DNA of 64,000 bases from Hyaloperonospora brassicae (lineage: Eukaryota; Oomycota; Peronosporomycetes; Peronosporales; Peronosporaceae). The notes beneath the pieces were generated by a model. It saw nothing but the letters and a program-made list of their open reading frames with translations. It was not told the origin of the DNA and searched no databases. The translations under genes and the position numbers were made by a program. The stretch lies in the NCBI GenBank assembly GCA_947650285.1, contig CANTFL010000094.1, positions 62,001 to 126,000 of the forward strand, given 5' to 3'. Of this stretch, positions 1-64,000 are shown piece after piece (position 1 is the first letter of the stretch; every line of letters begins with the position of its first letter).

Positions 1-323
1 TGGGTGCTCGACTTATTGGCTGACGTATACGGTACATCAACCAAGTTAACCACCAATCGCTTCTGGTCGCGCGCAAGGAGTGGTGAGCAAGAATCCTAAA
101 TAGGAGATTGTAGTTTAATATATCTAGACCAAGACAAAAGATAATTTACAAAGAAACTTTTCTATATTGAATAAAGTTCTTTTTTCTCTAACAGAGCTTC
201 CGAGCTCTGTTTACTTCCTCGCGCTTCCTCACGACATAAGTACGTGACGTCGGGACCACGCAGGCTTGTATTATGTTAACACAAGGTCTTACCAGTTATC
301 TGGCATGGGTAAGCCCCGCTACA
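1..323 (+). repeat. Gypsy A1 5' LTR, truncated and decayed
   Basis: The stretch ends in GCCCCGCTACA at 323. It is followed by CCTAATAGCACTGTG, which aligns with the post-LTR primer-binding stretch of A2 (CCTGGTAGCACTTTG). Upstream blocks such as the GCGCGCAAGGAGTGGTGA stretch near 70 and the GACGTCGGGACCA stretch near 247 match the gypsy A LTR. The sequence is far more diverged than the 3' LTR of the same element, and most of its stem-loops are lost. Confidence 0.75.
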
Positions 324-379
324 CCTAATAGCACTGTGTGGTCCGTTAAGCGATCACGACCACCTCATATGACATAAAC

Positions 380-1500
380 ATGTTAGATGAAACGAAATTT
401 TCACGCCACTCGTGAAGACTTTAACCATTTAAATGACATTCAATGAAGTCCGGTAGAACGTACGAGTTAAACCGTAGGCGAAACTGCCATTAGCGCCATG
501 TTGGAGTCTATTGATAGAGACTAGCAACATGCCGATATATACAGGTTCATTCAATCTGAACATGTCGCCTTTAGAGTGAAAGTAGACTTGTTTTACTAGC
601 AAATTTATTAACAGGCCGAGCAATTATAGAGAACTCGGTGCTCAACAGACAGAGCTGTTGAGTCAGAAGCAATTCAATGCTGCTATGGGTGGGACGACAC
701 AAACGCGTCGTCCTGAAACCCTAAAGATACCAAACTCCAATTACAGGGGATTCGAGGAAGATTCCCTGTTTTTATGGTTCGTCGAACTCGACAGAGTTAA
801 ATACGCACGTCGTATTGAAGTTGAGAAAATTAAACTTACATTTATTCAAACCCACTTTGCGGTACGTTCCTAGCCTTGGACCATAGGGCTGAAGATGAGA
901 GACCCAAATGCGTTTTAGTTGCTAGAAGCCTTTAACACCCGGCTTATACAAACGCTTAAATCGCCACAGGCTGAGTTCAGGGCTCGATAAGAGCTCGTGA
1001 ATCTCAAACAAGGTACGCGTGATGTGTACGCACGCGCTCAGCATATACGACTCCTTGCGAGTAGTATAACTGCAAACCCGGTAAATGAACATACGTTGAT
1101 TACTGTGTTCATGCAAGGGGCTCGCAGAAGGATCCGTCAGGAACCACCTGTAACGCTTATAGTTTAATATGCTTGACGAATCTATCTCATCTGCCGAGCA
1201 GAAAGACTATAGCATGAGACAGGCTCATGCTAGCTCGAGCTTGTATCACCCGCCAAGACGACAAGAGACTAGACTTTTAGAGCTAATGGACCTCTTTTCT
1301 ATTGAGAGCAAGAGACGTCTCTCTTCAAACAACAAGCGATTGAAGAAGTGCAATCGCTGCCAGAAGTTGGGACAATACGCTTATGATTGTAGTGCGTCAA
1401 GCCCAGTACGAGACACTACTGAGCAAAATAATCGGTTCTTTGCCAAAAATGGCAATGAGCGTAAGTCCAACGCTGTTGCAAAACCGCAACAGCTAAGCTG
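380..1500 (+). pseudogene. gag pseudogene of gypsy A1
   Basis: Starts with ATG TTA GAT GAA, matching the MLDEEDT start of the intact A2 gag, and is colinear with it to the end. It is broken into several frames; the longest pieces are 658-873 and 1169-1501. The C-terminal zinc knuckle survives as CNRCQKLGQYAYDC, with the His of the CX2CX4HX4C pattern replaced by Gln. Gag would form the capsid and bind RNA; this copy cannot. Confidence 0.85.
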
Positions 1501-1531
1501 ACCATCAAACAAATTCTCGAGGTCAGTAGGG

Positions 1532-1860
1532 GTGGAGCGCCCTACTGATTCAGCACCCTCAATAGAATTTGCAAATCTTTTGACGAAAGTTGCTCCAGAT
1601 ACACAATCTTTGTGTGTCTCTGCACCTGGTGATGAGATATCACTCATCAACTTAAAGTTGGTAGCGACAAAAGATTTGCCACTTCGTGCTCGCTTTGACT
1701 GTGGGGCGTCGGATAACTTTGTTCTTCGCCAGTCATTTGAGGGTCGTAGGCTCAAGTCCTTGAGCGCGCCGTCCTTCCATCGAGGATGACGGTGCGCCTT
1801 GCCACAGGCACATCAATAACAGTTTCGTAACGTGTTGTAGGGATACACTACACGTTAGAT
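1532..1860 (+). pseudogene. Aspartic protease fragment of gypsy A1
   Basis: Encodes a stretch aligned with the A2 protease region, including VAPDTQSLCVSAPGDE and the active-site-like motif FDCGASDNF. The reading frame stops near 1789. The DNA homology ends at about 1858, where roughly 400 bp present in A2 (including the second protease motif, ILGLPWL in A2) is missing and sequence resumes near 1862. The family-typical D(S/T)GA is DCGA in both copies. Confidence 0.8.
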
Positions 1861-2174
1861 GTAAAAAAAACTGTTGCCGCCTAAGGGCAACACGGCCATA
1901 CTGGTCGACTGGAGAGCCGACCTTAGAGGTTCGGTACCTGACTGTGGTTGCACAGCCACAGTCAGAAGACGTCGAGGGAATAAGTCCCCACGTACTTGAG
2001 GAAGGAATTCCTCAAGAGTCACTTGCTGAAGGATCAGGCCCTCAGCAACCTGTGGAAGCAAGTTCCCAGGAAGAAACCGAGACGTTGAACGTCTTGGTCA
2101 ATGACGGATCAAGCGTAGGCGCTTCTACGCTTGATCTGATTGTGCCTCCGAAGTTAACTTCGGAGATAACTTAG

Positions 2175-5051
2175 TTGCAAACGCTAGAACCGAAACGTTT
2201 CTTGCGTGATCTGCGTAGTGGCAAAGTCAAGCAGATCTGCATACTCGTCACAGAGGATGAGTATGTGGCCGATATTCGGTCGGCAACAGTATTTGCTGAG
2301 AACGAACGGGTTCTCAGCAGCTCATCGATGGACGAAAGCGTCCTCGATGAGAAGACTCGGATTAAACGATACACGTCTCAATCCTGGGAGTCACTTCAGG
2401 CAAATCCTTTGTATAAGGATTTGATCGAATTCAGGGATGTGTTCCCTGAATCCGTACCTTGCGAGTTGCCTAAGGGCAAAGGCACTCGACACGAGATCGA
2501 GCTCAAACCGGGCTCGAAGTACTGTGTCATGAAGCAGTGGCCACTGCCTCGTGAACTAGTACTAGCGATCGACAAGTTCTTTGCCGATCGCTTAGCAGCG
2601 GGTCATGTGAGGGAATCAACATCCCCTCACAGCTCTCCGACCTTCTGTGTGCGAAAGGCCACAGGAGGGTGGCGGATAGTGCACGCATTCAACAAGTTGA
2701 ATGCTTCAACGGTACCGGCTCAGACGCCGATACCGAGGAAGGACGTAATCATAGATGGTATGTCAAAGAGTACCATCTTTTCGTCCATGGATCTGATGGA
2801 TGGATTCTATCAGATCCTGATGCGTGAACGGGACGTCCCGTTCACGGCAGTGAGTACCCCCAGCGGGATGCTGTGGGAGTGGCTAGTGATGCCACAGGGG
2901 CTGAGTAATGCCCCTGCAACATTCAACAGATGTGTCACAAATCTGTTGAGACCGGTGCGAGACTTCGCACCGAGTTACTTCGACGATGTGTTCGTCCATA
3001 GCCGGGCTATGGACGGAAAGACGGACGTTGAAGTACACAGAACTTACGTTCGTCAGGTTCTTCAACTCATGCGCAAGCATAAGTTGTACGCCAACCTCAA
3101 GAAGTGCATATTCGCGGCTAGCGAGATACCACTTCTTGGGTGCATCGTGGGTAAACACGGCGTACGCCCTGATCCCGAAAAGATCAAGGCGATCACCGAC
3201 TGGCCAGTGCCAGTCGATGTCAAGGTGCTTCGTAAGCTCCTTGGGCTAGCGGCGTACTTACACAAGTACTCGCGCAACTACGCCGAGATGACTGTTCATC
3301 TTTCTTGCTTGCTCAAGGAAAATGTCAAGTGGTCATGGAACGCTGAGTGCCAGCGTTCCTTTGAAGGTATCAAGCAAAGCTTGATGCAGTCGCCGATCTT
3401 GGCGATTGCAGATCAGGACAGACCATTTCAGGTGGTCTGTGACGCCAGCGATTTCGCAATCGGCTGTGCGTTAATGCAGTTCGATGCAGATGGCTCGGAG
3501 CGCGTCATTTGGTATCAGTCGCGTCAGCTGCAAGCAGCTGAGCGCAAATACCCAGTGCATGACAAGGAACTCCTTGCCATGAAATACGCACTGGCTAAGT
3601 TTCGCGTCTATCTCTTGGGAGATAGACCGTTTGTTGTCTACACGGACCATGCGTCATTACGCACGGCCGTAAACAGCCCACACCTCTCGCAAAGGATGGC
3701 GAGGTCGCTGTCTTTCTTCGCGGAGTATAACTTCTCCGTGGAGTATAAACCAGGACGACTCAATGTCGTCGCTGATGCGCTTTCGCGCCAGCCCGATTTC
3801 GAGCCGGACGCACAATTCAACAGTGAGGATAAGCCCACTGTTGCGACACTGTCAGTCAGTGTCCCGCCGTCAAGTTTACTTGACGACGTACGAAAGGCAT
3901 ACGCAGAAGATAAGGATCTTCTGCGATTAATGGATCATCTGGTGAATCAATCCAGTAAATCCATGAGGGATTTACCGGCTTTGTATCGATCCTCATCGGA
4001 TCGGTATAGTACACGCAACGGATTGTTATATTATACAGCTGTTGCCGGCGATACGCCTCGTGTCGTCGTACCCACTCATCATGATTTGCGATTGCGCATC
4101 ATGTATGAGTGTCACGATGCCCCAACAGGTGGCCATCGTAGTAGAGAAAAGACTTACCTCACGGTAAGTCGCGACTTTTACTGGCCCCGCCAGTATCAGT
4201 TTGTTCGCAAGTACATACGTGCTTGCGAGGTTTGTCAACGGGTGAAGCCTAGTCCTTCATCCCGTGCGCCATTGCAGCCTCTGCCTGTTCCGACAGAGTG
4301 CTGGCAGTCCGTTTCAATGGACTTCGTCTTCGGGTTTCCCAAAGACGCTCACAAGAATAATGGTATTCTTGTGTTTGTTGACCGATTCAGCAAGATGGTG
4401 CATCTTGCTGCTGTCCCTGAGTCAATCAAGGCTCAAGGTTGTGCTCGTGTCTTTCTAGACACGGTCTTTAGACTCCACGGGTTACCCCGTGAACTCGTAT
4501 CCGACCGTGACCCTCGGTTCACGGCGGAATTTTGGCAAACCGTGTTCCGTTCTCTCGGAACACGATTGAAGATGTCTACTTCTGACCATCCCGAAACAGA
4601 TGGTCAGACGGAACGTGCGAACCGTGTCCTCGAAGAGATCCTTCGAGGATATGTCCACTCCTTTTCGAGTTGGAGCGAATTCCTACCCATGGTGGAATTC
4701 GCCATCAATAATTCGGTGCATGCTTCAACACAGCACACACCGTTTTACGTGAATGGCCTACGCCATCCACGTGTGCCCACCCTTCTAGAGTGTGACTCTT
4801 GGATAAGGGGGGAGGGACTCGCTCGAGCAAAAACCGTTTTGGCTCTTGCTCATCACGTGTCGACGCAAACGTCGTCACGTATGATGCCGATGTCGATCAG
4901 GTCTACATCGATGAAGAAGACCACCTCAATAATAGCGACGCTGCTATTATTGACTCGGATGATGATGACGATGCTGGTATATCCAGCATCGTCAACGATT
5001 ATTCCAGCGAGGAAGAAGACAACCTCGCTGAAGAAGAGAACAATCTCTTAG
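2175..5051 (+). CDS. pol: Gypsy A1 pol: reverse transcriptase, RNase H, integrase
   Basis: Long open frame that copies element RNA to DNA and integrates it. In order: RT (KATGGWRIVHAFNKLN about 2656-2704, DLMDGFYQ, SYFDDVFVHS with the catalytic YFDD at 2976-2987), RNase H (VVCDASDFAIGCALMQF about 3434; TDHAS about 3640), integrase zinc finger (GGHRSREKTYL to CEVCQRVK, about 4129-4250) and DDE core (MDFVFGFP about 4318, SDRDPRF about 4500, TDGQTERAN about 4600). The upstream in-frame TAG at about 2172 is CAG in A2, so this start is created by a nonsense mutation and is not a true initiation site. From about 4805 the frame is wrong because the G-run has six Gs where A2 has seven, so the last ~80 residues are spurious. 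Protein identity with A2 is very high, about 97% by eye. Confidence 0.93.
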   Translation: MQTLEPKRFLRDLRSGKVKQICILVTEDEYVADIRSATVFAENERVLSSSSMDESVLDEKTRIKRYTSQSWESLQANPLYKDLIEFRDVFPESVPCELPKGKGTRHEIELKPGSKYCVMKQWPLPRELVLAIDKFFADRLAAGHVRESTSPHSSPTFCVRKATGGWRIVHAFNKLNASTVPAQTPIPRKDVIIDGMSKSTIFSSMDLMDGFYQILMRERDVPFTAVSTPSGMLWEWLVMPQGLSNAPATFNRCVTNLLRPVRDFAPSYFDDVFVHSRAMDGKTDVEVHRTYVRQVLQLMRKHKLYANLKKCIFAASEIPLLGCIVGKHGVRPDPEKIKAITDWPVPVDVKVLRKLLGLAAYLHKYSRNYAEMTVHLSCLLKENVKWSWNAECQRSFEGIKQSLMQSPILAIADQDRPFQVVCDASDFAIGCALMQFDADGSERVIWYQSRQLQAAERKYPVHDKELLAMKYALAKFRVYLLGDRPFVVYTDHASLRTAVNSPHLSQRMARSLSFFAEYNFSVEYKPGRLNVVADALSRQPDFEPDAQFNSEDKPTVATLSVSVPPSSLLDDVRKAYAEDKDLLRLMDHLVNQSSKSMRDLPALYRSSSDRYSTRNGLLYYTAVAGDTPRVVVPTHHDLRLRIMYECHDAPTGGHRSREKTYLTVSRDFYWPRQYQFVRKYIRACEVCQRVKPSPSSRAPLQPLPVPTECWQSVSMDFVFGFPKDAHKNNGILVFVDRFSKMVHLAAVPESIKAQGCARVFLDTVFRLHGLPRELVSDRDPRFTAEFWQTVFRSLGTRLKMSTSDHPETDGQTERANRVLEEILRGYVHSFSSWSEFLPMVEFAINNSVHASTQHTPFYVNGLRHPRVPTLLECDSWIRGEGLARAKTVLALAHHVSTQTSSRMMPMSIRSTSMKKTTSIIATLLLLTRMMMTMLVYPASSTIIPARKKTTSLKKRTIS

Positions 5052-5848
5052 CAGTGCGCACGAAGCGCACTGAAAGACAAAACAACAAGTCAGCAGAGAA
5101 CTTCCTGCTGACTCGAGAGGCGGTAGTCCGTTTCGTTCAGGACTCCATCGCAAACGCGGTGGACCGTCAGAAACGGAACGCAGACAAGAATGGAAGAGCA
5201 AATGTTCTTTCATTTAAAGTTAACGACCTAGTACTACTGTCTACGGTAAACTTTCCTGGACATGCAGTCACTAGTGTCGGCAGTAGTAAACTACTGCCGA
5301 AATACGTTGGGCCATTTCGAGTGTTGCATCGCAAGGGCAATGCATACACGATCTAATTGCCACGTAAGATGCGCACGCATCCTACGTTTTACGTGGGGAG
5401 GCTCAGGCCGTACTGTCAGTACGAGCCTTCTTCTTTCGATGAAGATAGCCCCCACGTTCAAGAACATCCATCAAGTTCTTGCGTTCGCGCTCCAGACGAT
5501 CCGTCTGGTCGCGCAGATATGATACCTCGGTATTCAACCGAGTTATCTCTCCGCGAGCTGTCGCCAGCTCGCCGAAAAGGAGCGGACATCCCGCTCGACC
5601 TGAAGCTGCGCTGTGGCATAATCGGCGCGATCCCTCGCCCGATCAGCCTCGTGACCCTTGCGGTTCTTCCGCACGGTATCTGTCAAAGCGTAGCGCCGAT
5701 CGCGATCGTGCTTCAAGTCATCGCGCAATTCATCGATTGCGCGATCCATCTCGTAAGGGTCGAGATGGTGAACCGAATCATCTGGAGGAGGTCTTTCCTC
5801 CTCCACCACATCCTTTGGTGGATGCGCACGGTGATCAACGCTTTCTAG
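4799..5848 (+). pseudogene. Gypsy A1 pol C-terminal part: acidic linker and GPY/F module
   Basis: Second frame of pol after the G-run shift. It holds an acidic stretch (IIDSDDDDDAGI, SEEEDNLAEEENN, about 4945-5045), a basic region, and the integrase-associated GPY/F-like motif YVGPFRVLHRKGN (about 5302-5340). A TAA at 5354-5356 interrupts the frame where A2 has an open codon; it then continues to 5848. The acidic insert between the DDE core and GPY/F is present in A2 too, so it is a property of the family. Confidence 0.85.
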
Positions 5849-6030
5849 TGGAGCGTATCTTGAATCACCGTGACGATTCAGGATCAAGAACGAGCTACCT
5901 TGTCCAGTGGCGGGGGTATCCACCCTCTTGGAACAGCTGGGAGCCCCGCTCTCAGCTGTTGATGGATGTTGAAGGTCTCGTCCGCCAGTATGACGAGACT
6001 CATCCGATTGGTCCGAGAGCCCATCGGTAA
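5479..6030 (+). CDS. Chromodomain frame of gypsy A1
   Basis: Contains a chromodomain at about 5845-5990 with [28 protein letters not shown] and [10 protein letters not shown], the aromatic and acidic pattern that reads histone H3 lysine methylation and targets integration. Chromodomains of this kind end chromoviral integrases. It lies one base out of phase with the preceding pol frame, and A2 has exactly the same offset. The antisense frame 5543-6133 overlaps it on the other strand. Confidence 0.85.
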   Translation: MRSRSRRSVWSRRYDTSVFNRVISPRAVASSPKRSGHPARPEAALWHNRRDPSPDQPRDPCGSSARYLSKRSADRDRASSHRAIHRLRDPSRKGRDGEPNHLEEVFPPPPHPLVDAHGDQRFLVERILNHRDDSGSRTSYLVQWRGYPPSWNSWEPRSQLLMDVEGLVRQYDETHPIGPRAHR

Positions 6031-7012
6031 ACACACGCCCTAGGCGCTTGCAGACAAATTGCAAGTTTGCAATCGCGTCACGCATATCAGCCGAGATGTG
6101 TGCCCTTCCCCAGGGCGAACTTAGGGAATACACGTCCCTATGTGCACGTTGCGAGTTGTCAACACAACTAGCTCAAGGGTCTCCCCATGTGAGGCAAGGA
6201 ATGTCTGCCTCACTCGACAAACAGTGCAACCGGTACCTGGCACCGGTTGGCGTTCGCTTTTCGAACCTGAGGCGTGTCGCCTCAAGCTTCTTAAGCCACC
6301 CTTCTCGTCCAAAATTCTTTACGTTTTGGACGAACGCGTTCCACGCAGCCAAAAGCGAGGCCTTGTCACGCTTTTGGTTGCCGTTGTACCATCAATGATT
6401 AAGAAAGACATAGAGATAAAAATCTTCTTCAGCGCGAAAGTTCTTCGCGCTGGAACTCAAGCCGTGAAGCTCAGTTGCATCCAATAAGGGTTTTCGATGG
6501 TGTTGGCTTGTCTCGTGAGACAAGCCATTGATGAGCCGTTCGGGAAAACGCCACGGCTTCGACTCATCATGCATCAAAGTGGTACCTCTGTCGGTACCAC
6601 TGCTCCCAGAATGACGACGGCTCACGCCATCGTCATCACGCTCGTGCGAAGAAGCACGAGTCGGCGGTGGTAAGGAGTAATACTCCTCACCACTCTGATA
6701 ACCTTCATCATCACTGCCGAACAGACTGTGATGCGAATCACGAGTCCGTTCGTTCGGCAGTGGCCTTGGCTAATACTGAGGCGTCGCCGGTGATCGAGAC
6801 GCTTCTGGAGTATTGCCCGAGTCAGACACGTCTGACTCGCCAGAGTAGATGACCTCAATGCCGGGGTCATCATGCGCACGCGGTGTTGTACCGCGTGCAC
6901 CTGCAGCACCTGTTGCTGCAGGCGAAGAAGGAGCAGCAGACGAATAATCGTCTGCCGCAGAAGCTGGCACAGGCACAGAATCTGGGTGCCTTGCGTCACC
7001 CCGCATAGACAT
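5543..7012 (-). pseudogene. Antisense gene of gypsy A1, broken
   Basis: Broken copy of the 487-residue antisense protein of A2. Pieces read on the minus strand: 7012-6770 (N-terminus, MSMRGDARH, acidic [15 protein letters not shown]), 6625-6392, and 6133-5543 ([19 protein letters not shown] to [10 protein letters not shown]). The first piece ends because a TCG of A2 is TAG here. The order, start and stop match A2. It lies between the chromodomain and the 3' LTR and overlaps the chromodomain in antisense. Confidence 0.8.
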
Positions 7013-7131
7013 GTTAACTATGCGAGGTCAGGTGGAAAGTGAATGGAACGGACCCAACAAGTGCTCCCTGTCCCAATGGTGTCTAATGAGTGGGTACCAT
7101 ATTTTCGATAGTCATACAGTGACTATTAGTT

Positions 7132-7143
7132 AAGGGGAGGTGA
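7132..7143 (+). other. Polypurine tract of gypsy A1
   Basis: AAGGGGAGGTGA directly before the 3' LTR start TGTAAC. It matches the tract of A2 with one difference. Plus-strand DNA synthesis in LTR elements is primed here. Confidence 0.75.
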
Positions 7144-7536
7144 TGTAACGGGGCAGCCCGTTACATGGAATTGTCACTTTAAAGAAAGTATGACAATAGA
7201 GAATATTAAGCTGAATATTCTTTGAACAATATCACCGATAGTGGTGATATTTGTGAAGCGACCAAAGGGTCTGCTCATTGGTTGATATCTTGATGATATC
7301 AACCCACCCTTTGCCGCAGGACGCGCGCAATGAGTGGTGACGAGACGTCACCATAAACTCAGTTATATTAACCTAATTAAGTCAGGTTAAACAAAGAGAC
7401 AGTAACAAAAGACTTAATTATATCAATACAACAGTTTTACTTTTCCCTTATCTACGCTTCCTCGTTTGCCTCGTTTACGTCTGTCGGGGCACCAAAACCC
7501 TCGCGTTAAGTTCACGCAAGGGTGTGCCTCGTTACA
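7144..7536 (+). repeat. Gypsy A1 3' LTR (393 bp)
   Basis: Begins TGTAACGGGG and ends GCCTCGTTACA. The same inverted ends and internal blocks occur in the A2 LTRs (388 bp) and in the solo LTR at 16521-16960. It contains a chain of short hairpins, for example GGTTGATATC 7280-7289 with GATATCAACC 7295-7304. Loops differ between copies while most stems persist. Confidence 0.92.
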
Positions 7537-9787
7537 TATAGTGCATAACACAATCAGAGAGATAAGAAAAATCGCAGTCTATGACGCGTATCTCATCTCG
7601 AATGTAGCCAAATGAAGCAACAAGACGCTAAACTTTGTGCCCTCGACGCGTCGGACTACGAAGTAGACCAGGATGAAGGTTAAGATGTTTGTACCTAATC
7701 AGCTATGAAAATTGGGGACCTTGTTTAACCAGTTTGATTGCAAGTAGTGGAGTTGTTGTAACAAGATATTAGGCGTCATCACTATACCATTTTAAAATGA
7801 TGTAACTAAAGTATTGGTAAGATATGATTCAGAGCGATGTTTAGTGGTGTTTTTCTGACCTCTGTGTGAATTGTTTCTGTACTCGAGAAATAAGTTGACT
7901 GTAAAGAGGGCAGTGTTACCCGCAATACATGCTTTGCCTCCCTATAATTCGTAGGCAACATATTATTGTTCGCTTTGTTGTTATAAATCACACAATTTAT
8001 TTGCGATAAACGCTGAAAGAGTACTACTAATGTTGTGGATTAAATTAATTATTAAATGTGTGATCACTAATACAAGATAGCTTAAAAAACACAGAAGCTC
8101 ATGAAAAGTTACAGAGAACGTTTTTCCGAAAATTTGACGCTAAGAGTGTGAACCATAACAACCGAGTGCGGAAATTTACGTCCGACTTTCGTGCATTCAT
8201 TAGGAATGCAGGACACAGAGGCGTGTTGAGTTAGTATATAAAGTTAGGCTAATTTAAATGGCATATCATTGAATGCAAACTATAACCCCAGCGCTCATGA
8301 TGAATTTTGCAGACGGAACTGAAAATATAATAAATTGAAAGAACGAATGAAATAATCGATCAAAACTGTGCAGTTTGTATTACTTTTTTCCACCTAACTT
8401 ATGGTTTAAGATTGTAATTTACGTTCTATATTATGCTAGACCCCCAAAAATCACTCTAGTAAGCAAACAAAATCTACGACCTCATCCAGGTTGCTTAATA
8501 ACTTAATTGAATTAGGTTATTGATCGATACAGGATGTGAATAAAATCGAGCTGAACACGATCATTTTGATCCAACGCCGAATGGAATAGAGCGTAGATTG
8601 CAACTTTGGTCATATTTGGATCGTCATAAAACGATGGATACGCGTTTAATCTAGCTTATACACGCCAATATTTATATAGTGTGTCATCAATATGGGAATA
8701 TCACACATAATTTAGGGTTACTGGTACGCCTTACCACTCTTACCGATTTTCATTGTCTCCAATATGAACGGATCAAGCAATTTCCGGATCGCAATGAATA
8801 AGTGTGGACTTTGATGAAGCAACCCTGACGAACGACATGAGGGAAGACTATGTTGATAGTAATTAGCTGAAGTTGAAAGGATATTGGACGTATTTCAATA
8901 AAGTAAACACGTTTTAGTCTTGTAAATAATAACTAACTCACATTGGAATGATATAGACACGTTATAGTCATGAACACAATAATTTACTTAAACTACAGAG
9001 ACATATTGACCCGACGTGGGTCAACGAGGAAGAGTTAGACTGAGCTGATTAGTTACAAGGGTTTAGCCGAATTCAGGCAGAACGAAAACGCTTTGTAGCG
9101 ATGAAATAGCACGAATCAAAAACAATTTTCTAACGGTGATCATCTGTTTTTGTGAAATGATTGAAAATGTGCAAGTAGTCTTCGAAAATATACTTGAATG
9201 GAGTGAGACTGAGTAAGAAGAACAAACAAGAGGCTCAAAATGTGTTTCCATGATGAGTAGGGCTGTAAAATACTCGGAACAATAGACGGCGGCAGCGAAT
9301 GAGAAATTGATTCATTTATCAATCCATAATGTAAAAAAGATAAACATAATTAAAGATTACCCGGAGACACTTAATCATCGATGATATCACCGACCACAAG
9401 GGGTATAAACAATCCCGGGTTGTTTACGAACGAAACACGGAATTGTTTACGCCAAAGATTTGTAAAATCTAACATCAATCAAGCAATGGCCAATCATGGT
9501 ATTTTGGTAGGTTTAAAATTGAAGCCGCTATATACACCAGATCTAATATTCGCTGTTTTTACGTGTAAAAAGTTGGTCTAAAACATATCTAGATATCAGT
9601 GACGTTGATAGTACTTGAAGGATGTATAGGAGAGGTTTTTTAGCGGGATCAAAACGAGATTGCCGTGACTTTCGTTAAATATCGTAGGCCGACGAATCTG
9701 GATCACTGTCTCGCTGGGCCAAGGTGATGTAAGTTTAGTATTTACACTTAAAATTTTTGACATAAGCGCAATATTACAGCGCTTAAT
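7537..9787. other. AT-rich stretch without recognisable features
   Basis: Read on both strands. Only short chance frames are present and I recognise no domain, LTR boundary or RNA gene. It may be decayed repeat DNA. Confidence 0.5.
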
Positions 9788-10930
9788 ACTTTGGTGGGTA
9801 GGGTCTCAAGATTGCGTGATGAGCCCCCCAAACACTCACTATGCCGGACTGCCGACTTACTGGAGGGGTACCCTGATGTCGCGTATTGACCTTGCCTCAC
9901 CTTGTGTACCCGCCGGCTGGCGGGTTGCACACTTCGGTAAAATTGGACGGAGACAGCGATGTGTTGCCTTGATAGAGGTAGACCTTGGTTCCCAAGTGGA
10001 TATAATGTACTCAGTGGGCCGGTCGATGATCGATCGATAGATTTGGCCGAGGGCGGGCTTACAACCATATTCCTTCGGTAAATTATCACTTCTGCCCCTA
10101 CGTGTGATCACAGGGCTATTAATCTCCTGGCCTTTTCGCTCTCCCTAATTGGTAGGCTAGTAGGCCAGCTGTTGATAGCAAAGAATGAGGGAAAAGGTGT
10201 GATCCTCGACGAATTCACATGCCAAATACTTATTGAAGTCCTGCTTGCACTTGTCTCTCCACGCAACTGTCTTCAATGGAAGAGACTAAAGTTTGATCCA
10301 TTCCTCGAATTAGGCGTGCAGAATTAACAATTCATCTCTTTATGCACGACGACGAGCCACGTATATCACAAATTGAGAAGTATACAATACCGTCATATCC
10401 TTAAAGGTCTCTACTCTATCTTTGCACATTTCACTAACTCTTCTTTGGACTCGTCAGGAGTATCCGGGCGATGAGGGACCATGTGTACCAATTATGGCCC
10501 CAGGTCTACCAAGGAGGGAGAGGTTCTACCAATGACGGACCCAGATATATCGATGAGGGACCGGGTCTACCAGCGAGGGGCCATATTATACCGAGAAGGA
10601 ACCAGGTCTACCGGTGAGAGACTTAGATCTAACGATGACGGACCGGGTCCATCAGTGATGGTCCCAGGTCTACAGGTGATAGACCGGGTCTACCAATTTG
10701 ATAACGCGGTCGGCTTCTGTCAGTACCACTTTACCTGTACTTTGGCAACGGTCTTCGCCTTAAATGGTTTTGCGGGCCCCTCTACCATGAATGCTCGACC
10801 TCTTCCGAGGCCCTTTTTTCTTCGGACACCCATTATTCTGAATGTGACTCCTTGTCTCTTGACCGAGCCGACCTCGAGGTTTATTGTTCTTGGAACACAC
10901 TTTACCACAGAGATATCATCAATTTCGTAA
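9788..10930 (+). repeat. Solo copy of a long copia-type LTR
   Basis: Colinear over about 1.1 kb with 59029-60095, the region in front of the copia C2 gag. Shared landmarks in order: TGCCGGACTGCCGACTT (9842), CTTGTGTACCCGCCGGCTG (9901), the AAATTGAG block (10370), the ~20 bp minisatellite (10469-10694) and CTTTACCACAGA (10900). No coding region of the same element lies beside it, so it is probably a solo LTR. Exact ends are uncertain. Small open frames inside it are not genes. Confidence 0.6.
10469..10694 (+). repeat. Degenerate ~20 bp minisatellite inside the LTR-like repeat
   Basis: About eleven units close to GATGAGGGACCGGGTCTACC, each 20-22 bp with substitutions. A related array with the core GATGGGTGACCAGGTCGGCC sits at the matching place in the LTR at 59726-59905. 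Confidence 0.8.
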
Positions 10931-13900
10931 GCTGATATTCGTAAGTAGTACATACATTATCGAATGTATATATCGTCCTTCTTTATAAAATCACTATCGG
11001 CGGATCTAATGGTGACGCCGACGACGAAATAATCGTTGCTGACAACAACCCTGAGACCAAATTTGCTAATTTCTCACGAAATATGGGTTCGACTAGTCTC
11101 AATCGTTTTGCGATCAAGTTCGCTACTCCTACATCAATGGTACATACAGATCCACGTGCTGCGGGCGGTAATGCGTTCCCTATACCCATTAGCAACCATC
11201 TTTATTTCAACTCAGTTGTCGTAAGCTTTTCGATCGTCCGAAAAGATACTTCTGAATCGCCAACTTGAATATCATCTATGGTGACTTCGGCAGTAGACGT
11301 AGTAACTAAGAGCAGCACAGCCATATGTCGAACTACGTCTTCTACGTACGATTCTCCGCTTTCGTGATAATGCACGGAAACGCTTGTCTGTTCATCCTAC
11401 TACACTTCGTTGTTAGTTACCGCCGAACCAGTTTCTTCGGTCATTACACCAGAGTGTTCATGATCTTCAAAACCTCACATCTTGATCTCGTCGTCACATT
11501 TGTGGCTAATATGATCTCGGCTGAAATTGCTTTCATTGAAATTATTACAATCGATCACTGTTTGATTCACCTCAATCGTCGAGCTAGCCGCTTGATTGTG
11601 CAGCAGGTCGCAACTGTTCGTTTTATCAATGGCGCTGAACGTAGTCGGTAACGAAACGTCGCAATCCCATATCGGATCGGATCCGTGAGTCGTCGGCTTT
11701 GCCGGATCTCTCTTTTGGCTGGAAAACGTCCCATCTAGAGTCCGCATCACGTCAGACTGATGACTGAACGTTATAATCCAGGAAATAGCATTCTCACCGA
11801 CCACTTCACCGGCCTTGATCGTCTATTGATCCTGTCTAAACAGCATATCTGGTCGATCTCGCACAAATGTCGTTGTCTACAATCATGTGAATCTATTATT
11901 TCTTTAGCTCGACCGGTGACGATGACGGTAACCGTTCTCGATTTTCTTCATCAATTTCGTAGATATTCTATCGATCACTTGGTCTAGTCATGATCTTTGT
12001 GTGAATCTTGTAGATCAAATAATCTACTTAAGGTTTTGCGCATCCTTAAATTTATTCATCTGTTCGACCAATATTCGTTTTGACAGTCAAAAATTGCCAC
12101 TAATGGTATCGACGTGAACCCACCGAAACATAACTGGTAGATCGCAGTACTATGTAGTTTATCAATATGAAGACCAGTGGTGAAAAAAACCTTAGATTAA
12201 ACTCGTGATCGACGATATTGGTGAGCTGTAAGTACTTCGATATAATGGGCCCGTTAGTTAGCGTTGGCACCCAAGTATTGTCCTTTTGTAGCCAGAGTTG
12301 TATTTTAAAAAATTACCACCTCTCATCACCTCCGTTTCTCCTCCAACAGATATAAAAATAAGCTGATACTTAACATAAATCGCTTGAACATGGATCTATA
12401 CGGCAAGTATCGCCCCGCCAAGCTTATTATAACTTAATTTGGCAGACATAGAGTTTCGTCTGCCGGATCCAAACGAATCTCTGCCGGTACCATGAAATCA
12501 TATTGCCCATTGACCGACTCGATCTCCGACTCATACTTCGAATTATTACACTAAGGATCCGTTCGATATAATATTGATCTGAATCCGTCAACTTGTCATA
12601 CACGTGCTCACATCAACCCCATACATATTTGAGTCTGACTTTTATTAATTAAAAAAATATTACGAGCAAAAGTTGTGTCGATGGTCAAAATTTTAGCGCT
12701 CGAGTTAAACAGCATGAAGACCTTCTCCTTGTTGATATTGCCAATTTCTTTTGGCTTCTTCAACCACTTTCCTGGTGTTTGGTACTTACAGTACTCTCGC
12801 AATACGCCCGGCGCAAGATCGTTTTCCATCCTTTTGGACAATCAGGCGTACTCATCATCTCGTTCCATGCTATAAATCGAAAAAAGCGTAGGGAATTCTG
12901 TATTTTTAGAAATTGGTGTAATATGATCAGTAACGGTATGAGATTTCTTCTCATTTCCACGTATGCATAAATCCAAAGGATAAAATGCTCAGCTTGTGCC
13001 AACTTCCATCCCGTCAAGCGTTCCAGTTTATGGTCTGTTTGAACATAAGCGGAAATATGTCAGCATGCTTGGTAGGTACATAACACTTGCGAATTAAATT
13101 GCTCACGTTATCCATGAGGCATTTGCCATTCTCATGCATCTCCTCGCATGCGGCGCACCCAAAAAATCATCCAATGGATGTTCCTTTTACTTGCACATAT
13201 GACATGTCAGTCTCTTTCAAAAGCTACGATCGTCATACTTCGTCGTCCGAAGCGGGGTACGACTTCGAAAGTTCACCACGAGTTCGATCTTTATGATCTG
13301 ATCTTGTGTTTAATTGACATATTTCGACTCTCATTGGTGACCATATCTATAACGTCCGAGAGGTCAATCTCCACAACCTTGTTCGTTTTCAGGATCTTTA
13401 TTATCGTGTCGAACTTATTAGGCGCACGCAAACTTTGTCCGATCTTGGTGTCCGGCCGCACAGACTCGGCGTCGATATACACCCAAATCTGATTCACTGT
13501 ACTCTGAACCCGATCCGCTTCTAATATTTTGTTCCCCTCATATCTTTCTCACAGCTCAGATAGGTTTCTACAATTTTGGGTTCGAACTCAAGCTTGATGG
13601 TGGTCAAAACTATCTTGATCTCACCGGCGCCTTTTTGGTACACACTTTCATGCGCTTGGTAGGCGCGCAAAGTTTCTATCATGAAGTGAGTTTTGTTATT
13701 CGTAACAAAGCCAACTTCTTGGCTAGATCACAATCTTCCAGCGTTTCGATGTAGTATTTCACAATTGCTTGTCTCATAGCCGGCGTCTCTTCTCGGATAG
13801 AGGTCTTCGCCCGGATCGCCGTCACGTTCAACCGATACAGATACTCTAGTGGGGTCTTATCCGGTGATATCCTTGCGTGGTAGCATTTGTGAGTTGTTGT

Positions 13901-14218
13901 TTAGCCATGTCGCCTATATAAAATTATAAAACCTTAAAATAGGGGATTTCAATTACGGCGAGTCGATCGGACTATTTGAATGTATCAGTTTCGAGCCGGT
14001 TCCGTAAGCATATCGCTGGACAATTGGCAATTTTCTGCATCTGGGGCTTGGTCACGCAAGAGTGCGAACTTGAATTTACTAGTTCAGATCCTAGCTCGAT
14101 CTTGGTCCCAGCCACGTTTTTACGCTCTTATAGATCGCTGATCGCCGATACTCGTAGCCTCTGCGAAATAATCTTGCCGCTCGGCGTGGCTCGGCAGCGG
14201 TCATCATTGGTCGTCTAA
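10930..14218. other. Degenerate region, weak minus-strand coding look
   Basis: Several short minus-strand frames (11195-10983, 11804-11475, 13017-12760, 13497-13291) have protein-like composition, but none carries a motif I recognise. Plausibly a decayed transposable element continuous with the pseudogene that follows. Confidence 0.35.
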
Positions 14219-15050
14219 AATCCACCTCATTAAGATCTTGATATTCATAGTTGTAAGATCGACAATAATGTAACTCTCTCACCGGCTCTAATTCCACATC
14301 TGGAAAAATGAGTCTCTGAGGTCGTTTCATTTACCGTCAATCGAGCAGCATTATTGATATTCATATTTTTCCGATTTTCTTCGTACTTCTTCATGACTGC
14401 TTTATGGTACGACCGCAGCTGTCCGGCGGGCAACTAGTGCGCCTCGGTCGATCTCGCTTCGATTGGGCCAATACTATCTCCGAACAATGCAGCTCCGGAC
14501 ATCCCATTAACATTTGTTGAATATTTATCGAACCGTCTGAATCCAAGTACTACTTTACTGATGCATTCAACGACGATCTGGTATCATAACTTCTTGTTGT
14601 GTCTGCGATCGGCGTGATCGCTTCATCCGATACCCCGTAACCAATCTATCCATCCATCGATGGCCGGCTTAATCTTATTGTCTGCTAATCGCCAGTCCTG
14701 ATCAACTTGGTCAGCCTTTTACACAACGATTTTTTCGCATCGATCTTTCGGTCTTCATCTCATTCCAATAGCTTCTGCGCATCAATATAAGATCCAGCTG
14801 TAAATCCCGCGTCATGTAGCAACTACATACGACTACGGATTGCATCCAACTGGTTTCACGGGTGAGACATGGGTTGATGCAGGCATTCGTAGCGGACCAA
14901 TTAGCATAGCATTCAAGATTATTTGCACTTAATTACTGGTAAACCGTTTCTGTAACTCCTTCCAGTGATATTCTTATTCCAGCAGCTCAAACTGCCTGTC
15001 TTCAAATCAGCTCATTATCTTTTCTCCATCGTCCACTAAATTGATCGACC
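14219..15050 (-). pseudogene. Unknown protein pseudogene, copy 1
   Basis: Fragmented minus-strand frames include LHDAGFTAGSYIDAQKLLE (about 14825), QLRSYHKAVMKKYEENRKN (about 14400) and FPDVELEPVRELHYC (about 14305) to DLNEVDF (about 14225). The first and last blocks have counterparts at similar spacing (about 500 bp) at 17.6-18.2 kb. The family is not recognised. Gag-like origin is possible but unproven. Confidence 0.5.
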
Positions 15051-16520
15051 GCATATATGTAAACATAGTGCGATTCTGTTGATCTAATCCAGTCTTGCGA
15101 TCGTGTAAATCCCATCTGGCTACTTCTCTCTTCCTTCGCATAACCTTCACAATCTTCTTCTTCGACGCTCTTTGAAGGGTCTTATAGTGTTCAGCGTTCG
15201 CTATAGATCTTTTGTCCAGCGAATTATGTTTGCAATATAGTCTACGGTGGTCCTCGAAGAAAGTATAGCAGGGAGTCAACATTTATCTTCCAGATCGACA
15301 AGTATATATTCCTCTTTTTATTTCTCGTTTTTAAAGCCCCACCTAAAACCTTGAAAATCTGGGGATATTTTAAAATCGCGCTTCTACGGCTATCCTTCAA
15401 ATTTCCGACGCCTTGATACCAGGTTCTTTCTTTATCTTTACATCTTCGCTCAGGGAATCGCAATCCTTCCTGAGTCACTAGAAGATCTAGACACGCGCAC
15501 CATTGTGGTGGAGCGGGGTTTACAAAATTGCTGATGTGATCCTGCCAATCTACTGGAGCCCAGACGACCGACTATCAGATGGGGTATCCTGTTATGTTTG
15601 TGTTGTTTTCTTCCTCACATTTTTTTCTACACGTGAAACTCTTCACGCGGTCACAGATTACTTGAAGGGACTCCATATATGCTACCTTGATATCAAAAAG
15701 ATTGACTTGTCCAATAAGTGAATATTGATCTGCTTGACCTTCTGACCACTTTCGCCGGCTCGCGATTTCAATTACCATTACTTTCTTGCTGCTCCCTATC
15801 GCCGCTGTCTTGATGTTGGTAAAAGTTATGAGCGCACATATCCAAACTCTCCAGGTGCGACACTTGTATAAACGATCGGCGGGTCTATCTATGTCGTCGA
15901 GGGGGGGCAAATTTTTTGCCCGGAAAAGATGACGCGTGTCTTGTGACGAAAATCGAACTCAGTATAATGAAATTCAAGCATCTCACAAAACCTTCGGCCT
16001 AGCCTATATATACCGCAAACCACACGCCACGTGTCATCCAATACATCACTTTGTGTCTCGTGTTAAAAAGTGAAGATAAAGTGAAGGTACCGACAAAATG
16101 CACTAGAGGTTTGGCTCCCTGCCAGGGATCTCGGCGGTGCCTTCTCAAAACACAAGCGAGAACTACCCAATTTATATCTTTGTAGTTTATAATACAACAC
16201 ATAGAACCCTGAATAACCTTCCATATACACTCTAGAGGACGCTGAATCTCTGGAGTCTATTCAAGCAAATCTTGCCTTTCCAACATCTCGTACATCATAC
16301 GCCCGCTGGTCAATCTCCTACCCTTTGCCCCGATCGGACCCCATGAAATCGGAGCTCTTTTTGGATCGAATCCCTGTTTCATCCGGTCCCTTCTAGGATT
16401 ATATCCAGTCTTAACTAGGGCTTCCTCTCGAATAAAAAATACCTCTCAGTTCGAATTCACTCCCAGATTTGATGCGATTTTTGTAGTCCACCCATACAAC
16501 CATTGTACCTTGACAGATTG
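15051..16520. other. Degenerate sequence before the solo LTR
   Basis: Minus-strand frames at 15282-15007, 15478-15242 and 15910-15575 are lysine/arginine-rich and may belong upstream in the same decayed gene as 14219-15050. No domain is recognised. A short G-run/C-run hairpin (GGGGGGGCAAA and TTTGCCC) occurs near 15901. Confidence 0.3.
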
Positions 16521-16960
16521 TGTAACGGGGTAGCCCGTTACATGAAATTGTCGTTCAGAACAATCTGACATTAAAGAATATTACGTCGAATATTCTTTTA
16601 ACAATATCACAGACATGGTGATATTGCTGAGATGACCGAAGGGTCTACTCATTGGTTGATATCGTGATGATATCAACCCATCAATCGCTGCTAGACGCGC
16701 GCAATGGGTGGTGAGTAGACGTCATCATACATTAAGTTATATTAGTATAATCAAGTCAGGACAACAGAGATTCAAGGAGTTATAGGACTTAATTATGTTA
16801 ATACAGATTTACTTTTACCAAGAGACTAGTCCGGCTAATTAGTTTCCTTTCCTTCCTCTGTGTTCCTTAAATACCTAACAGGGCACTGTCGACCACTGTC
16901 GTCATTGGAAGTATACTCCGTACTGGTCAACCATTACGTAGTCAAGAGTGCCCCGTTACA
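16521..16960 (+). repeat. Solo gypsy A LTR (440 bp)
   Basis: Begins TGTAACGGGGTAGCCC and ends GTGCCCCGTTACA, with internal blocks of the gypsy A LTR in order. Flanking pentamers GATTG (16516-16520) and GGTTG (16961-16965) match at four of five positions, as expected for an aged target duplication. No internal region is attached on either side, so the element was lost by LTR-LTR recombination. The stem GGTTGATATC 16654-16663 with GATATCAACC 16669-16678 is intact. Confidence 0.88.
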
Positions 16961-17579
16961 GGTTGCCAGGGTAATGCTTCATAGGCACATTCTGTCACCA
17001 ATCTTCGGAAATTTTTTAAATCCGCTTTAAAGATTCTACATGCGCTTGTACGTGCGCAAAGTTTCATACTTTAAATTCCATGTCTTTAAAATTCAGTAGT
17101 ACTAGCTATTTTGCCATCTCACGATCATCCAATATATCAATGAATTATTTACATGATCGTGGCGATTGGTGGCATTACCATTTCTCTTGTAAATCATCTT
17201 AGCCACGTTCAGTCTGTAGATCTCATTTACGCATTTCCACGCGTGATTGTACTTCCTACCAGCAGAAGTTTTGCGACGACAGTCAATCCCAGGAGAGTTC
17301 TCCAGAAAAGTGTTTACTTGCTGCGGGTAAGCCGGATAAGCTGAAAAAACCAGTTGACAGCACGGCACAGTACAATATTTTTGAAGATTAGAAACTTCTC
17401 ACAAGACGGAGCTTGGTTACATATAAAACTGTATTTTGTTTGTAAACCTGGATTATAGCGTGGTTACCAACATGGCCGCGTCCCAAACACTTACTTATAG
17501 TCAGCGATCGCCGACATGCGGATTTCTTACGATGTAAAATTCATTTTCTGTATAAGCCTCTATAGCGAACAACTAGATT

Positions 17580-18290
17580 TACGGCAGGGCATCCAAGTCA
17601 TGATCGTCTAAGTCATATTTGTTACCGTGAGTGTGATGCAAAACGGCCGGCTCCAATTCTGGGTCCGGCATGAACGCCTCCAACATATAAATTAAAGTTG
17701 GGGTTGAACAATCTTCATCGATCGGTGTAGCTTACGATTTTGGTCTTGCAAAACTAATTCTCTATGACTCCCGCAATGTAGATCTGCAATTATTCAAAAT
17801 TAGCTAATAGCAGGGACCCTCGCAGGAGGTAGATGAGTCTCGCGCATGGCGTACAAGGTATGATTTTTGGCAGACGCAAAAGCGCTGCGCTAAAGGGTCC
17901 CCAAGACATACAAGCGAGCTAAATATGATCAGATTCGTCCGCATCGGACTCATTCGAGGCGTAACACGACGACCCGACAGGAGAAAGATTCATCGTATCT
18001 CTGATCACGTTGGTCGTGAAATAGCGCTCGGCTCAATTCTAATTACCGGGTTAGCGGTGCCAACATGTGGAACACTGATCAAATCGCCGTTATTACCTGA
18101 TCAAGGTTACAGTCGAGCAACACCTGCGCGTAAAACACTGCCGGTTCAAACCCCGCGTCTTGTAAAAACGGGAAGAGACGGCGCATCGTTTCGACTTGAT
18201 CGTCGAGGATTTATATGTATCATGCGACTACGAACCTGTTCGATCAGCTCCAGCTGTAGTATTCTAAAATAACGGATCCGTGGTTAGTAG
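17580..18290 (-). pseudogene. Unknown protein pseudogene, copy 2
   Basis: Minus-strand frames MRRLFPFLQDAGFEPAVFYA (about 18180) and FMPDPELEPAVLHH to DDHDLDALP stop (about 17690-17580) correspond to the blocks LHDAGFTAGSY and FPDVELEPV of copy 1, in the same order and spacing. This makes the two loci paralogous decayed copies of one gene or element. Identity of the protein is unknown. Confidence 0.5.
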
Positions 18291-19444
18291 AGAACGAAGC
18301 TGGTTCCAGTAAACACGTCTCTGCCGCATATCGAGCTGTCATCCATCCATCTTTCCCTCTTCTGATGCGACTTTTTCTTGATCGTCGCCTGGCGATTTAG
18401 TCACCCATAGCTTCAGGATTGTAGCATTCATCTTCTTTTCCTAGTATATTTTGTTTGCCGAAACATTTTTTGCTTTCACTAGACCTGTCTCATCTAGAGA
18501 GACATTCTTCGCAGTGCGAACCTCAGTGGTTCCCGAAGGTACCTGAGGAGTGTATGTATGGTTTTTTCACTGATCATCTAAGTGATCTTCCTCTTTAATT
18601 GTAATCGATAGAGCCTCTCCTAGAATACTGACGAACCGAGGTACATTACTTATCACTTGTCTGCAATGATCCATTTTTCGCCGCCACTTCCATACCCAGT
18701 TAACTTATACCATGACATCGTCGATCAGGCATTCATGGTAAGATCCCAAGTCTTTTGAATTATCGAACATGTGTACATGATGGTGGAGTGGTTATCGCCT
18801 AGAGTCCGATGCTTACTCAAACCATCCCTGTAGCCCGGACAAATGACTGACGTACAGTGTGACCGGACCGTGTGTAATACTAGTTTTCCCTTTTATCGTG
18901 TACCCGTCGCCGGGTGAACCGCACTCTTCTGGATGACTTGAGGTCGTTGTCTGTCTTGAAATATATTCTTATAAGCCTGGTGTTGTCGGGTTAATACTCT
19001 TCACGTGACCAACAGCTACATAAGATCCCTTGTAGCATCACCCTAACCTTCCTTAAGGTCACCTTGCCCGAATAAGGATACTTAATCCAATAGCTCTTCT
19101 GATCATATCAGCCATCTAAAGACCATGCCGTAACATGCTGGCGCATCCGATCGCAAGCAAACTTACATGAATAATATTGTCCCTAGCGAAGCATTAAATC
19201 GCCAAACACGTACAAAACACGTGCACAACAAACCTTACACGCAGGGTAGTCACTACTATCATATACCGAAGGAATGCCGACGCGTGTAATATTTAGTAAA
19301 TCACTACTGTTTTTAGCCTATTATCGGCTAGAACGACGATTATGCCGGTCGATATCTCAAGTTGAATGACGTACTTTGCCTCAAATCTTGATTGCTAAAA
19401 AACGTGTGAATTACCGCTTATCGTGATCTTTAGTCTTAATGCTG

Positions 19445-19565
19445 AGGGTAACCACTATTCACCATTGATGACCGTGACTGCTGGTCACCACTGATGGCCG
19501 GGACCGCTAAACACCCCTGCTGACCGTGATCACGGGTATCAACCGATGGCCGTGACCGTTTACCT
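19445..19565 (+). repeat. Short tandem repeat, about four units of 26-28 bp
   Basis: Units resemble CACCACTGATGGCCGTGACC with spacers, seen around 19460, 19486, 19513 and 19537. They are degenerate. No function is implied. Confidence 0.6.
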
Positions 19566-21054
19566 ATGCCTCGATCGCGTTGGAGCTCTTCAAAAGGTGA
19601 GTCACATATAAGTTGGTTCTATCATGTAGTCCCAAAGCGTACGTGACCGGTTTCAGTCTTGTTATATCGTAGCAATAGCGATTAATTATAATGTCATAGA
19701 TCACTTCACCACACTTTTGCTACTCGAAAGTGCTTGTGTGATTAGTTTTCTCGTAACGAGCTGACATTAAATCATTAAAATATCCAATCTATACTTAATG
19801 GCTTTTTTGTACAAGAATGAAATTTAATAATCAAAAGCTTTTCTCTCAAGAACAAGACGAGACATGTTCAGCAAGGTGACTTCTTTCACGGATTGAGGCT
19901 AATTCGCACTGAAACTAATAATACATGTGCACAACGTAAAATTTGGGACGCGTACACATCCATCATTGCATCCTAATTGTATGTGCGGGCCTCGACCTCG
20001 AAACTACGATATAGATCGATATCTTTGGATATCACTCTGATGCTACGCACGTTAAAGAATACGTGCTTAGGTTGAGTTTTGATACTTGTAGGATTTTTGA
20101 ACTTATGTCGTAAAAATCGCTAGAAAACACAAAGAAACGCGCTACTTGAAAAAGTAGCCTGTAGTTACGAGGTCCCACGTCGGAAATTAATATATTAGGT
20201 CTTAAGAGTACGAAGAAAGCGACCTAACTACTTTTGATGCATGCATTCCACACCTATTAGCCTTGGTCCCATGACCTTTCAAGTTTACCTATAAATATCT
20301 TGATATTGAGTGATATGATACCCATCATAACCAAATTATCTGGATCATCACGATGACTGCATATCATGGTATCATCATACAAAAAAACTCAATTTAAGTT
20401 CTTAGAGTACAAGAGTGTAATACCGCCAATAACATTAGCTTCAACATCAACATCGACTTAGAGCGAGAACAATGTGTTTTATATTCTAAAAACAGGAATG
20501 GCTCTTTCTTGATATATAGAAGGACGTTTTTCCATTCTTGTATGTCAGCTTTTCTATTTTTCCAATCTACCGCTTCCGTTAAAAAAATTAAAAAAAAACA
20601 ATAACTTTTGTGTGTGTGTCAGCAGAATTTATACCTATAATTATCCAGTATATATGTCCCTGCAAATTTTGTGGAATGAAGAGATTATCGTCGTCATCTA
20701 GGGATTCATAAATCTTGCTTATCCTGTCGGGGTCGACGCAGAGATTTTTGCGTCATTTTTAATCATCGCATGGGATTCCTTTTTTCACTATTTCTGGGTT
20801 CTTCTTCTACGAAGACAGATCAGTAGCATTTATATACTGTGCGTCGAGATCAACGTCTGCAGTTATTAAAATAGAGTCATATAGGCTAGTTGGATCAGTT
20901 ATAATTTGGTTTGTTTGGTGAGGTATATTCGGGTACGCGAACGAACCACTATATTCGGTATATTCTAACCATGGTTGTGTGAGGTAATGGCAGATTTTTC
21001 AGCTACTGTGGGATTCGTACTGCGATTGTCACCCTCAGGGAATATTGTGCACAG

Positions 21055-21115
21055 TAAAAGGATTGAACCGGCAGTCATCATCTTAAAGATTAGCCTACTG
21101 CACCACTACCTTAGG
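21055..21115 (-). repeat. tRNA-derived SINE-like head
   Basis: On the minus strand an A-box-like TGGTGCAGTAGG (21105-21094) is followed 24 bp later by a B-box-like GGTTCAATCC (21069-21060). The bases between can form an anticodon-like loop TTTAAGA. The B box lacks one base of the RNA polymerase III consensus and the spacing is short, so a decayed SINE is more likely than a tRNA gene. Confidence 0.4.
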
Positions 21116-24100
21116 AAACCATAGGTTTAGATCCGAAATTTTTAACTTACAAACAGTCACATTCAATTAAGGTAGAGATGTATGCATGTTCGACGCGTGC
21201 ACCATTTTGTGTATGCCGAGTTTCGCTATTGGCAAGATTTAATTTACCTTTAAAGCGAGTGAACGCAATTTTTATTGAAGATTTGATGACACGTATTGTA
21301 TAGCAATCTGTTTCCGATGTAGAAATTAGACACCTTTAATCGCGTTCAATCGAATGAACACCATTTATATTAAATACGACGTATATAGAAAGTATTGATC
21401 GAGTAAAAGTTCAAAGATAAGACTTTTAAGAGGAAATAATTTAAAGATGCAGACACGAGCACGAATCTTGGCTGTTATCGAACCTGAAACACCGACAAGA
21501 ATAACCGTCTGATGAAACGATCAGCAGGCTCAAGATTTCTCTCGTAATTGCCTTTCATAAAACCAATACAAACTATATGGAACGGACTTCAATAAATATT
21601 CCTGAATCAGTGGAGGCTGCAATGGTGCACTCTATGAAGAAATAGGCTTCTTCGGTTGTCAAATTGCAAGTAACAATACTCTTGTGCACAAAAATAAATT
21701 AGAATGGACGGGATACTACCCTCCTAAATGTAGTTTTACGTCCAAGAAGACTATTTATGACGCATCGTAACAATTAAGCATGACCGTTATGACTGTGAAT
21801 GAAGAAAGGTGGTTCATCACCAGCGACTTCTAGACGTATAGTAGGCCGTTTCAAGATCGACTGTGGGCACGTTGAATACCGATGTGCCATTGGCACATTT
21901 TACTGATCTAGCTGGAATTGATTGATAGTTGTATATTTCAAACTCAAAAGTTTCGTATATCGCGTTCACTTTTGTAACATGTCGTCAGGTATACTACACA
22001 ACGGGTCGCTGCGAAGTTGCGTAAAAAAGGTGGGCTTGTCCCCATTGTTCAAACGCGTATTTGACGAGAAAAAACGGTTGGCGCAAAAGTGCATCTACAA
22101 TAACTTTTGGTCGTTCTATACCATGCTTTGGTAAAATCTTATGCTGGCAAAAAACGAACGCTATATCGTCATTATTTGCGAAATGTAGCTGCTACTGACG
22201 GTCGTGCTTGATCACAAATAGTTTTAAAGCGATAAATGTCGATATTTGAAAGAACGGAAGATAATGAGCCGACGCATACTTCATGTCAAGCTGCTTTTCT
22301 TGATATACAATACGTACCTAGACTCTAATGGTTTGCGCCGAACCCGAATGACACCAAATGTAGCGCTTTGCACCTTCTTTACTGTATTGCATCAACGCGT
22401 TCCCGATTTTATAAATTCCTGGCGTAACATACCATATGGAATGGTCTGGTTCGGTTTTATATTTCTGACAAAGGCAAATAAATTAATTTGTTTATAATAC
22501 TTTGCCTAGAGTACTGATGTTCAGCATCATAACTAATCTCTTTTTGATTCATTTTGCGAGCTATAAGTAAAGCGGTCAGTTTGTCGCAGTTTAGGAGAAA
22601 ATCTTGCAAGTACGCCTTATTGCCGAAAAAAGTTGTATTAGGCTCAACATCATTTGCCTCTGACGAGATGGTGATCATCGTGATCGCTTGATCAGGGAGT
22701 ACGTCATTTCTAACGAAGCTACACCAAAAAAAGGTTGAACTTATATTAAAATACATCTAATAAATTTGCACGGACCTAGCTTCTTCTATTATCGTGATCG
22801 GCGGATATATGGTACAAATGCTCATACGATTGCAAGAATCTTGCAGACATGGAGTCGCTAAATCACCAATCCGTGTTTTTGCTTATAGGATGTCTAGGGC
22901 CGAATTCATCGTAGAAGTAGCTCGCAGCAAAATTGCACACCGTTCTTAAAATGTGATGTTATATATCTTATAGGTCAAACAGATTCGTTAGAATCCCTTA
23001 TGACCTATCTCGCTACTCCTAGCGTGTTTGCTTAAGAGATAAAATTGATGGGGGCGGGATGTTCCGTTCGTGCAGGACGATTAGATCGAAGTTTTGTATC
23101 AGAGGGATGGAAAAAAAGATTATTTTTCTGATATTTTCTCGAGGATGACGTCCTCCATCGATAGCCGTTTATGTACCGATAAAGGCACAGTATATAATAA
23201 TTGAATGCGTGCAGTATTCGCCAGCATACTCGGATAATTAACACAACAATGTTAGAAAGGATGGGGGTAATTTGCCTCTAGTTTTTACACTTAATTTTTT
23301 CATCCTTTCAACTGTCGTTGAAGTAGTGAATGAGACTTGATTACTTACTCTTTTAAGCCCAGGTTTTGTTTCTCGATATCTTGTCTGGTGTATTTTCCTT
23401 TGCAAATGACAAGGCCTGATGAAAAATGCATCTCCTTATTTTAAATAAACTTTTATCGATAACATTTATTTGTATACCCAGTGCGCAAAAGTTATTTTGG
23501 ATAGGCATAAGTATCTTCTTCAAGGACAATTTCGTCCAATGATATATATGGAACACGCAAGTATTCCTTAAAGCTAATGCCGACAAATTATTGACTGCGT
23601 ACATATCCTCTTAGACGAGTGCGTCGATCGTTTGAATCTTGTCGCGACGCAGATCTATCCTGTAACGTTTTATTTTTAATCGTTACGAACCACAGTATGT
23701 CCAAATTGGAATTTCGAGACTCTATCAGATCAAGCTTTAAAGCGACTACACTAGGTCTGTCACCTATTGTGACTTGGTATGTTTTATTGTTGTCACGATA
23801 ACAAATTTACTCAGAGAATAGGGTAGCATTTCACTCGTATAATTTGCTTGAAGGATTTTTTATGCGAGCACATCGTGATGCATTCCCTTAACGTCTTAGT
23901 GATGTGATAGAATTACCGCAGCCAGTCACATTATGGTAGACTCTTCCATAGACCCAGATTTTCCTTCGGTGCCGCTTCTGTAAAATGATATCTTTTTTTA
24001 ATTAATGTTCTTTCTTTTAGAATGCCTCGATGGCCCGGCCGTATAAAAATATTTGTGTGCTGAACCTTAGTCCATGCGAAAGTTATCACATCAACTAGTA

Positions 24101-25304
24101 GCTTGCCGAAGTGTGGCGGTTAGCTAAAGTGGGGTCTTGTTCGCTCGATCCTAATGTTGTACCACAGAAGAGACCACCGTATCAGTCATAAAGCATTGTA
24201 AGGCTTAAAAACGCTCCATATATGGCATCGGTTTAGATATGCGCTACCAGCTGGTCCATACCTCCTACTGCTTGGGCTATTGAAGGTCAATGATGACATC
24301 GAGTTTATCGCCAGAATCTAGGACAGTATTATCACAATGTAGCATTCATCACGAAGCGTATATTAAAGCATGAATGATTGTACTTCTGCTTTTACTGATA
24401 AGCATGCTCTAGGGCGCAATGATGTCCTCGCTTGAAGGGTCTCGCGCTCAACAAGCAGTAGACTAAGGTCCTCCAGCTATCGGCGTCGAAATACATTGCT
24501 TGACGTGTAACAGTTAGTAAGGGCTCAACGTGGCATGCCTTTGGTCAATATTATCTGCAAGACGGTGAGGGACATTTTTTCACCAGGGGCAGCAACACGT
24601 TGATTCGGAATGTTAAGATTTACCTTCGTCAAGAAGCCTACAGAGTCTTGACGTCGATAGATCAGCAAGGTGATCCACTCTGCTGCCCTCGACCATGTTT
24701 GATAGATCCGCTACCTTATTGTGACATCGCATCAGCTTCGGAATCGCTTCTTGGCCCCGTATTGGTCGACGGAAGTTCGCTACGTAATACTGCTGGCAGC
24801 ATTCGATTCGTGCAATACGTACGTAGGCGTAGTACCCTGTGATTTGAATGATTTAACGCACAAAATCTTTTACATGTAGGAGTGACAATTTCTCTATTCG
24901 TCACGTAGAAATGAACTAGTTGTTTCGAACTCCGCCCACTTGTAGCATCGGGGGACGATAGGACCTAAATTCGATGCTAGGCTATTCCAAAATAAATGCA
25001 TTCTGTTCCACCACTCAGAATGCGTATTCTTCCGTATCTATTACTTAATAAAACAAGTAAGTATTTAAGAAGATAGACTATATACATTGAATAAACCTTG
25101 TCATCAACTCGTATATATGAATCGTATTGGCTGTAAGGTGGCGAATGGTCTGAACGTAAGCGTGTACGCCACGATTAAGCTACCTGATGATCAAGAGCTC
25201 GAACTATAAATGAATTTGGTTTGAGGCGACTAAAACGTTGGTCCGAAATAGGGCTAAGAATGCCTCTTCTAACTCAATCGTAAATGTTTCGTGAAGCTTA
25301 AACC

Positions 25305-25849
25305 TTAAGTGTAGCGAAGCTACACAGCTCCTTAAGTCAGAGGAAGACTTAACGCTCTAATGAGCAACTTTGGTTCTACGAACCCGACTCAAAGGGTCAA
25401 CAGCTCCGAGAGCTAAGGGTTGGTTCAAAGAACCCGACTTAAAGAGTCAACAAGCTCAGAGAGCTCACGGTCCCTGTTCCAGGGGGGACCAAATGATTCA
25501 GAGAATCAAACGCACTGAGTGCACAAGGAGTAGCTGCCTTAACAAGGAGTTGCTACTTCCTTACGATCGCAAGACGCCTCAGAGAGTCACGTGTCTTTTG
25601 CTGATCAAAATGGGAACTGAATTTTATTTCTTTTTCTAACCTAAAAGAACACCGTAGAACAAAGTAATTAACCCACTCACTTATGTTCTAAATATACCCA
25701 TTAAAAGATCTCGTAATCAGTGGTTGACAGACATCAGTCTTCAACAATTGATACTTGTGTTCGAATATTACTTTTAAGGGGATCCCATCCCTTGTCTGTA
25801 CCACACCTATTGTCGACTACCAGTCGACGTGTAACCCCGTTACATTAGG
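25305..25849 (-). repeat. Solo gypsy B LTR with target duplication
   Basis: LTR 25310-25844 (535 bp) on the minus strand, flanked by TTAAG (25305-25309) and TTAGG (25845-25849). It occupies the mirror position of the full gypsy B element in the right arm and has the same flanks. Its beginning matches the 5' LTR of that element and its body and end match the 3' LTR. Confidence 0.93.
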
Positions 25850-26839
25850 ACCTAAGTTATATTGCTATGCTCGGTCGATTTTGTCAAAGCAAACGAAGCA
25901 ATTATATATATCGAGGATGCGAAGATCTTTATGGTGGCATTCGAATTGATATGGAATCCCATTTGATTATCTTCCTAGTAACCGGAGATACATTTTCTTG
26001 AGTTTTCAAAAATATATCTTTATTTAAGATCTTAAGGTCTCGTTGGTGGCTTTCAAATCGATATGACATATCAAAAGAGGTTATTTGTGGTAATCGAAGA
26101 TATTTTTTACGACGCTTTCAGATCAACGTGCGTGCGTTGACCCGCTAGGTGCAGTCTAACATTACTGCTGACTCAACATTTCAAAGTGTTGGATATCCTA
26201 TTCACTTAAAAGCTCTGACTGTGGAGCACCTTAATGGTAAAAAAGGTTACCGTATAACTCTACGCGTCAAATTTATGCTGGAAGAACTTGGTATTGCGGC
26301 ATGTACTTATCGCCTTTTATAGCAAACCGGATGGCCCATTTGATGTAACTCAAACGCGCAAATACTTTACGCTTGGCATGAAAGCGATCCTGTTTTCTTC
26401 GTGTTGGATGAAAATTACGTAGTCGTTGGACAGATCACAAAGTGCTGCCATTTAAACGGGGCACTCTGCGCTTATAACCGCACAGAACAAGCCGCCTACA
26501 CTGAAATAGTGACGGAACGTGCCTCGCAACCCTACGTCCACGGCATGTGCAGAGGAAGGCCTATCTTCTATACGGACGCATACATAGAAAGGTAAGACTA
26601 TAATTGTGTTCAATGCAGTCGAATCTCCTATAGCACATTTTCATCTAGTCAAATGGATCAACTGCAAACTCCAAATTATTATTTCGTTGAACGCCAATTG
26701 TTGCGTGTCTAGCAGCGATTAATGGCTAAGTTACTTGATATGATGGACTGCACTAAGAAGTACGATTTTACGCGGCGTAGTCCTTCAGATCACCCCGGTG
26801 TGGGCTACGAGTATTGTGACACTGTTATAATTTCTTAGA

Positions 26840-27070
26840 GGGCCCTCACCCCGTATTCCACTGTGGGACTTTGAGGCCAGTAGGGCTTCCATCCGACCCA
26901 AAGTAATACATACCTAAGGTGCGGGTTGGTAGGGCGGTCACCCATTGGCTGTTTGCTCGTCTAATATGTTTGTCTATCTCCGGCGCCTGTAACCGTACCC
27001 GCCCCCCGTGGGTATCGATCCAGGTACTCCTCCCGGCCCCAGATTCAGTGGCACTAACCAGTAAGTAGAG
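26840..27070 (-). repeat. SINE-like GC-rich unit, left arm copy
   Basis: On the minus strand a D-arm-like TACTGGTTAGTGC (27063-27051) is followed by the B-box GGATCGATACC (27021-27011), which fits GGTTCGANNCC with one change. The body to about 26840 is GC-richer than the AT-rich flanks. Ends and target duplication are not clear. Confidence 0.4.
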
Positions 27071-29515
27071 AGGTGTCGATATTACCCAATGCAGTTTACA
27101 CTCCTATAATATTAGGCTTGCGAGGTACATATTGGAGAATATAATTTTAAGACGATTTCTCATTGACCCAATTTTAGTTTGAACTACACGAAACGGACTA
27201 ATCTCATCAACCACCGACTAAAAGTCCTGCTGAATTTAATTTGTTCAATGAATTAGCGAGCTTCGGCTTGGTCACATCTGCAGCATCTGTCCCGTCTCGA
27301 GCGCTTTCACACGCTTGTTGAGCAATATGCCCGTAGCTTTCCGATATCAGTAAAGGCTACCACTGTGCTCGATCAGCGCAGATTCAAGAAAGGATGCAGA
27401 ACAGGTGCAATGTTCTTGCAAAGAAGTTGAGAAATATCACGTTGCAGCTGTTAGCCGCATCCAGTGGCTCTACGATTTGAAGGAACGTGGTCATTCAAGT
27501 CAATCACAGAAGTACGCATGATGGGACCTAATGGCGTAATTTTTGACAGTTTCGGTGATGCACTGCCTATTATAGCAAATGTAGAGAAAATATAAGACGT
27601 GCCAATCGGCCAAATTTTTGCTCTAATTGCCAGCGCTGTGATCCTTCACACGCTCAGTATAATTAACTCTTCGTCTGTGCAGTGAGTCACACGGCCTGCA
27701 CGCTCCCGTTGCAGCTATATTGCACTCGCATTGCGATTCTCACTAAGGGATCGTTCCATCGATGATCCGTTACTCAATCTACGGCTACTCGTGGCAGCGG
27801 TGCGTACATCGACGTAATATCGATGTAACCTGCACTGACATCACAAGGCGCTTAGTCCAAAACCTTTATAAACCTCAAGTTCCTCGTAGAACGTAAATGT
27901 ATATTCCCCAGGTAAGAATTTAAAATGTTATGGTCCCAGTGACGCACTGTTGAACTTCCCGACCTTGCCGGGACGAGGCGTTTGGGCCACCAGCGCAGAT
28001 GAGACTTTATACACGAGAGGAGCCATCACTACGCTATGAAGCTCTCGGCAAGCTATTGTCCAGGTCTCCGTGACTCAGGTGAGTAGAGCCACCGACTCAA
28101 CACGCCTCGTGCCTTTCAAGTCACTTACTTGGAATGTAGCTGCCGCGCTGATGCACTTTGCCTGTCTTTTGGAGCAGAGAAAAGGCGTTGGAACACTGGG
28201 TGTGAAGCTTAACAAGACAGTTATAGTCTCAACACCTGCTGTCAAGGACTTTTCTTCGGCAGCGTTTCCATTATTGCCGCTTTTCGATACTTAATGAGAT
28301 CGTAGTGGACCGCGGCGATGAAGGGATGTCGCTTGTTCTTATCGGTGCATTATAGCTATGAGATACTATTTCTAGCGAGTCGTCGCTGCACTTAGCTATC
28401 GACAAACAAAATGGTTGAGTACTGCTCTTCGTCTATTGACCACGTCAGTCACGCTAGCACAAGATATTGCAACATGCATGACTGCAAGTGTTGCGTGTCA
28501 TTTGAAGCGTATCGGAAGCTACTCATCTGATGCACAACACTTTGCTGCCGCAATATAGTGCGCAGGTGAATTCTATATACTAGTTAGTGACATTTCGTTG
28601 CAGCTAAACTTTTGTATTTGAAGTCGTGGCGTTATTTATGTGAAGTGTCAAGATCTGCCTATCCTTTGCAACTACATCATACATGTACTACGGTAGAGTA
28701 ACGTGCTCCGAGAAACGAATATGTGTAGATTTATACACATGCACTACGCATTGAGTGGCAATCGTCGCACCTACGCGCAGTACTGACGTCTGGGGCCCGA
28801 ATGGGACCTCCCAGCCAGACGTTCCGACACTCATTTGATGATCCGCTCAGCAAACGTTTCGATTCTACCAACGGCAGGGGGTCAACACAAACGGAAGCTG
28901 CTGTCTTCTTGGTGATTAACTTGACTGTTGTTTCAGTATTTCATTCTTGATATTGCATATCAAGTTGCTTGGCATCAAGAATGCAACGGAGAGCTGATCA
29001 TGTAAATTGTAGCACCCTCTAGTCATTGTGCACACGGATTTGACAGCGACGCCTGTCCTACATTCCAATAGCTCATTCATAGCTTACTTATAAGTCTAAA
29101 CGGTAAATTACGATCATGGTAAGCGTACTTGGCACACCTAGCATTACCCTGCGCCAGTCGATGCTCAGTTTATTCGGATGCATTTGATATCGTACAGCAA
29201 AAAGAAGTACTGCCACCATTTCGTCCAGATTGCGTACCGAACACAGCATCCGCAGTTGTAGAGAGTCTACTCGGCAGTCATACGTATGATTGACGCAGCA
29301 TCTCATACATTGATGCTCCGAGCCACGGACGTGCCATTGGAGGCGATGCTGATTTAATCCGATGGACCTTGTTGATTATTTGTGAAAGTCAATTGTAGCC
29401 TTCAAATTTGTCAAGTCTCAAAAATGAGTTGGTACGTGCATAATTCATAAAAGTAGGGAAACGTTGACCACCCCCCAGGTGATCGTTCACCAGCCCCCAC
29501 CCCTATATATTACCG

Positions 29516-30219
29516 TAGTTTGTTGCTTTCCATGTTTTTGATTAATCATTATTAAACATCATATATTGCTCAATACTGGCAGATAACCCCAACACTATAA
29601 ACGTCACTTTTTTCTTTAGCCCACACGCTTTATTTTTCAGCTGTTGAAATTTATTCAGCGCTCAAATACCAGCCAGTCGTTCTCATATGGCTCTGCTACC
29701 ACCTGCTGTACGTACGATACGCTGGAGCAAGCCCTTTATTGTGGTGCCCAGCGGATCCAGACTCCGTATACGGGGATACGTTACCGATGAAAGTTTAGTA
29801 TGGCTCTTATCAGACGCCACATGGAGCCACTACCAACACCAAAATACACGTTGGTCTGGTTAGTCAATTCAACAGGTATTAAGCAAGTGATTTACCTCTT
29901 GATAGACCTCTACGGCTGGATTGAAGCCACTTTCGAATACAGTGTTGTTCAATGCCTTCGTTATAGTGCCCATGCAGGATAATCGCTACAAGCTCAACCT
30001 GTTCCAGAATCGCTCGTATCTAGATTTCATTTGACCGAGTAATGGCTTGGTCAAATGAAGCTGCTGAATAATACATTACCAAACATTATCGACTTATAGA
30101 CATGTATAGATTGTTCAAAATTAGTATTCTATCATTTGTAAATAAGATTATAAATTACTTCTGAGACAGGTGTTATATTCTGGAATTTATTAAACAGACG
30201 AGTTATATCAAGTATAGTT
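29516..30219. other. Palindrome spacer (704 bp)
   Basis: Unique sequence between the arms. The inner arm ends carry the C-run/G-run CCCCCCAGGTGATCG and its complement. A 60-codon open frame at 29800-29982 has no recognisable motif. A strong hairpin lies at 30026-30059 (14 bp stem with one mismatch, 6 nt loop TAATGG). Confidence 0.85.
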
Positions 30220-31752
30220 CGGTAATATAGGGGTGGGGGCTGGTGAACGATCACCTGGGGGGTGGTCAACGTTTCCCTACTTTCATGAATTATGCACGTC
30301 CCAACTCATTTTTGAGACTTGACAAATTTGAAGGCCACAATTGACTTTCGCAAATAATCAACAAGGTCCATCGGATTAAATCAGCATCGCCTCCAATGGC
30401 ACGTCCGTGGCTCGGAGCATCAATGTATGAGATGCTGCGTCAATCATACGTATGACTGCCGAGTAGACTCTCTACAACTGCGGATGCTGTGTTCGGTACG
30501 CAATCTGGACGAAATGGTGGCAGTACTTCTTTTTGCTGTACGATATCAAATGCATCCGAATAAACTGAGCATCGACTGGCGCAGGGTAATGCTAGGTGTG
30601 CCAAGTACGCTTACCATGATCGTAATTTACCGTTTAGACTTATAAGTAAGCTATGAATGAGCTATTGGAATGTAGGACAGGCGTCGCTGTCAAATCCGTG
30701 TGCACAATGACTAGAGGGTGCTACAATTTACATGATCAGCTCTCCGTTGCATTCTTGATGCCAAGCAACTTGATATGCAATATCAAGAATGAAATACTGA
30801 AACAACAGTCAAGTTAATCACCAAGAAGACAGCAGCTTCCGTTTGTGTTGACCCCCTGCCGTTGGTAGAATCGAAACGTTTGCTGAGCGGATCATCAAAT
30901 GAGTGTCGGAACGTCTGGCTGGGAGGTCCCATTCGGGCCCCAGACGTCAGTACTGCGCGTAGGTGCGACGATTGCCACTCAATGCGTAGTGCATGTGTAT
31001 AAATCTACACATATTCGTTTCTCGGAGCACGTTACTCTACCGTAGTACATGTATGATGTAGTTGCAAAGGATAGGCAGATCTTGACACTTCACATAAATA
31101 ACGCCACGACTTCAAATACAAAAGTTTAGCTGCAACGAAATGTCACTAACTAGTATATAGAATTCACCTGCGCACTATATTGCGGCAGCAAAGTGTTGTG
31201 CATCAGATGAGTAGCTTCCGATACGCTTCAAATGACACGCAACACTTGCAGTCATGAATGTTGCAATATCTTGTGCTAGCGTGACTGACGTGGTCAATAG
31301 ACGAAGAGCAGTACTCAACCATTTTGTTTGTCGATAGCTAAGTGCAGCGACGACTCGCTAGAAATAGTATCTCATAGCTATAATGCACCGATAAGAACAA
31401 GCGACATCCCTTCATCGCCGCGGTCCACTACGATCTCATTAAGTATCGAAAAGCGGCAATAATGGAAACGCTGCCGAAGAAAAGTCCTTGACAGCAGGTG
31501 TTGAGACTATAACTGTCTTGTTAAGCTTCACACCCAGTGTTCCAACGCCTTTTCTCTGCTCCAAAAGACAGGCAAAGTGCATCAGCGCGGCAGCTACATT
31601 CCAAGTAAGTGACTTGAAAGGCACGAGGCGTGTTGAGTCGGTGGCTCTACTCACCTGAGTCACGGAGACCTGGACAATAGCTTGCCGAGAGCTTCATAGC
31701 GTAGTGATGGCTCCTCTCGTGTATAAAGTCTCATCTGCGCTGGTGGCCCAAA

Positions 31753-32140
31753 TGTAACGGGGCACACCCTTGCGTAACTTAACGCAAGGGATTTGGGTGC
31801 CCCGACGGACGTACACGTGGCGAGCGAGGAAGCGTAGGTAGGGTAAAAGTAGAACTGTTATATCAATAAATTAAGTCTTTAAACTACTGTCTCTTCGTTT
31901 GACTTAATTCAATTATACTAATATAACTGCATGTATGGTGACGTCTCGTCACCACTCATTGCGCGCGTCTTGCGGCGATTGGTGGGTTGATATCATCACG
32001 ATATCAACCAATGAACAGACCCTTTGGTCGACCTGTCAATATCACCACTTTGGTGATATTGTTTAAAGAATATCCATCTTATATTCTTTATTGTCACTTT
32101 CCTTAAGTGACAATATCATGTAACGGGCTGCCCCGTTACA
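31753..32140 (-). repeat. Gypsy A2 3' LTR (388 bp)
   Basis: TGTAACGGGG to CCCCGTTACA on the given strand. Compared with 39340-39727 I find a single C/T difference, near 31864. It contains at least seven perfect short hairpins, for example CCCTTGCGT/ACGCAAGGG and AATATCACCA/TGGTGATATT. Confidence 0.97.
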
Positions 32141-32152
32141 TCACCCCCCTTA
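32141..32152 (-). other. Polypurine tract of gypsy A2
   Basis: Reads AAGGGGGGTGA on the minus strand, immediately before the 3' LTR. It is one base different from the tract of A1. Confidence 0.75.
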
Positions 32153-32269
32153 ACTGATAGTCACCGTGTGACTATCGAAATATGGAGGCCACCCGTTGGC
32201 CACCATTGGGACAGGGAGCACTTGTTTGGTCCGTTCCACTCACTTTCCGCTTGACCTCGCATAGTTAAC

Positions 32270-33733
32270 ATGTCTATGCGAGGTGACTCAAGACCCACAC
32301 AGCCTGGTGCTGTGCAAGCCTCTGCGGCAGACGCTTCTTCGTCTGCCGCCCCTTCTTCGCCTGCAGCAACAGGTGCTGCAGGTGCACGCGGTATCACGCC
32401 GCGTGCGCACGATGACCCCGATGTGGAGGTCATCTACTCTGGCGAGTCAGACGTGTCTGACTCGGGCAATGATCCAGAGGCGTCTCGCTCACCGGCGACG
32501 CCTCAGTATTCGCCAAGGCCACTGCCGAACGAACGGACTCGTGATTCGCATCACAGTCTGTTCGGCAGTGATGACGATGATCAGGGTGGTGAGTTCTATT
32601 CTTCACCACCGCCGGCTCGTGCGTCTTCGCACGAGCGTGATGACGATGGCGCGAGCCGTCGTCAATCTGGGATCCGTGGTACCGACAAGGGTACCACTGT
32701 GAAGCGTGATGAGTTGAAGCCGTGGTGTTTGCCCGAACAACTCATCAATAGCCTGTCTCACGAGACAGGCCAACACCATCGAATACCCTTATTCGATGAA
32801 ACCGAGCTTCACGGCTTGAGTCCCAGCGCGAAGAGCTTTCGCGCTGAAGAAGATTTTTATCTCGATGTCTTCCTTAGACATCGATGGTACAATAGCAACC
32901 AAAAGCGTGACAAAACATCGCTTTTGGCTGCGTGGAACGCGTTCGTCCAAAACGTAAAGAATTTTGGACGAGAAGGGTGGCTCAAGAAACTTGAGGCAAC
33001 ACGCCTCAGGTTCGAACGGCGAACGCCAACCGGTGCTAGGTACCGGTTGCATTGTTTATCGAGTGAGGCAGGCATTCCTTGCCTCACATGGGGAGACCCT
33101 TGTGCGAGTTGTGTTGACAACTCGCAGCGTGCACATAGGGATGTGTACTCCCTAAATTCGCCCTGGGGAAGGGCACATCTCTCGGAGGAGATGCGTGACG
33201 CGATTGCAAACTTGCAATCCGTCTACAAGCGCCTAGGGCGCGTGTTTACCGATGGGCCACAGGACTCATCGGATGGGTCTCGTCATACTGGCGGACGAGA
33301 CCTTCAACATCCATCAACAGCTGAGAGCGGGGCTCCCAGCTGTTCCAAGAGGGTGGATACCCCCGCCACTGGACGAGGTAGCTCGTCCTTGATCCTGAAT
33401 CGTCACGGTGATTCAAGATACGCTCCACTAGAAAGCGTTGATCACCGTGAGCATCCACCAAAGGATGTGGTGGAGGAGGAAAGACCTCCTCCAGAACCCC
33501 AGGCCCACCATCTCGACCCTTACGAGATGGATCGCGCAATCGATGAATTGCGCGATGACTTGAAGCACGAGCGCGACCGACGCTACGCTTTGACCGACAC
33601 CGTGCGGAAGAACCGCAAGGATCACGAGGCTGATTGGGCGAGGGATCGCGCCGATTATGCCACGGCGCAGCTTCAGGTCGAGCGGGATGTCCGCTCCTTT
33701 TCGGCGAGCTGGCGACAGCTCGCGGAGAGATAA
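32270..33733 (+). CDS. Antisense protein of gypsy A2 (487 aa)
   Basis: Open frame on the strand opposite to gag-pol, starting 129 bp inside the 3' LTR. Order of features: Ala/Ser/Pro-rich N-terminus (1-45), acidic stretch ([16 protein letters not shown], about 50-66), a central conserved-looking part ([32 protein letters not shown], about 170-290) with a cysteine cluster [14 protein letters not shown], the [19 protein letters not shown] block, and a charged helical C-terminus ([19 protein letters not shown]) predicted to be coiled coil. Its last ~160 codons overlap the chromodomain of pol in antisense. A1 has a broken orthologue at the same place and gypsy B a diverged one. Function is unknown; plant Grande/RIRE2-type elements also carry antisense extra ORFs here. 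It is probably expressed from a promoter in or near the 3' LTR, which is inference. Confidence 0.8.
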
Positions 33734-33797
33734 CTCGGTTGAATACCGAGGTATCATATCTGCGCGACCAGACGGATCGTCTGGAGCGCGAACGCAA
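33246..33797 (-). CDS. Chromodomain frame of gypsy A2
   Basis: Chromodomain [33 protein letters not shown] at about 33285-33435 on the minus strand, ending at 33246. It is preceded by an Arg/Ser/Pro-rich linker. It is one base out of phase with the preceding integrase frame exactly as in A1. The domain would direct integration to methylated histone H3 chromatin. Confidence 0.85.
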
Positions 33798-35035
33798 GAA
33801 CTTGATGGATGTTCTTGAACGTGGGGGCTATCTTCATCGAAAGAAGAAGGCTCGTACTGACAGTACGGCCTGAGCCTCCCCACGTAAAACGTAGGATGCG
33901 TGCGCATCTTACGTGGCAATTCGAGTGTGTATGCATTGCCCTTGCGATGCAACACTCGAAATGGCCCAATGTATTTCGGCAGTAGTTTACTACTGCCGAC
34001 ACTAGTGACTGCATGTCCAGGTAGGTTTACCGTTGACAGTAGTACTAGGTCATTAACCTTAAATGAAAGAACATTTGCTCTTCCATTCTTGTCTGCGTTC
34101 CGTTTCTGACGGTCCACCGCATTTGCGATGGAGTCATGAACGAAACGGACTACCGCTTCTCGAGTCAGCAGGAAGTTCTCTGCTGACTTGTTGTTTTGTC
34201 TTTCAGTGCGCTTCGTGCGCACTGCTAAGAGATTGTTCTCTTCTTCAGCGAGGTTGTCTTCTTCCTCGCTGGCATAATCGTTGACGATGCTGGATATACC
34301 AGCATCGTCATCATCATCCGAGTCAATAATAGCAGCGTCGCTATTATTGAGGTGGTCTTCTTCATCGATGTAGACCTGATCGACATCGGCATCATACGTG
34401 ACGACGTTTGCGTCGACACGTGATGAGCAAGAGCCAAAACGGTTTTTGCTCGAGCGAGTCCCTCCCCCCCTTATCCAAGAGTCACACTCTAGAAGGGTGG
34501 GCACACGTGGATGGCGTAGGCCATTCACGTAAAACGGTGTGTGCTGTGTTGAAGCATGCACCGAATTATTGATGGCGAATTCCACCATGGGTAGGAATTC
34601 GCTCCAACTCGAAAAGGAGTGGACATATCCTCGAAGGATCTCTTCGAGGACACGGTTCGCACGTTCCGTCTGACCATCTGTTTCGGGATGGTCAGAAGTG
34701 GACATCTTCAATCGTGTTCCGAGAGTACGGAACACGGTTTGCCAAAATTCCGCCGTGAACCGAGGGTCACGGTCGGATACGAGTTCACGGGGTAACCCGT
34801 GGAGTCTAAAGACCGTGTCTAGAAAGACACGAGCACAACCTTGAGCCTTGATTGACTCAGGGACAGCAGCAAGATGGACCATCTTGCTGAATCGGTCCAC
34901 AAACACAAGAATACCATTATTCTTGTGAGCGTCTTCGGGAAACCCGAAGACGAAGTCCATTGAAACGGACTGCCAGCACTCTGTCGGAACAGGCAGAGGC
35001 TGCAATGGCGCACGGGATGAAGGACTAGGCTTCAC
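33428..35035 (-). CDS. pol: Gypsy A2 integrase core, acidic linker and GPY/F
   Basis: Integrase DDE core (MDFVFGFPED, SDRDPRFTAEFW, HPETDGQTERAN; about 34660-34965), then an acidic segment (IIDSDDDDDAGI, SEEEDNLAEEENN; about 34245-34335), a basic stretch, and the GPY/F motif YIGPFRVLHRKGN (about 33935-33975). The ATG at 35035 is internal: the zinc-finger end CEVCQRV is encoded just upstream in the same frame, so translation would come from the upstream pol frame if the frameshift near 35090 were absent. Open throughout, unlike A1. Confidence 0.92.
   Translation of the reverse strand: MKPSPSSRAPLQPLPVPTECWQSVSMDFVFGFPEDAHKNNGILVFVDRFSKMVHLAAVPESIKAQGCARVFLDTVFRLHGLPRELVSDRDPRFTAEFWQTVFRTLGTRLKMSTSDHPETDGQTERANRVLEEILRGYVHSFSSWSEFLPMVEFAINNSVHASTQHTPFYVNGLRHPRVPTLLECDSWIRGGGTRSSKNRFGSCSSRVDANVVTYDADVDQVYIDEEDHLNNSDAAIIDSDDDDDAGISSIVNDYASEEEDNLAEEENNLLAVRTKRTERQNNKSAENFLLTREAVVRFVHDSIANAVDRQKRNADKNGRANVLSFKVNDLVLLSTVNLPGHAVTSVGSSKLLPKYIGPFRVLHRKGNAYTLELPRKMRTHPTFYVGRLRPYCQYEPSSFDEDSPHVQEHPSSSCVRAPDDPSGRADMIPRYSTELSLRELSPARRKGADIPLDLKLRRGIIGAIPRPISLVILAVLPHGVGQSVASVALVLQVIAQFIDCAIHLVRVEMVGLGFWRRSFLLHHILWWMLTVINAF
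33634..33873 (+). other. Coiled-coil extension frame after the antisense gene
   Basis: Adjacent frame that overlaps the end of the antisense gene and runs on with [18 protein letters not shown] and [18 protein letters not shown], a heptad-like coiled coil, to a stop at 33873. It is one base out of phase with the 487-aa frame. The same base offset also separates pol from the chromodomain on the other strand. Confidence 0.5.
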
Positions 35036-35096
35036 CCGTTGACATACTTCGCAAGCACGTATGTACTTGCGAACAAACTGATACTGGCGGGGCCTG

Positions 35097-36749
35097 TTAA
35101 AAGTCGCGACTTACCGTGAGGTAAGTCTTTTCTCTACCACGATGGCCGCTTCTTGGGGCATCGTGACACTCATACATGATGCGCAAACGCAAATCATGAT
35201 GAGCGGGTACGACGACACGCCTCGTGTCGTCGGCAACAGCTGTATAGTACAGCAATCCGTTGCGTGTACTATACCGATCCGATGAGGATCGGTACAAAGC
35301 CGGTAAATCCCTCATGGATTTACTGGATGGATTCACCAGATGATCCATCAATCGCAGAAGATCCTTATCTTCCGCGTATGCCTTTCGTACGTCGTCAAGT
35401 AAACTTGACGACGGGACACTGACTGACAGTGTCGCAACAGTGGGCTTGTCCTCACTGTTGGATTGCGCGTCCGGCTCGAAATCGGGCCGGCGCGAAAGAG
35501 CATCCGCGACGACATTGAGTCGTCCCGGTTTATACTCCACGGAGAAGTTATACTCCGCGAAGAAAGACAGCCACCTCGCCATTCTTTGCGAGAGGTGTGG
35601 GCTGTTTACGGCCGTGCGTAATGACGCATGGTCCGTGTAGACAACAAACGGTCTATCTCCCAGGAGATAGACGCGAAACTTAGCCAGTGCGTATTTCATG
35701 GCAAGGAGTTCCTTGTCATGCACTGGGTAATTACGCTCAGCTGCTTGCAGCTGACGCGACTGATAACAGATGACGCGCTCCGCGCCATCTGCATCGAACT
35801 GCATTAACGCACAGCCGATTGCGAAATCGCTGGCGTCACAGACCACATGAAATGGTCTGTCCTGATCTGCAATCGCCAAGATCGGCGATTGCATCAAGCT
35901 TTGCTTGATACCTTCAAAGGAACGCTGGCACTCAGCGTTCCATGACCACTTGACATTTTTCTTGAGCAAGCAAGAAAGATGTACCGTCATCTCGGCGTAG
36001 TTGCGCGAGTACTTGTGCAAGTACGCCGCAAGACCAAGGAACTTTCGAAGTCCCTTGACATCGACTGGCACTGGCCAGTCGGTGATCGCCTTGATCTTTT
36101 CGGGATCAGGGCGTACGCCGTGTTTCCCCACGATGCACCCAAGAAGTGGTATTTCGCTAGCCGCGAATATACACTTCTTGAGGTTGGCGTACAACTTATG
36201 CTTGCGCATAAGTTGAAGAACCTGACGAACGTGAGTTCTGTGAACTTCAACGTCCGTCTTCCCGTCCATAGCCCGGCTATGGACGAACACATCGTCGAAG
36301 TAACTCGGTGCGAAGTTTCGCACCGGTCTCAACAGATTTGTTACACATCTGTTGAATGTTGCAGGGGCATTACTCAGCCCCTGTGGCATCACTAGCCACT
36401 CCCACAGCATCCCGCTGGGGGTACTCACTGCTGTGAACGGGACGTCCCGTTCACGCATCAGGATCTGATAGAATCCATCCATCAGATCCATGGACGAAAA
36501 GATGGTACTCTTTGACATACCATCTATGATTACGTCCTTCCTCGGTATCGGCGTCTGAGCCGGTACCGTTGCAGCATTCAACTTGTTGAATGCGTGCACT
36601 ATCCGCCACCCTCCTGTGGCCTTTCGCACACAGAAGGTCGGAGAGCTGTGAGGGGATGTTGATTCCATCACATGGCCCGCTGCTAAGCGATCGGCAAAGA
36701 ACTTGTCGATCGCTATCACTTGTTCACGAGGCAGTGGCCACTGCTTCAT
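35097..36749 (-). CDS. pol: Gypsy A2 reverse transcriptase and RNase H
   Basis: RT with KATGGWRIVHAFNKLN, SMDLMDGFYQILM, MPQGLSNAPATFNR and catalytic YFDD (36302-36291). RNase H follows with DASDFAIGCALMQF and YTDHAS, and then the start of the integrase zinc finger (HRGREKTYLTVSRDF). The first Met lies after a premature stop at 36787-36789 and is not the natural start; the frame is continuous with 36789-38090 except for that codon. The 3' end is a frameshift, one base more than A1 in the DFYWP segment. It is about 97% identical to A1 at the protein level by eye. Confidence 0.93.
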   Translation of the reverse strand: MKQWPLPREQVIAIDKFFADRLAAGHVMESTSPHSSPTFCVRKATGGWRIVHAFNKLNAATVPAQTPIPRKDVIIDGMSKSTIFSSMDLMDGFYQILMRERDVPFTAVSTPSGMLWEWLVMPQGLSNAPATFNRCVTNLLRPVRNFAPSYFDDVFVHSRAMDGKTDVEVHRTHVRQVLQLMRKHKLYANLKKCIFAASEIPLLGCIVGKHGVRPDPEKIKAITDWPVPVDVKGLRKFLGLAAYLHKYSRNYAEMTVHLSCLLKKNVKWSWNAECQRSFEGIKQSLMQSPILAIADQDRPFHVVCDASDFAIGCALMQFDADGAERVICYQSRQLQAAERNYPVHDKELLAMKYALAKFRVYLLGDRPFVVYTDHASLRTAVNSPHLSQRMARWLSFFAEYNFSVEYKPGRLNVVADALSRRPDFEPDAQSNSEDKPTVATLSVSVPSSSLLDDVRKAYAEDKDLLRLMDHLVNPSSKSMRDLPALYRSSSDRYSTRNGLLYYTAVADDTRRVVVPAHHDLRLRIMYECHDAPRSGHRGREKTYLTVSRDF

Positions 36750-36788
36750 GACACAGTATTTCGAGCCCGGTTTGAGCTCGATCTCGTG

Positions 36789-38090
36789 TCAAGTGCCTTT
36801 GTCCTTAGGCAACTCGCAAGGTACGGATTCAGGGAACACATCCCTGAATTCGATCAAATCCTTATACAAAGGATTTGCCTGAAGTGACTCCCAGGATTGG
36901 GACGCGTATCGCTCAATCCGAGTCTTCTCATCGAGGACACTTTCGTCCATCGATGAGCTGCTGAGAACCCGTTCGTTCTCAGCAAATACTGTTGCCGACC
37001 GAATGTCGGTCACATACTCGTCCTCTGTGACGAGTACGCAGATCTGCTTGACTTTGCCACTACGCAGATCACGCAAGAACCGTTTCGGTTCTAGCGTTGG
37101 CAACTGAGTTATCTCCGAAGTCAACTTCGGAGGCACAATCAGATCAAGCGTATAAGCGCCTACGCTTGATCCGTCATTAACCAAGACGTTCAACGTCTCG
37201 GTTTCTTCCTGGGATCTTGCTTCCACAGGTTGCTGAGGGCCTGATCCCTCAGCAAGCAACTCTTGAGGAACTCCTTCCTCAAGTACGTGGGGACTTATTC
37301 CCTCGACGTCTTCCGACTGTGGCTGTGCAACCACAGTCAGGAACCGATCCTCTACGGTCGACTCTCCAGTCGACCTAGGATTTTCATGTTGCCCCTTGGG
37401 GGCAACAGATTTCTTTCTTCTAAGATGCTGCCCGCTAGGCATGCATCCATGTCCCGGTCCACTCGACTTATTCGAGTGGTGGACCTTCGGCGCAGCCTGT
37501 ACTTCTGTACAGCCGCCGGGAGCTTGCTCCACAGTGTAGTGATCAACTACACTGTGACCTTGTGCAGTCGTGCTAACGACCGTACCGCAAGTGAGGCCAT
37601 CGCACTCACTCGCAGAACATCCACACGCTTGTGGACGCTCCAAGATGTTCATCAGATGGCCATCTGATGAACAAGCAGCAGGCATCTTCACGGATCGATG
37701 CTGCCAGCTCACCCTTGGCTCGTATTTTCTGAGCCAAGGTAATCCCAGGATGACATCAAATTTGTCATCCAGATCTAGTACGATGAAATCATCATCGTAC
37801 TGCTCGCCCTCTAACGTGTAGTGGATTCCTACTACACGTTTCTCAACGGTTATCGATGCGCCTGTTGCAAGGCGCACCGTCATTCTTGTGAGGGGAATGT
37901 CGCGCTCAACGAACTTGAGCCTACGACCCTCTAGTGACTGGCGACGAACAAAGCTGTTCGACGCCCCACAGTCTACTAGGGCACGAAGCGACAAGTCATT
38001 TGTCGCTTCCAACTTCAAGGTGATGAGCGAAACGTCATCACCAGGTGCAGAGACACACAATGATTGTGTATCTGGAGCAACTTTCATCAA
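36789..38090 (-). CDS. Gypsy A2 protease and pro-RT linker
   Basis: N-terminal aspartic-protease-like domain with ALVDCGASNSFV (about residues 36-47) and DVILGLPWL (about 110-118), followed by a long linker to the RT start (LIEFRDVFPESVPCELP). The active-site triplet is DCG instead of DS/TG. The frame is ended by TGA at 36789 where A1 has CGA. It is in a different frame from gag, which ends at 38141, so gag and pol are separate frames here. A1 lacks about 400 bp of this region. Confidence 0.88.
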   Translation of the reverse strand: MMKVAPDTQSLCVSAPGDDVSLITLKLEATNDLSLRALVDCGASNSFVRRQSLEGRRLKFVERDIPLTRMTVRLATGASITVEKRVVGIHYTLEGEQYDDDFIVLDLDDKFDVILGLPWLRKYEPRVSWQHRSVKMPAACSSDGHLMNILERPQACGCSASECDGLTCGTVVSTTAQGHSVVDHYTVEQAPGGCTEVQAAPKVHHSNKSSGPGHGCMPSGQHLRRKKSVAPKGQHENPRSTGESTVEDRFLTVVAQPQSEDVEGISPHVLEEGVPQELLAEGSGPQQPVEARSQEETETLNVLVNDGSSVGAYTLDLIVPPKLTSEITQLPTLEPKRFLRDLRSGKVKQICVLVTEDEYVTDIRSATVFAENERVLSSSSMDESVLDEKTRIERYASQSWESLQANPLYKDLIEFRDVFPESVPCELPKDKGT

Positions 38091-38140
38091 GAGGTTTGCA
38101 AATTCTCTTGAGGTTGCTGGATCAGTAGGGCGCTCCGCCC

Positions 38141-39295
38141 CTACTGACCCCGACCATTTTTTGATGGCCCGTCTCGCTGTTGCGGCTTCGCAACAGCGCT
38201 GGACCCACGCCCATTGCCCTTTCTGGCGAATGGTCGTCCATTTCGCTCAGTACTGTTTGGTACTGGGCGCGGAGCACTACACTCGTATGCGTAGTGCCCT
38301 AACTTCTGACAGCGATTGCACCTCTGCAATCGCTTGTTGCTTGTAGAGCGAGGTCTCTCGCTCTCAACATAACAGAGGTCCATTGGTTCTGGACCTCCGA
38401 TCTCTTGTCGTCTCGGTGGACGGTAAGAGTTTGAGCTAGCATGAGCCTGTCTCATGCTAAAGTCTTCCTGTTCCGCGGCTGATATCGCTTCTTCAAGCGT
38501 ATTCAGCTCAAGGCGGAACAGGTGGCTCCTGACGGGCCCTTCTGCGAGCCCTTGCATGAACACCGTAATCAACGTGTGTTCATGAACTGGGTTTGCAGTT
38601 ATACTACTCGCAAGGAGTCGTATATGTTGTGCGTAAGCGTGCACATCACGCTTACCCTGCTTGAGTTTCAGGAGCTCTGAACGAGCCCTGAACTCAGCAC
38701 GTGGCGGCTCAAACGTTTGTCTGAGCCGGGACTTGAAGTCATCTAGCGACCTAAACACATTTGGGTCGCTACTCTCGAGTCCCAGGGACCAAGTTTTGGC
38801 ACGCCCTGCCAAGTGGGTCTGAGCAAATGTGAGTTTCATTTGCTCATCTTCGACGCGACGAGCGCTTAAGGCTCTGTCGAGTTCGACAAACCATAGTAAC
38901 AGGGAGTCCTCCGGGACTCCACTGTACTTGGAGATGTCGACTTTCATCACTTCGGGACGACGCGCATTCGCCGTCCCGCCCACAGCAGCATGGAATTGCT
39001 GCTGTCTCAACAGCTCCGTCTGTTGAGCACCGAGTTCTCTCAACTGCTCGGCCTGTTGAGAGCCTTGCTGGTGAAGCAAGGCTACTTTCTCCCTCTCGAG
39101 AGCAAGTTCATTGTGAATGAACTTGGCGATAGCAGCATGTTGTTGGTCTCTGTCTAGAGACTCCAACATGGTGCTGACGACGAGTTCGCCTACGGTAGAA
39201 CTCATTCGTTCTACCGCACCCCATTCGATGTCACTCAAATGGGTAAACCCTTCACGCGTGGCGTGAAAGGTGTCTTCTTCATCCAACATGTTCAT
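38141..39295 (-). CDS. gag: Gypsy A2 gag (384 aa)
   Basis: Intact capsid/nucleocapsid polyprotein. N-terminal helical, Gln-rich part (HQQGSQQAEQLRELG), capsid-like core (KYSGVPEDSLLLWFVELDRA, FAQTHLAGRAKTW, FRARSELLKLKQG), and a C-terminal zinc knuckle CNRCQKLGHYAYEC (CX2CX4HX4C, about residues 325-340) that binds RNA. The start chosen is the first Met, 45 bp after the LTR; a second Met two codons later matches the A1 start. Confidence 0.93.
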   Translation of the reverse strand: MNMLDEEDTFHATREGFTHLSDIEWGAVERMSSTVGELVVSTMLESLDRDQQHAAIAKFIHNELALEREKVALLHQQGSQQAEQLRELGAQQTELLRQQQFHAAVGGTANARRPEVMKVDISKYSGVPEDSLLLWFVELDRALSARRVEDEQMKLTFAQTHLAGRAKTWSLGLESSDPNVFRSLDDFKSRLRQTFEPPRAEFRARSELLKLKQGKRDVHAYAQHIRLLASSITANPVHEHTLITVFMQGLAEGPVRSHLFRLELNTLEEAISAAEQEDFSMRQAHASSNSYRPPRRQEIGGPEPMDLCYVESERPRSTSNKRLQRCNRCQKLGHYAYECSAPRPVPNSTERNGRPFARKGNGRGSSAVAKPQQRDGPSKNGRGQ

Positions 39296-39319
39296 GTTGG
39301 ATGATGTGGTCCTTGGAAG

Positions 39320-39339
39320 GACTACAAAGTGCTACCAGG
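39320..39339 (-). other. Primer-binding region of gypsy A2
   Basis: Directly after the 5' LTR, the minus strand reads CCTGGTAGCACTTTG. TGGTAGCA is complementary to the 3' end of an initiator-methionine-type tRNA, two bases after the LTR. The tRNA identity is inferred from the short match. Confidence 0.6.
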
Positions 39340-39727
39340 TGTAACGGGGCACACCCTTGCGTAACTTAACGCAAGGGATTTGGGTGCCCCGACGGACGTA
39401 CACGTGGCGAGCGAGGAAGCGTAGGTAGGGTAAAAGTAGAACTGTTATATTAATAAATTAAGTCTTTAAACTACTGTCTCTTCGTTTGACTTAATTCAAT
39501 TATACTAATATAACTGCATGTATGGTGACGTCTCGTCACCACTCATTGCGCGCGTCTTGCGGCGATTGGTGGGTTGATATCATCACGATATCAACCAATG
39601 AACAGACCCTTTGGTCGACCTGTCAATATCACCACTTTGGTGATATTGTTTAAAGAATATCCATCTTATATTCTTTATTGTCACTTTCCTTAAGTGACAA
39701 TATCATGTAACGGGCTGCCCCGTTACA
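39340..39727 (-). repeat. Gypsy A2 5' LTR (388 bp)
   Basis: One base different from 31753-32140. It lies upstream of gag on the minus strand and is followed on the outside by the target duplicate CCAAA. Confidence 0.97.
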
Positions 39728-40639
39728 CCAAACGCCTCGTCCCGGCAAGGTCGGGAAGTTTAACAGTGCGTCACTGGGACCATAACATTTTAAATTCTTA
39801 CCTGGGGAATATACAATTTCGTTCTACGAGGAACTTGAGGTTTATAAAGGTTTTGGACTAAGCGCCTTGTGATGTCAGTGCAGGTTACATCGATATTACG
39901 TCGATGTACGCACCGCTGCCACGAGTAGCCGTAGATTGAGTAACGGATCATCGATGGAACGATCCCTTAGTGAGAATCGCAATGCGAGTGCAATATAGCT
40001 GCAACGGGAGCGTGCAGGCCGTGTGACTCACTGCACAGACGAAGAGTTAATTATACTGAGCGTGTGAAGGATCACAGCGCTGGCAATTAGAGCAAAAATT
40101 TGGCCGATTGGCACGTCTTATATTTTCTCTACATTTGCTATAATAGGCAGTGCATCACCGAAACTGTCAAAAATTACGCCATTAGGTCCCATCATGCGTA
40201 CTTCTGTGATTGACTTGAATGACCACGTTCCTTCAAATCGTAGAGCCACTGGATGCGGCTAACAGCTGCAACGTGATATTTCTCAACTTCTTTGCAAGAA
40301 CATTGCACCTGTTCTGCATCCTTTCTTGAATCTGCGCTGATCGAGCACAGTGGTAGCCTTTACTGATATCGGAAAGCTACGGGCATATTGCTCAACAAGC
40401 GTGTGAAAGCGCTCGAGACGGGACAGATGCTGCAGATGTGACCAAGCCGAAGCTCGCTAATTCATTGAACAAATTAAATTCAGCAGGACTTTTAGTCGGT
40501 GGTTGATGAGATTAGTCCGTTTCGTGTAGTTCAAACTAAAATTGGGTCAATGAGAAATCGTCTTAAAATTATATTCTCCAATATGTACCTCGCAAGCCTA
40601 ATATTATAGGAGTGTAAACTGCATTGGGTAATATCGACA

Positions 40640-40890
40640 CCTCTCTACTTACTGGTTAGTGCCACTGAATCTGGGGCCGGGAGGAGTACCTGGATCGATA
40701 CCCACGGGGGGCGGGTACGGTTACAGGCGCCGGAGATAGACAAACATATTAGACGAGCAAACAGCCAATGGGTGACCGCCCTACCAACCCGCACCTTAGG
40801 TATGTATTACTTTGGGTCGGATGGAAGCCCTACTGGCCTCAAAGTCCCACAGTGGAATACGGGGTGAGGGCCCTCTAAGAAATTATAACA
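40640..40890 (+). repeat. SINE-like GC-rich unit, right arm copy
   Basis: Mirror copy of 26840-27070: TACTGGTTAGTGC at 40650-40662 and the B-box GGATCGATACC at 40692-40702. It was present before the arm duplication. Confidence 0.4.
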
Positions 40891-41868
40891 GTGTCACAAT
40901 ACTCGTAGCCCACACCGGGGTGATCTGAAGGACTACGCCGCGTAAAATCGTACTTCTTAGTGCAGTCCATCATATCAAGTAACTTAGCCATTAATCGCTG
41001 CTAGACACGCAACAATTGGCGTTCAACGAAATAATAATTTGGAGTTTGCAGTTGATCCATTTGACTAGATGAAAATGTGCTATAGGAGATTCGACTGCAT
41101 TGAACACAATTATAGTCTTACCTTTCTATGTATGCGTCCGTATAGAAGATAGGCCTTCCTCTGCACATGCCGTGGACGTAGGGTTGCGAGGCACGTTCCG
41201 TCACTATTTCAGTGTAGGCGGCTTGTTCTGTGCGGTTATAAGCGCAGAGTGCCCCGTTTAAATGGCAGCACTTTGTGATCTGTCCAACGACTACGTAATT
41301 TTCATCCAACACGAAGAAAACAGGATCGCTTTCATGCCAAGCGTAAAGTATTTGCGCGTTTGAGTTACATCAAATGGGCCATCCGGTTTGCTATAAAAGG
41401 CGATAAGTACATGCCGCAATACCAAGTTCTTCCAGCATAAATTTGACGCGTAGAGTTATACGGTAACCTTTTTTACCATTAAGGTGCTCCACAGTCAGAG
41501 CTTTTAAGTGAATAGGATATCCAACACTTTGAAATGTTGAGTCAGCAGTAATGTTAGACTGCACCTAGCGGGTCAACGCACGCACGTTGATCTGAAAGCG
41601 TCGTAAAAAATATCTTCGATTACCACAAATAACCTCTTTTGATATGTCATATCGATTTGAAAGCCACCAACGAGACCTTAAGATCTTAAATAAAGATATA
41701 TTTTTGAAAACTCAAGAAAATGTATCTCCGGTTACTAGGAAGATAATCAAATGGGATTCCATATCAATTCGAATGCCACCATAAAGATCTTCGCATCCTC
41801 GATATATATAATTGCTTCGTTTGCTTTGACAAAATCGACCGAGCATAGCAATATAACTTAGGTCCTAA

Positions 41869-42403
41869 TGTAACGGGGTTACACGTCGACTGGTAGTCGA
41901 CAATAGGTGTGGTACAGAAAAGGGATGGGATCCCCTTAAAAGTAATATTCGAACACAAGTATCAATTGTTGAAGACTGATGTCTGTCAACCACTGATTAC
42001 GAGATCTTTTAATGGGTTTATTTAGAACATAAGTGAGTGGGTTAATTACTTTGTTCTACGGTGTTCTTTTAGGTTAGAAAAAGAAATAAAATTCAGTTCC
42101 CATTTTGATCAGCAAAAGACACGTGACTCTCTGAGGCGTCTTGCGATCGTAAGGAAGTAGCAACTCCTTGTTAAGGCAGCTACTCCTTGTGCACTCAGTG
42201 AGTTTGATTCTCTGAATCATTTGGTCCCCCCTGGAACAGGGACCGTGAGCTCTCTGAGCTTGTTGACTCTTTGAGTCGGGTTCTTTGAACCAACCCTTAG
42301 CTCTCGGAGCTGTTGACCCTTTGAGTCGGGTTCGTAGAACCAAAGTTGCTCGTAAGAGCGTTAAGTCTTCCTCTGACTTAAGGTGTTGTGTAGCTCCTAT
42401 ACA
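41869..42403 (+). repeat. Gypsy B 5' LTR (535 bp)
   Basis: TGTAACGGGGTTACACG to CTCCTATACA. It contains many small hairpins (GTCGACtggtaGTCGAC, GATTCtctGAATC, GGTTCtttGAACC) and two tandem ~52 bp units built on TTTGAGTCGGGTTC. A short stretch after it, AGGTAGCACTTGTTGG, resembles the primer-binding site of gypsy A. The small open frame inside (42343-42074) recurs in all three LTR copies and is not a gene. Confidence 0.93.
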
Positions 42404-42463
42404 TTAGGTAGCACTTGTTGGTCAGTCTACACATGAGTCGGTAACGACTGATCCTCTGTTAGG

Positions 42464-42907
42464 ATGGAGCAATTCACACCCCTCTCTGAGGCCCAAAAGG
42501 TCGCGCTAGATAATCTGACCGCGGCCGTAGGCCCTGAGTATGTGCAGTTTCTAGCTGCACAAGGTCCCGATGTGCTCAATGCACAAGTCGAGACCTTCAT
42601 GAAGTATGAAACGCCCCTTTTAGGGCAGGTTCAAAAACAAGAAGTGTCGGCTATGCCAACACGCTACGTGGCGATGCCAGACAAAGAGTCTAAGCCTCGT
42701 CCCCTTCGAGTGGACGTTAAACATTACTCCGGAAAGGAGAGGGTAAACCTGACCCTCTGGATCCGTGAGATTAAGATGGCCATGAACTCTAGCCTTATCT
42801 CACTGGAGTATCAGCGGGTCTTACTAATCATCTCCAAGCTCGATGGAAGAGCTAGAGAGTGGGCTCTGACGTGTGGCACGTCGGTAGACTTGGCGTTTAC
42901 CACATGA
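42464..42907 (+). pseudogene. gag of gypsy B, N-terminal and capsid part
   Basis: Frame from MEQFTPLSEAQK through a capsid-like block (VDVKHYSGKERVNLTLWIRE, KLDGRAREWAL) that parallels the gypsy A gag core (KYSGVPEDSLLLWFVE, LAGRAKTW). Ends at a TGA at 42907; the zinc-knuckle part continues in another frame. Confidence 0.85.
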
Positions 42908-43092
42908 GATTCGCTCAAGTTAGACCTATTGCGAGTTTCTCGCCGCCTAACCAGGCTTATCGCGTACGCTCTTGCCTCTTGTCTACCCGTCAAGGTAAGA
43001 ATGAGTTAACGGACTGTGTCCAATAAGTGAGAACTCTGATGGCTACTATGCAGTCTGGCCCTCTCCGTGAGACAGTCTAGGTAACATGATTT

Positions 43093-43458
43093 ATGAAAGG
43101 TCTTCTCACTGGCGTTTCCAAGACCAAGGTCTTTAGGGTCCATCCCTCTACTTATGAAGAGGATGTGAGCAACTCTCAGAATGCGGAGCATAACTATAAA
43201 TCAGCAAGACTTGGTTGGAATGGGTACAACCCAAGCTATGCGAGGGCAACCTCAGCAAATAGCTCAGCTTACTGGAAGCCTGAATTGATATATCTTAGCC
43301 ATGCTAAAGATGAAGGTGAAGCGGATCTTCCGTTTGCAGAGCAACGACAGGAAGTGAGACGATGTTATATATGCGGAAGCACTAAACACTTGCGTCCCTA
43401 TTGTCCTTTGCGTAAACAGCGACTGAACCCTATGGGTCGCAACCCCATCCCCAACTAG
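43093..43458 (+). pseudogene. gag of gypsy B, zinc-knuckle part
   Basis: Second gag fragment with CYICGSTKHLRPYC, an intact CX2CX4HX4C knuckle at about 43363-43404. Separated from the first part by frameshifts. Confidence 0.85.
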
Positions 43459-43617
43459 AAACCGGGTATGGCACGGGAAAACGTCGACACCCAGTGAGCG
43501 CGGGTGCCCTATTGGGGTAGAATTAAGTTCAGTCACTACTATACGAGGTATAGTGAAACAGAGCTTAGCCCCACTGAGCTCTGAGCCCGCCAGCACAGAG
43601 CGTGGATACCAGCCAGG

Positions 43618-44309
43618 TTGTTAGTCATCGAGGCGAAAATTATAGGCTTTAAGAAGCATTGGTCGGTCCTATCCGATTGTATAACGTCATGCAATTACGG
43701 CCGACGTATTTCCCTTGAGGGAAGTCAGCGATACGCTGAAGCACTCAAAGCGCATGAGGGTGATTCAATCACCGTTCGTTTAGCAACTGGTAGTCGCGTC
43801 GTTTTTTTGGCTTTGACAGCATTAAACGCTATCTTGTCCTCGATTTGGATTCGAGATACGATCTCATATTGGGTATGGCTTGGCTTGAACGCCATGAGCC
43901 ATGGATTGATTGGAGGTCTAAGACCTTAGGCGCCACGCGCAATGTTTCTAGCGAAGCTTTGGAGAGTCATGAACCCACCTTTGCTAGGCAACAAAAGCGC
44001 TGTTGGCGCGAGCCATTGACGGAAGATGCCAATGTGGTGGACATTGGTATGTCAGAGTTAATTAACTTCAATGTCAATGACATAAATATTGAGCGGAGCT
44101 CTTTCACCGTATGTGGGGGGAGTTATACTCCGTTGAGTAATACTCGTTGCGATACTGAGTCACTGCATGCTGCAGGCATGGTTGGCCTAGGGCCGAGACA
44201 TCAAGAATGTAATTCCTCTGATGGGAGTGGGGTGGCACGTGAAATCCCACCGAGTGAGGGAGGCCGAGGTGGCACCTCACTGAATGTCGGTAATGATATT
44301 GATGGCTAA
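43618..44309 (+). pseudogene. Protease region of gypsy B
   Basis: Fragments RISLEGSQRYAEALKAH, ITVRLATGSRVV and RYDLILGMAWLERHEPWIDW match the corresponding A2 region (TVRLATGAS, DVILGLPWLRKYEP). Two frames are needed (43618-43929, 43845-44309). The first Asp motif cannot be identified with certainty. Confidence 0.75.
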
Positions 44310-44799
44310 CAGCCAGAGTGTTCAGGGCGAGACCCGGATGCTGTACGTGAAGTGGTACGTGTAAATTCACTGGGTAAAAAGTTTGATTTTACGTAACACT
44401 TCACCAGATGTCATTCAAGACATGAGCTCTCGTATAGAGAGTGCTAAGATAAACAGCAACCAAGGTGACCCTTCTGTCCCGGTATCTAGGAGGCGTAAGG
44501 TTTCTTTGAGTAAACAATTTCAGCATTGGGTGGCAACTGTTAAGCGCCTCACGTAAGAAACGTCACTTGGTAAAATAGTAATGATACACTATACACACTT
44601 GTTAATAAAGTAACTGGTCATGTTAATGGTAACATACGTCTCGCAACTCTTCCGTCCAAAGACGCTCTCTTCGAACTCGACGAAATATCTGACAGCGGAT
44701 TAAGCCAAGCCTTACAGGCAGGAGAATCATCCGAGTTAGTGGTCATTCGGCCTGACATTGAGCTGAACTCATCCTCGCTTTTCAAAGAGTCTGTCCTTG

Positions 44800-46260
44800 A
44801 GGACACAAAGGCGGCGTTGGATGCCCGTAGTGGATCTTCGATCCTAAAGGATCCTCTTGATCCTTTCTATCCTTTGGTAATGGAATTTTAGGGCGTGCTG
44901 TGTCACGGCCCACCGTACGTCTTACCTCCCGATAGAGGTGTACGTCATGAAATTGACTTGGTTCTTGGAACTGAATACTGAGTAACACGGCAGTGGCCTG
45001 TAACGAAGGAACAGTGTGACTTCATTGACGACTTCTTTCGTGCAAAGCACGCGGCGGGCATGGTTTGTGGGAGCAAACCTCCCCATTCCACACCGACCTT
45101 CTGCGTCAAAAAGCCTAATGGAAAGTGGCGCATTGTTCATGCTTTCAATGATCTTAATGCGGCCACCATCCCGGCTCAGACAACAATTCCTAGGAAGGAT
45201 GTTCTTCAGAACAATATGGTGGGATGTACAATGTAAAGTGCGCTCGACTTAGTTAATGGTTACTGCTCATGCGAAAAATCGATATTCAGCTGACAGCGGT
45301 CAGCACTCCGAGCGGTATGCTCTGGTAGTGGCTTGTTATGCCCCACGGGTTATCAAATACCCGGCTTTTATCGTCTTTTGACACAATTGTTTAGACCTCA
45401 CCGATGATATGCACAGACGTACTTTGATGACAACTTTGTCCACAGTCGTGCTATGAACGGCCGGTCATGTGTAGATAATCATATCGACTATTTAGGATCA
45501 TTGCTCGAGTGCTTGCGCACAAACAAGTTGTATGCCAACGCATCTAAGTGCATCTTTGGTGCAGATAAGATTTCTTTTTAGGGTGATTCATTAGGAATCG
45601 TGGCCTTAGAGCGGATCCCGCTAAGGTGAAAGCCATAGTTGATTGGCCGGTTCCAAAGAATTAAAAGGATTTACGTAAGTGGCTTGGCCTTGCCAATTAC
45701 TTGCACAAGTACAGTGCAAATTACGTAGGTATGGCTCGGCCATTATTCAATCTGCTCAAAAAGGATGTGGAATGGTGCTGGACTAGCACCGAGTATGATG
45801 CTTTTCAATCAGTAAAGGAGAGTCTCCTTCATGCGCCAATCTTGGCTTTGCCTGATCCTGATCGATGATTCAGTGTCGTCTATGACGCATCTGACTTTGC
45901 CAGAGGCAGCGTCCTGTTACAGACAGATTCTGATGGACGGGAACGCGTCATTGCGTTTGAGTCCTGACAAATGAAAGCAGCTGAAAAGAACGATTTAGTT
46001 TATGACAAAGAGCTATCTGCAATGAAGTACGCTTTAGTCAAATGAAGAGTTCATCTGCTTGGCTCTAAGCCTTTTGTGGTCTACACCGATCACGCGTCAT
46101 TACGCACTATGACCTAGTCGCCACACTTTTGTCAGCAAATGAATCGTTGGCTTTCATTCTTTGCAGAATACAACTTCAAGGTGAAGTACAATCCGGGCAA
46201 GCAGAATTCTTTAACTGATGTGTTGTCCCGCGGCCTGACTATGAGCTTGCTCATGTAACG
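44800..46260 (+). pseudogene. RT and RNase H of gypsy B, many stops
   Basis: Conserved RT blocks are readable in broken frames: HSTPTFCVKKPNGKWRIVHA (about 45085-45144), TYFDDNFVHSRAM with catalytic YFDD (about 45418-45455) and NKLYANASKCIFGA (about 45520). RNase H pieces follow (YDASDF about 45880; YTDHAS about 46085). Stops inside each block show loss of function. Confidence 0.8.
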
Positions 46261-46427
46261 ACTCTGTCATCATCGCTCACTAACCTCATTTGCTCGACAT
46301 ATGCCAAAGATGAACACTGTGTAGCGCTGCTACGCGCTCCAGGGAGCGAGGAATTAACGACTCAGACATAGAATTGTAGGTACAACTACGTGCAAGGCTA
46401 CATCGATATTCCATCGACCAAGGCCTG

Positions 46428-47215
46428 TTGTGCTATAGCACGGATGTGGAGGATACCCCTCGCATCGTTGTACCTCATAATGAGGAGTTAAAGCATCGGA
46501 TTCTCTGTGAGGCACATTATACTGCATTGAGTGGTCACCTCGGTCGTGAGAAGACCTACAGCTCAGTTAGCCAATGTTATTGGTGGCCAAAACTTTACAA
46601 ATGGGTAAGCACATATGTGCGTATGTGTGAAACGTGTCAACGGGTGAAACCCTTATCTCACGCGGCCGCGACGTTGCTAGTTTGCCTGTACCCAAGAGGT
46701 GTTGGGAGTCCATGATCATGGATTTACTGTTAGGTCTACAGAAATATTCGTATGGAAATCGGGTATTGCGGTCTTTGTTAACCGTTCGAGCAAGATGGCT
46801 CATTTTACAGCGGTGCCGGATACCATTGATGGTGAAGGTACAGCTACGCTGTTATCGATCGATTGTTCCGACATCACGGTTTGCCGTTGTCAATTGTCTC
46901 TGATAGAGATCCTCGCTTCACTGGTAATTTTTGGAGACACATCTTCCTGGTGCTCGGCACACGTTTGTACATGTCCACAGCGGATCATTCTCAGACAGAT
47001 GGTCAAACCGAGCGAGTGAATTTTATCATCAGTGACATCTTGCGCAGTGTTTGCACTCAACCACCTAAGCGTTGGAGTTCGATGCTCCCTGTCGTTTAGT
47101 TTGTGTTGAACAACGCCGTGCATGCATCTACCGGCTACCCACCGTTGTGTGAATGGTCTCACACACCCTCGCGTTCCGTTAACGCTACCACTGTGTGGTT
47201 TAGGGCTTAGAGGGG
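46428..47215 (+). pseudogene. Integrase of gypsy B
   Basis: Zinc finger GHLGREKTYSSVSQCYWWPK to CETCQRVKP (about 46531-46650), then DDE pieces SDRDPRFTGNFW (about 46881) and HSQTDGQTERVN (about 46987) across several frames. It aligns with the gypsy A integrase but is clearly a different family. Confidence 0.85.
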
Positions 47216-47725
47216 GAGGAGTTGCCGATCGGCTTGCTTATATCAGCCCTGCTAGTGTTCAAAAACAGGTAAGCGAGTTTCTCGCAACGCTTTTGACAGT
47301 CTTAAGACATGTGCGTGACTCACTGGCTGGTAGCCAAGAAATGCAAAAGGAATAAGCTGATGCTAAAGGCAGAGGTTGTATTGAACGTTATGAGTGCGTA
47401 GACCAAGTTCTACCCAATGCTAAAAACTTGCCTACAAATGTAGCGTCTGCCGTCTTCAAGACAAAGTTGCGTCCGCGCTTCATTTGACCTGTCACGGTCG
47501 TCGCCAAGAATGGAATTGCGTATACGCTCAACCTTCCGCTTAAATTGCGCGCACACCCTGTGTTCTACGTTGGATTTCTTAAGCCGTATTGGTATCCGTC
47601 CCACATGAACTTACATGCGCTTGCGCCGCATAGGTCGGCCTTGCCATCATTTGCTGAATACTTATTGGGAAGTCAAGCTGAGCCTCTGTCCGGGCTTGGC
47701 CCAAATCGAATGACTGGAAACGGGC

Positions 47726-48951
47726 TTAATCCACCTCGAACACCTTGACACAGGCTCGCATCGCTTCATACGCCTTCCGGGTCTTACCCACTGTTTCACG
47801 GAGACTACTCATCTCGAGAAGCACCTTCTCGTACTCTTCCTTTCGTATACCGACCACTTCCGATGCTGCTCGATGAGCAAGAAACCACCAGTTCCATGTG
47901 GAGCGACTCCTAAAACGACGTCGTCGTCAGGGTCAATACCAGTATCTGGTGAAGTGGCAAGAGTACCCGGAGTCGGAGAACTCGTGGGAGTTTGAGACAC
48001 CCCTTCGGCAGGATTGCCCATACGCCGTTGATGTTTTTGAACATCGTGGCAGGGGTCATCCCTCGACCGAGAGCGCTTCTCAACAATAGTGGTGGAGGCA
48101 GGCGGGTAGTTGGGAACCGCTTGACCAACCCCACATCAGCCGACACAGCCGGAGAATAGCGTGTGCGAGTGGGCAACTGGCCTCTGGCCTTAAGCTTGGC
48201 GTGATCATACCGAAGCTTTCGTTCGAGACTAACATATGCCACATCGGCAATTGCTCTGAGAGCTTTCACGCTGCTAACGTGTCGTTTCCGATGCACCCAG
48301 CGAACAAAAGAGTTATCTTCTTCCTCCAGAGATTTGCCTGCGAATAAGAGGATGGGTATACCCTTCATCGGTGGAACCGGTGCACCCCGTGATTGCGTGT
48401 CAGGTCGCAACTTGTATTGACTCTAAGTCGTCAAGTGGGGTTGCAGGTACCTCTCACGAAGTACCTGTCGACTCGTCACCTCATCAGAAGATGTAGGCTC
48501 AGCGCCAATGGCCCACGGTGCCAAAGAACGACCTGTCGTTTAGCGTATACGCTCATTCATACTGAGTGGTGTGAACAGATAGCCACGACGACCCTCAAGG
48601 GTTGCAGCAAGCTGCATACGGCGCTGAGCGCTCTCTTCTCGTTGGATAGCCAAAAAAAAGTTGTTTCTCTACGAGCGGATTAGTGATGATGGCATCGCCC
48701 ACGATAAGTGTTTGATGCGGCGCCGAAGGCGCGTTGGCTTCGCCACGCTCAAAAAATGGGTTTGGTGCAATATGAAGCGCTGCCTCTTGCACTGGTAAGT
48801 TGGACATTGTCCTCTCGTCACCATGGATATCGGTATCGCTACCATAATCAACCTCCACATCGATGCCGAGGTAAGACGAGAGAGTTGAGGACTCATGGGT
48901 TGGCACTGCCATGGTGTTTTGAGTTTTGCCAATCGTAAGGTTAAAGCGCAC
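47726..48951 (-). pseudogene. Antisense gene of gypsy B, broken
   Basis: Minus-strand frames between the 3' LTR and pol. The first (48951-48595) starts MRFNLTIGKTQN and carries the acidic motif GIDVEVDYGSDTDIHGDE, close to [17 protein letters not shown] of the gypsy A antisense protein. The middle (48410-47910) includes VHRKRHVSSVKALRAIADVA. The end (about 47880-47726) reads IRKEEYEKVLLEMSSLRETV and stops, a coiled-coil-like tail as in gypsy A. The start lies 68 bp from the 3' LTR, and the end overlaps the chromodomain in antisense. Broken by frameshifts. Confidence 0.65.
47898..48089 (+). pseudogene. Chromodomain of gypsy B
   Basis: ERLLKRRRRQGQYQYLVKWQ, EYPESENSWEF: a chromodomain core with conserved aromatic and Trp positions. 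The opposite strand of the same stretch encodes part of the antisense gene, as in gypsy A. Confidence 0.82.
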
Positions 48952-49008
48952 ACACTCCGTCCTCTTCGAGGAAAGAATTCGATTGACGTTTTGTGGAAAC
49001 GTCAGTCT

Positions 49009-49019
49009 GGTGGGGGTGG
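49009..49019 (+). other. Polypurine tract of gypsy B
   Basis: G-rich GGTGGGGGTGG directly before the 3' LTR. The first LTR base is G instead of T here, so the exact boundary is taken from alignment with the 5' LTR. Confidence 0.55.
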
Positions 49020-49554
49020 GGGTAACGGATTAAGACGTCGACTGGTAGTCGACAATAGGTGTGGTACAGACAAGGGATGGGATCCCCTTAAAAGTAATAT
49101 TCGAACACAAGTATCAATTGTTGAAGACTGATGTCTGTCAACCACTGATTACGAGATCTTTTAATGGGTTTATTTAGAACATAAGTGAGTGGGTTAATTA
49201 CTTTGTTCTACGGTGTTCTTTTAGGTTAGAAAAAGAAATAAAATTCAGTTCCCATTTTGATCAGCAAAAGACACGTGACTCTCTGAGGCGTCTTGCGATC
49301 GTAAGGAAGTAGCAACTCCTTGTTAAGGCAGCTACTCCTTGTGCACTCAGTGCGTTTGATTCTCTGAATCATTTGGTCCCCCCTGGAACAGGGACCGTGA
49401 GCTCTCTGAGCTTGTTGACTCTTTGAGTCGGGTTCTTTGAACCAACCCTTAGCTCTCGGAGCTGTTGACCCTTTGAGTCGGGTTCGTAGAACCAAAGTTG
49501 CTCATTGAGCGTTAAGTCTTCCTCTGACTTAAGGAGCTGTGTAGCTTCGCTACA
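49020..49554 (+). repeat. Gypsy B 3' LTR (535 bp)
   Basis: Aligns end to end with 41869-42403. Ends TGTAGCTTCGCTACA, followed by the target copy CTTAA (49555-49559). Its diagnostic bases (CAGACAAGG, GTGCGTTTG, final hairpin) are shared with the solo LTR in the left arm. Confidence 0.93.
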
Positions 49555-51329
49555 CTTAAGGTTTAAGCTTCACGAAACATTTACGATTGAGTTAGAAGAG
49601 GCATTCTTAGCCCTATTTCGGACCAACGTTTTAGCCGCCTCAAACCAAATTCATTTATAGTTCGAGCTCTTGATCATCAGGTAGCTTAATCGTGGCGTAC
49701 ACGCTTACGTTCAGACCATTCGCCACCTTACAGCCAATACGATTCATATATACGAGTTGATGACAAGGTTTATTCAATGTATATAGTCTATCTTCTTAAA
49801 TACTTACTTGTTTTATTAAGTAATAGATACGGAAGAATACGCATTCTGAGTGGTGGAACAGAATGCATTTATTTTGGAATAGCCTAGCATCGAATTTAGG
49901 TCCTATCGTCCCCCGATGCTACAAGTGGGCGGAGTTCGAAACAACTAGTTCATTTCTACGTGACGAATAGAGAAATTGTCACTCCTACATGTAAAAGATT
50001 TTGTGCGTTAAATCATTCAAATCACAGGGTACTACGCCTACGTACGTATTGCACGAATCGAATGCTGCCAGCAGTATTACGTAGCGAACTTCCGTCGACC
50101 AATACGGGGCCAAGAAGCGATTCCGAAGCTGATGCGATGTCACAATAAGGTAGCGGATCTATCAAACATGGTCGAGGGCAGCAGAGTGGATCACCTTGCT
50201 GATCTATCGACGTCAAGACTCTGTAGGCTTCTTGACGAAGGTAAATCTTAACATTCCGAATCAACGTGTTGCTGCCCCTGGTGAAAAAATGTCCCTCACC
50301 GTCTTGCAGATAATATTGACCAAAGGCATGCCACGTTGAGCCCTTACTAACTGTTACACGTCAAGCAATGTATTTCGACGCCGATAGCTGGAGGACCTTA
50401 GTCTACTGCTTGTTGAGCGCGAGACCCTTCAAGCGAGGACATCATTGCGCCCTAGAGCATGCTTATCAGTAAAAGCAGAAGTACAATCATTCATGCTTTA
50501 ATATACGCTTCGTGATGAATGCTACATTGTGATAATACTGTCCTAGATTCTGGCGATAAACTCGATGTCATCATTGACCTTCAATAGCCCAAGCAGTAGG
50601 AGGTATGGACCAGCTGGTAGCGCATATCTAAACCGATGCCATATATGGAGCGTTTTTAAGCCTTACAATGCTTTATGACTGATACGGTGGTCTCTTCTGT
50701 GGTACAACATTAGGATCGAGCGAACAAGACCCCACTTTAGCTAACCGCCACACTTCGGCAAGCTACTAGTTGATGTGATAACTTTCGCATGGACTAAGGT
50801 TCAGCACACAAATATTTTTATACGGCCGGGCCATCGAGGCATTCTGAAAGAAAGAACACTGATTGAAAAAAGATATCATTTTCAGAAGCGGCACCGAAGG
50901 AAAATCTGGGTCTATGGAAGAGTCTACCATAATGTGACTGGCTGCGGTAATTCTATCACATCACTAAGACGTTAAGGGAATGCATCACGATGTGCTCGCA
51001 TAAAAAATCCTTCAAGCAAATTATACGAGTGAAATGCTACCCTATTCTCTGAGTAAATTTGTTATCGTGACAACAATAAAACATACCAAGTCACAATAGG
51101 TGACAGACCTAGTGTAGTCGCTTTAAAGCTTGATCTGATAGAGTCTCGAAATTCCAATTTGGACATACTGTGGTTCGTAACGATTAAAAATAAAACGTTA
51201 CAGGATAGATCTGCGTCACGACAAGATTCAAACGATCGACGCACTCGTCTAAGAGGATATGTACACTGCCAATATTTGGTCGGCATCAGTTAAAGGAACA
51301 CTTCTGAATTTTCTGAGAATCATTAGTAG

Positions 51330-53600
51330 ACGAAAAAATATCTGTGAAGATGCTCATGGCATGCCCAAAACAATTCTTCATACCGAGCATTCTTGAATAA
51401 GTAATCGATACTCGTTTGATTGAATGGATGCATTTTTTATTGTAATTTAGCGGTAAAATTTCCCCTAATCATAGAGACACTTGACATGAGATCGAGATCG
51501 AGCTCAACTCGAGCTTGAAGCAGTGTACCACGCAGACGTAGTTCTTGAATCGTAAAAGAGTCCAAGCGATGACCAATTATATGCTGATCGCTTAGTAGAG
51601 GGTGTGTGTAAGAAAATCTACCCACAAATCTTCGAACATATGTGCGCGAAATATTAATAGAGGCTGCCAAATATGCGCGCATTCAACCAATTGAATGGTG
51701 CGCCGGTATCTGCACGTACGGCGCTGTACATGTAGGACGACATCTTCCATAATATGTTAACAATTACTGTATTTTTTCCAAGCCTCTAACATATAAATAT
51801 GTCCGATTCTTTGCATGAACGACAATTCCCGTACCTTGCAATTTAACTCTTTTAGAAAAACAGTCTAGGAGAGGCTAGTAATGACACAAAGGATGTAAAC
51901 TAATTTGCCACAATTTTAACGATATATCACATGTTATTTTAGGTTGGTGCGCGATTTTGCGCATCGAGCTACGTCGACGATGTATTCGTCGATTGACATC
52001 ATTAATGCGGAAGTACGATTGCAGTGATCCAGTGATTTCACGTCTGTAAGGTTCTCGCACTTAATCTCGAGCTTATGAATTTATAATATTCGTCATAATT
52101 ATAGAAAATGCTAGCTAAAAAAGTTTCAGGTTGTATTGATATGAAACTTCTAAATTTATGGATTTAGCTTCGGTATCAATGGCGCACGCTCTATATGAGG
52201 TGGATACGATCACCAAATGGTCTGTGCAAATTGCTGTCGATTAATTCCAAGATTTCCTGGAAATTAGGCATACTTGCACTATTTATTTTTGACTGCGCCA
52301 AAAACACCGTTCTTACCATATCTTCTATATTAAATCTTAACGATAAACGATCTTAGGATGTGAAAATAGACACCCTGGAAAAAGGTTTAATACCAGATCG
52401 ATTTGTTGGCTTTCGCTGAATTATTTTTATTTCCATTACCGACGAAATCATATTGTATGTGTCGCCAGTGATTTTACGATGGCTACGCATTGATGCAGTA
52501 CGACACAGACGGCGCCGAGAACTTCGTCTAATTTAATTATTCGGTTCTGCTGCAAATCGAGAGATTCTAGGTACGCAGTGCAGATCAAAAACTTTGTGAA
52601 CATGGATTATGCACTGGATTGCTGTAGCTTACATCTATCGAAGATATCATTTATCGTTTATCAAAAGTATTTGTGATGAAGCACGGGTGTCAATAGCAAC
52701 CGTCTCTTTTTAACGTGAATTGAACGCTCTTTTTTTTACAAGTACAAGTTATTTAGAAACATGGAATAGGATGGATGAACATCGTCGCTGATGTAATTGT
52801 GCGCCATTCGTAATGAGTCGGCTACGTATCCCAACATTAAGGATTAAATCACCTTTGAAACGCATATACGCAGTCAAGCGTCGTGTAGTCTATCTGACAA
52901 CGTGTAACATAAGTGAGCGCAGAATGCCAGACTTGTTTGTTAAGTATGCATACCTACTAAACCATATTAGTAAGATTATTTTATATTAGCAGAGGCATAT
53001 CATTCTTCATCAAATCTAAACTTCACCCGCAACCAGATACTGTACGATGTACATTTTATTATCGATACAACAATTGTCTTAATTTCACACTTAATATGAT
53101 CATTTATGCATTTGACGGGGAGCAAATAAGTGGTCAACTTGAACATGAAAAGATTTCAATCACGGCCTTTTCCCATCCAATTTATTTTGAGTTTGTTCGC
53201 AAGCGCATTGTTACTTACAAGTTTTTGACAACATATGACGCTTACGCCTTCATTTTGTGCACCATTACAGTTTGCACCGGATCCGGCTGAGCGCTTGTCG
53301 TCCGTTTCGATAATTTTTGTATCGAATTTCTTAAAAGCGATAACAGGATTATTCCTTAGCCTGTTGATCAGAAAAAAGGCGGTTTGTTTTTGTCTCGGAG
53401 ATGATTGCATGTAGAATCAGTGCTGGTTTCTGCATCGATCTGACTCTCCTCTCCATTATATACCTTTTAACCTTGTTGGTCGATACCTCTGTTCACATCG
53501 TCCTATTAAAATGAGTGTTTCGTTTTATAGAGACGCGGTAAGAAATGTCGACTTCCCAAACTTAGTAACAGAGTATTTTACGGTACGTGCCATCGTATAC
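51330..53600 (+). pseudogene. Ancient gypsy A-type pol relic
   Basis: Colinear with A1 pol despite heavy decay. Matching words are GAGATCGAGCTCAA (51494), TACGTCGACGATGT at the RT catalytic site (51970), TTGATGCAGTACGACAC (52489), ATCGTCGCTGATG (52777), GTTTGTTCGCAAG (53193) and GTCCGTTTCGAT (53299). Their offsets (0, 473, about 990, 1280, 1697, 1805) nearly equal those in A1 (0, 473, 971, 1261, 1701, 1812). No open frame remains. The palindrome ends at or just inside this relic. Confidence 0.75.
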
Positions 53601-56600
53601 TCGATAAAAAATTACGATAACACGTTAAATTTGAAGTAGAATATTTCCTATGGCAAAACTTGCCATCTATAAATTAGTCCACGCATCATACATACACGAA
53701 TTCGTGTCTTGGTTGAGAATGAATATGATGTGAGTCAATAGATATTAATCGTAATAGTCTGTATATGAGAGGCGTTCCGCGCCAACGATAATGTCTACGC
53801 ACAGTCAATGGATACGGCTGTTTTGGAATCGTAGAAGAAAAATACAGACACATCGATGAGTTTAATTTTGACCCGGATACCGATGAAACGAAGCAAATGA
53901 CTATAGCATCCCACGCCCCCATTACCTGCAAGGTCTATAACAAAACAACTAATAATGATAATTTTTACATGGCTCACAATGCGCACTGGCATAAATAAAG
54001 AAAAATTTGAAGTATAAATTCTGCTGACAAACTCAAGAAGCAGGCGTCAATTTCGTCGAAGATTTCATCACGAAAGTGCTAAATCGAAATAATCGAAATG
54101 CAGACAACTAGGAATAGACAACGCTCCTGTATATATATATATAGAGAGATATATGGTTCTCTTTTGAAGATGAATACGAATACACCGTCTTCGCTATGGG
54201 TCGAGATTACTATTTATATTAATATTCTGTCAGTGGCTTGTTTTCGTAGACATCAAAATTTCTATCCGTAATATTATCCTTCATGATTAGGCGATATGAA
54301 TTCATCGTGATGATGAAAGATATTTTTATCATGAAGGGCACGATATCTTCATATTGGGATGTGTCAAGATAAATATGGGAGGCAACGGGATCAAAACTCA
54401 TGAGAATGGATAACATACATGCATTTATATTAATAAATAGGTAGGTCGCTTTTCGTATCCTTTAAATCGGATAATTACTTATGGTGGGCGACCTCGGCAA
54501 TACAGGTTCATTTTCCGCAACATAATGTACTACATATTAAATAGCGATTCCATCTCCATCGTTTTGATTGATCCTAATAGCTACGAGACTCTACCTAAGT
54601 ACATAATGTCTAACAGGCCAAGTATTAAAATAATACCCAAAGATACGGATCTGATTTTTGCGTTGCGTCGCCGAGTCAACGCACATACAAAAGAGCTGCC
54701 ACGAAGAGTAAGCACGCATCTCACATTGTACGGTATGCATATTTGTTAACACTGTCAGCGCGATCTAGCTTCTAATGGTGAACAAATTTACCTTGCTTAA
54801 TATACCTCATCATGTTCGCTGGCATTCACACTTTTAATTATTAGTCTAGTCATCTAGAGAAGAGTCATCTACGTGAAGGGGGAAAGTTTTGAAATATATA
54901 AAGTCATCTCGACGCGAAAAAACCATCTACATATAATATTTATTCAGCAAAAGAAAATTTGGTTCGTATGTTTGCACGATCATTCGATAGAAAGTTGCGG
55001 CCCTTTCTCCACGTAATCTATAAAGGGTTAGTACGGTACCGCTCGTGATCGAGATCTTCGCTAATCTAAGCGATAAAAAATGTTTTCAATAATATCAGGA
55101 ATTCCTTGAGAATCGTTGGACGCCTTATCGAGGCGATGAAGTAATCTATACGTATGGTTCTTGTGCACGCAAGGTATAATACCGTGTAATACTTATCGGA
55201 CGTTTAGTTGAATGATGTGTATTATGATTGAACGTTTTATAAAGCAAGTAAAATGTTAGAAATATAAAAGTTTTATGATAGACCGCCTATTATTCATCTT
55301 CTGCGTGGGCTCGTCTCAGAAATGGTGCTGGATTTTGGAATTTGCACATATCTACTGCTGGATTCTGGATTTGCTCTGATACAAACAATACGACGCGAGC
55401 ATCATTGTGGTGTGTTTTCGCAGATAGTGTATATCTCGAAGGTATACCGACTAGGATAAGAATGTAGCATGATGTTGCCATTACATAATGTGCTCTGCGG
55501 TCGATGTGTACCTGAAATACTGAGGTACCTGCGATAGTGTGCAGCATGACCCCCGTTAGCAGTTATCACCTTATTAACAGCATCCAGATTGCAATGTCCA
55601 CATCAAAACCAACATCACTAACTAGCAGCCGCTATATTTGTGACCACCATCAACATCATCAGCATTGTGTTGTTGTATTACCGTGTGATCTTTGTCAAGT
55701 ATCGGCAAGTATATGCATGCTTACCGATGTAATGGCACCATAGAGCTTTGCATCAGCGCCATATTCTATCGTATGGTCTTGTTGCTTTATTTACCCGCCG
55801 TCCGACACTATCGTGTCGTATCTCATACATCTTTCACATCGCTTCGTACGAGCTGTGTTGATACTGTACCGTCTCATCCAATCGAAATTAAGCGATACCG
55901 TCGAGGCTACAGCTGTGTATAAACAAAATGCCAAACCAGTAAGGTCCAGATAAATGATATAGACACTAGGGACTTACAATTGGACGATACGCAACACTGT
56001 CAAGCAACTTTTGAAGCGTCAATGCACCTATTTCTTCCTGCAAAATTACTGTCAATGAAAAGAGATTTAATGGTGTCGGATCGAGGAAATAGGAGAGGAG
56101 AAGAAATAAATGAGATCTATGTGATCATGTTTGAACGATGTCTGGCCTGTGGGTATTCAGTCGCACAGAATACATCGTTGGGCATTTTGTTACAATCAGG
56201 GAGCCGCTATTCACCAAATACTTTTCGCTAACCACCATTCCCCCATTTTAAGAATACTATGCAAACTTCTCTCGCGCTGTGAAACGCTATATGTAAATTG
56301 TAAGAAAAAGTTTTTGAAAACGCTATTTTCGAGCAAAACTACAAAAGCGTTTACAAGTGGACATTCCTTGAGCGCTTTTTGGTTCCTACTTTATAACGGG
56401 GGACTCCTCGCAAGCGCTACCATATCCAGCTACTGATAATTTGAGTTCAGCCAAAGTGCATAAATTTGTTCTCAGAACCAAGAGCATACACTTTTGCCAA
56501 TGCAGTCACTGCGGGTGTTGTTTTGGTAATGTTGTTGGTTAATGATAATAATGACCACATGGCAGGATGAAACTACGTGATTATGTGTAAAGATGGGATT

Positions 56601-56749
56601 GAATCATTGTTTTCTTACTGATATCGTAGAATCGACATCGGTAGGCTTTGATTGGTACAACGAGACGAACTGAGGATCTATCTAGACGATAATTCACTTT
56701 CATTTTACCTTCTCCCAAGCGTTTCCACCTTAAATCGCCCTTGGCTATT
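53601..56749. other. Low-information stretch with one short open frame
   Basis: AT-rich. At 53790-53998 an open plus-strand frame without ATG reads GYGCFGIVEEKYRHIDEFNF to NDNFYMAHNAHWHK stop. It looks protein-like and may be the decayed linker of the preceding gypsy relic. A (TA)n/(GA)n run is at 54129-54154. Frames at 55537-55743 and 55547-55290 carry no recognised motif. Confidence 0.35.
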
Positions 56750-57095
56750 TCCAAAAGACATGAGGGTATGATCCCAAGTACGCCTGATGCGGGAGACATA
56801 CTCCGCAAAGATGAATACTTCGTGTGGGAATTAAAAGCGAGGATGAGACTGGTAAAGAAGGGATTGCTAGAGCATCTAGACGCTATGTAGATCCCAAAAT
56901 AAAGAGAAGCAACCGCGTCAATTTGGAAAGTCAACGAGTAAAGGCCTTTGCGATTATGTCAACAATGACCAGCACAAATCTTCAGTCAATTGTGCGCATG
57001 GCAAAGAAAACGGTAGAAGCGTGCGATATTATGAAGTCTTTTGTTTCCTGCGACAAAGTTGTTGGAGATGGAAGTTCAGTAGACGATCACCCGAT
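56750..57095 (+). pseudogene. Copia gag fragment, older copy
   Basis: Words YFVWELKARMRLVKKGLLEH and NLQSIVRMAKKTVEACD occur in broken frames. They correspond to NYFVWEFNAQMKLAKKGLLE and the SLQSMVRGAKSTAEAW block of the fragment starting at 57540, so the two are paralogous pieces of copia gag. Confidence 0.7.
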
Positions 57096-57539
57096 GTGCT
57101 GAAGTGACCATCACTGTTTTGAGTGGACGGCAGGTGCGTACCACTAGCAGATGTTGTGACAGGAGAAATGTTGAAAACGAGCGCGTCGTGCTAAATGCGA
57201 TTGCGCCAGGGCGCGCGGCACGAAGACGGGAATGGCGGCCACTGACTGTGATCGTATAGTGCATACATTGTGTGAGGCAATATGCGTGAAAAGCAGATAG
57301 GGTGGACAGGGATGGCGTTGAGTTAAGAGTAGAAAAGAGATAACAAAAGATCAATGACAGAATCCTTTTACTATAGTGCAAGAGAGTGCTATCCCTATTG
57401 CGAACAAGAAAGAAATAGGCCTCCAGAAGGATATTAAAGGTTGACTTATTTCGGATAAATCAGTTAGCTGATTTAGATGTGTAGGGTTTTATAAGAGCAA
57501 ATTTACTTTGTCATTTACTTCCTCGTTAATTGTTCCTCT

Positions 57540-58990
57540 TTGCTTACTGTAATCCCAACAAGTTATGAGAAAAGTACGATGGGAGGCAACGATGTCCTAA
57601 ACGAGAATAATTACTTCGTATGGGAGTTTAATGCGCAGATGAAGCTCGCCAAGAAAGGTTTGTTGGAGCACAGCGACACGATGAAGGTAATGAGTGAAGG
57701 GGACACGAATACGACAATAGAAAAGTTAATGATATGAAAGCCTTCGGGAACGTGTGTACTATGATTAACCCAAGTCTTCAATCCATGGTTCGGGGTGCAA
57801 AGTCTACTGCAGAAGCGTGGTAAATTTTAGGGAGCTTCTTTCTTCGCAGAAGCATTCATTATCGTGTGCAGATGCGTCGACAGCTGCACGAGTTCAAGAT
57901 GCAGAAGGGAGACAGTGTTATGGATACACTTTCTCAAGTTCGATGAGCTGTGCATGTCAATGCAAGCCATCGGGGACGAAATTGCACATGATGAGCGACT
58001 CGTTTCTTTGCTTGGAAGCCTATCTGATGAGTACGATCAAATAGTCAAGATCATCGAGAGCATGAATAAAATTGATTTTTTAAGCCAGGGAGATGCTTTG
58101 TCGTGGATACGAAGGCATTGATAGAAAGGAGAAAAGTGAAATTGCGTTGAAGGCTGCATGAGGATTCAAGAGCAAGATATTTCAACAAATGGAACAAAGA
58201 AACAAGTTCTTTGGGGCGTGTTTCATATGTAGGAAGCATGGACACAAAAACAAGATTGCTGGAAGAATCAAGACAAGAGAAAGAATTCGTAGCAATCGAT
58301 TACTATTTGTGAACATGGCTCTGATGGTTGGTTACTCGACAGTGGTACGAGTAGTAATATGTGCCCATTCCGACTGAATTGGTGGATATTCGATCGCTAA
58401 ATAGGTTGGTTGAGATTTCTATTGCGAATTGAGAAAAGGTTTTGGCTGCCGGTGTTGGTACCATTTGCGTTGTATTGAGAAAAAGAAGCCTATTAGAATT
58501 GAAGACGTGTTGTACGTTCCAGATCTGGATCGTCGTCTTCTTTTGATATCTGCATTGGCTGCGAAGGGGTTACACAAAACCTTTTGCAATAAAATGTGCG
58601 AAAATAGGAACGAACAAGAATTGGTGACTCAAGTGACTCAAAGAGGCAAGTTGTTTCGCTTGAGTGTGGTGCAATGGAAGCTGCAAGTGTGACTGAAGCG
58701 GTTGACGGTGTAGCCACGCCTTTGAGTCCAAGTGTGTGGCATGCACGACTAGGACATTTGCCAATGAAAACAATGAAAGCCTCGACAAGTGTGTTAATGG
58801 ATTCAAAATGGATGGTTCGTCTATTGAAAATGATTTACAAGACGAAATCTGCGAAGGATGTGTGTCGGAAGGGTTGTCAGTGAGGCCGTTCCCGAAGTCG
58901 AGTTACGAAAGACCACATTACTGCTCCAAGTTATTCACAGTGACGTTGTTGGGATGTTGGAAATGGGTGCAAGGGTACGTAAAGGCGATC
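57540..58990 (+). pseudogene. Copia element C1: gag, zinc knuckle, protease and pre-integrase fragments
   Basis: In order: gag start (NYFVWEFNAQMKLAKKG, about 57610), gag core (HDERLVSLLGSLSDEYD, about 57990), zinc knuckle (CFICRKHGHK, about 58218), a copia pre-integrase stretch (IEDVLYVPDLDRRLLLISAL, about 58497) and a GAG-pre-integrase motif (VWHARLGHLPMKTM, about 58735; CEGCVSEGL). Frames change several times. Similarity ends near 58990, just before copia C2 begins, so C1 is truncated there. Confidence 0.82.
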
Positions 58991-59028
58991 GGAGTGTTCG
59001 GCCGGTGACTTGGGGTTTTATTTGGAAA

Positions 59029-60095
59029 TGTGGTGGAGTGGGTCGCCAAAATCGATTGGCGTGACTCCAAACCGCCCACTGTGCCGGACTGCCGACTTGA
59101 GGAGGGGGTACTCCTATTCCGCTTGGATCTTAAACTAACCTTGTGTACCCGTCGGCTTGACGGGTATCACTTATCGGAGGACGTGGAGATGGAGTTAGAT
59201 GTCGGTCTTGGTGTGTGTCGACCTTGGGGGCCCCGAGCGGATATGCTTCAGTCGGGGTCCAGTTAGGGCAGCCACTCGGTCAACTTGGTTGAGAGTGGAC
59301 TTATAACCAGAGTTCTCAGGGCTAGTAGCGCCTGGCCTTTGCTTTGGGTGTGGTGTGTCTCAGGGGTGTCCACCGCCTGGCCTTTATGTATCCTCTCCCT
59401 TACCACTAGGGTATGGAGACCGCTTCCTATAGCGGGATTGAGTTGGGGGGGGGGTGCTACTCCACGAACCTACAGGCCAATATACTTCCTGGGGTTCTAT
59501 TTGCACTTGAGTCTTACCAGCACTGTCTATTCAACGGGTGGGCCAAATAGATCCCTGGCCCGGAACAGGTTGGTAGACTTACAAGCTTCTTGGCTCACGA
59601 GACGTGTGGCTTAGATCGCAAATTGAGTAGTCTTTAATAATGTACTATCCTTTAAACTCCTTTGCTCTGTACTTGCCTTACGCCTGGACTCACTATGCTG
59701 AGTGGTCAGGGACGCTTGATCTTGATAGTCCGGGTCGGCCGATGGATGACCAGGTCGGCCCTTGGGTGACCGAGGTCGCCTTGATCGGCCGTACCCACCA
59801 AGGGTGACCAGGTCGGCCGATGGGTGACAGAGACCGCCTTTGTTGACCGAGGCCGCCTTGGTCGGCCGTACCTACCGACGAGTGGCCCGGTCGACCGACG
59901 AGTGGTTGAGAACGATCCGCATTGGTGCCGCTCTCAACGGCTGGAACCCAACGGCCGCTTCTCCTCTGTGGCCCCTTGGCCCCCAGTCCCTTTCCGATCG
60001 CGAGGCCCCTGTCCCTCCGGTCCATCCCTCCTTGAGTCTACCCTTTCCAGAAAGTTCGCTTTACCACAGAAACATGATGTCACAAACTCGCTGTG
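59029..60095 (+). repeat. Putative long 5' LTR of copia C2
   Basis: GC-rich ~1.07 kb region starting TGTGGTGGAGTGGG and ending near ACCACAGAAACA, immediately upstream of copia C2 gag. A colinear diverged copy stands alone at 9788-10930. The second LTR would lie beyond the window, so the LTR call rests on position and on the solo copy. Open frames inside are not genes. Confidence 0.6.
59726..59905 (+). repeat. Minisatellite in the copia C2 LTR
   Basis: About eight degenerate units of 20-24 bp around the core GATGGGTGACCAGGTCGGCC, with interspersed TTGATCGGCCGTACC. It sits at the same place as the 10469-10694 array in the solo copy. Confidence 0.75.
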
Positions 60096-60293
60096 CGCAC
60101 AAGATGGACGCAGAGTGAAAAGCAGGATAGTGATTCGAGTAGGGCTAGAATGCGTGCGAAACGGATGACTGGAGCAGAGATCTTTGGGGAGCATGGCAGA
60201 GAAGAGAGAACTAGTAAGGAAATACAAAATACTTATTGTTCAGCTAACGCTTCCTTCTCGCAACACGCATCTTGCCAACAGGTTATGGGCTTA

Positions 60294-61440
60294 ATGGCCG
60301 AGACCACGGAACCGACTACGAAGACACCAGGGGGTGTCCCGCGAGCCGCGCCTGGGCGCGGCTTGCCAGCGCGTGCGCCTACCGCACCCGCAGTCGTCAA
60401 CGATGGACCCGCTCGCGAGAGCGGGCAGCGAGACGATAAGAACCTTGCCGCGCTTGCCGCACTCACCGATCGACTGGCGAGCATCGAGTCGTCGCAGAGA
60501 GTGCGAGACGAGGAGGAGCGCATGCTCGGAGCCGTGTAGAGCGGACTGTTCGCCTCAAAACGCGGCGCCAACATGCGCGGCCGACCGATGACGATCGACG
60601 CAATCGGAGACGCGGAGGAGAAGGCACCGGTGCCGCGTGGGTACCAGCGCGCGACTGATCTTGGCGCGTCGCGATTCGCATCGCTCGAGCCACCTCGCGC
60701 GCGCAGCACCTCAGCTGTAGCAGCGCGCACCAGCGCATGTGACACCTCCGCAGGAGTATGCAACGCTACAGCCGCCGCAACCAGTCGCTCCGCCACAAGC
60801 GTATGTGCGACCGGGCCTCAACGGCTATGGAATGCCGTCGGCAAGCCAGCGGGAGTTGAACATACGCAAGTTCGATGGTACAGAGCTGTACCGCGGACTC
60901 GGGAGCGGATTCTTTGATTGGGGGCGTACGTTTCTGCGCGCGGTGAGCCTCGAGGAAGCGTCGTGTGGTTTCTGATGGACCAAAGACGTTAAGGTCGACC
61001 TGCTTGGGCACTTTTTCGCCGGCACGGCTGAGAGGTACTATCACAAGCAGGTCGATAACTGGTGGACGCAATCACCCACACTGGAGTACATCATGGAGCA
61101 GCTCCTGCGCACGTTCAAGACTTCAATCACGGCGAGCCTGGCGATGAAGTTATTCATGGCCAAGAAGGACGCACGACGCACCTGGGCCGAGCACTTCCTG
61201 TATATGGTCGCCGTCAGCGAGGCGCGTGGTGGTGCCGACTCGCTTGTTCTCGATAACATCGTCCACCATGCTTTGCCGGAGCTGATGAATGTGATGCGGT
61301 CCAAGTATGAACCCACGCGAGTCGACTACCTGCGCCATGCCGAGGAGCTGGCGCACTTCGCGCAGTCCATTGAGCACGGCAGCAGCGCGGTGGGTCGTGA
61401 GGTCGTCGCCGCGCACGTGGAAGGAAAATCCAAGGGCGCG
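60294..61440 (+). pseudogene. gag of copia C2, frameshifted
   Basis: Starts MAETTEPTTKTPGGVPRAA, runs to a TAG at 60537, and resumes in other frames with GYGMPSASQRELNIRKFDGT, ELYRGLGSGFFDWGRTFLRA (60739-60975) and MEQLLRTFKTSITASLAMKL (from 61093), the usual copia gag capsid order. GC-rich, unlike the surrounding AT-rich DNA. At least two lesions separate the pieces. Confidence 0.75.
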
Positions 61441-62952
61441 ATCACGTGCTACCGATATGGGCGACCAGGCCACATCGCGGCCGACTGTCGCGCGCGAGTC
61501 GTGCACGACGACAATACACCCGCGGAGGGTGGAGGCGCCTGCATGATCCTTGCACTGACCGAGAAGCGCAGGGCGACCACGAAGAAGCGCAACAGAAGGA
61601 AGAAGGGCTCGCGCGGCAAGGAATCCGCAGCGACCAATGCAAGCGATGGAGCGCGAGCCATGGGCGACTCACGCGGCTTCTTGCTTGCGACGAGCGACGG
61701 AGTACGAGACACGGACGGCACACGCGGCTTCGTACTTGCGGCGACCGATGCCATGGGCGTCGTCCGAGGAGACTGGATCCTCGATAGCGGAGCGAGCCGG
61801 CATCTTGTCAACGACGAGTCGCTGATGCTCAACTCGACGGCTTGCAGCCACGAGATTGCGATGGCAGACGGCCAGTCGCTTCACTTGACGCGTGTTGGCA
61901 GCGTGCGCCTCGAGGTTCTTGCTCGTAGCGCTGAGTCGGTAGTGACGCTCACTGATGTGTTTTTGGCGCCGCAACTGGCGAAGAACATTGTGTCGTATGG
62001 CAAGCTTTCAAACAAAGGATTTGCCCTAGTGCACACCGGCGACAGGCGATCGCTCGCTCGATGCAGCGATGGTGCGGTCGCGTTCATATGTCACAGTCGA
62101 CAGCAAAGTGCTGTATGTCGCGACAAAGGCTACGCGCGACAAGGAAGGTGCAGGCGGCGACGCGATCATGGCGGCGCTCGAAGCGCATGCAAAGGAAACC
62201 AACGCCGACGAGCCGCACGAAGCCTCGCTGTTGGCACTGGCAACAGCAACTCGGCCACCTTGCGTACGATACGATCGAACGCATGGCGCGATATCCGGCA
62301 TCATGCATTCGGCTCAGCAACAATAAACGCATGGCGTGCGTGTCGTGCTTCGAGGGCAAGTAGACGCAACGCGCAGTCCCAACAAGACAGCGGCACGCAC
62401 TCGCCCATCGATCGCATCGGCGGCGTCATATGCTCGGACCTGAAGGTTCCAATGACGCCGCAGGACCGACTCGGCAATCGTTACCTTGTGGACTTCGTTG
62501 ATCACAAGAGCAACTACTGCCGAGCCTTCCTCGCGCGCACGAAGGACTCTGCGGCGAAGCAGTTTGAGGCGTTTCTCGTTCATTTCGAGAAGCTCTTTGG
62601 GTTCAAGGTCCACGTTCTCCGCACGGATGGCGGCAGAGAATACGCCAACGTGGGCCTGTTCGGCGAGCGCACGGGCGTCGAGCGCCAAGTGTCGGAGGCG
62701 CGCAATCAGGCCTCAAACGGCAAGGCGGAACGAATGCACCGGACAGTGCTGAACCTCGCGCTCAGCATGATGTTTGCCTGCGCGCTGCCCCTGATGTTCT
62801 GGGGAGACGCAATGCTATACGCCGTCCACATCCCTCAACCGGAGCCCCACGCGAGCAAACGCAAAGAGAGCGTCACCACTCGAGGTGCTGACGGGCAAGA
62901 CGCCGGATCTTCGTGGAATTGTCGTTTTTGGCTCCGAGTGCAGCGTGTATAG
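61093..62952 (+). CDS. pol: Copia C2 gag end, protease and integrase
   Basis: Frame with the capsid C-terminus, a zinc-knuckle-like CYRYGRPGHIAADC (61447-61488, second Cys replaced by Tyr), the aspartic protease active site WILDSGASRHLVND (DSGA at 61783-61794) and the integrase core (LVDFVDHKSNYCRAF about 62485; RTDGGREYAN about 62620; NGKAERMHRTVLN about 62716). Between 62060 and 62363 the natural sequence (GHLAYDTIERMARYP, CVSCFEGK) is in another frame, so this stretch is bridged by compensating shifts. A further shift near 62835 leads to the next frame. The Met at 61093 is internal to gag. Confidence 0.82.
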   Translation: MEQLLRTFKTSITASLAMKLFMAKKDARRTWAEHFLYMVAVSEARGGADSLVLDNIVHHALPELMNVMRSKYEPTRVDYLRHAEELAHFAQSIEHGSSAVGREVVAAHVEGKSKGAITCYRYGRPGHIAADCRARVVHDDNTPAEGGGACMILALTEKRRATTKKRNRRKKGSRGKESAATNASDGARAMGDSRGFLLATSDGVRDTDGTRGFVLAATDAMGVVRGDWILDSGASRHLVNDESLMLNSTACSHEIAMADGQSLHLTRVGSVRLEVLARSAESVVTLTDVFLAPQLAKNIVSYGKLSNKGFALVHTGDRRSLARCSDGAVAFICHSRQQSAVCRDKGYARQGRCRRRRDHGGARSACKGNQRRRAARSLAVGTGNSNSATLRTIRSNAWRDIRHHAFGSATINAWRACRASRASRRNAQSQQDSGTHSPIDRIGGVICSDLKVPMTPQDRLGNRYLVDFVDHKSNYCRAFLARTKDSAAKQFEAFLVHFEKLFGFKVHVLRTDGGREYANVGLFGERTGVERQVSEARNQASNGKAERMHRTVLNLALSMMFACALPLMFWGDAMLYAVHIPQPEPHASKRKESVTTRGADGQDAGSSWNCRFWLRVQRV

Positions 62953-64000
62953 GGACCCGCGCAAGAACTCGCTGCTGCAGCGCTCGACGCGCGCCATCAT
63001 TGTCGGCGTTAGCGAGGAAACCAAGGGATACAAGGTACTGCTACCGCGTGACAACAAAGTGGTCGTCACGCAGCACATCAAAAACATCGAGACATCGACG
63101 GAGGCGCAAAACGAGCAGCTCCAACGCGCGATGGACGTCGACGATCGAACCGGAGGCCAGGTAGAGAAGGACGCGCCAGCAGCAGCAGTGGCGAACGATG
63201 GTCGCGCAGAGGGCAACAGGGCGACGCGTAAAATCAAAAAGCGATGGACGCGAGCGGCGAATGGGACACGCGGGGCGTCGAAACGCGCAGAAGCGGCTGC
63301 TCGTCAGGAGGAGACAGCCGCGGGCGAAGAAGCCGTAAATGCTGCTTTTGAGCACGATCCGCTTAACTACGGACAGGCGATGCGCAGCAGCAAGCGCGAA
63401 GGGTGGGAGAAGGCGATGCAAGAGGGAATCGCCGCGATCGAGGCCAACGACGTCTGGAATATCACTAGGAGAACGGCAGGAACGCATGCGCTGCACACCA
63501 AATGGGTCTACAAGACCAAGACAGATGCGCAGAGCGAGCCCAAATGGCTGAAGTCGCGACTGGTGGCTTGTGGCAACGAACAGGTGCTTGGCGTCGACTA
63601 CACGCTCACCTTCGCTGCCGTGATGGACCTATCGACGGTCAAAGTGATCCTGGCGCTTGCGGCTACGTGGGGGGTGCCTGCAAAGCACGGTGACATCCCC
63701 AACGCCTACTTTAAAGCAGACAAGGAGCCTCACCTCCGCATCTATCTACTGGTGCCGCGCGGCATGCCAGTCCCGAAGGAGACGCTACGAGCGCAAGGAG
63801 TTTCGAACACGAGCGAGCTGGTGCTGGAGCTGCGGAAGAGTCTTTACGGGCTCAAGCAGGCAGGCCGGCTGTGGAGCCAGCTGATGCACTCGAAGCTCTC
63901 TACTGCCGGTTTCACGAGGTGTGAGAGCGACATGTGTTTCTACTGGAAGCGCGACAGCGACGACCTCGTCGTGGTCGGCCTGTATGTCGACGATCTTCTA
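62836..64000 (+). CDS. pol: Copia C2 pol: post-integrase linker and reverse transcriptase, cut by window end
   Basis: Open frame without an initiating ATG, continuing pol after the shift near 62835: LNRSPTRANAKRASPLEVLT, VVFGSECSVYRDPRKNSLL, an Ala/Glu-rich linker, then copia RT blocks EGWEKAMQEGIAAIEANDVW, HTKWVYKTKTD, LEVLG/VDYTLTF-type core, HGDIPNAYFKAD, LRKSLYGLKQAGRLW and the catalytic YVDDLL at the last bases (63983-64000). Open over about 388 codons, which suggests fairly recent activity. The rest of RT, RNase H and the 3' LTR lie outside. Confidence 0.9.

Follow-up and report, generated by a model that had tools for sequence, protein, structure and literature searches.

The closest described counterparts of the element analysed here are structured RNA viruses, hairpins formed by template switching, and the Ty3/gypsy elements of oomycetes. 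For structured RNA viruses, the accessible part of the literature gives folding excesses of 7.5-17.5%, with 23.4% as the highest value recorded among vertebrate RNA viruses, and the excess of one single gene peaks above 50% (PMC7642675). A published account describes template switching as a process that can both produce hairpins and preserve them (PMC8794818). Among the listed papers judged by title and abstract opening, none announces a hairpin-saturated retrotransposon. The window (the whole 64,000-nucleotide stretch of Hyaloperonospora brassicae DNA that was analysed) holds the copies A1 and A2 of such an element and a diverged solo LTR of the same type (Table 1).

The order of Gag, protease, RT, RNase H and integrase, established by Pfam matches in the A2 frames, identifies A2 as a Ty3/gypsy element. 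Its two LTRs of 388 bp each have a single difference, and TTTGG flanks the copy on both sides. The closest named proteins to those of element A come from Peronospora and Phytophthora, others from Globisporangium and Aphanomyces. In the genome assembly 52 near-full element matches were scored among 8458 first-look candidates, which are unverified. No relatives were confirmed in viral contigs and prokaryote genomes, and Rfam gave no match across the 64-kb window at gathering scores.

Table 1. Features of element A in the window; positions count from the first letter of the window, and stem counts are observed versus expected in shuffles.
Feature	Position	Strand	Remarks
A1 pol open frame (RT, RNase H, integrase)	2175..5051	+	stem-rich; includes the initially reported region 2500-4790
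A1 3' LTR (TGTAACGGGG...CGTTACA)	7144..7536	+	majority of stems common to A2 and solo LTR, loops diverged
Diverged solo A-type LTR hairpins	16521..16678	+	four stems largely preserved in A2 and A1, loops altered
A2, complete gypsy copy	31753..39727	-	388-bp LTRs, 5-bp target duplication TTTGG
A2 3' LTR	31753..32140	-	
Antisense ORF, 492 aa, opposite strand to gag-pol	32255..33733	+	stems of at least 8 bp: 25 vs 0.95
A2 integrase frame, Tf2-1-like SH3 domain	33428..35110	-	stems of at least 8 bp: 18 vs 0.57
A2 RT and RNase H frame	35097..36788	-	stems of at least 8 bp: 22 vs 0.62
A2 protease frame (RVP_2)	36789..38246	-	stems of at least 8 bp: 23 vs 0.68
A2 gag frame (Retrotrans_gag PF03732)	38141..39331	-	stems of at least 8 bp: 16 vs 0.54
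A2 5' LTR	39340..39727	-	

The initial annotation had described A1 pol as a near-continuous train of short perfect stem-loops, with codon choice seemingly bent to make stems. The six stems that it quoted are all present base for base at the given coordinates, and the bias in codon choice is borne out: the whole A1 pol ORF holds 57 stems of at least 6 bp, compared with a mean of 11.6 and a maximum of 23 in 200 synonymous-codon shuffles, 32 of at least 8 bp (mean 1.08, maximum 5) and 9 of at least 10 bp (mean 0.12, maximum 1), which corresponds to a z of about 30. The density had been overestimated. Instead of a stem every 25-35 bases, 42 non-overlapping perfect stems (at least 6 bp, loop of at most 15 nt) were counted in 2500-4790, i.e. 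one per 55 bases or about half of what was proposed, and at the same thresholds 13 rather than about 18 were found in 4140-4790. A near-continuous train was likewise not recovered, and even spacing is not supported, as the gaps between A2 stems match random placement (exponential, KS p=0.39). The hairpin excess in A1 pol is nevertheless confirmed as real and far beyond chance, and synonymous as well as dinucleotide shuffles rule out chance or composition as its cause.

The excess, initially ascribed to pol, extends over the entire element. The gag, protease, RT and integrase frames of A2 and the antisense ORF each lie above all 200 shuffles, and enrichment is also seen in the A2 LTRs and towards both ends, in the 5' gag and 3' regions. 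In the A2 part 31748-39634, 130 non-overlapping hairpins (stem of at least 7 bp, loop of at most 15 nt) cover 38.8% of the bases as whole hairpins and 29.1% by their stems alone. Stems of at least 9 bp are more than 60-fold enriched in the family A sequence L007. Loops of 0-15 nt account for nearly all of the excess, with a small residue at 16-30 nt. Neither inverted 9-mers at least 16 nt apart nor near direct repeats are enriched, so that long-range inverted repeats or direct repeats were rejected as the cause.

With other DNA of the window standing in for host protein-coding genes as the control, stem-rich DNA per kb was found only at the solo LTR (16.5 kb) and at the two A copies, which lie at about 1-7.5 kb and 31.7-39.7 kb. 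The copia comparison that the initial annotation had proposed gave no stem of at least 8 bp in the copia-like ORF 60976-62952 (0.9 expected), and six pooled copia RT segments hold 0 (0.77 expected) and, for at least 6 bp, 10 stems (13.8 expected). Apart from the solo LTR, the other stretches of the window that were scanned stay near background for stems of at least 8 bp (0 vs 1.4, 6 vs 3.5 and 7 vs 7.2), and a mild excess at 6-7 bp was observed in 7.6-16 kb and 40-64 kb, the latter with 148 vs 93 stems of at least 6 bp and 7 vs 7.2 of at least 8 bp. The density of A1 pol was thus found neither in the copia pieces nor in other DNA of the window. Nor are stems of at least 6 bp in excess (2 vs 3.3) in E, a gypsy family distant from A (L078, 30% identity). 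A general trait of the genome or of all retroelements was rejected as an explanation, because the pattern is absent from seven copia pieces and from family E.

Hairpin saturation marks A and the close gypsy families B, C and D, while family F carries a shorter version. Stems of at least 8 bp number 17 vs 0.80 in B (L061), 12 vs 0.81 in C (L062) and 3 vs 0.10 in D (L067); B, D and F are represented by one piece each, and L063, L064 and L068 are 97-99% identical to the L062 piece on which C was measured. Five more C-like pieces are lower, yet above shuffles (2-6 vs 0.3-0.7); L065 and L066 were placed in C from a single analysis. Family F is represented by the 1.2-kb piece L079 (69% identity to A), in which no stem reaches 7 bp. 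When stems of at least 5 bp are counted, it holds 26 hairpins with a span of 12-15 nt (2.9 expected) and one with a span of 18-25 nt (6.7 expected). Each family has its own typical outer hairpin span, which is about 20-27 nt for A, 18-23 nt for B, 18-25 nt for C and 12-15 nt for F, and stem length is negatively correlated with loop length (rho -0.22 in A, -0.63 in B and -0.67 in C).

A hairpin on one strand is a hairpin on the other, as had been pointed out initially, and our measurements agree with hairpins being equal on both strands. G.T and A.C counts are balanced: in a set with a single sequence per family (A, B, C and F), 67 stems contain exactly one G.T and 85 exactly one A.C (p=0.17). 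For the pairs just outside stems the G.T and A.C counts are 20 vs 23 in A1 and 26 vs 20 in A2, and no G.T preference was seen at stem ends or inside stems. The predicted folding excess of A2 (350-nt pieces, dinucleotide shuffles) amounts to 46.7% in sense and 47.1% in antisense orientation; it is 7.7% in the control stretch 40001-48000, and G-U makes up 5.9% of predicted pairs in A2 versus 12.1% in the window control. Measured against codon shuffles, the excess on the two strands is 46% and 52% in A, 14% and 16% in B, and 34% and 36% in the antisense ORF; in C it is 5.7% and 9.4%, hardly above copia (4.7% and 7.3%).

These data bear on the question of which molecule carries the structure. Conventional selection acting on the sense genomic RNA alone, for packaging, stability or the control of nucleases or RT as in structured RNA viruses, would agree with the very high sense folding excess and with poorly conserved positions, which the consulted part of the GORS literature also describes (PMC7642675). 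Broken stem pairs between A subfamilies, moreover, lean to G.T in several comparisons (e.g. 7 vs 4 and 6 vs 2). Since G.U is not favoured inside stems, where it is tolerated no more than A.C (67 vs 85), the data depart from what selection on the sense RNA alone leads one to expect, and the antisense strand is folded equally; we consider this explanation quite improbable.

A role at the DNA level, with hairpins in single-stranded cDNA or cruciforms serving packaging, strand transfer, protein binding or chromatin, would be consistent with the strand symmetry and the missing G.U preference. The size of the hairpins would then be set by a binding partner, which suits the family-specific span and the negative correlation of stem and loop length, and the non-significant surplus of A.C over G.T (85 vs 67, p=0.17) has the direction expected for the cDNA minus strand. 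Against such a role, stems of 7-12 bp are unlikely on energetic grounds to extrude as cruciforms. The base composition of stems and loops is near that of the remaining sequence, and judged from composition alone no sequence-specific partner is apparent. We therefore regard a DNA-level role as rather unlikely.

Expression of both strands is made plausible by the antisense ORF. Of the 11 database proteins that match it, one is 83% identical and the other ten 36-51%, and several match only in part; no Pfam domain scored above the cut-off. In the C-terminal 297 residues of the ORF, the variants shared by at least 2 of 30 sequences comprise 22 synonymous and 17 non-synonymous changes and 1 stop, against a synonymous to non-synonymous ratio of about 1:3 expected from random change (p=4e-5). 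As the region is also under hairpin constraint, this bias may be taken as supportive of a conserved antisense gene, no further. A conserved ORF in this orientation would plausibly fit an element with both-strand expression.

Hairpin positions are almost completely replaced between A and B (59% amino-acid identity). Of the 45 stems that can be compared in this pair, just 4 are retained (null 0.55), which leaves a position-conserved functional structure unsupported for it, and 2 of 44 are retained between A and C (null 0.75); stems with arms crossing alignment gaps were left out of these and similar counts. Double changes between A and B are without excess (23 vs null 25.8). B and C are closer to each other (76%), and some of their stems persist (6 of 23 and 8 of 16; null 0.2-0.3), again with no excess of double changes. 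Within family A, where six sequences were compared, stems are conserved: L007 and L032 differ at 50 of 822 stem, 41 of 283 loop and 170 of 1661 spacer sites. At four-fold sites the differences are 14/127 (11%) in stems, 57/258 (22%) in spacers and 11/28 (39%) in loops, and for L007 vs L043 they are 8/92, 38/186 and 4/22, so that loops are not above spacers in the latter comparison. The LTRs show divergences of 1-11% in stems, 16-27% in spacers and 25-36% in loops.

The main rival to selection is template switching, in which the RT of the element would switch template within a short window and thereby make and repair hairpins without any benefit, their size reflecting the enzyme. Such a copying process is suited by the perfect, strand-symmetric Watson-Crick stems, the family-specific span, the turnover of stem positions, and the occurrence of the hairpins in one gypsy clade among the pieces tested, as expected of an enzyme-specific process. 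Repair in either direction predicts near-neutral paired changes in LTRs, but six LTR comparisons of 38-58 stem pairs revealed only 0-1 double changes next to 1-18 broken pairs. Between L007 and L032, 7 of 411 stem pairs show paired changes and 34 are broken; by eye, clean paired changes are seen in some stems, and several gained stems have changes in both arms, which would count against such a process. Of 51 pol loops that differ in three overlapping comparisons, none was nearer to its inverted form, which would also speak against repair by switching. We judge a purely mutational origin to be unlikely.

Further evidence comes from the variants of family A, to which the selection tests were confined. 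From 60 sequences, chosen by search score and not at random and representing 58 distinct places (L042 lies inside L004 and L050 inside L003), 37 young ones were taken, none of them among these four; alignment columns with few letters were left out of the counts. Shared variants of the young copies avoid stems: those in at least 3 copies occur at 0.003 per site in stems, 0.029 in loops and 0.023 in spacers, those in exactly two at 0.006, 0.009 and 0.012, and single variants at 0.052, 0.072 and 0.069 (Fisher p=7e-6 for shared vs single variants). In a set of 30 sequences that includes A1, 10 of 923 possible synonymous changes in stems are seen in at least two sequences, compared with 67 of 1880 outside stems (p=7e-5). 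The private mutations of old copies are near-uniform, the stem rate of six such copies being 0.85 of that elsewhere. Selection on the stems is accordingly likely, though not proven.

The replication cycle itself may spare stems. In two groups with fewer private changes the stem ratio of private mutations is 0.81 and 0.74, the latter in 40 sequences that carry at most 14 private changes each. Single variants in the 29 sequences L002-L030 occur at 0.014 per site in stems, 0.042 in loops and 0.023 in spacers, and their contrast of shared and single variants is not significant (p=0.089). The scarcity of single variants in these stems and the ratio of 0.74 are compatible with stems mutating less during the replication cycle. 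That the hairpins accumulated passively, merely because stems are sheltered from mutation, would also be in line with the four-fold sites of the L032 comparison, where loops diverge more quickly than spacers (15/29 vs 57/270, p=0.0008). The near-uniform private mutations of old copies argue against passive accumulation, and the more than 60-fold enrichment in L007 exceeds the observed 2- to 10-fold differences in rate, which makes it very improbable.

We propose, with a probability of about 0.42, that selection favours generic local hairpins on both strands, whose folded RNAs hinder silencing and sense-antisense annealing. Synonymous and non-coding changes would have packed the sequence of a gypsy clade with short perfect hairpins, any local self-complementarity being favoured on either strand, so that the presence of a hairpin would matter and its position and sequence would not. 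The hairpins would hold sense and antisense transcripts, and the small RNAs cut from either strand, in a self-folded state and thereby impede silencing by base pairing as well as the annealing of sense to antisense RNA. In Phytophthora infestans, small RNAs of both orientations map to two Gypsy elements (PMC3522703), and strand-symmetric self-folding would hinder the pairing of just such RNAs. The excess, its strand symmetry, the turnover of positions between A and B or C, the near-uniform mutation of old A copies and the avoidance of stems by variants that young A copies share are observed, whereas the function assigned to the hairpins is inferred.

Several observations count against the proposed selection. 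The copia pieces have no hairpins, a difficulty for the silencing part because copia should meet similar silencing, and the random gaps between hairpins speak against an even shield. Persisting stems between B and C together with A-B double changes at the null level, loops above spacers in the comparison with L032 only and not with L043, and the folding energy of family C near that of copia all weigh on the same side, as does the slightly lower conservation of residues encoded by stem codons relative to spacer codons (0.628 vs 0.699, p=0.036). The lean of broken A-subfamily pairs to G.T counts against action on both strands. A more far-reaching form of the proposal would be a palindrome code, i.e. 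a free-floating hairpin layer over all genes of the elements and on both strands, of family-set size and selected because every sense, antisense or small RNA would fold on itself. It would amount to a sequence-independent immunity to base-pairing defence, which would escalate from the 5-6 bp stems of F to the 8-11 bp stems of A. We hold this form to be doubtful.

The hairpins make element A a natural system with many copies for measuring synonymous-site selection on structure, and they provide a testable idea for the resistance of transposons to RNA silencing. Rates derived from codons and predictions of small RNAs may be skewed for elements of this kind.

Compared with the known systems, A2 resembles GORS in its genome-wide folding excess from very many stem-loops, and element A shares with it that positions and pairs are poorly conserved between relatives; a shielding of RNA from recognition has been proposed there, as far as the accessible text goes (PMC7642675). 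The 47% of A2 is, however, about twice the viral maximum of 23.4% given in the same partly available source, with shuffling and fragment steps that differ between the studies. A2 is also an integrated LTR retrotransposon and not the genome of a persistent positive-strand RNA virus, and element A folds equally on both strands, is poor in G-U and consists of discrete short perfect hairpins of family-specific size. Our own expectation that G-U would be tolerated above A.C did not hold (67 vs 85). The element resembles template-switch hairpins in its perfect DNA hairpins and perhaps in a repair of pairing, but the available portion of that work deals with RNA genes (PMC8794818), whereas here 29% of the bases of an element of about 8 kb lie in stems, and the LTR stems of element A rarely show paired changes. 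Gag, protease, RT, RNase H, integrase, LTRs and a 5-bp target duplication are those of an oomycete Ty3/gypsy element, to which element A adds hairpin saturation and a putatively conserved antisense gene. Pervasive structure is known from RNA viruses; here it reaches a higher level, is strand-symmetric and sits in a retrotransposon.

At four-fold sites, comparison of the stems of L032 with L007, both family A sequences, showed that the loops between the hairpin arms diverge faster than the spacers between hairpins (15/29 versus 57/270 sites). Against L043, a further family A sequence, such faster loop divergence was not seen. In the diverged solo LTR of the same family, the stems mostly match those of A2, the complete family A copy, while the loops are different.

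The 5′ LTR-like start (window 1-350) of A1, the other family A copy, aligns poorly to the 3′ LTR of the same element, and few stems are present in its beginning (window 1-1000). Due to these two features A1 may be chimeric, with parts derived from distinct lineages.

The central region of the antisense ORF of A2 is conserved and common to its database relatives, and we regard this ORF as a predicted antisense accessory gene of a gypsy clade.

Features located in the window
Feature	Position	Strand	Remarks
Diverged solo LTR, family A	16521-16819		stems mostly as in A2
Conserved antisense ORF, 492 aa	32255-33733	+	no Pfam match

Among the related gypsy families, the hairpins of family F (L079) belong to a size class different from that of families A-C: their stems measure 5-6 bp, their spans cluster sharply at 12-15 nt, and spans of 18-25 nt are under-represented. 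Over its parts, the family B protein (L061 and copies in the same genome) has 89-96% identity to P0098, a protein from Peronospora matthiolae. This seems close for a retrotransposon and could reflect either close kinship of the hosts or horizontal transfer.
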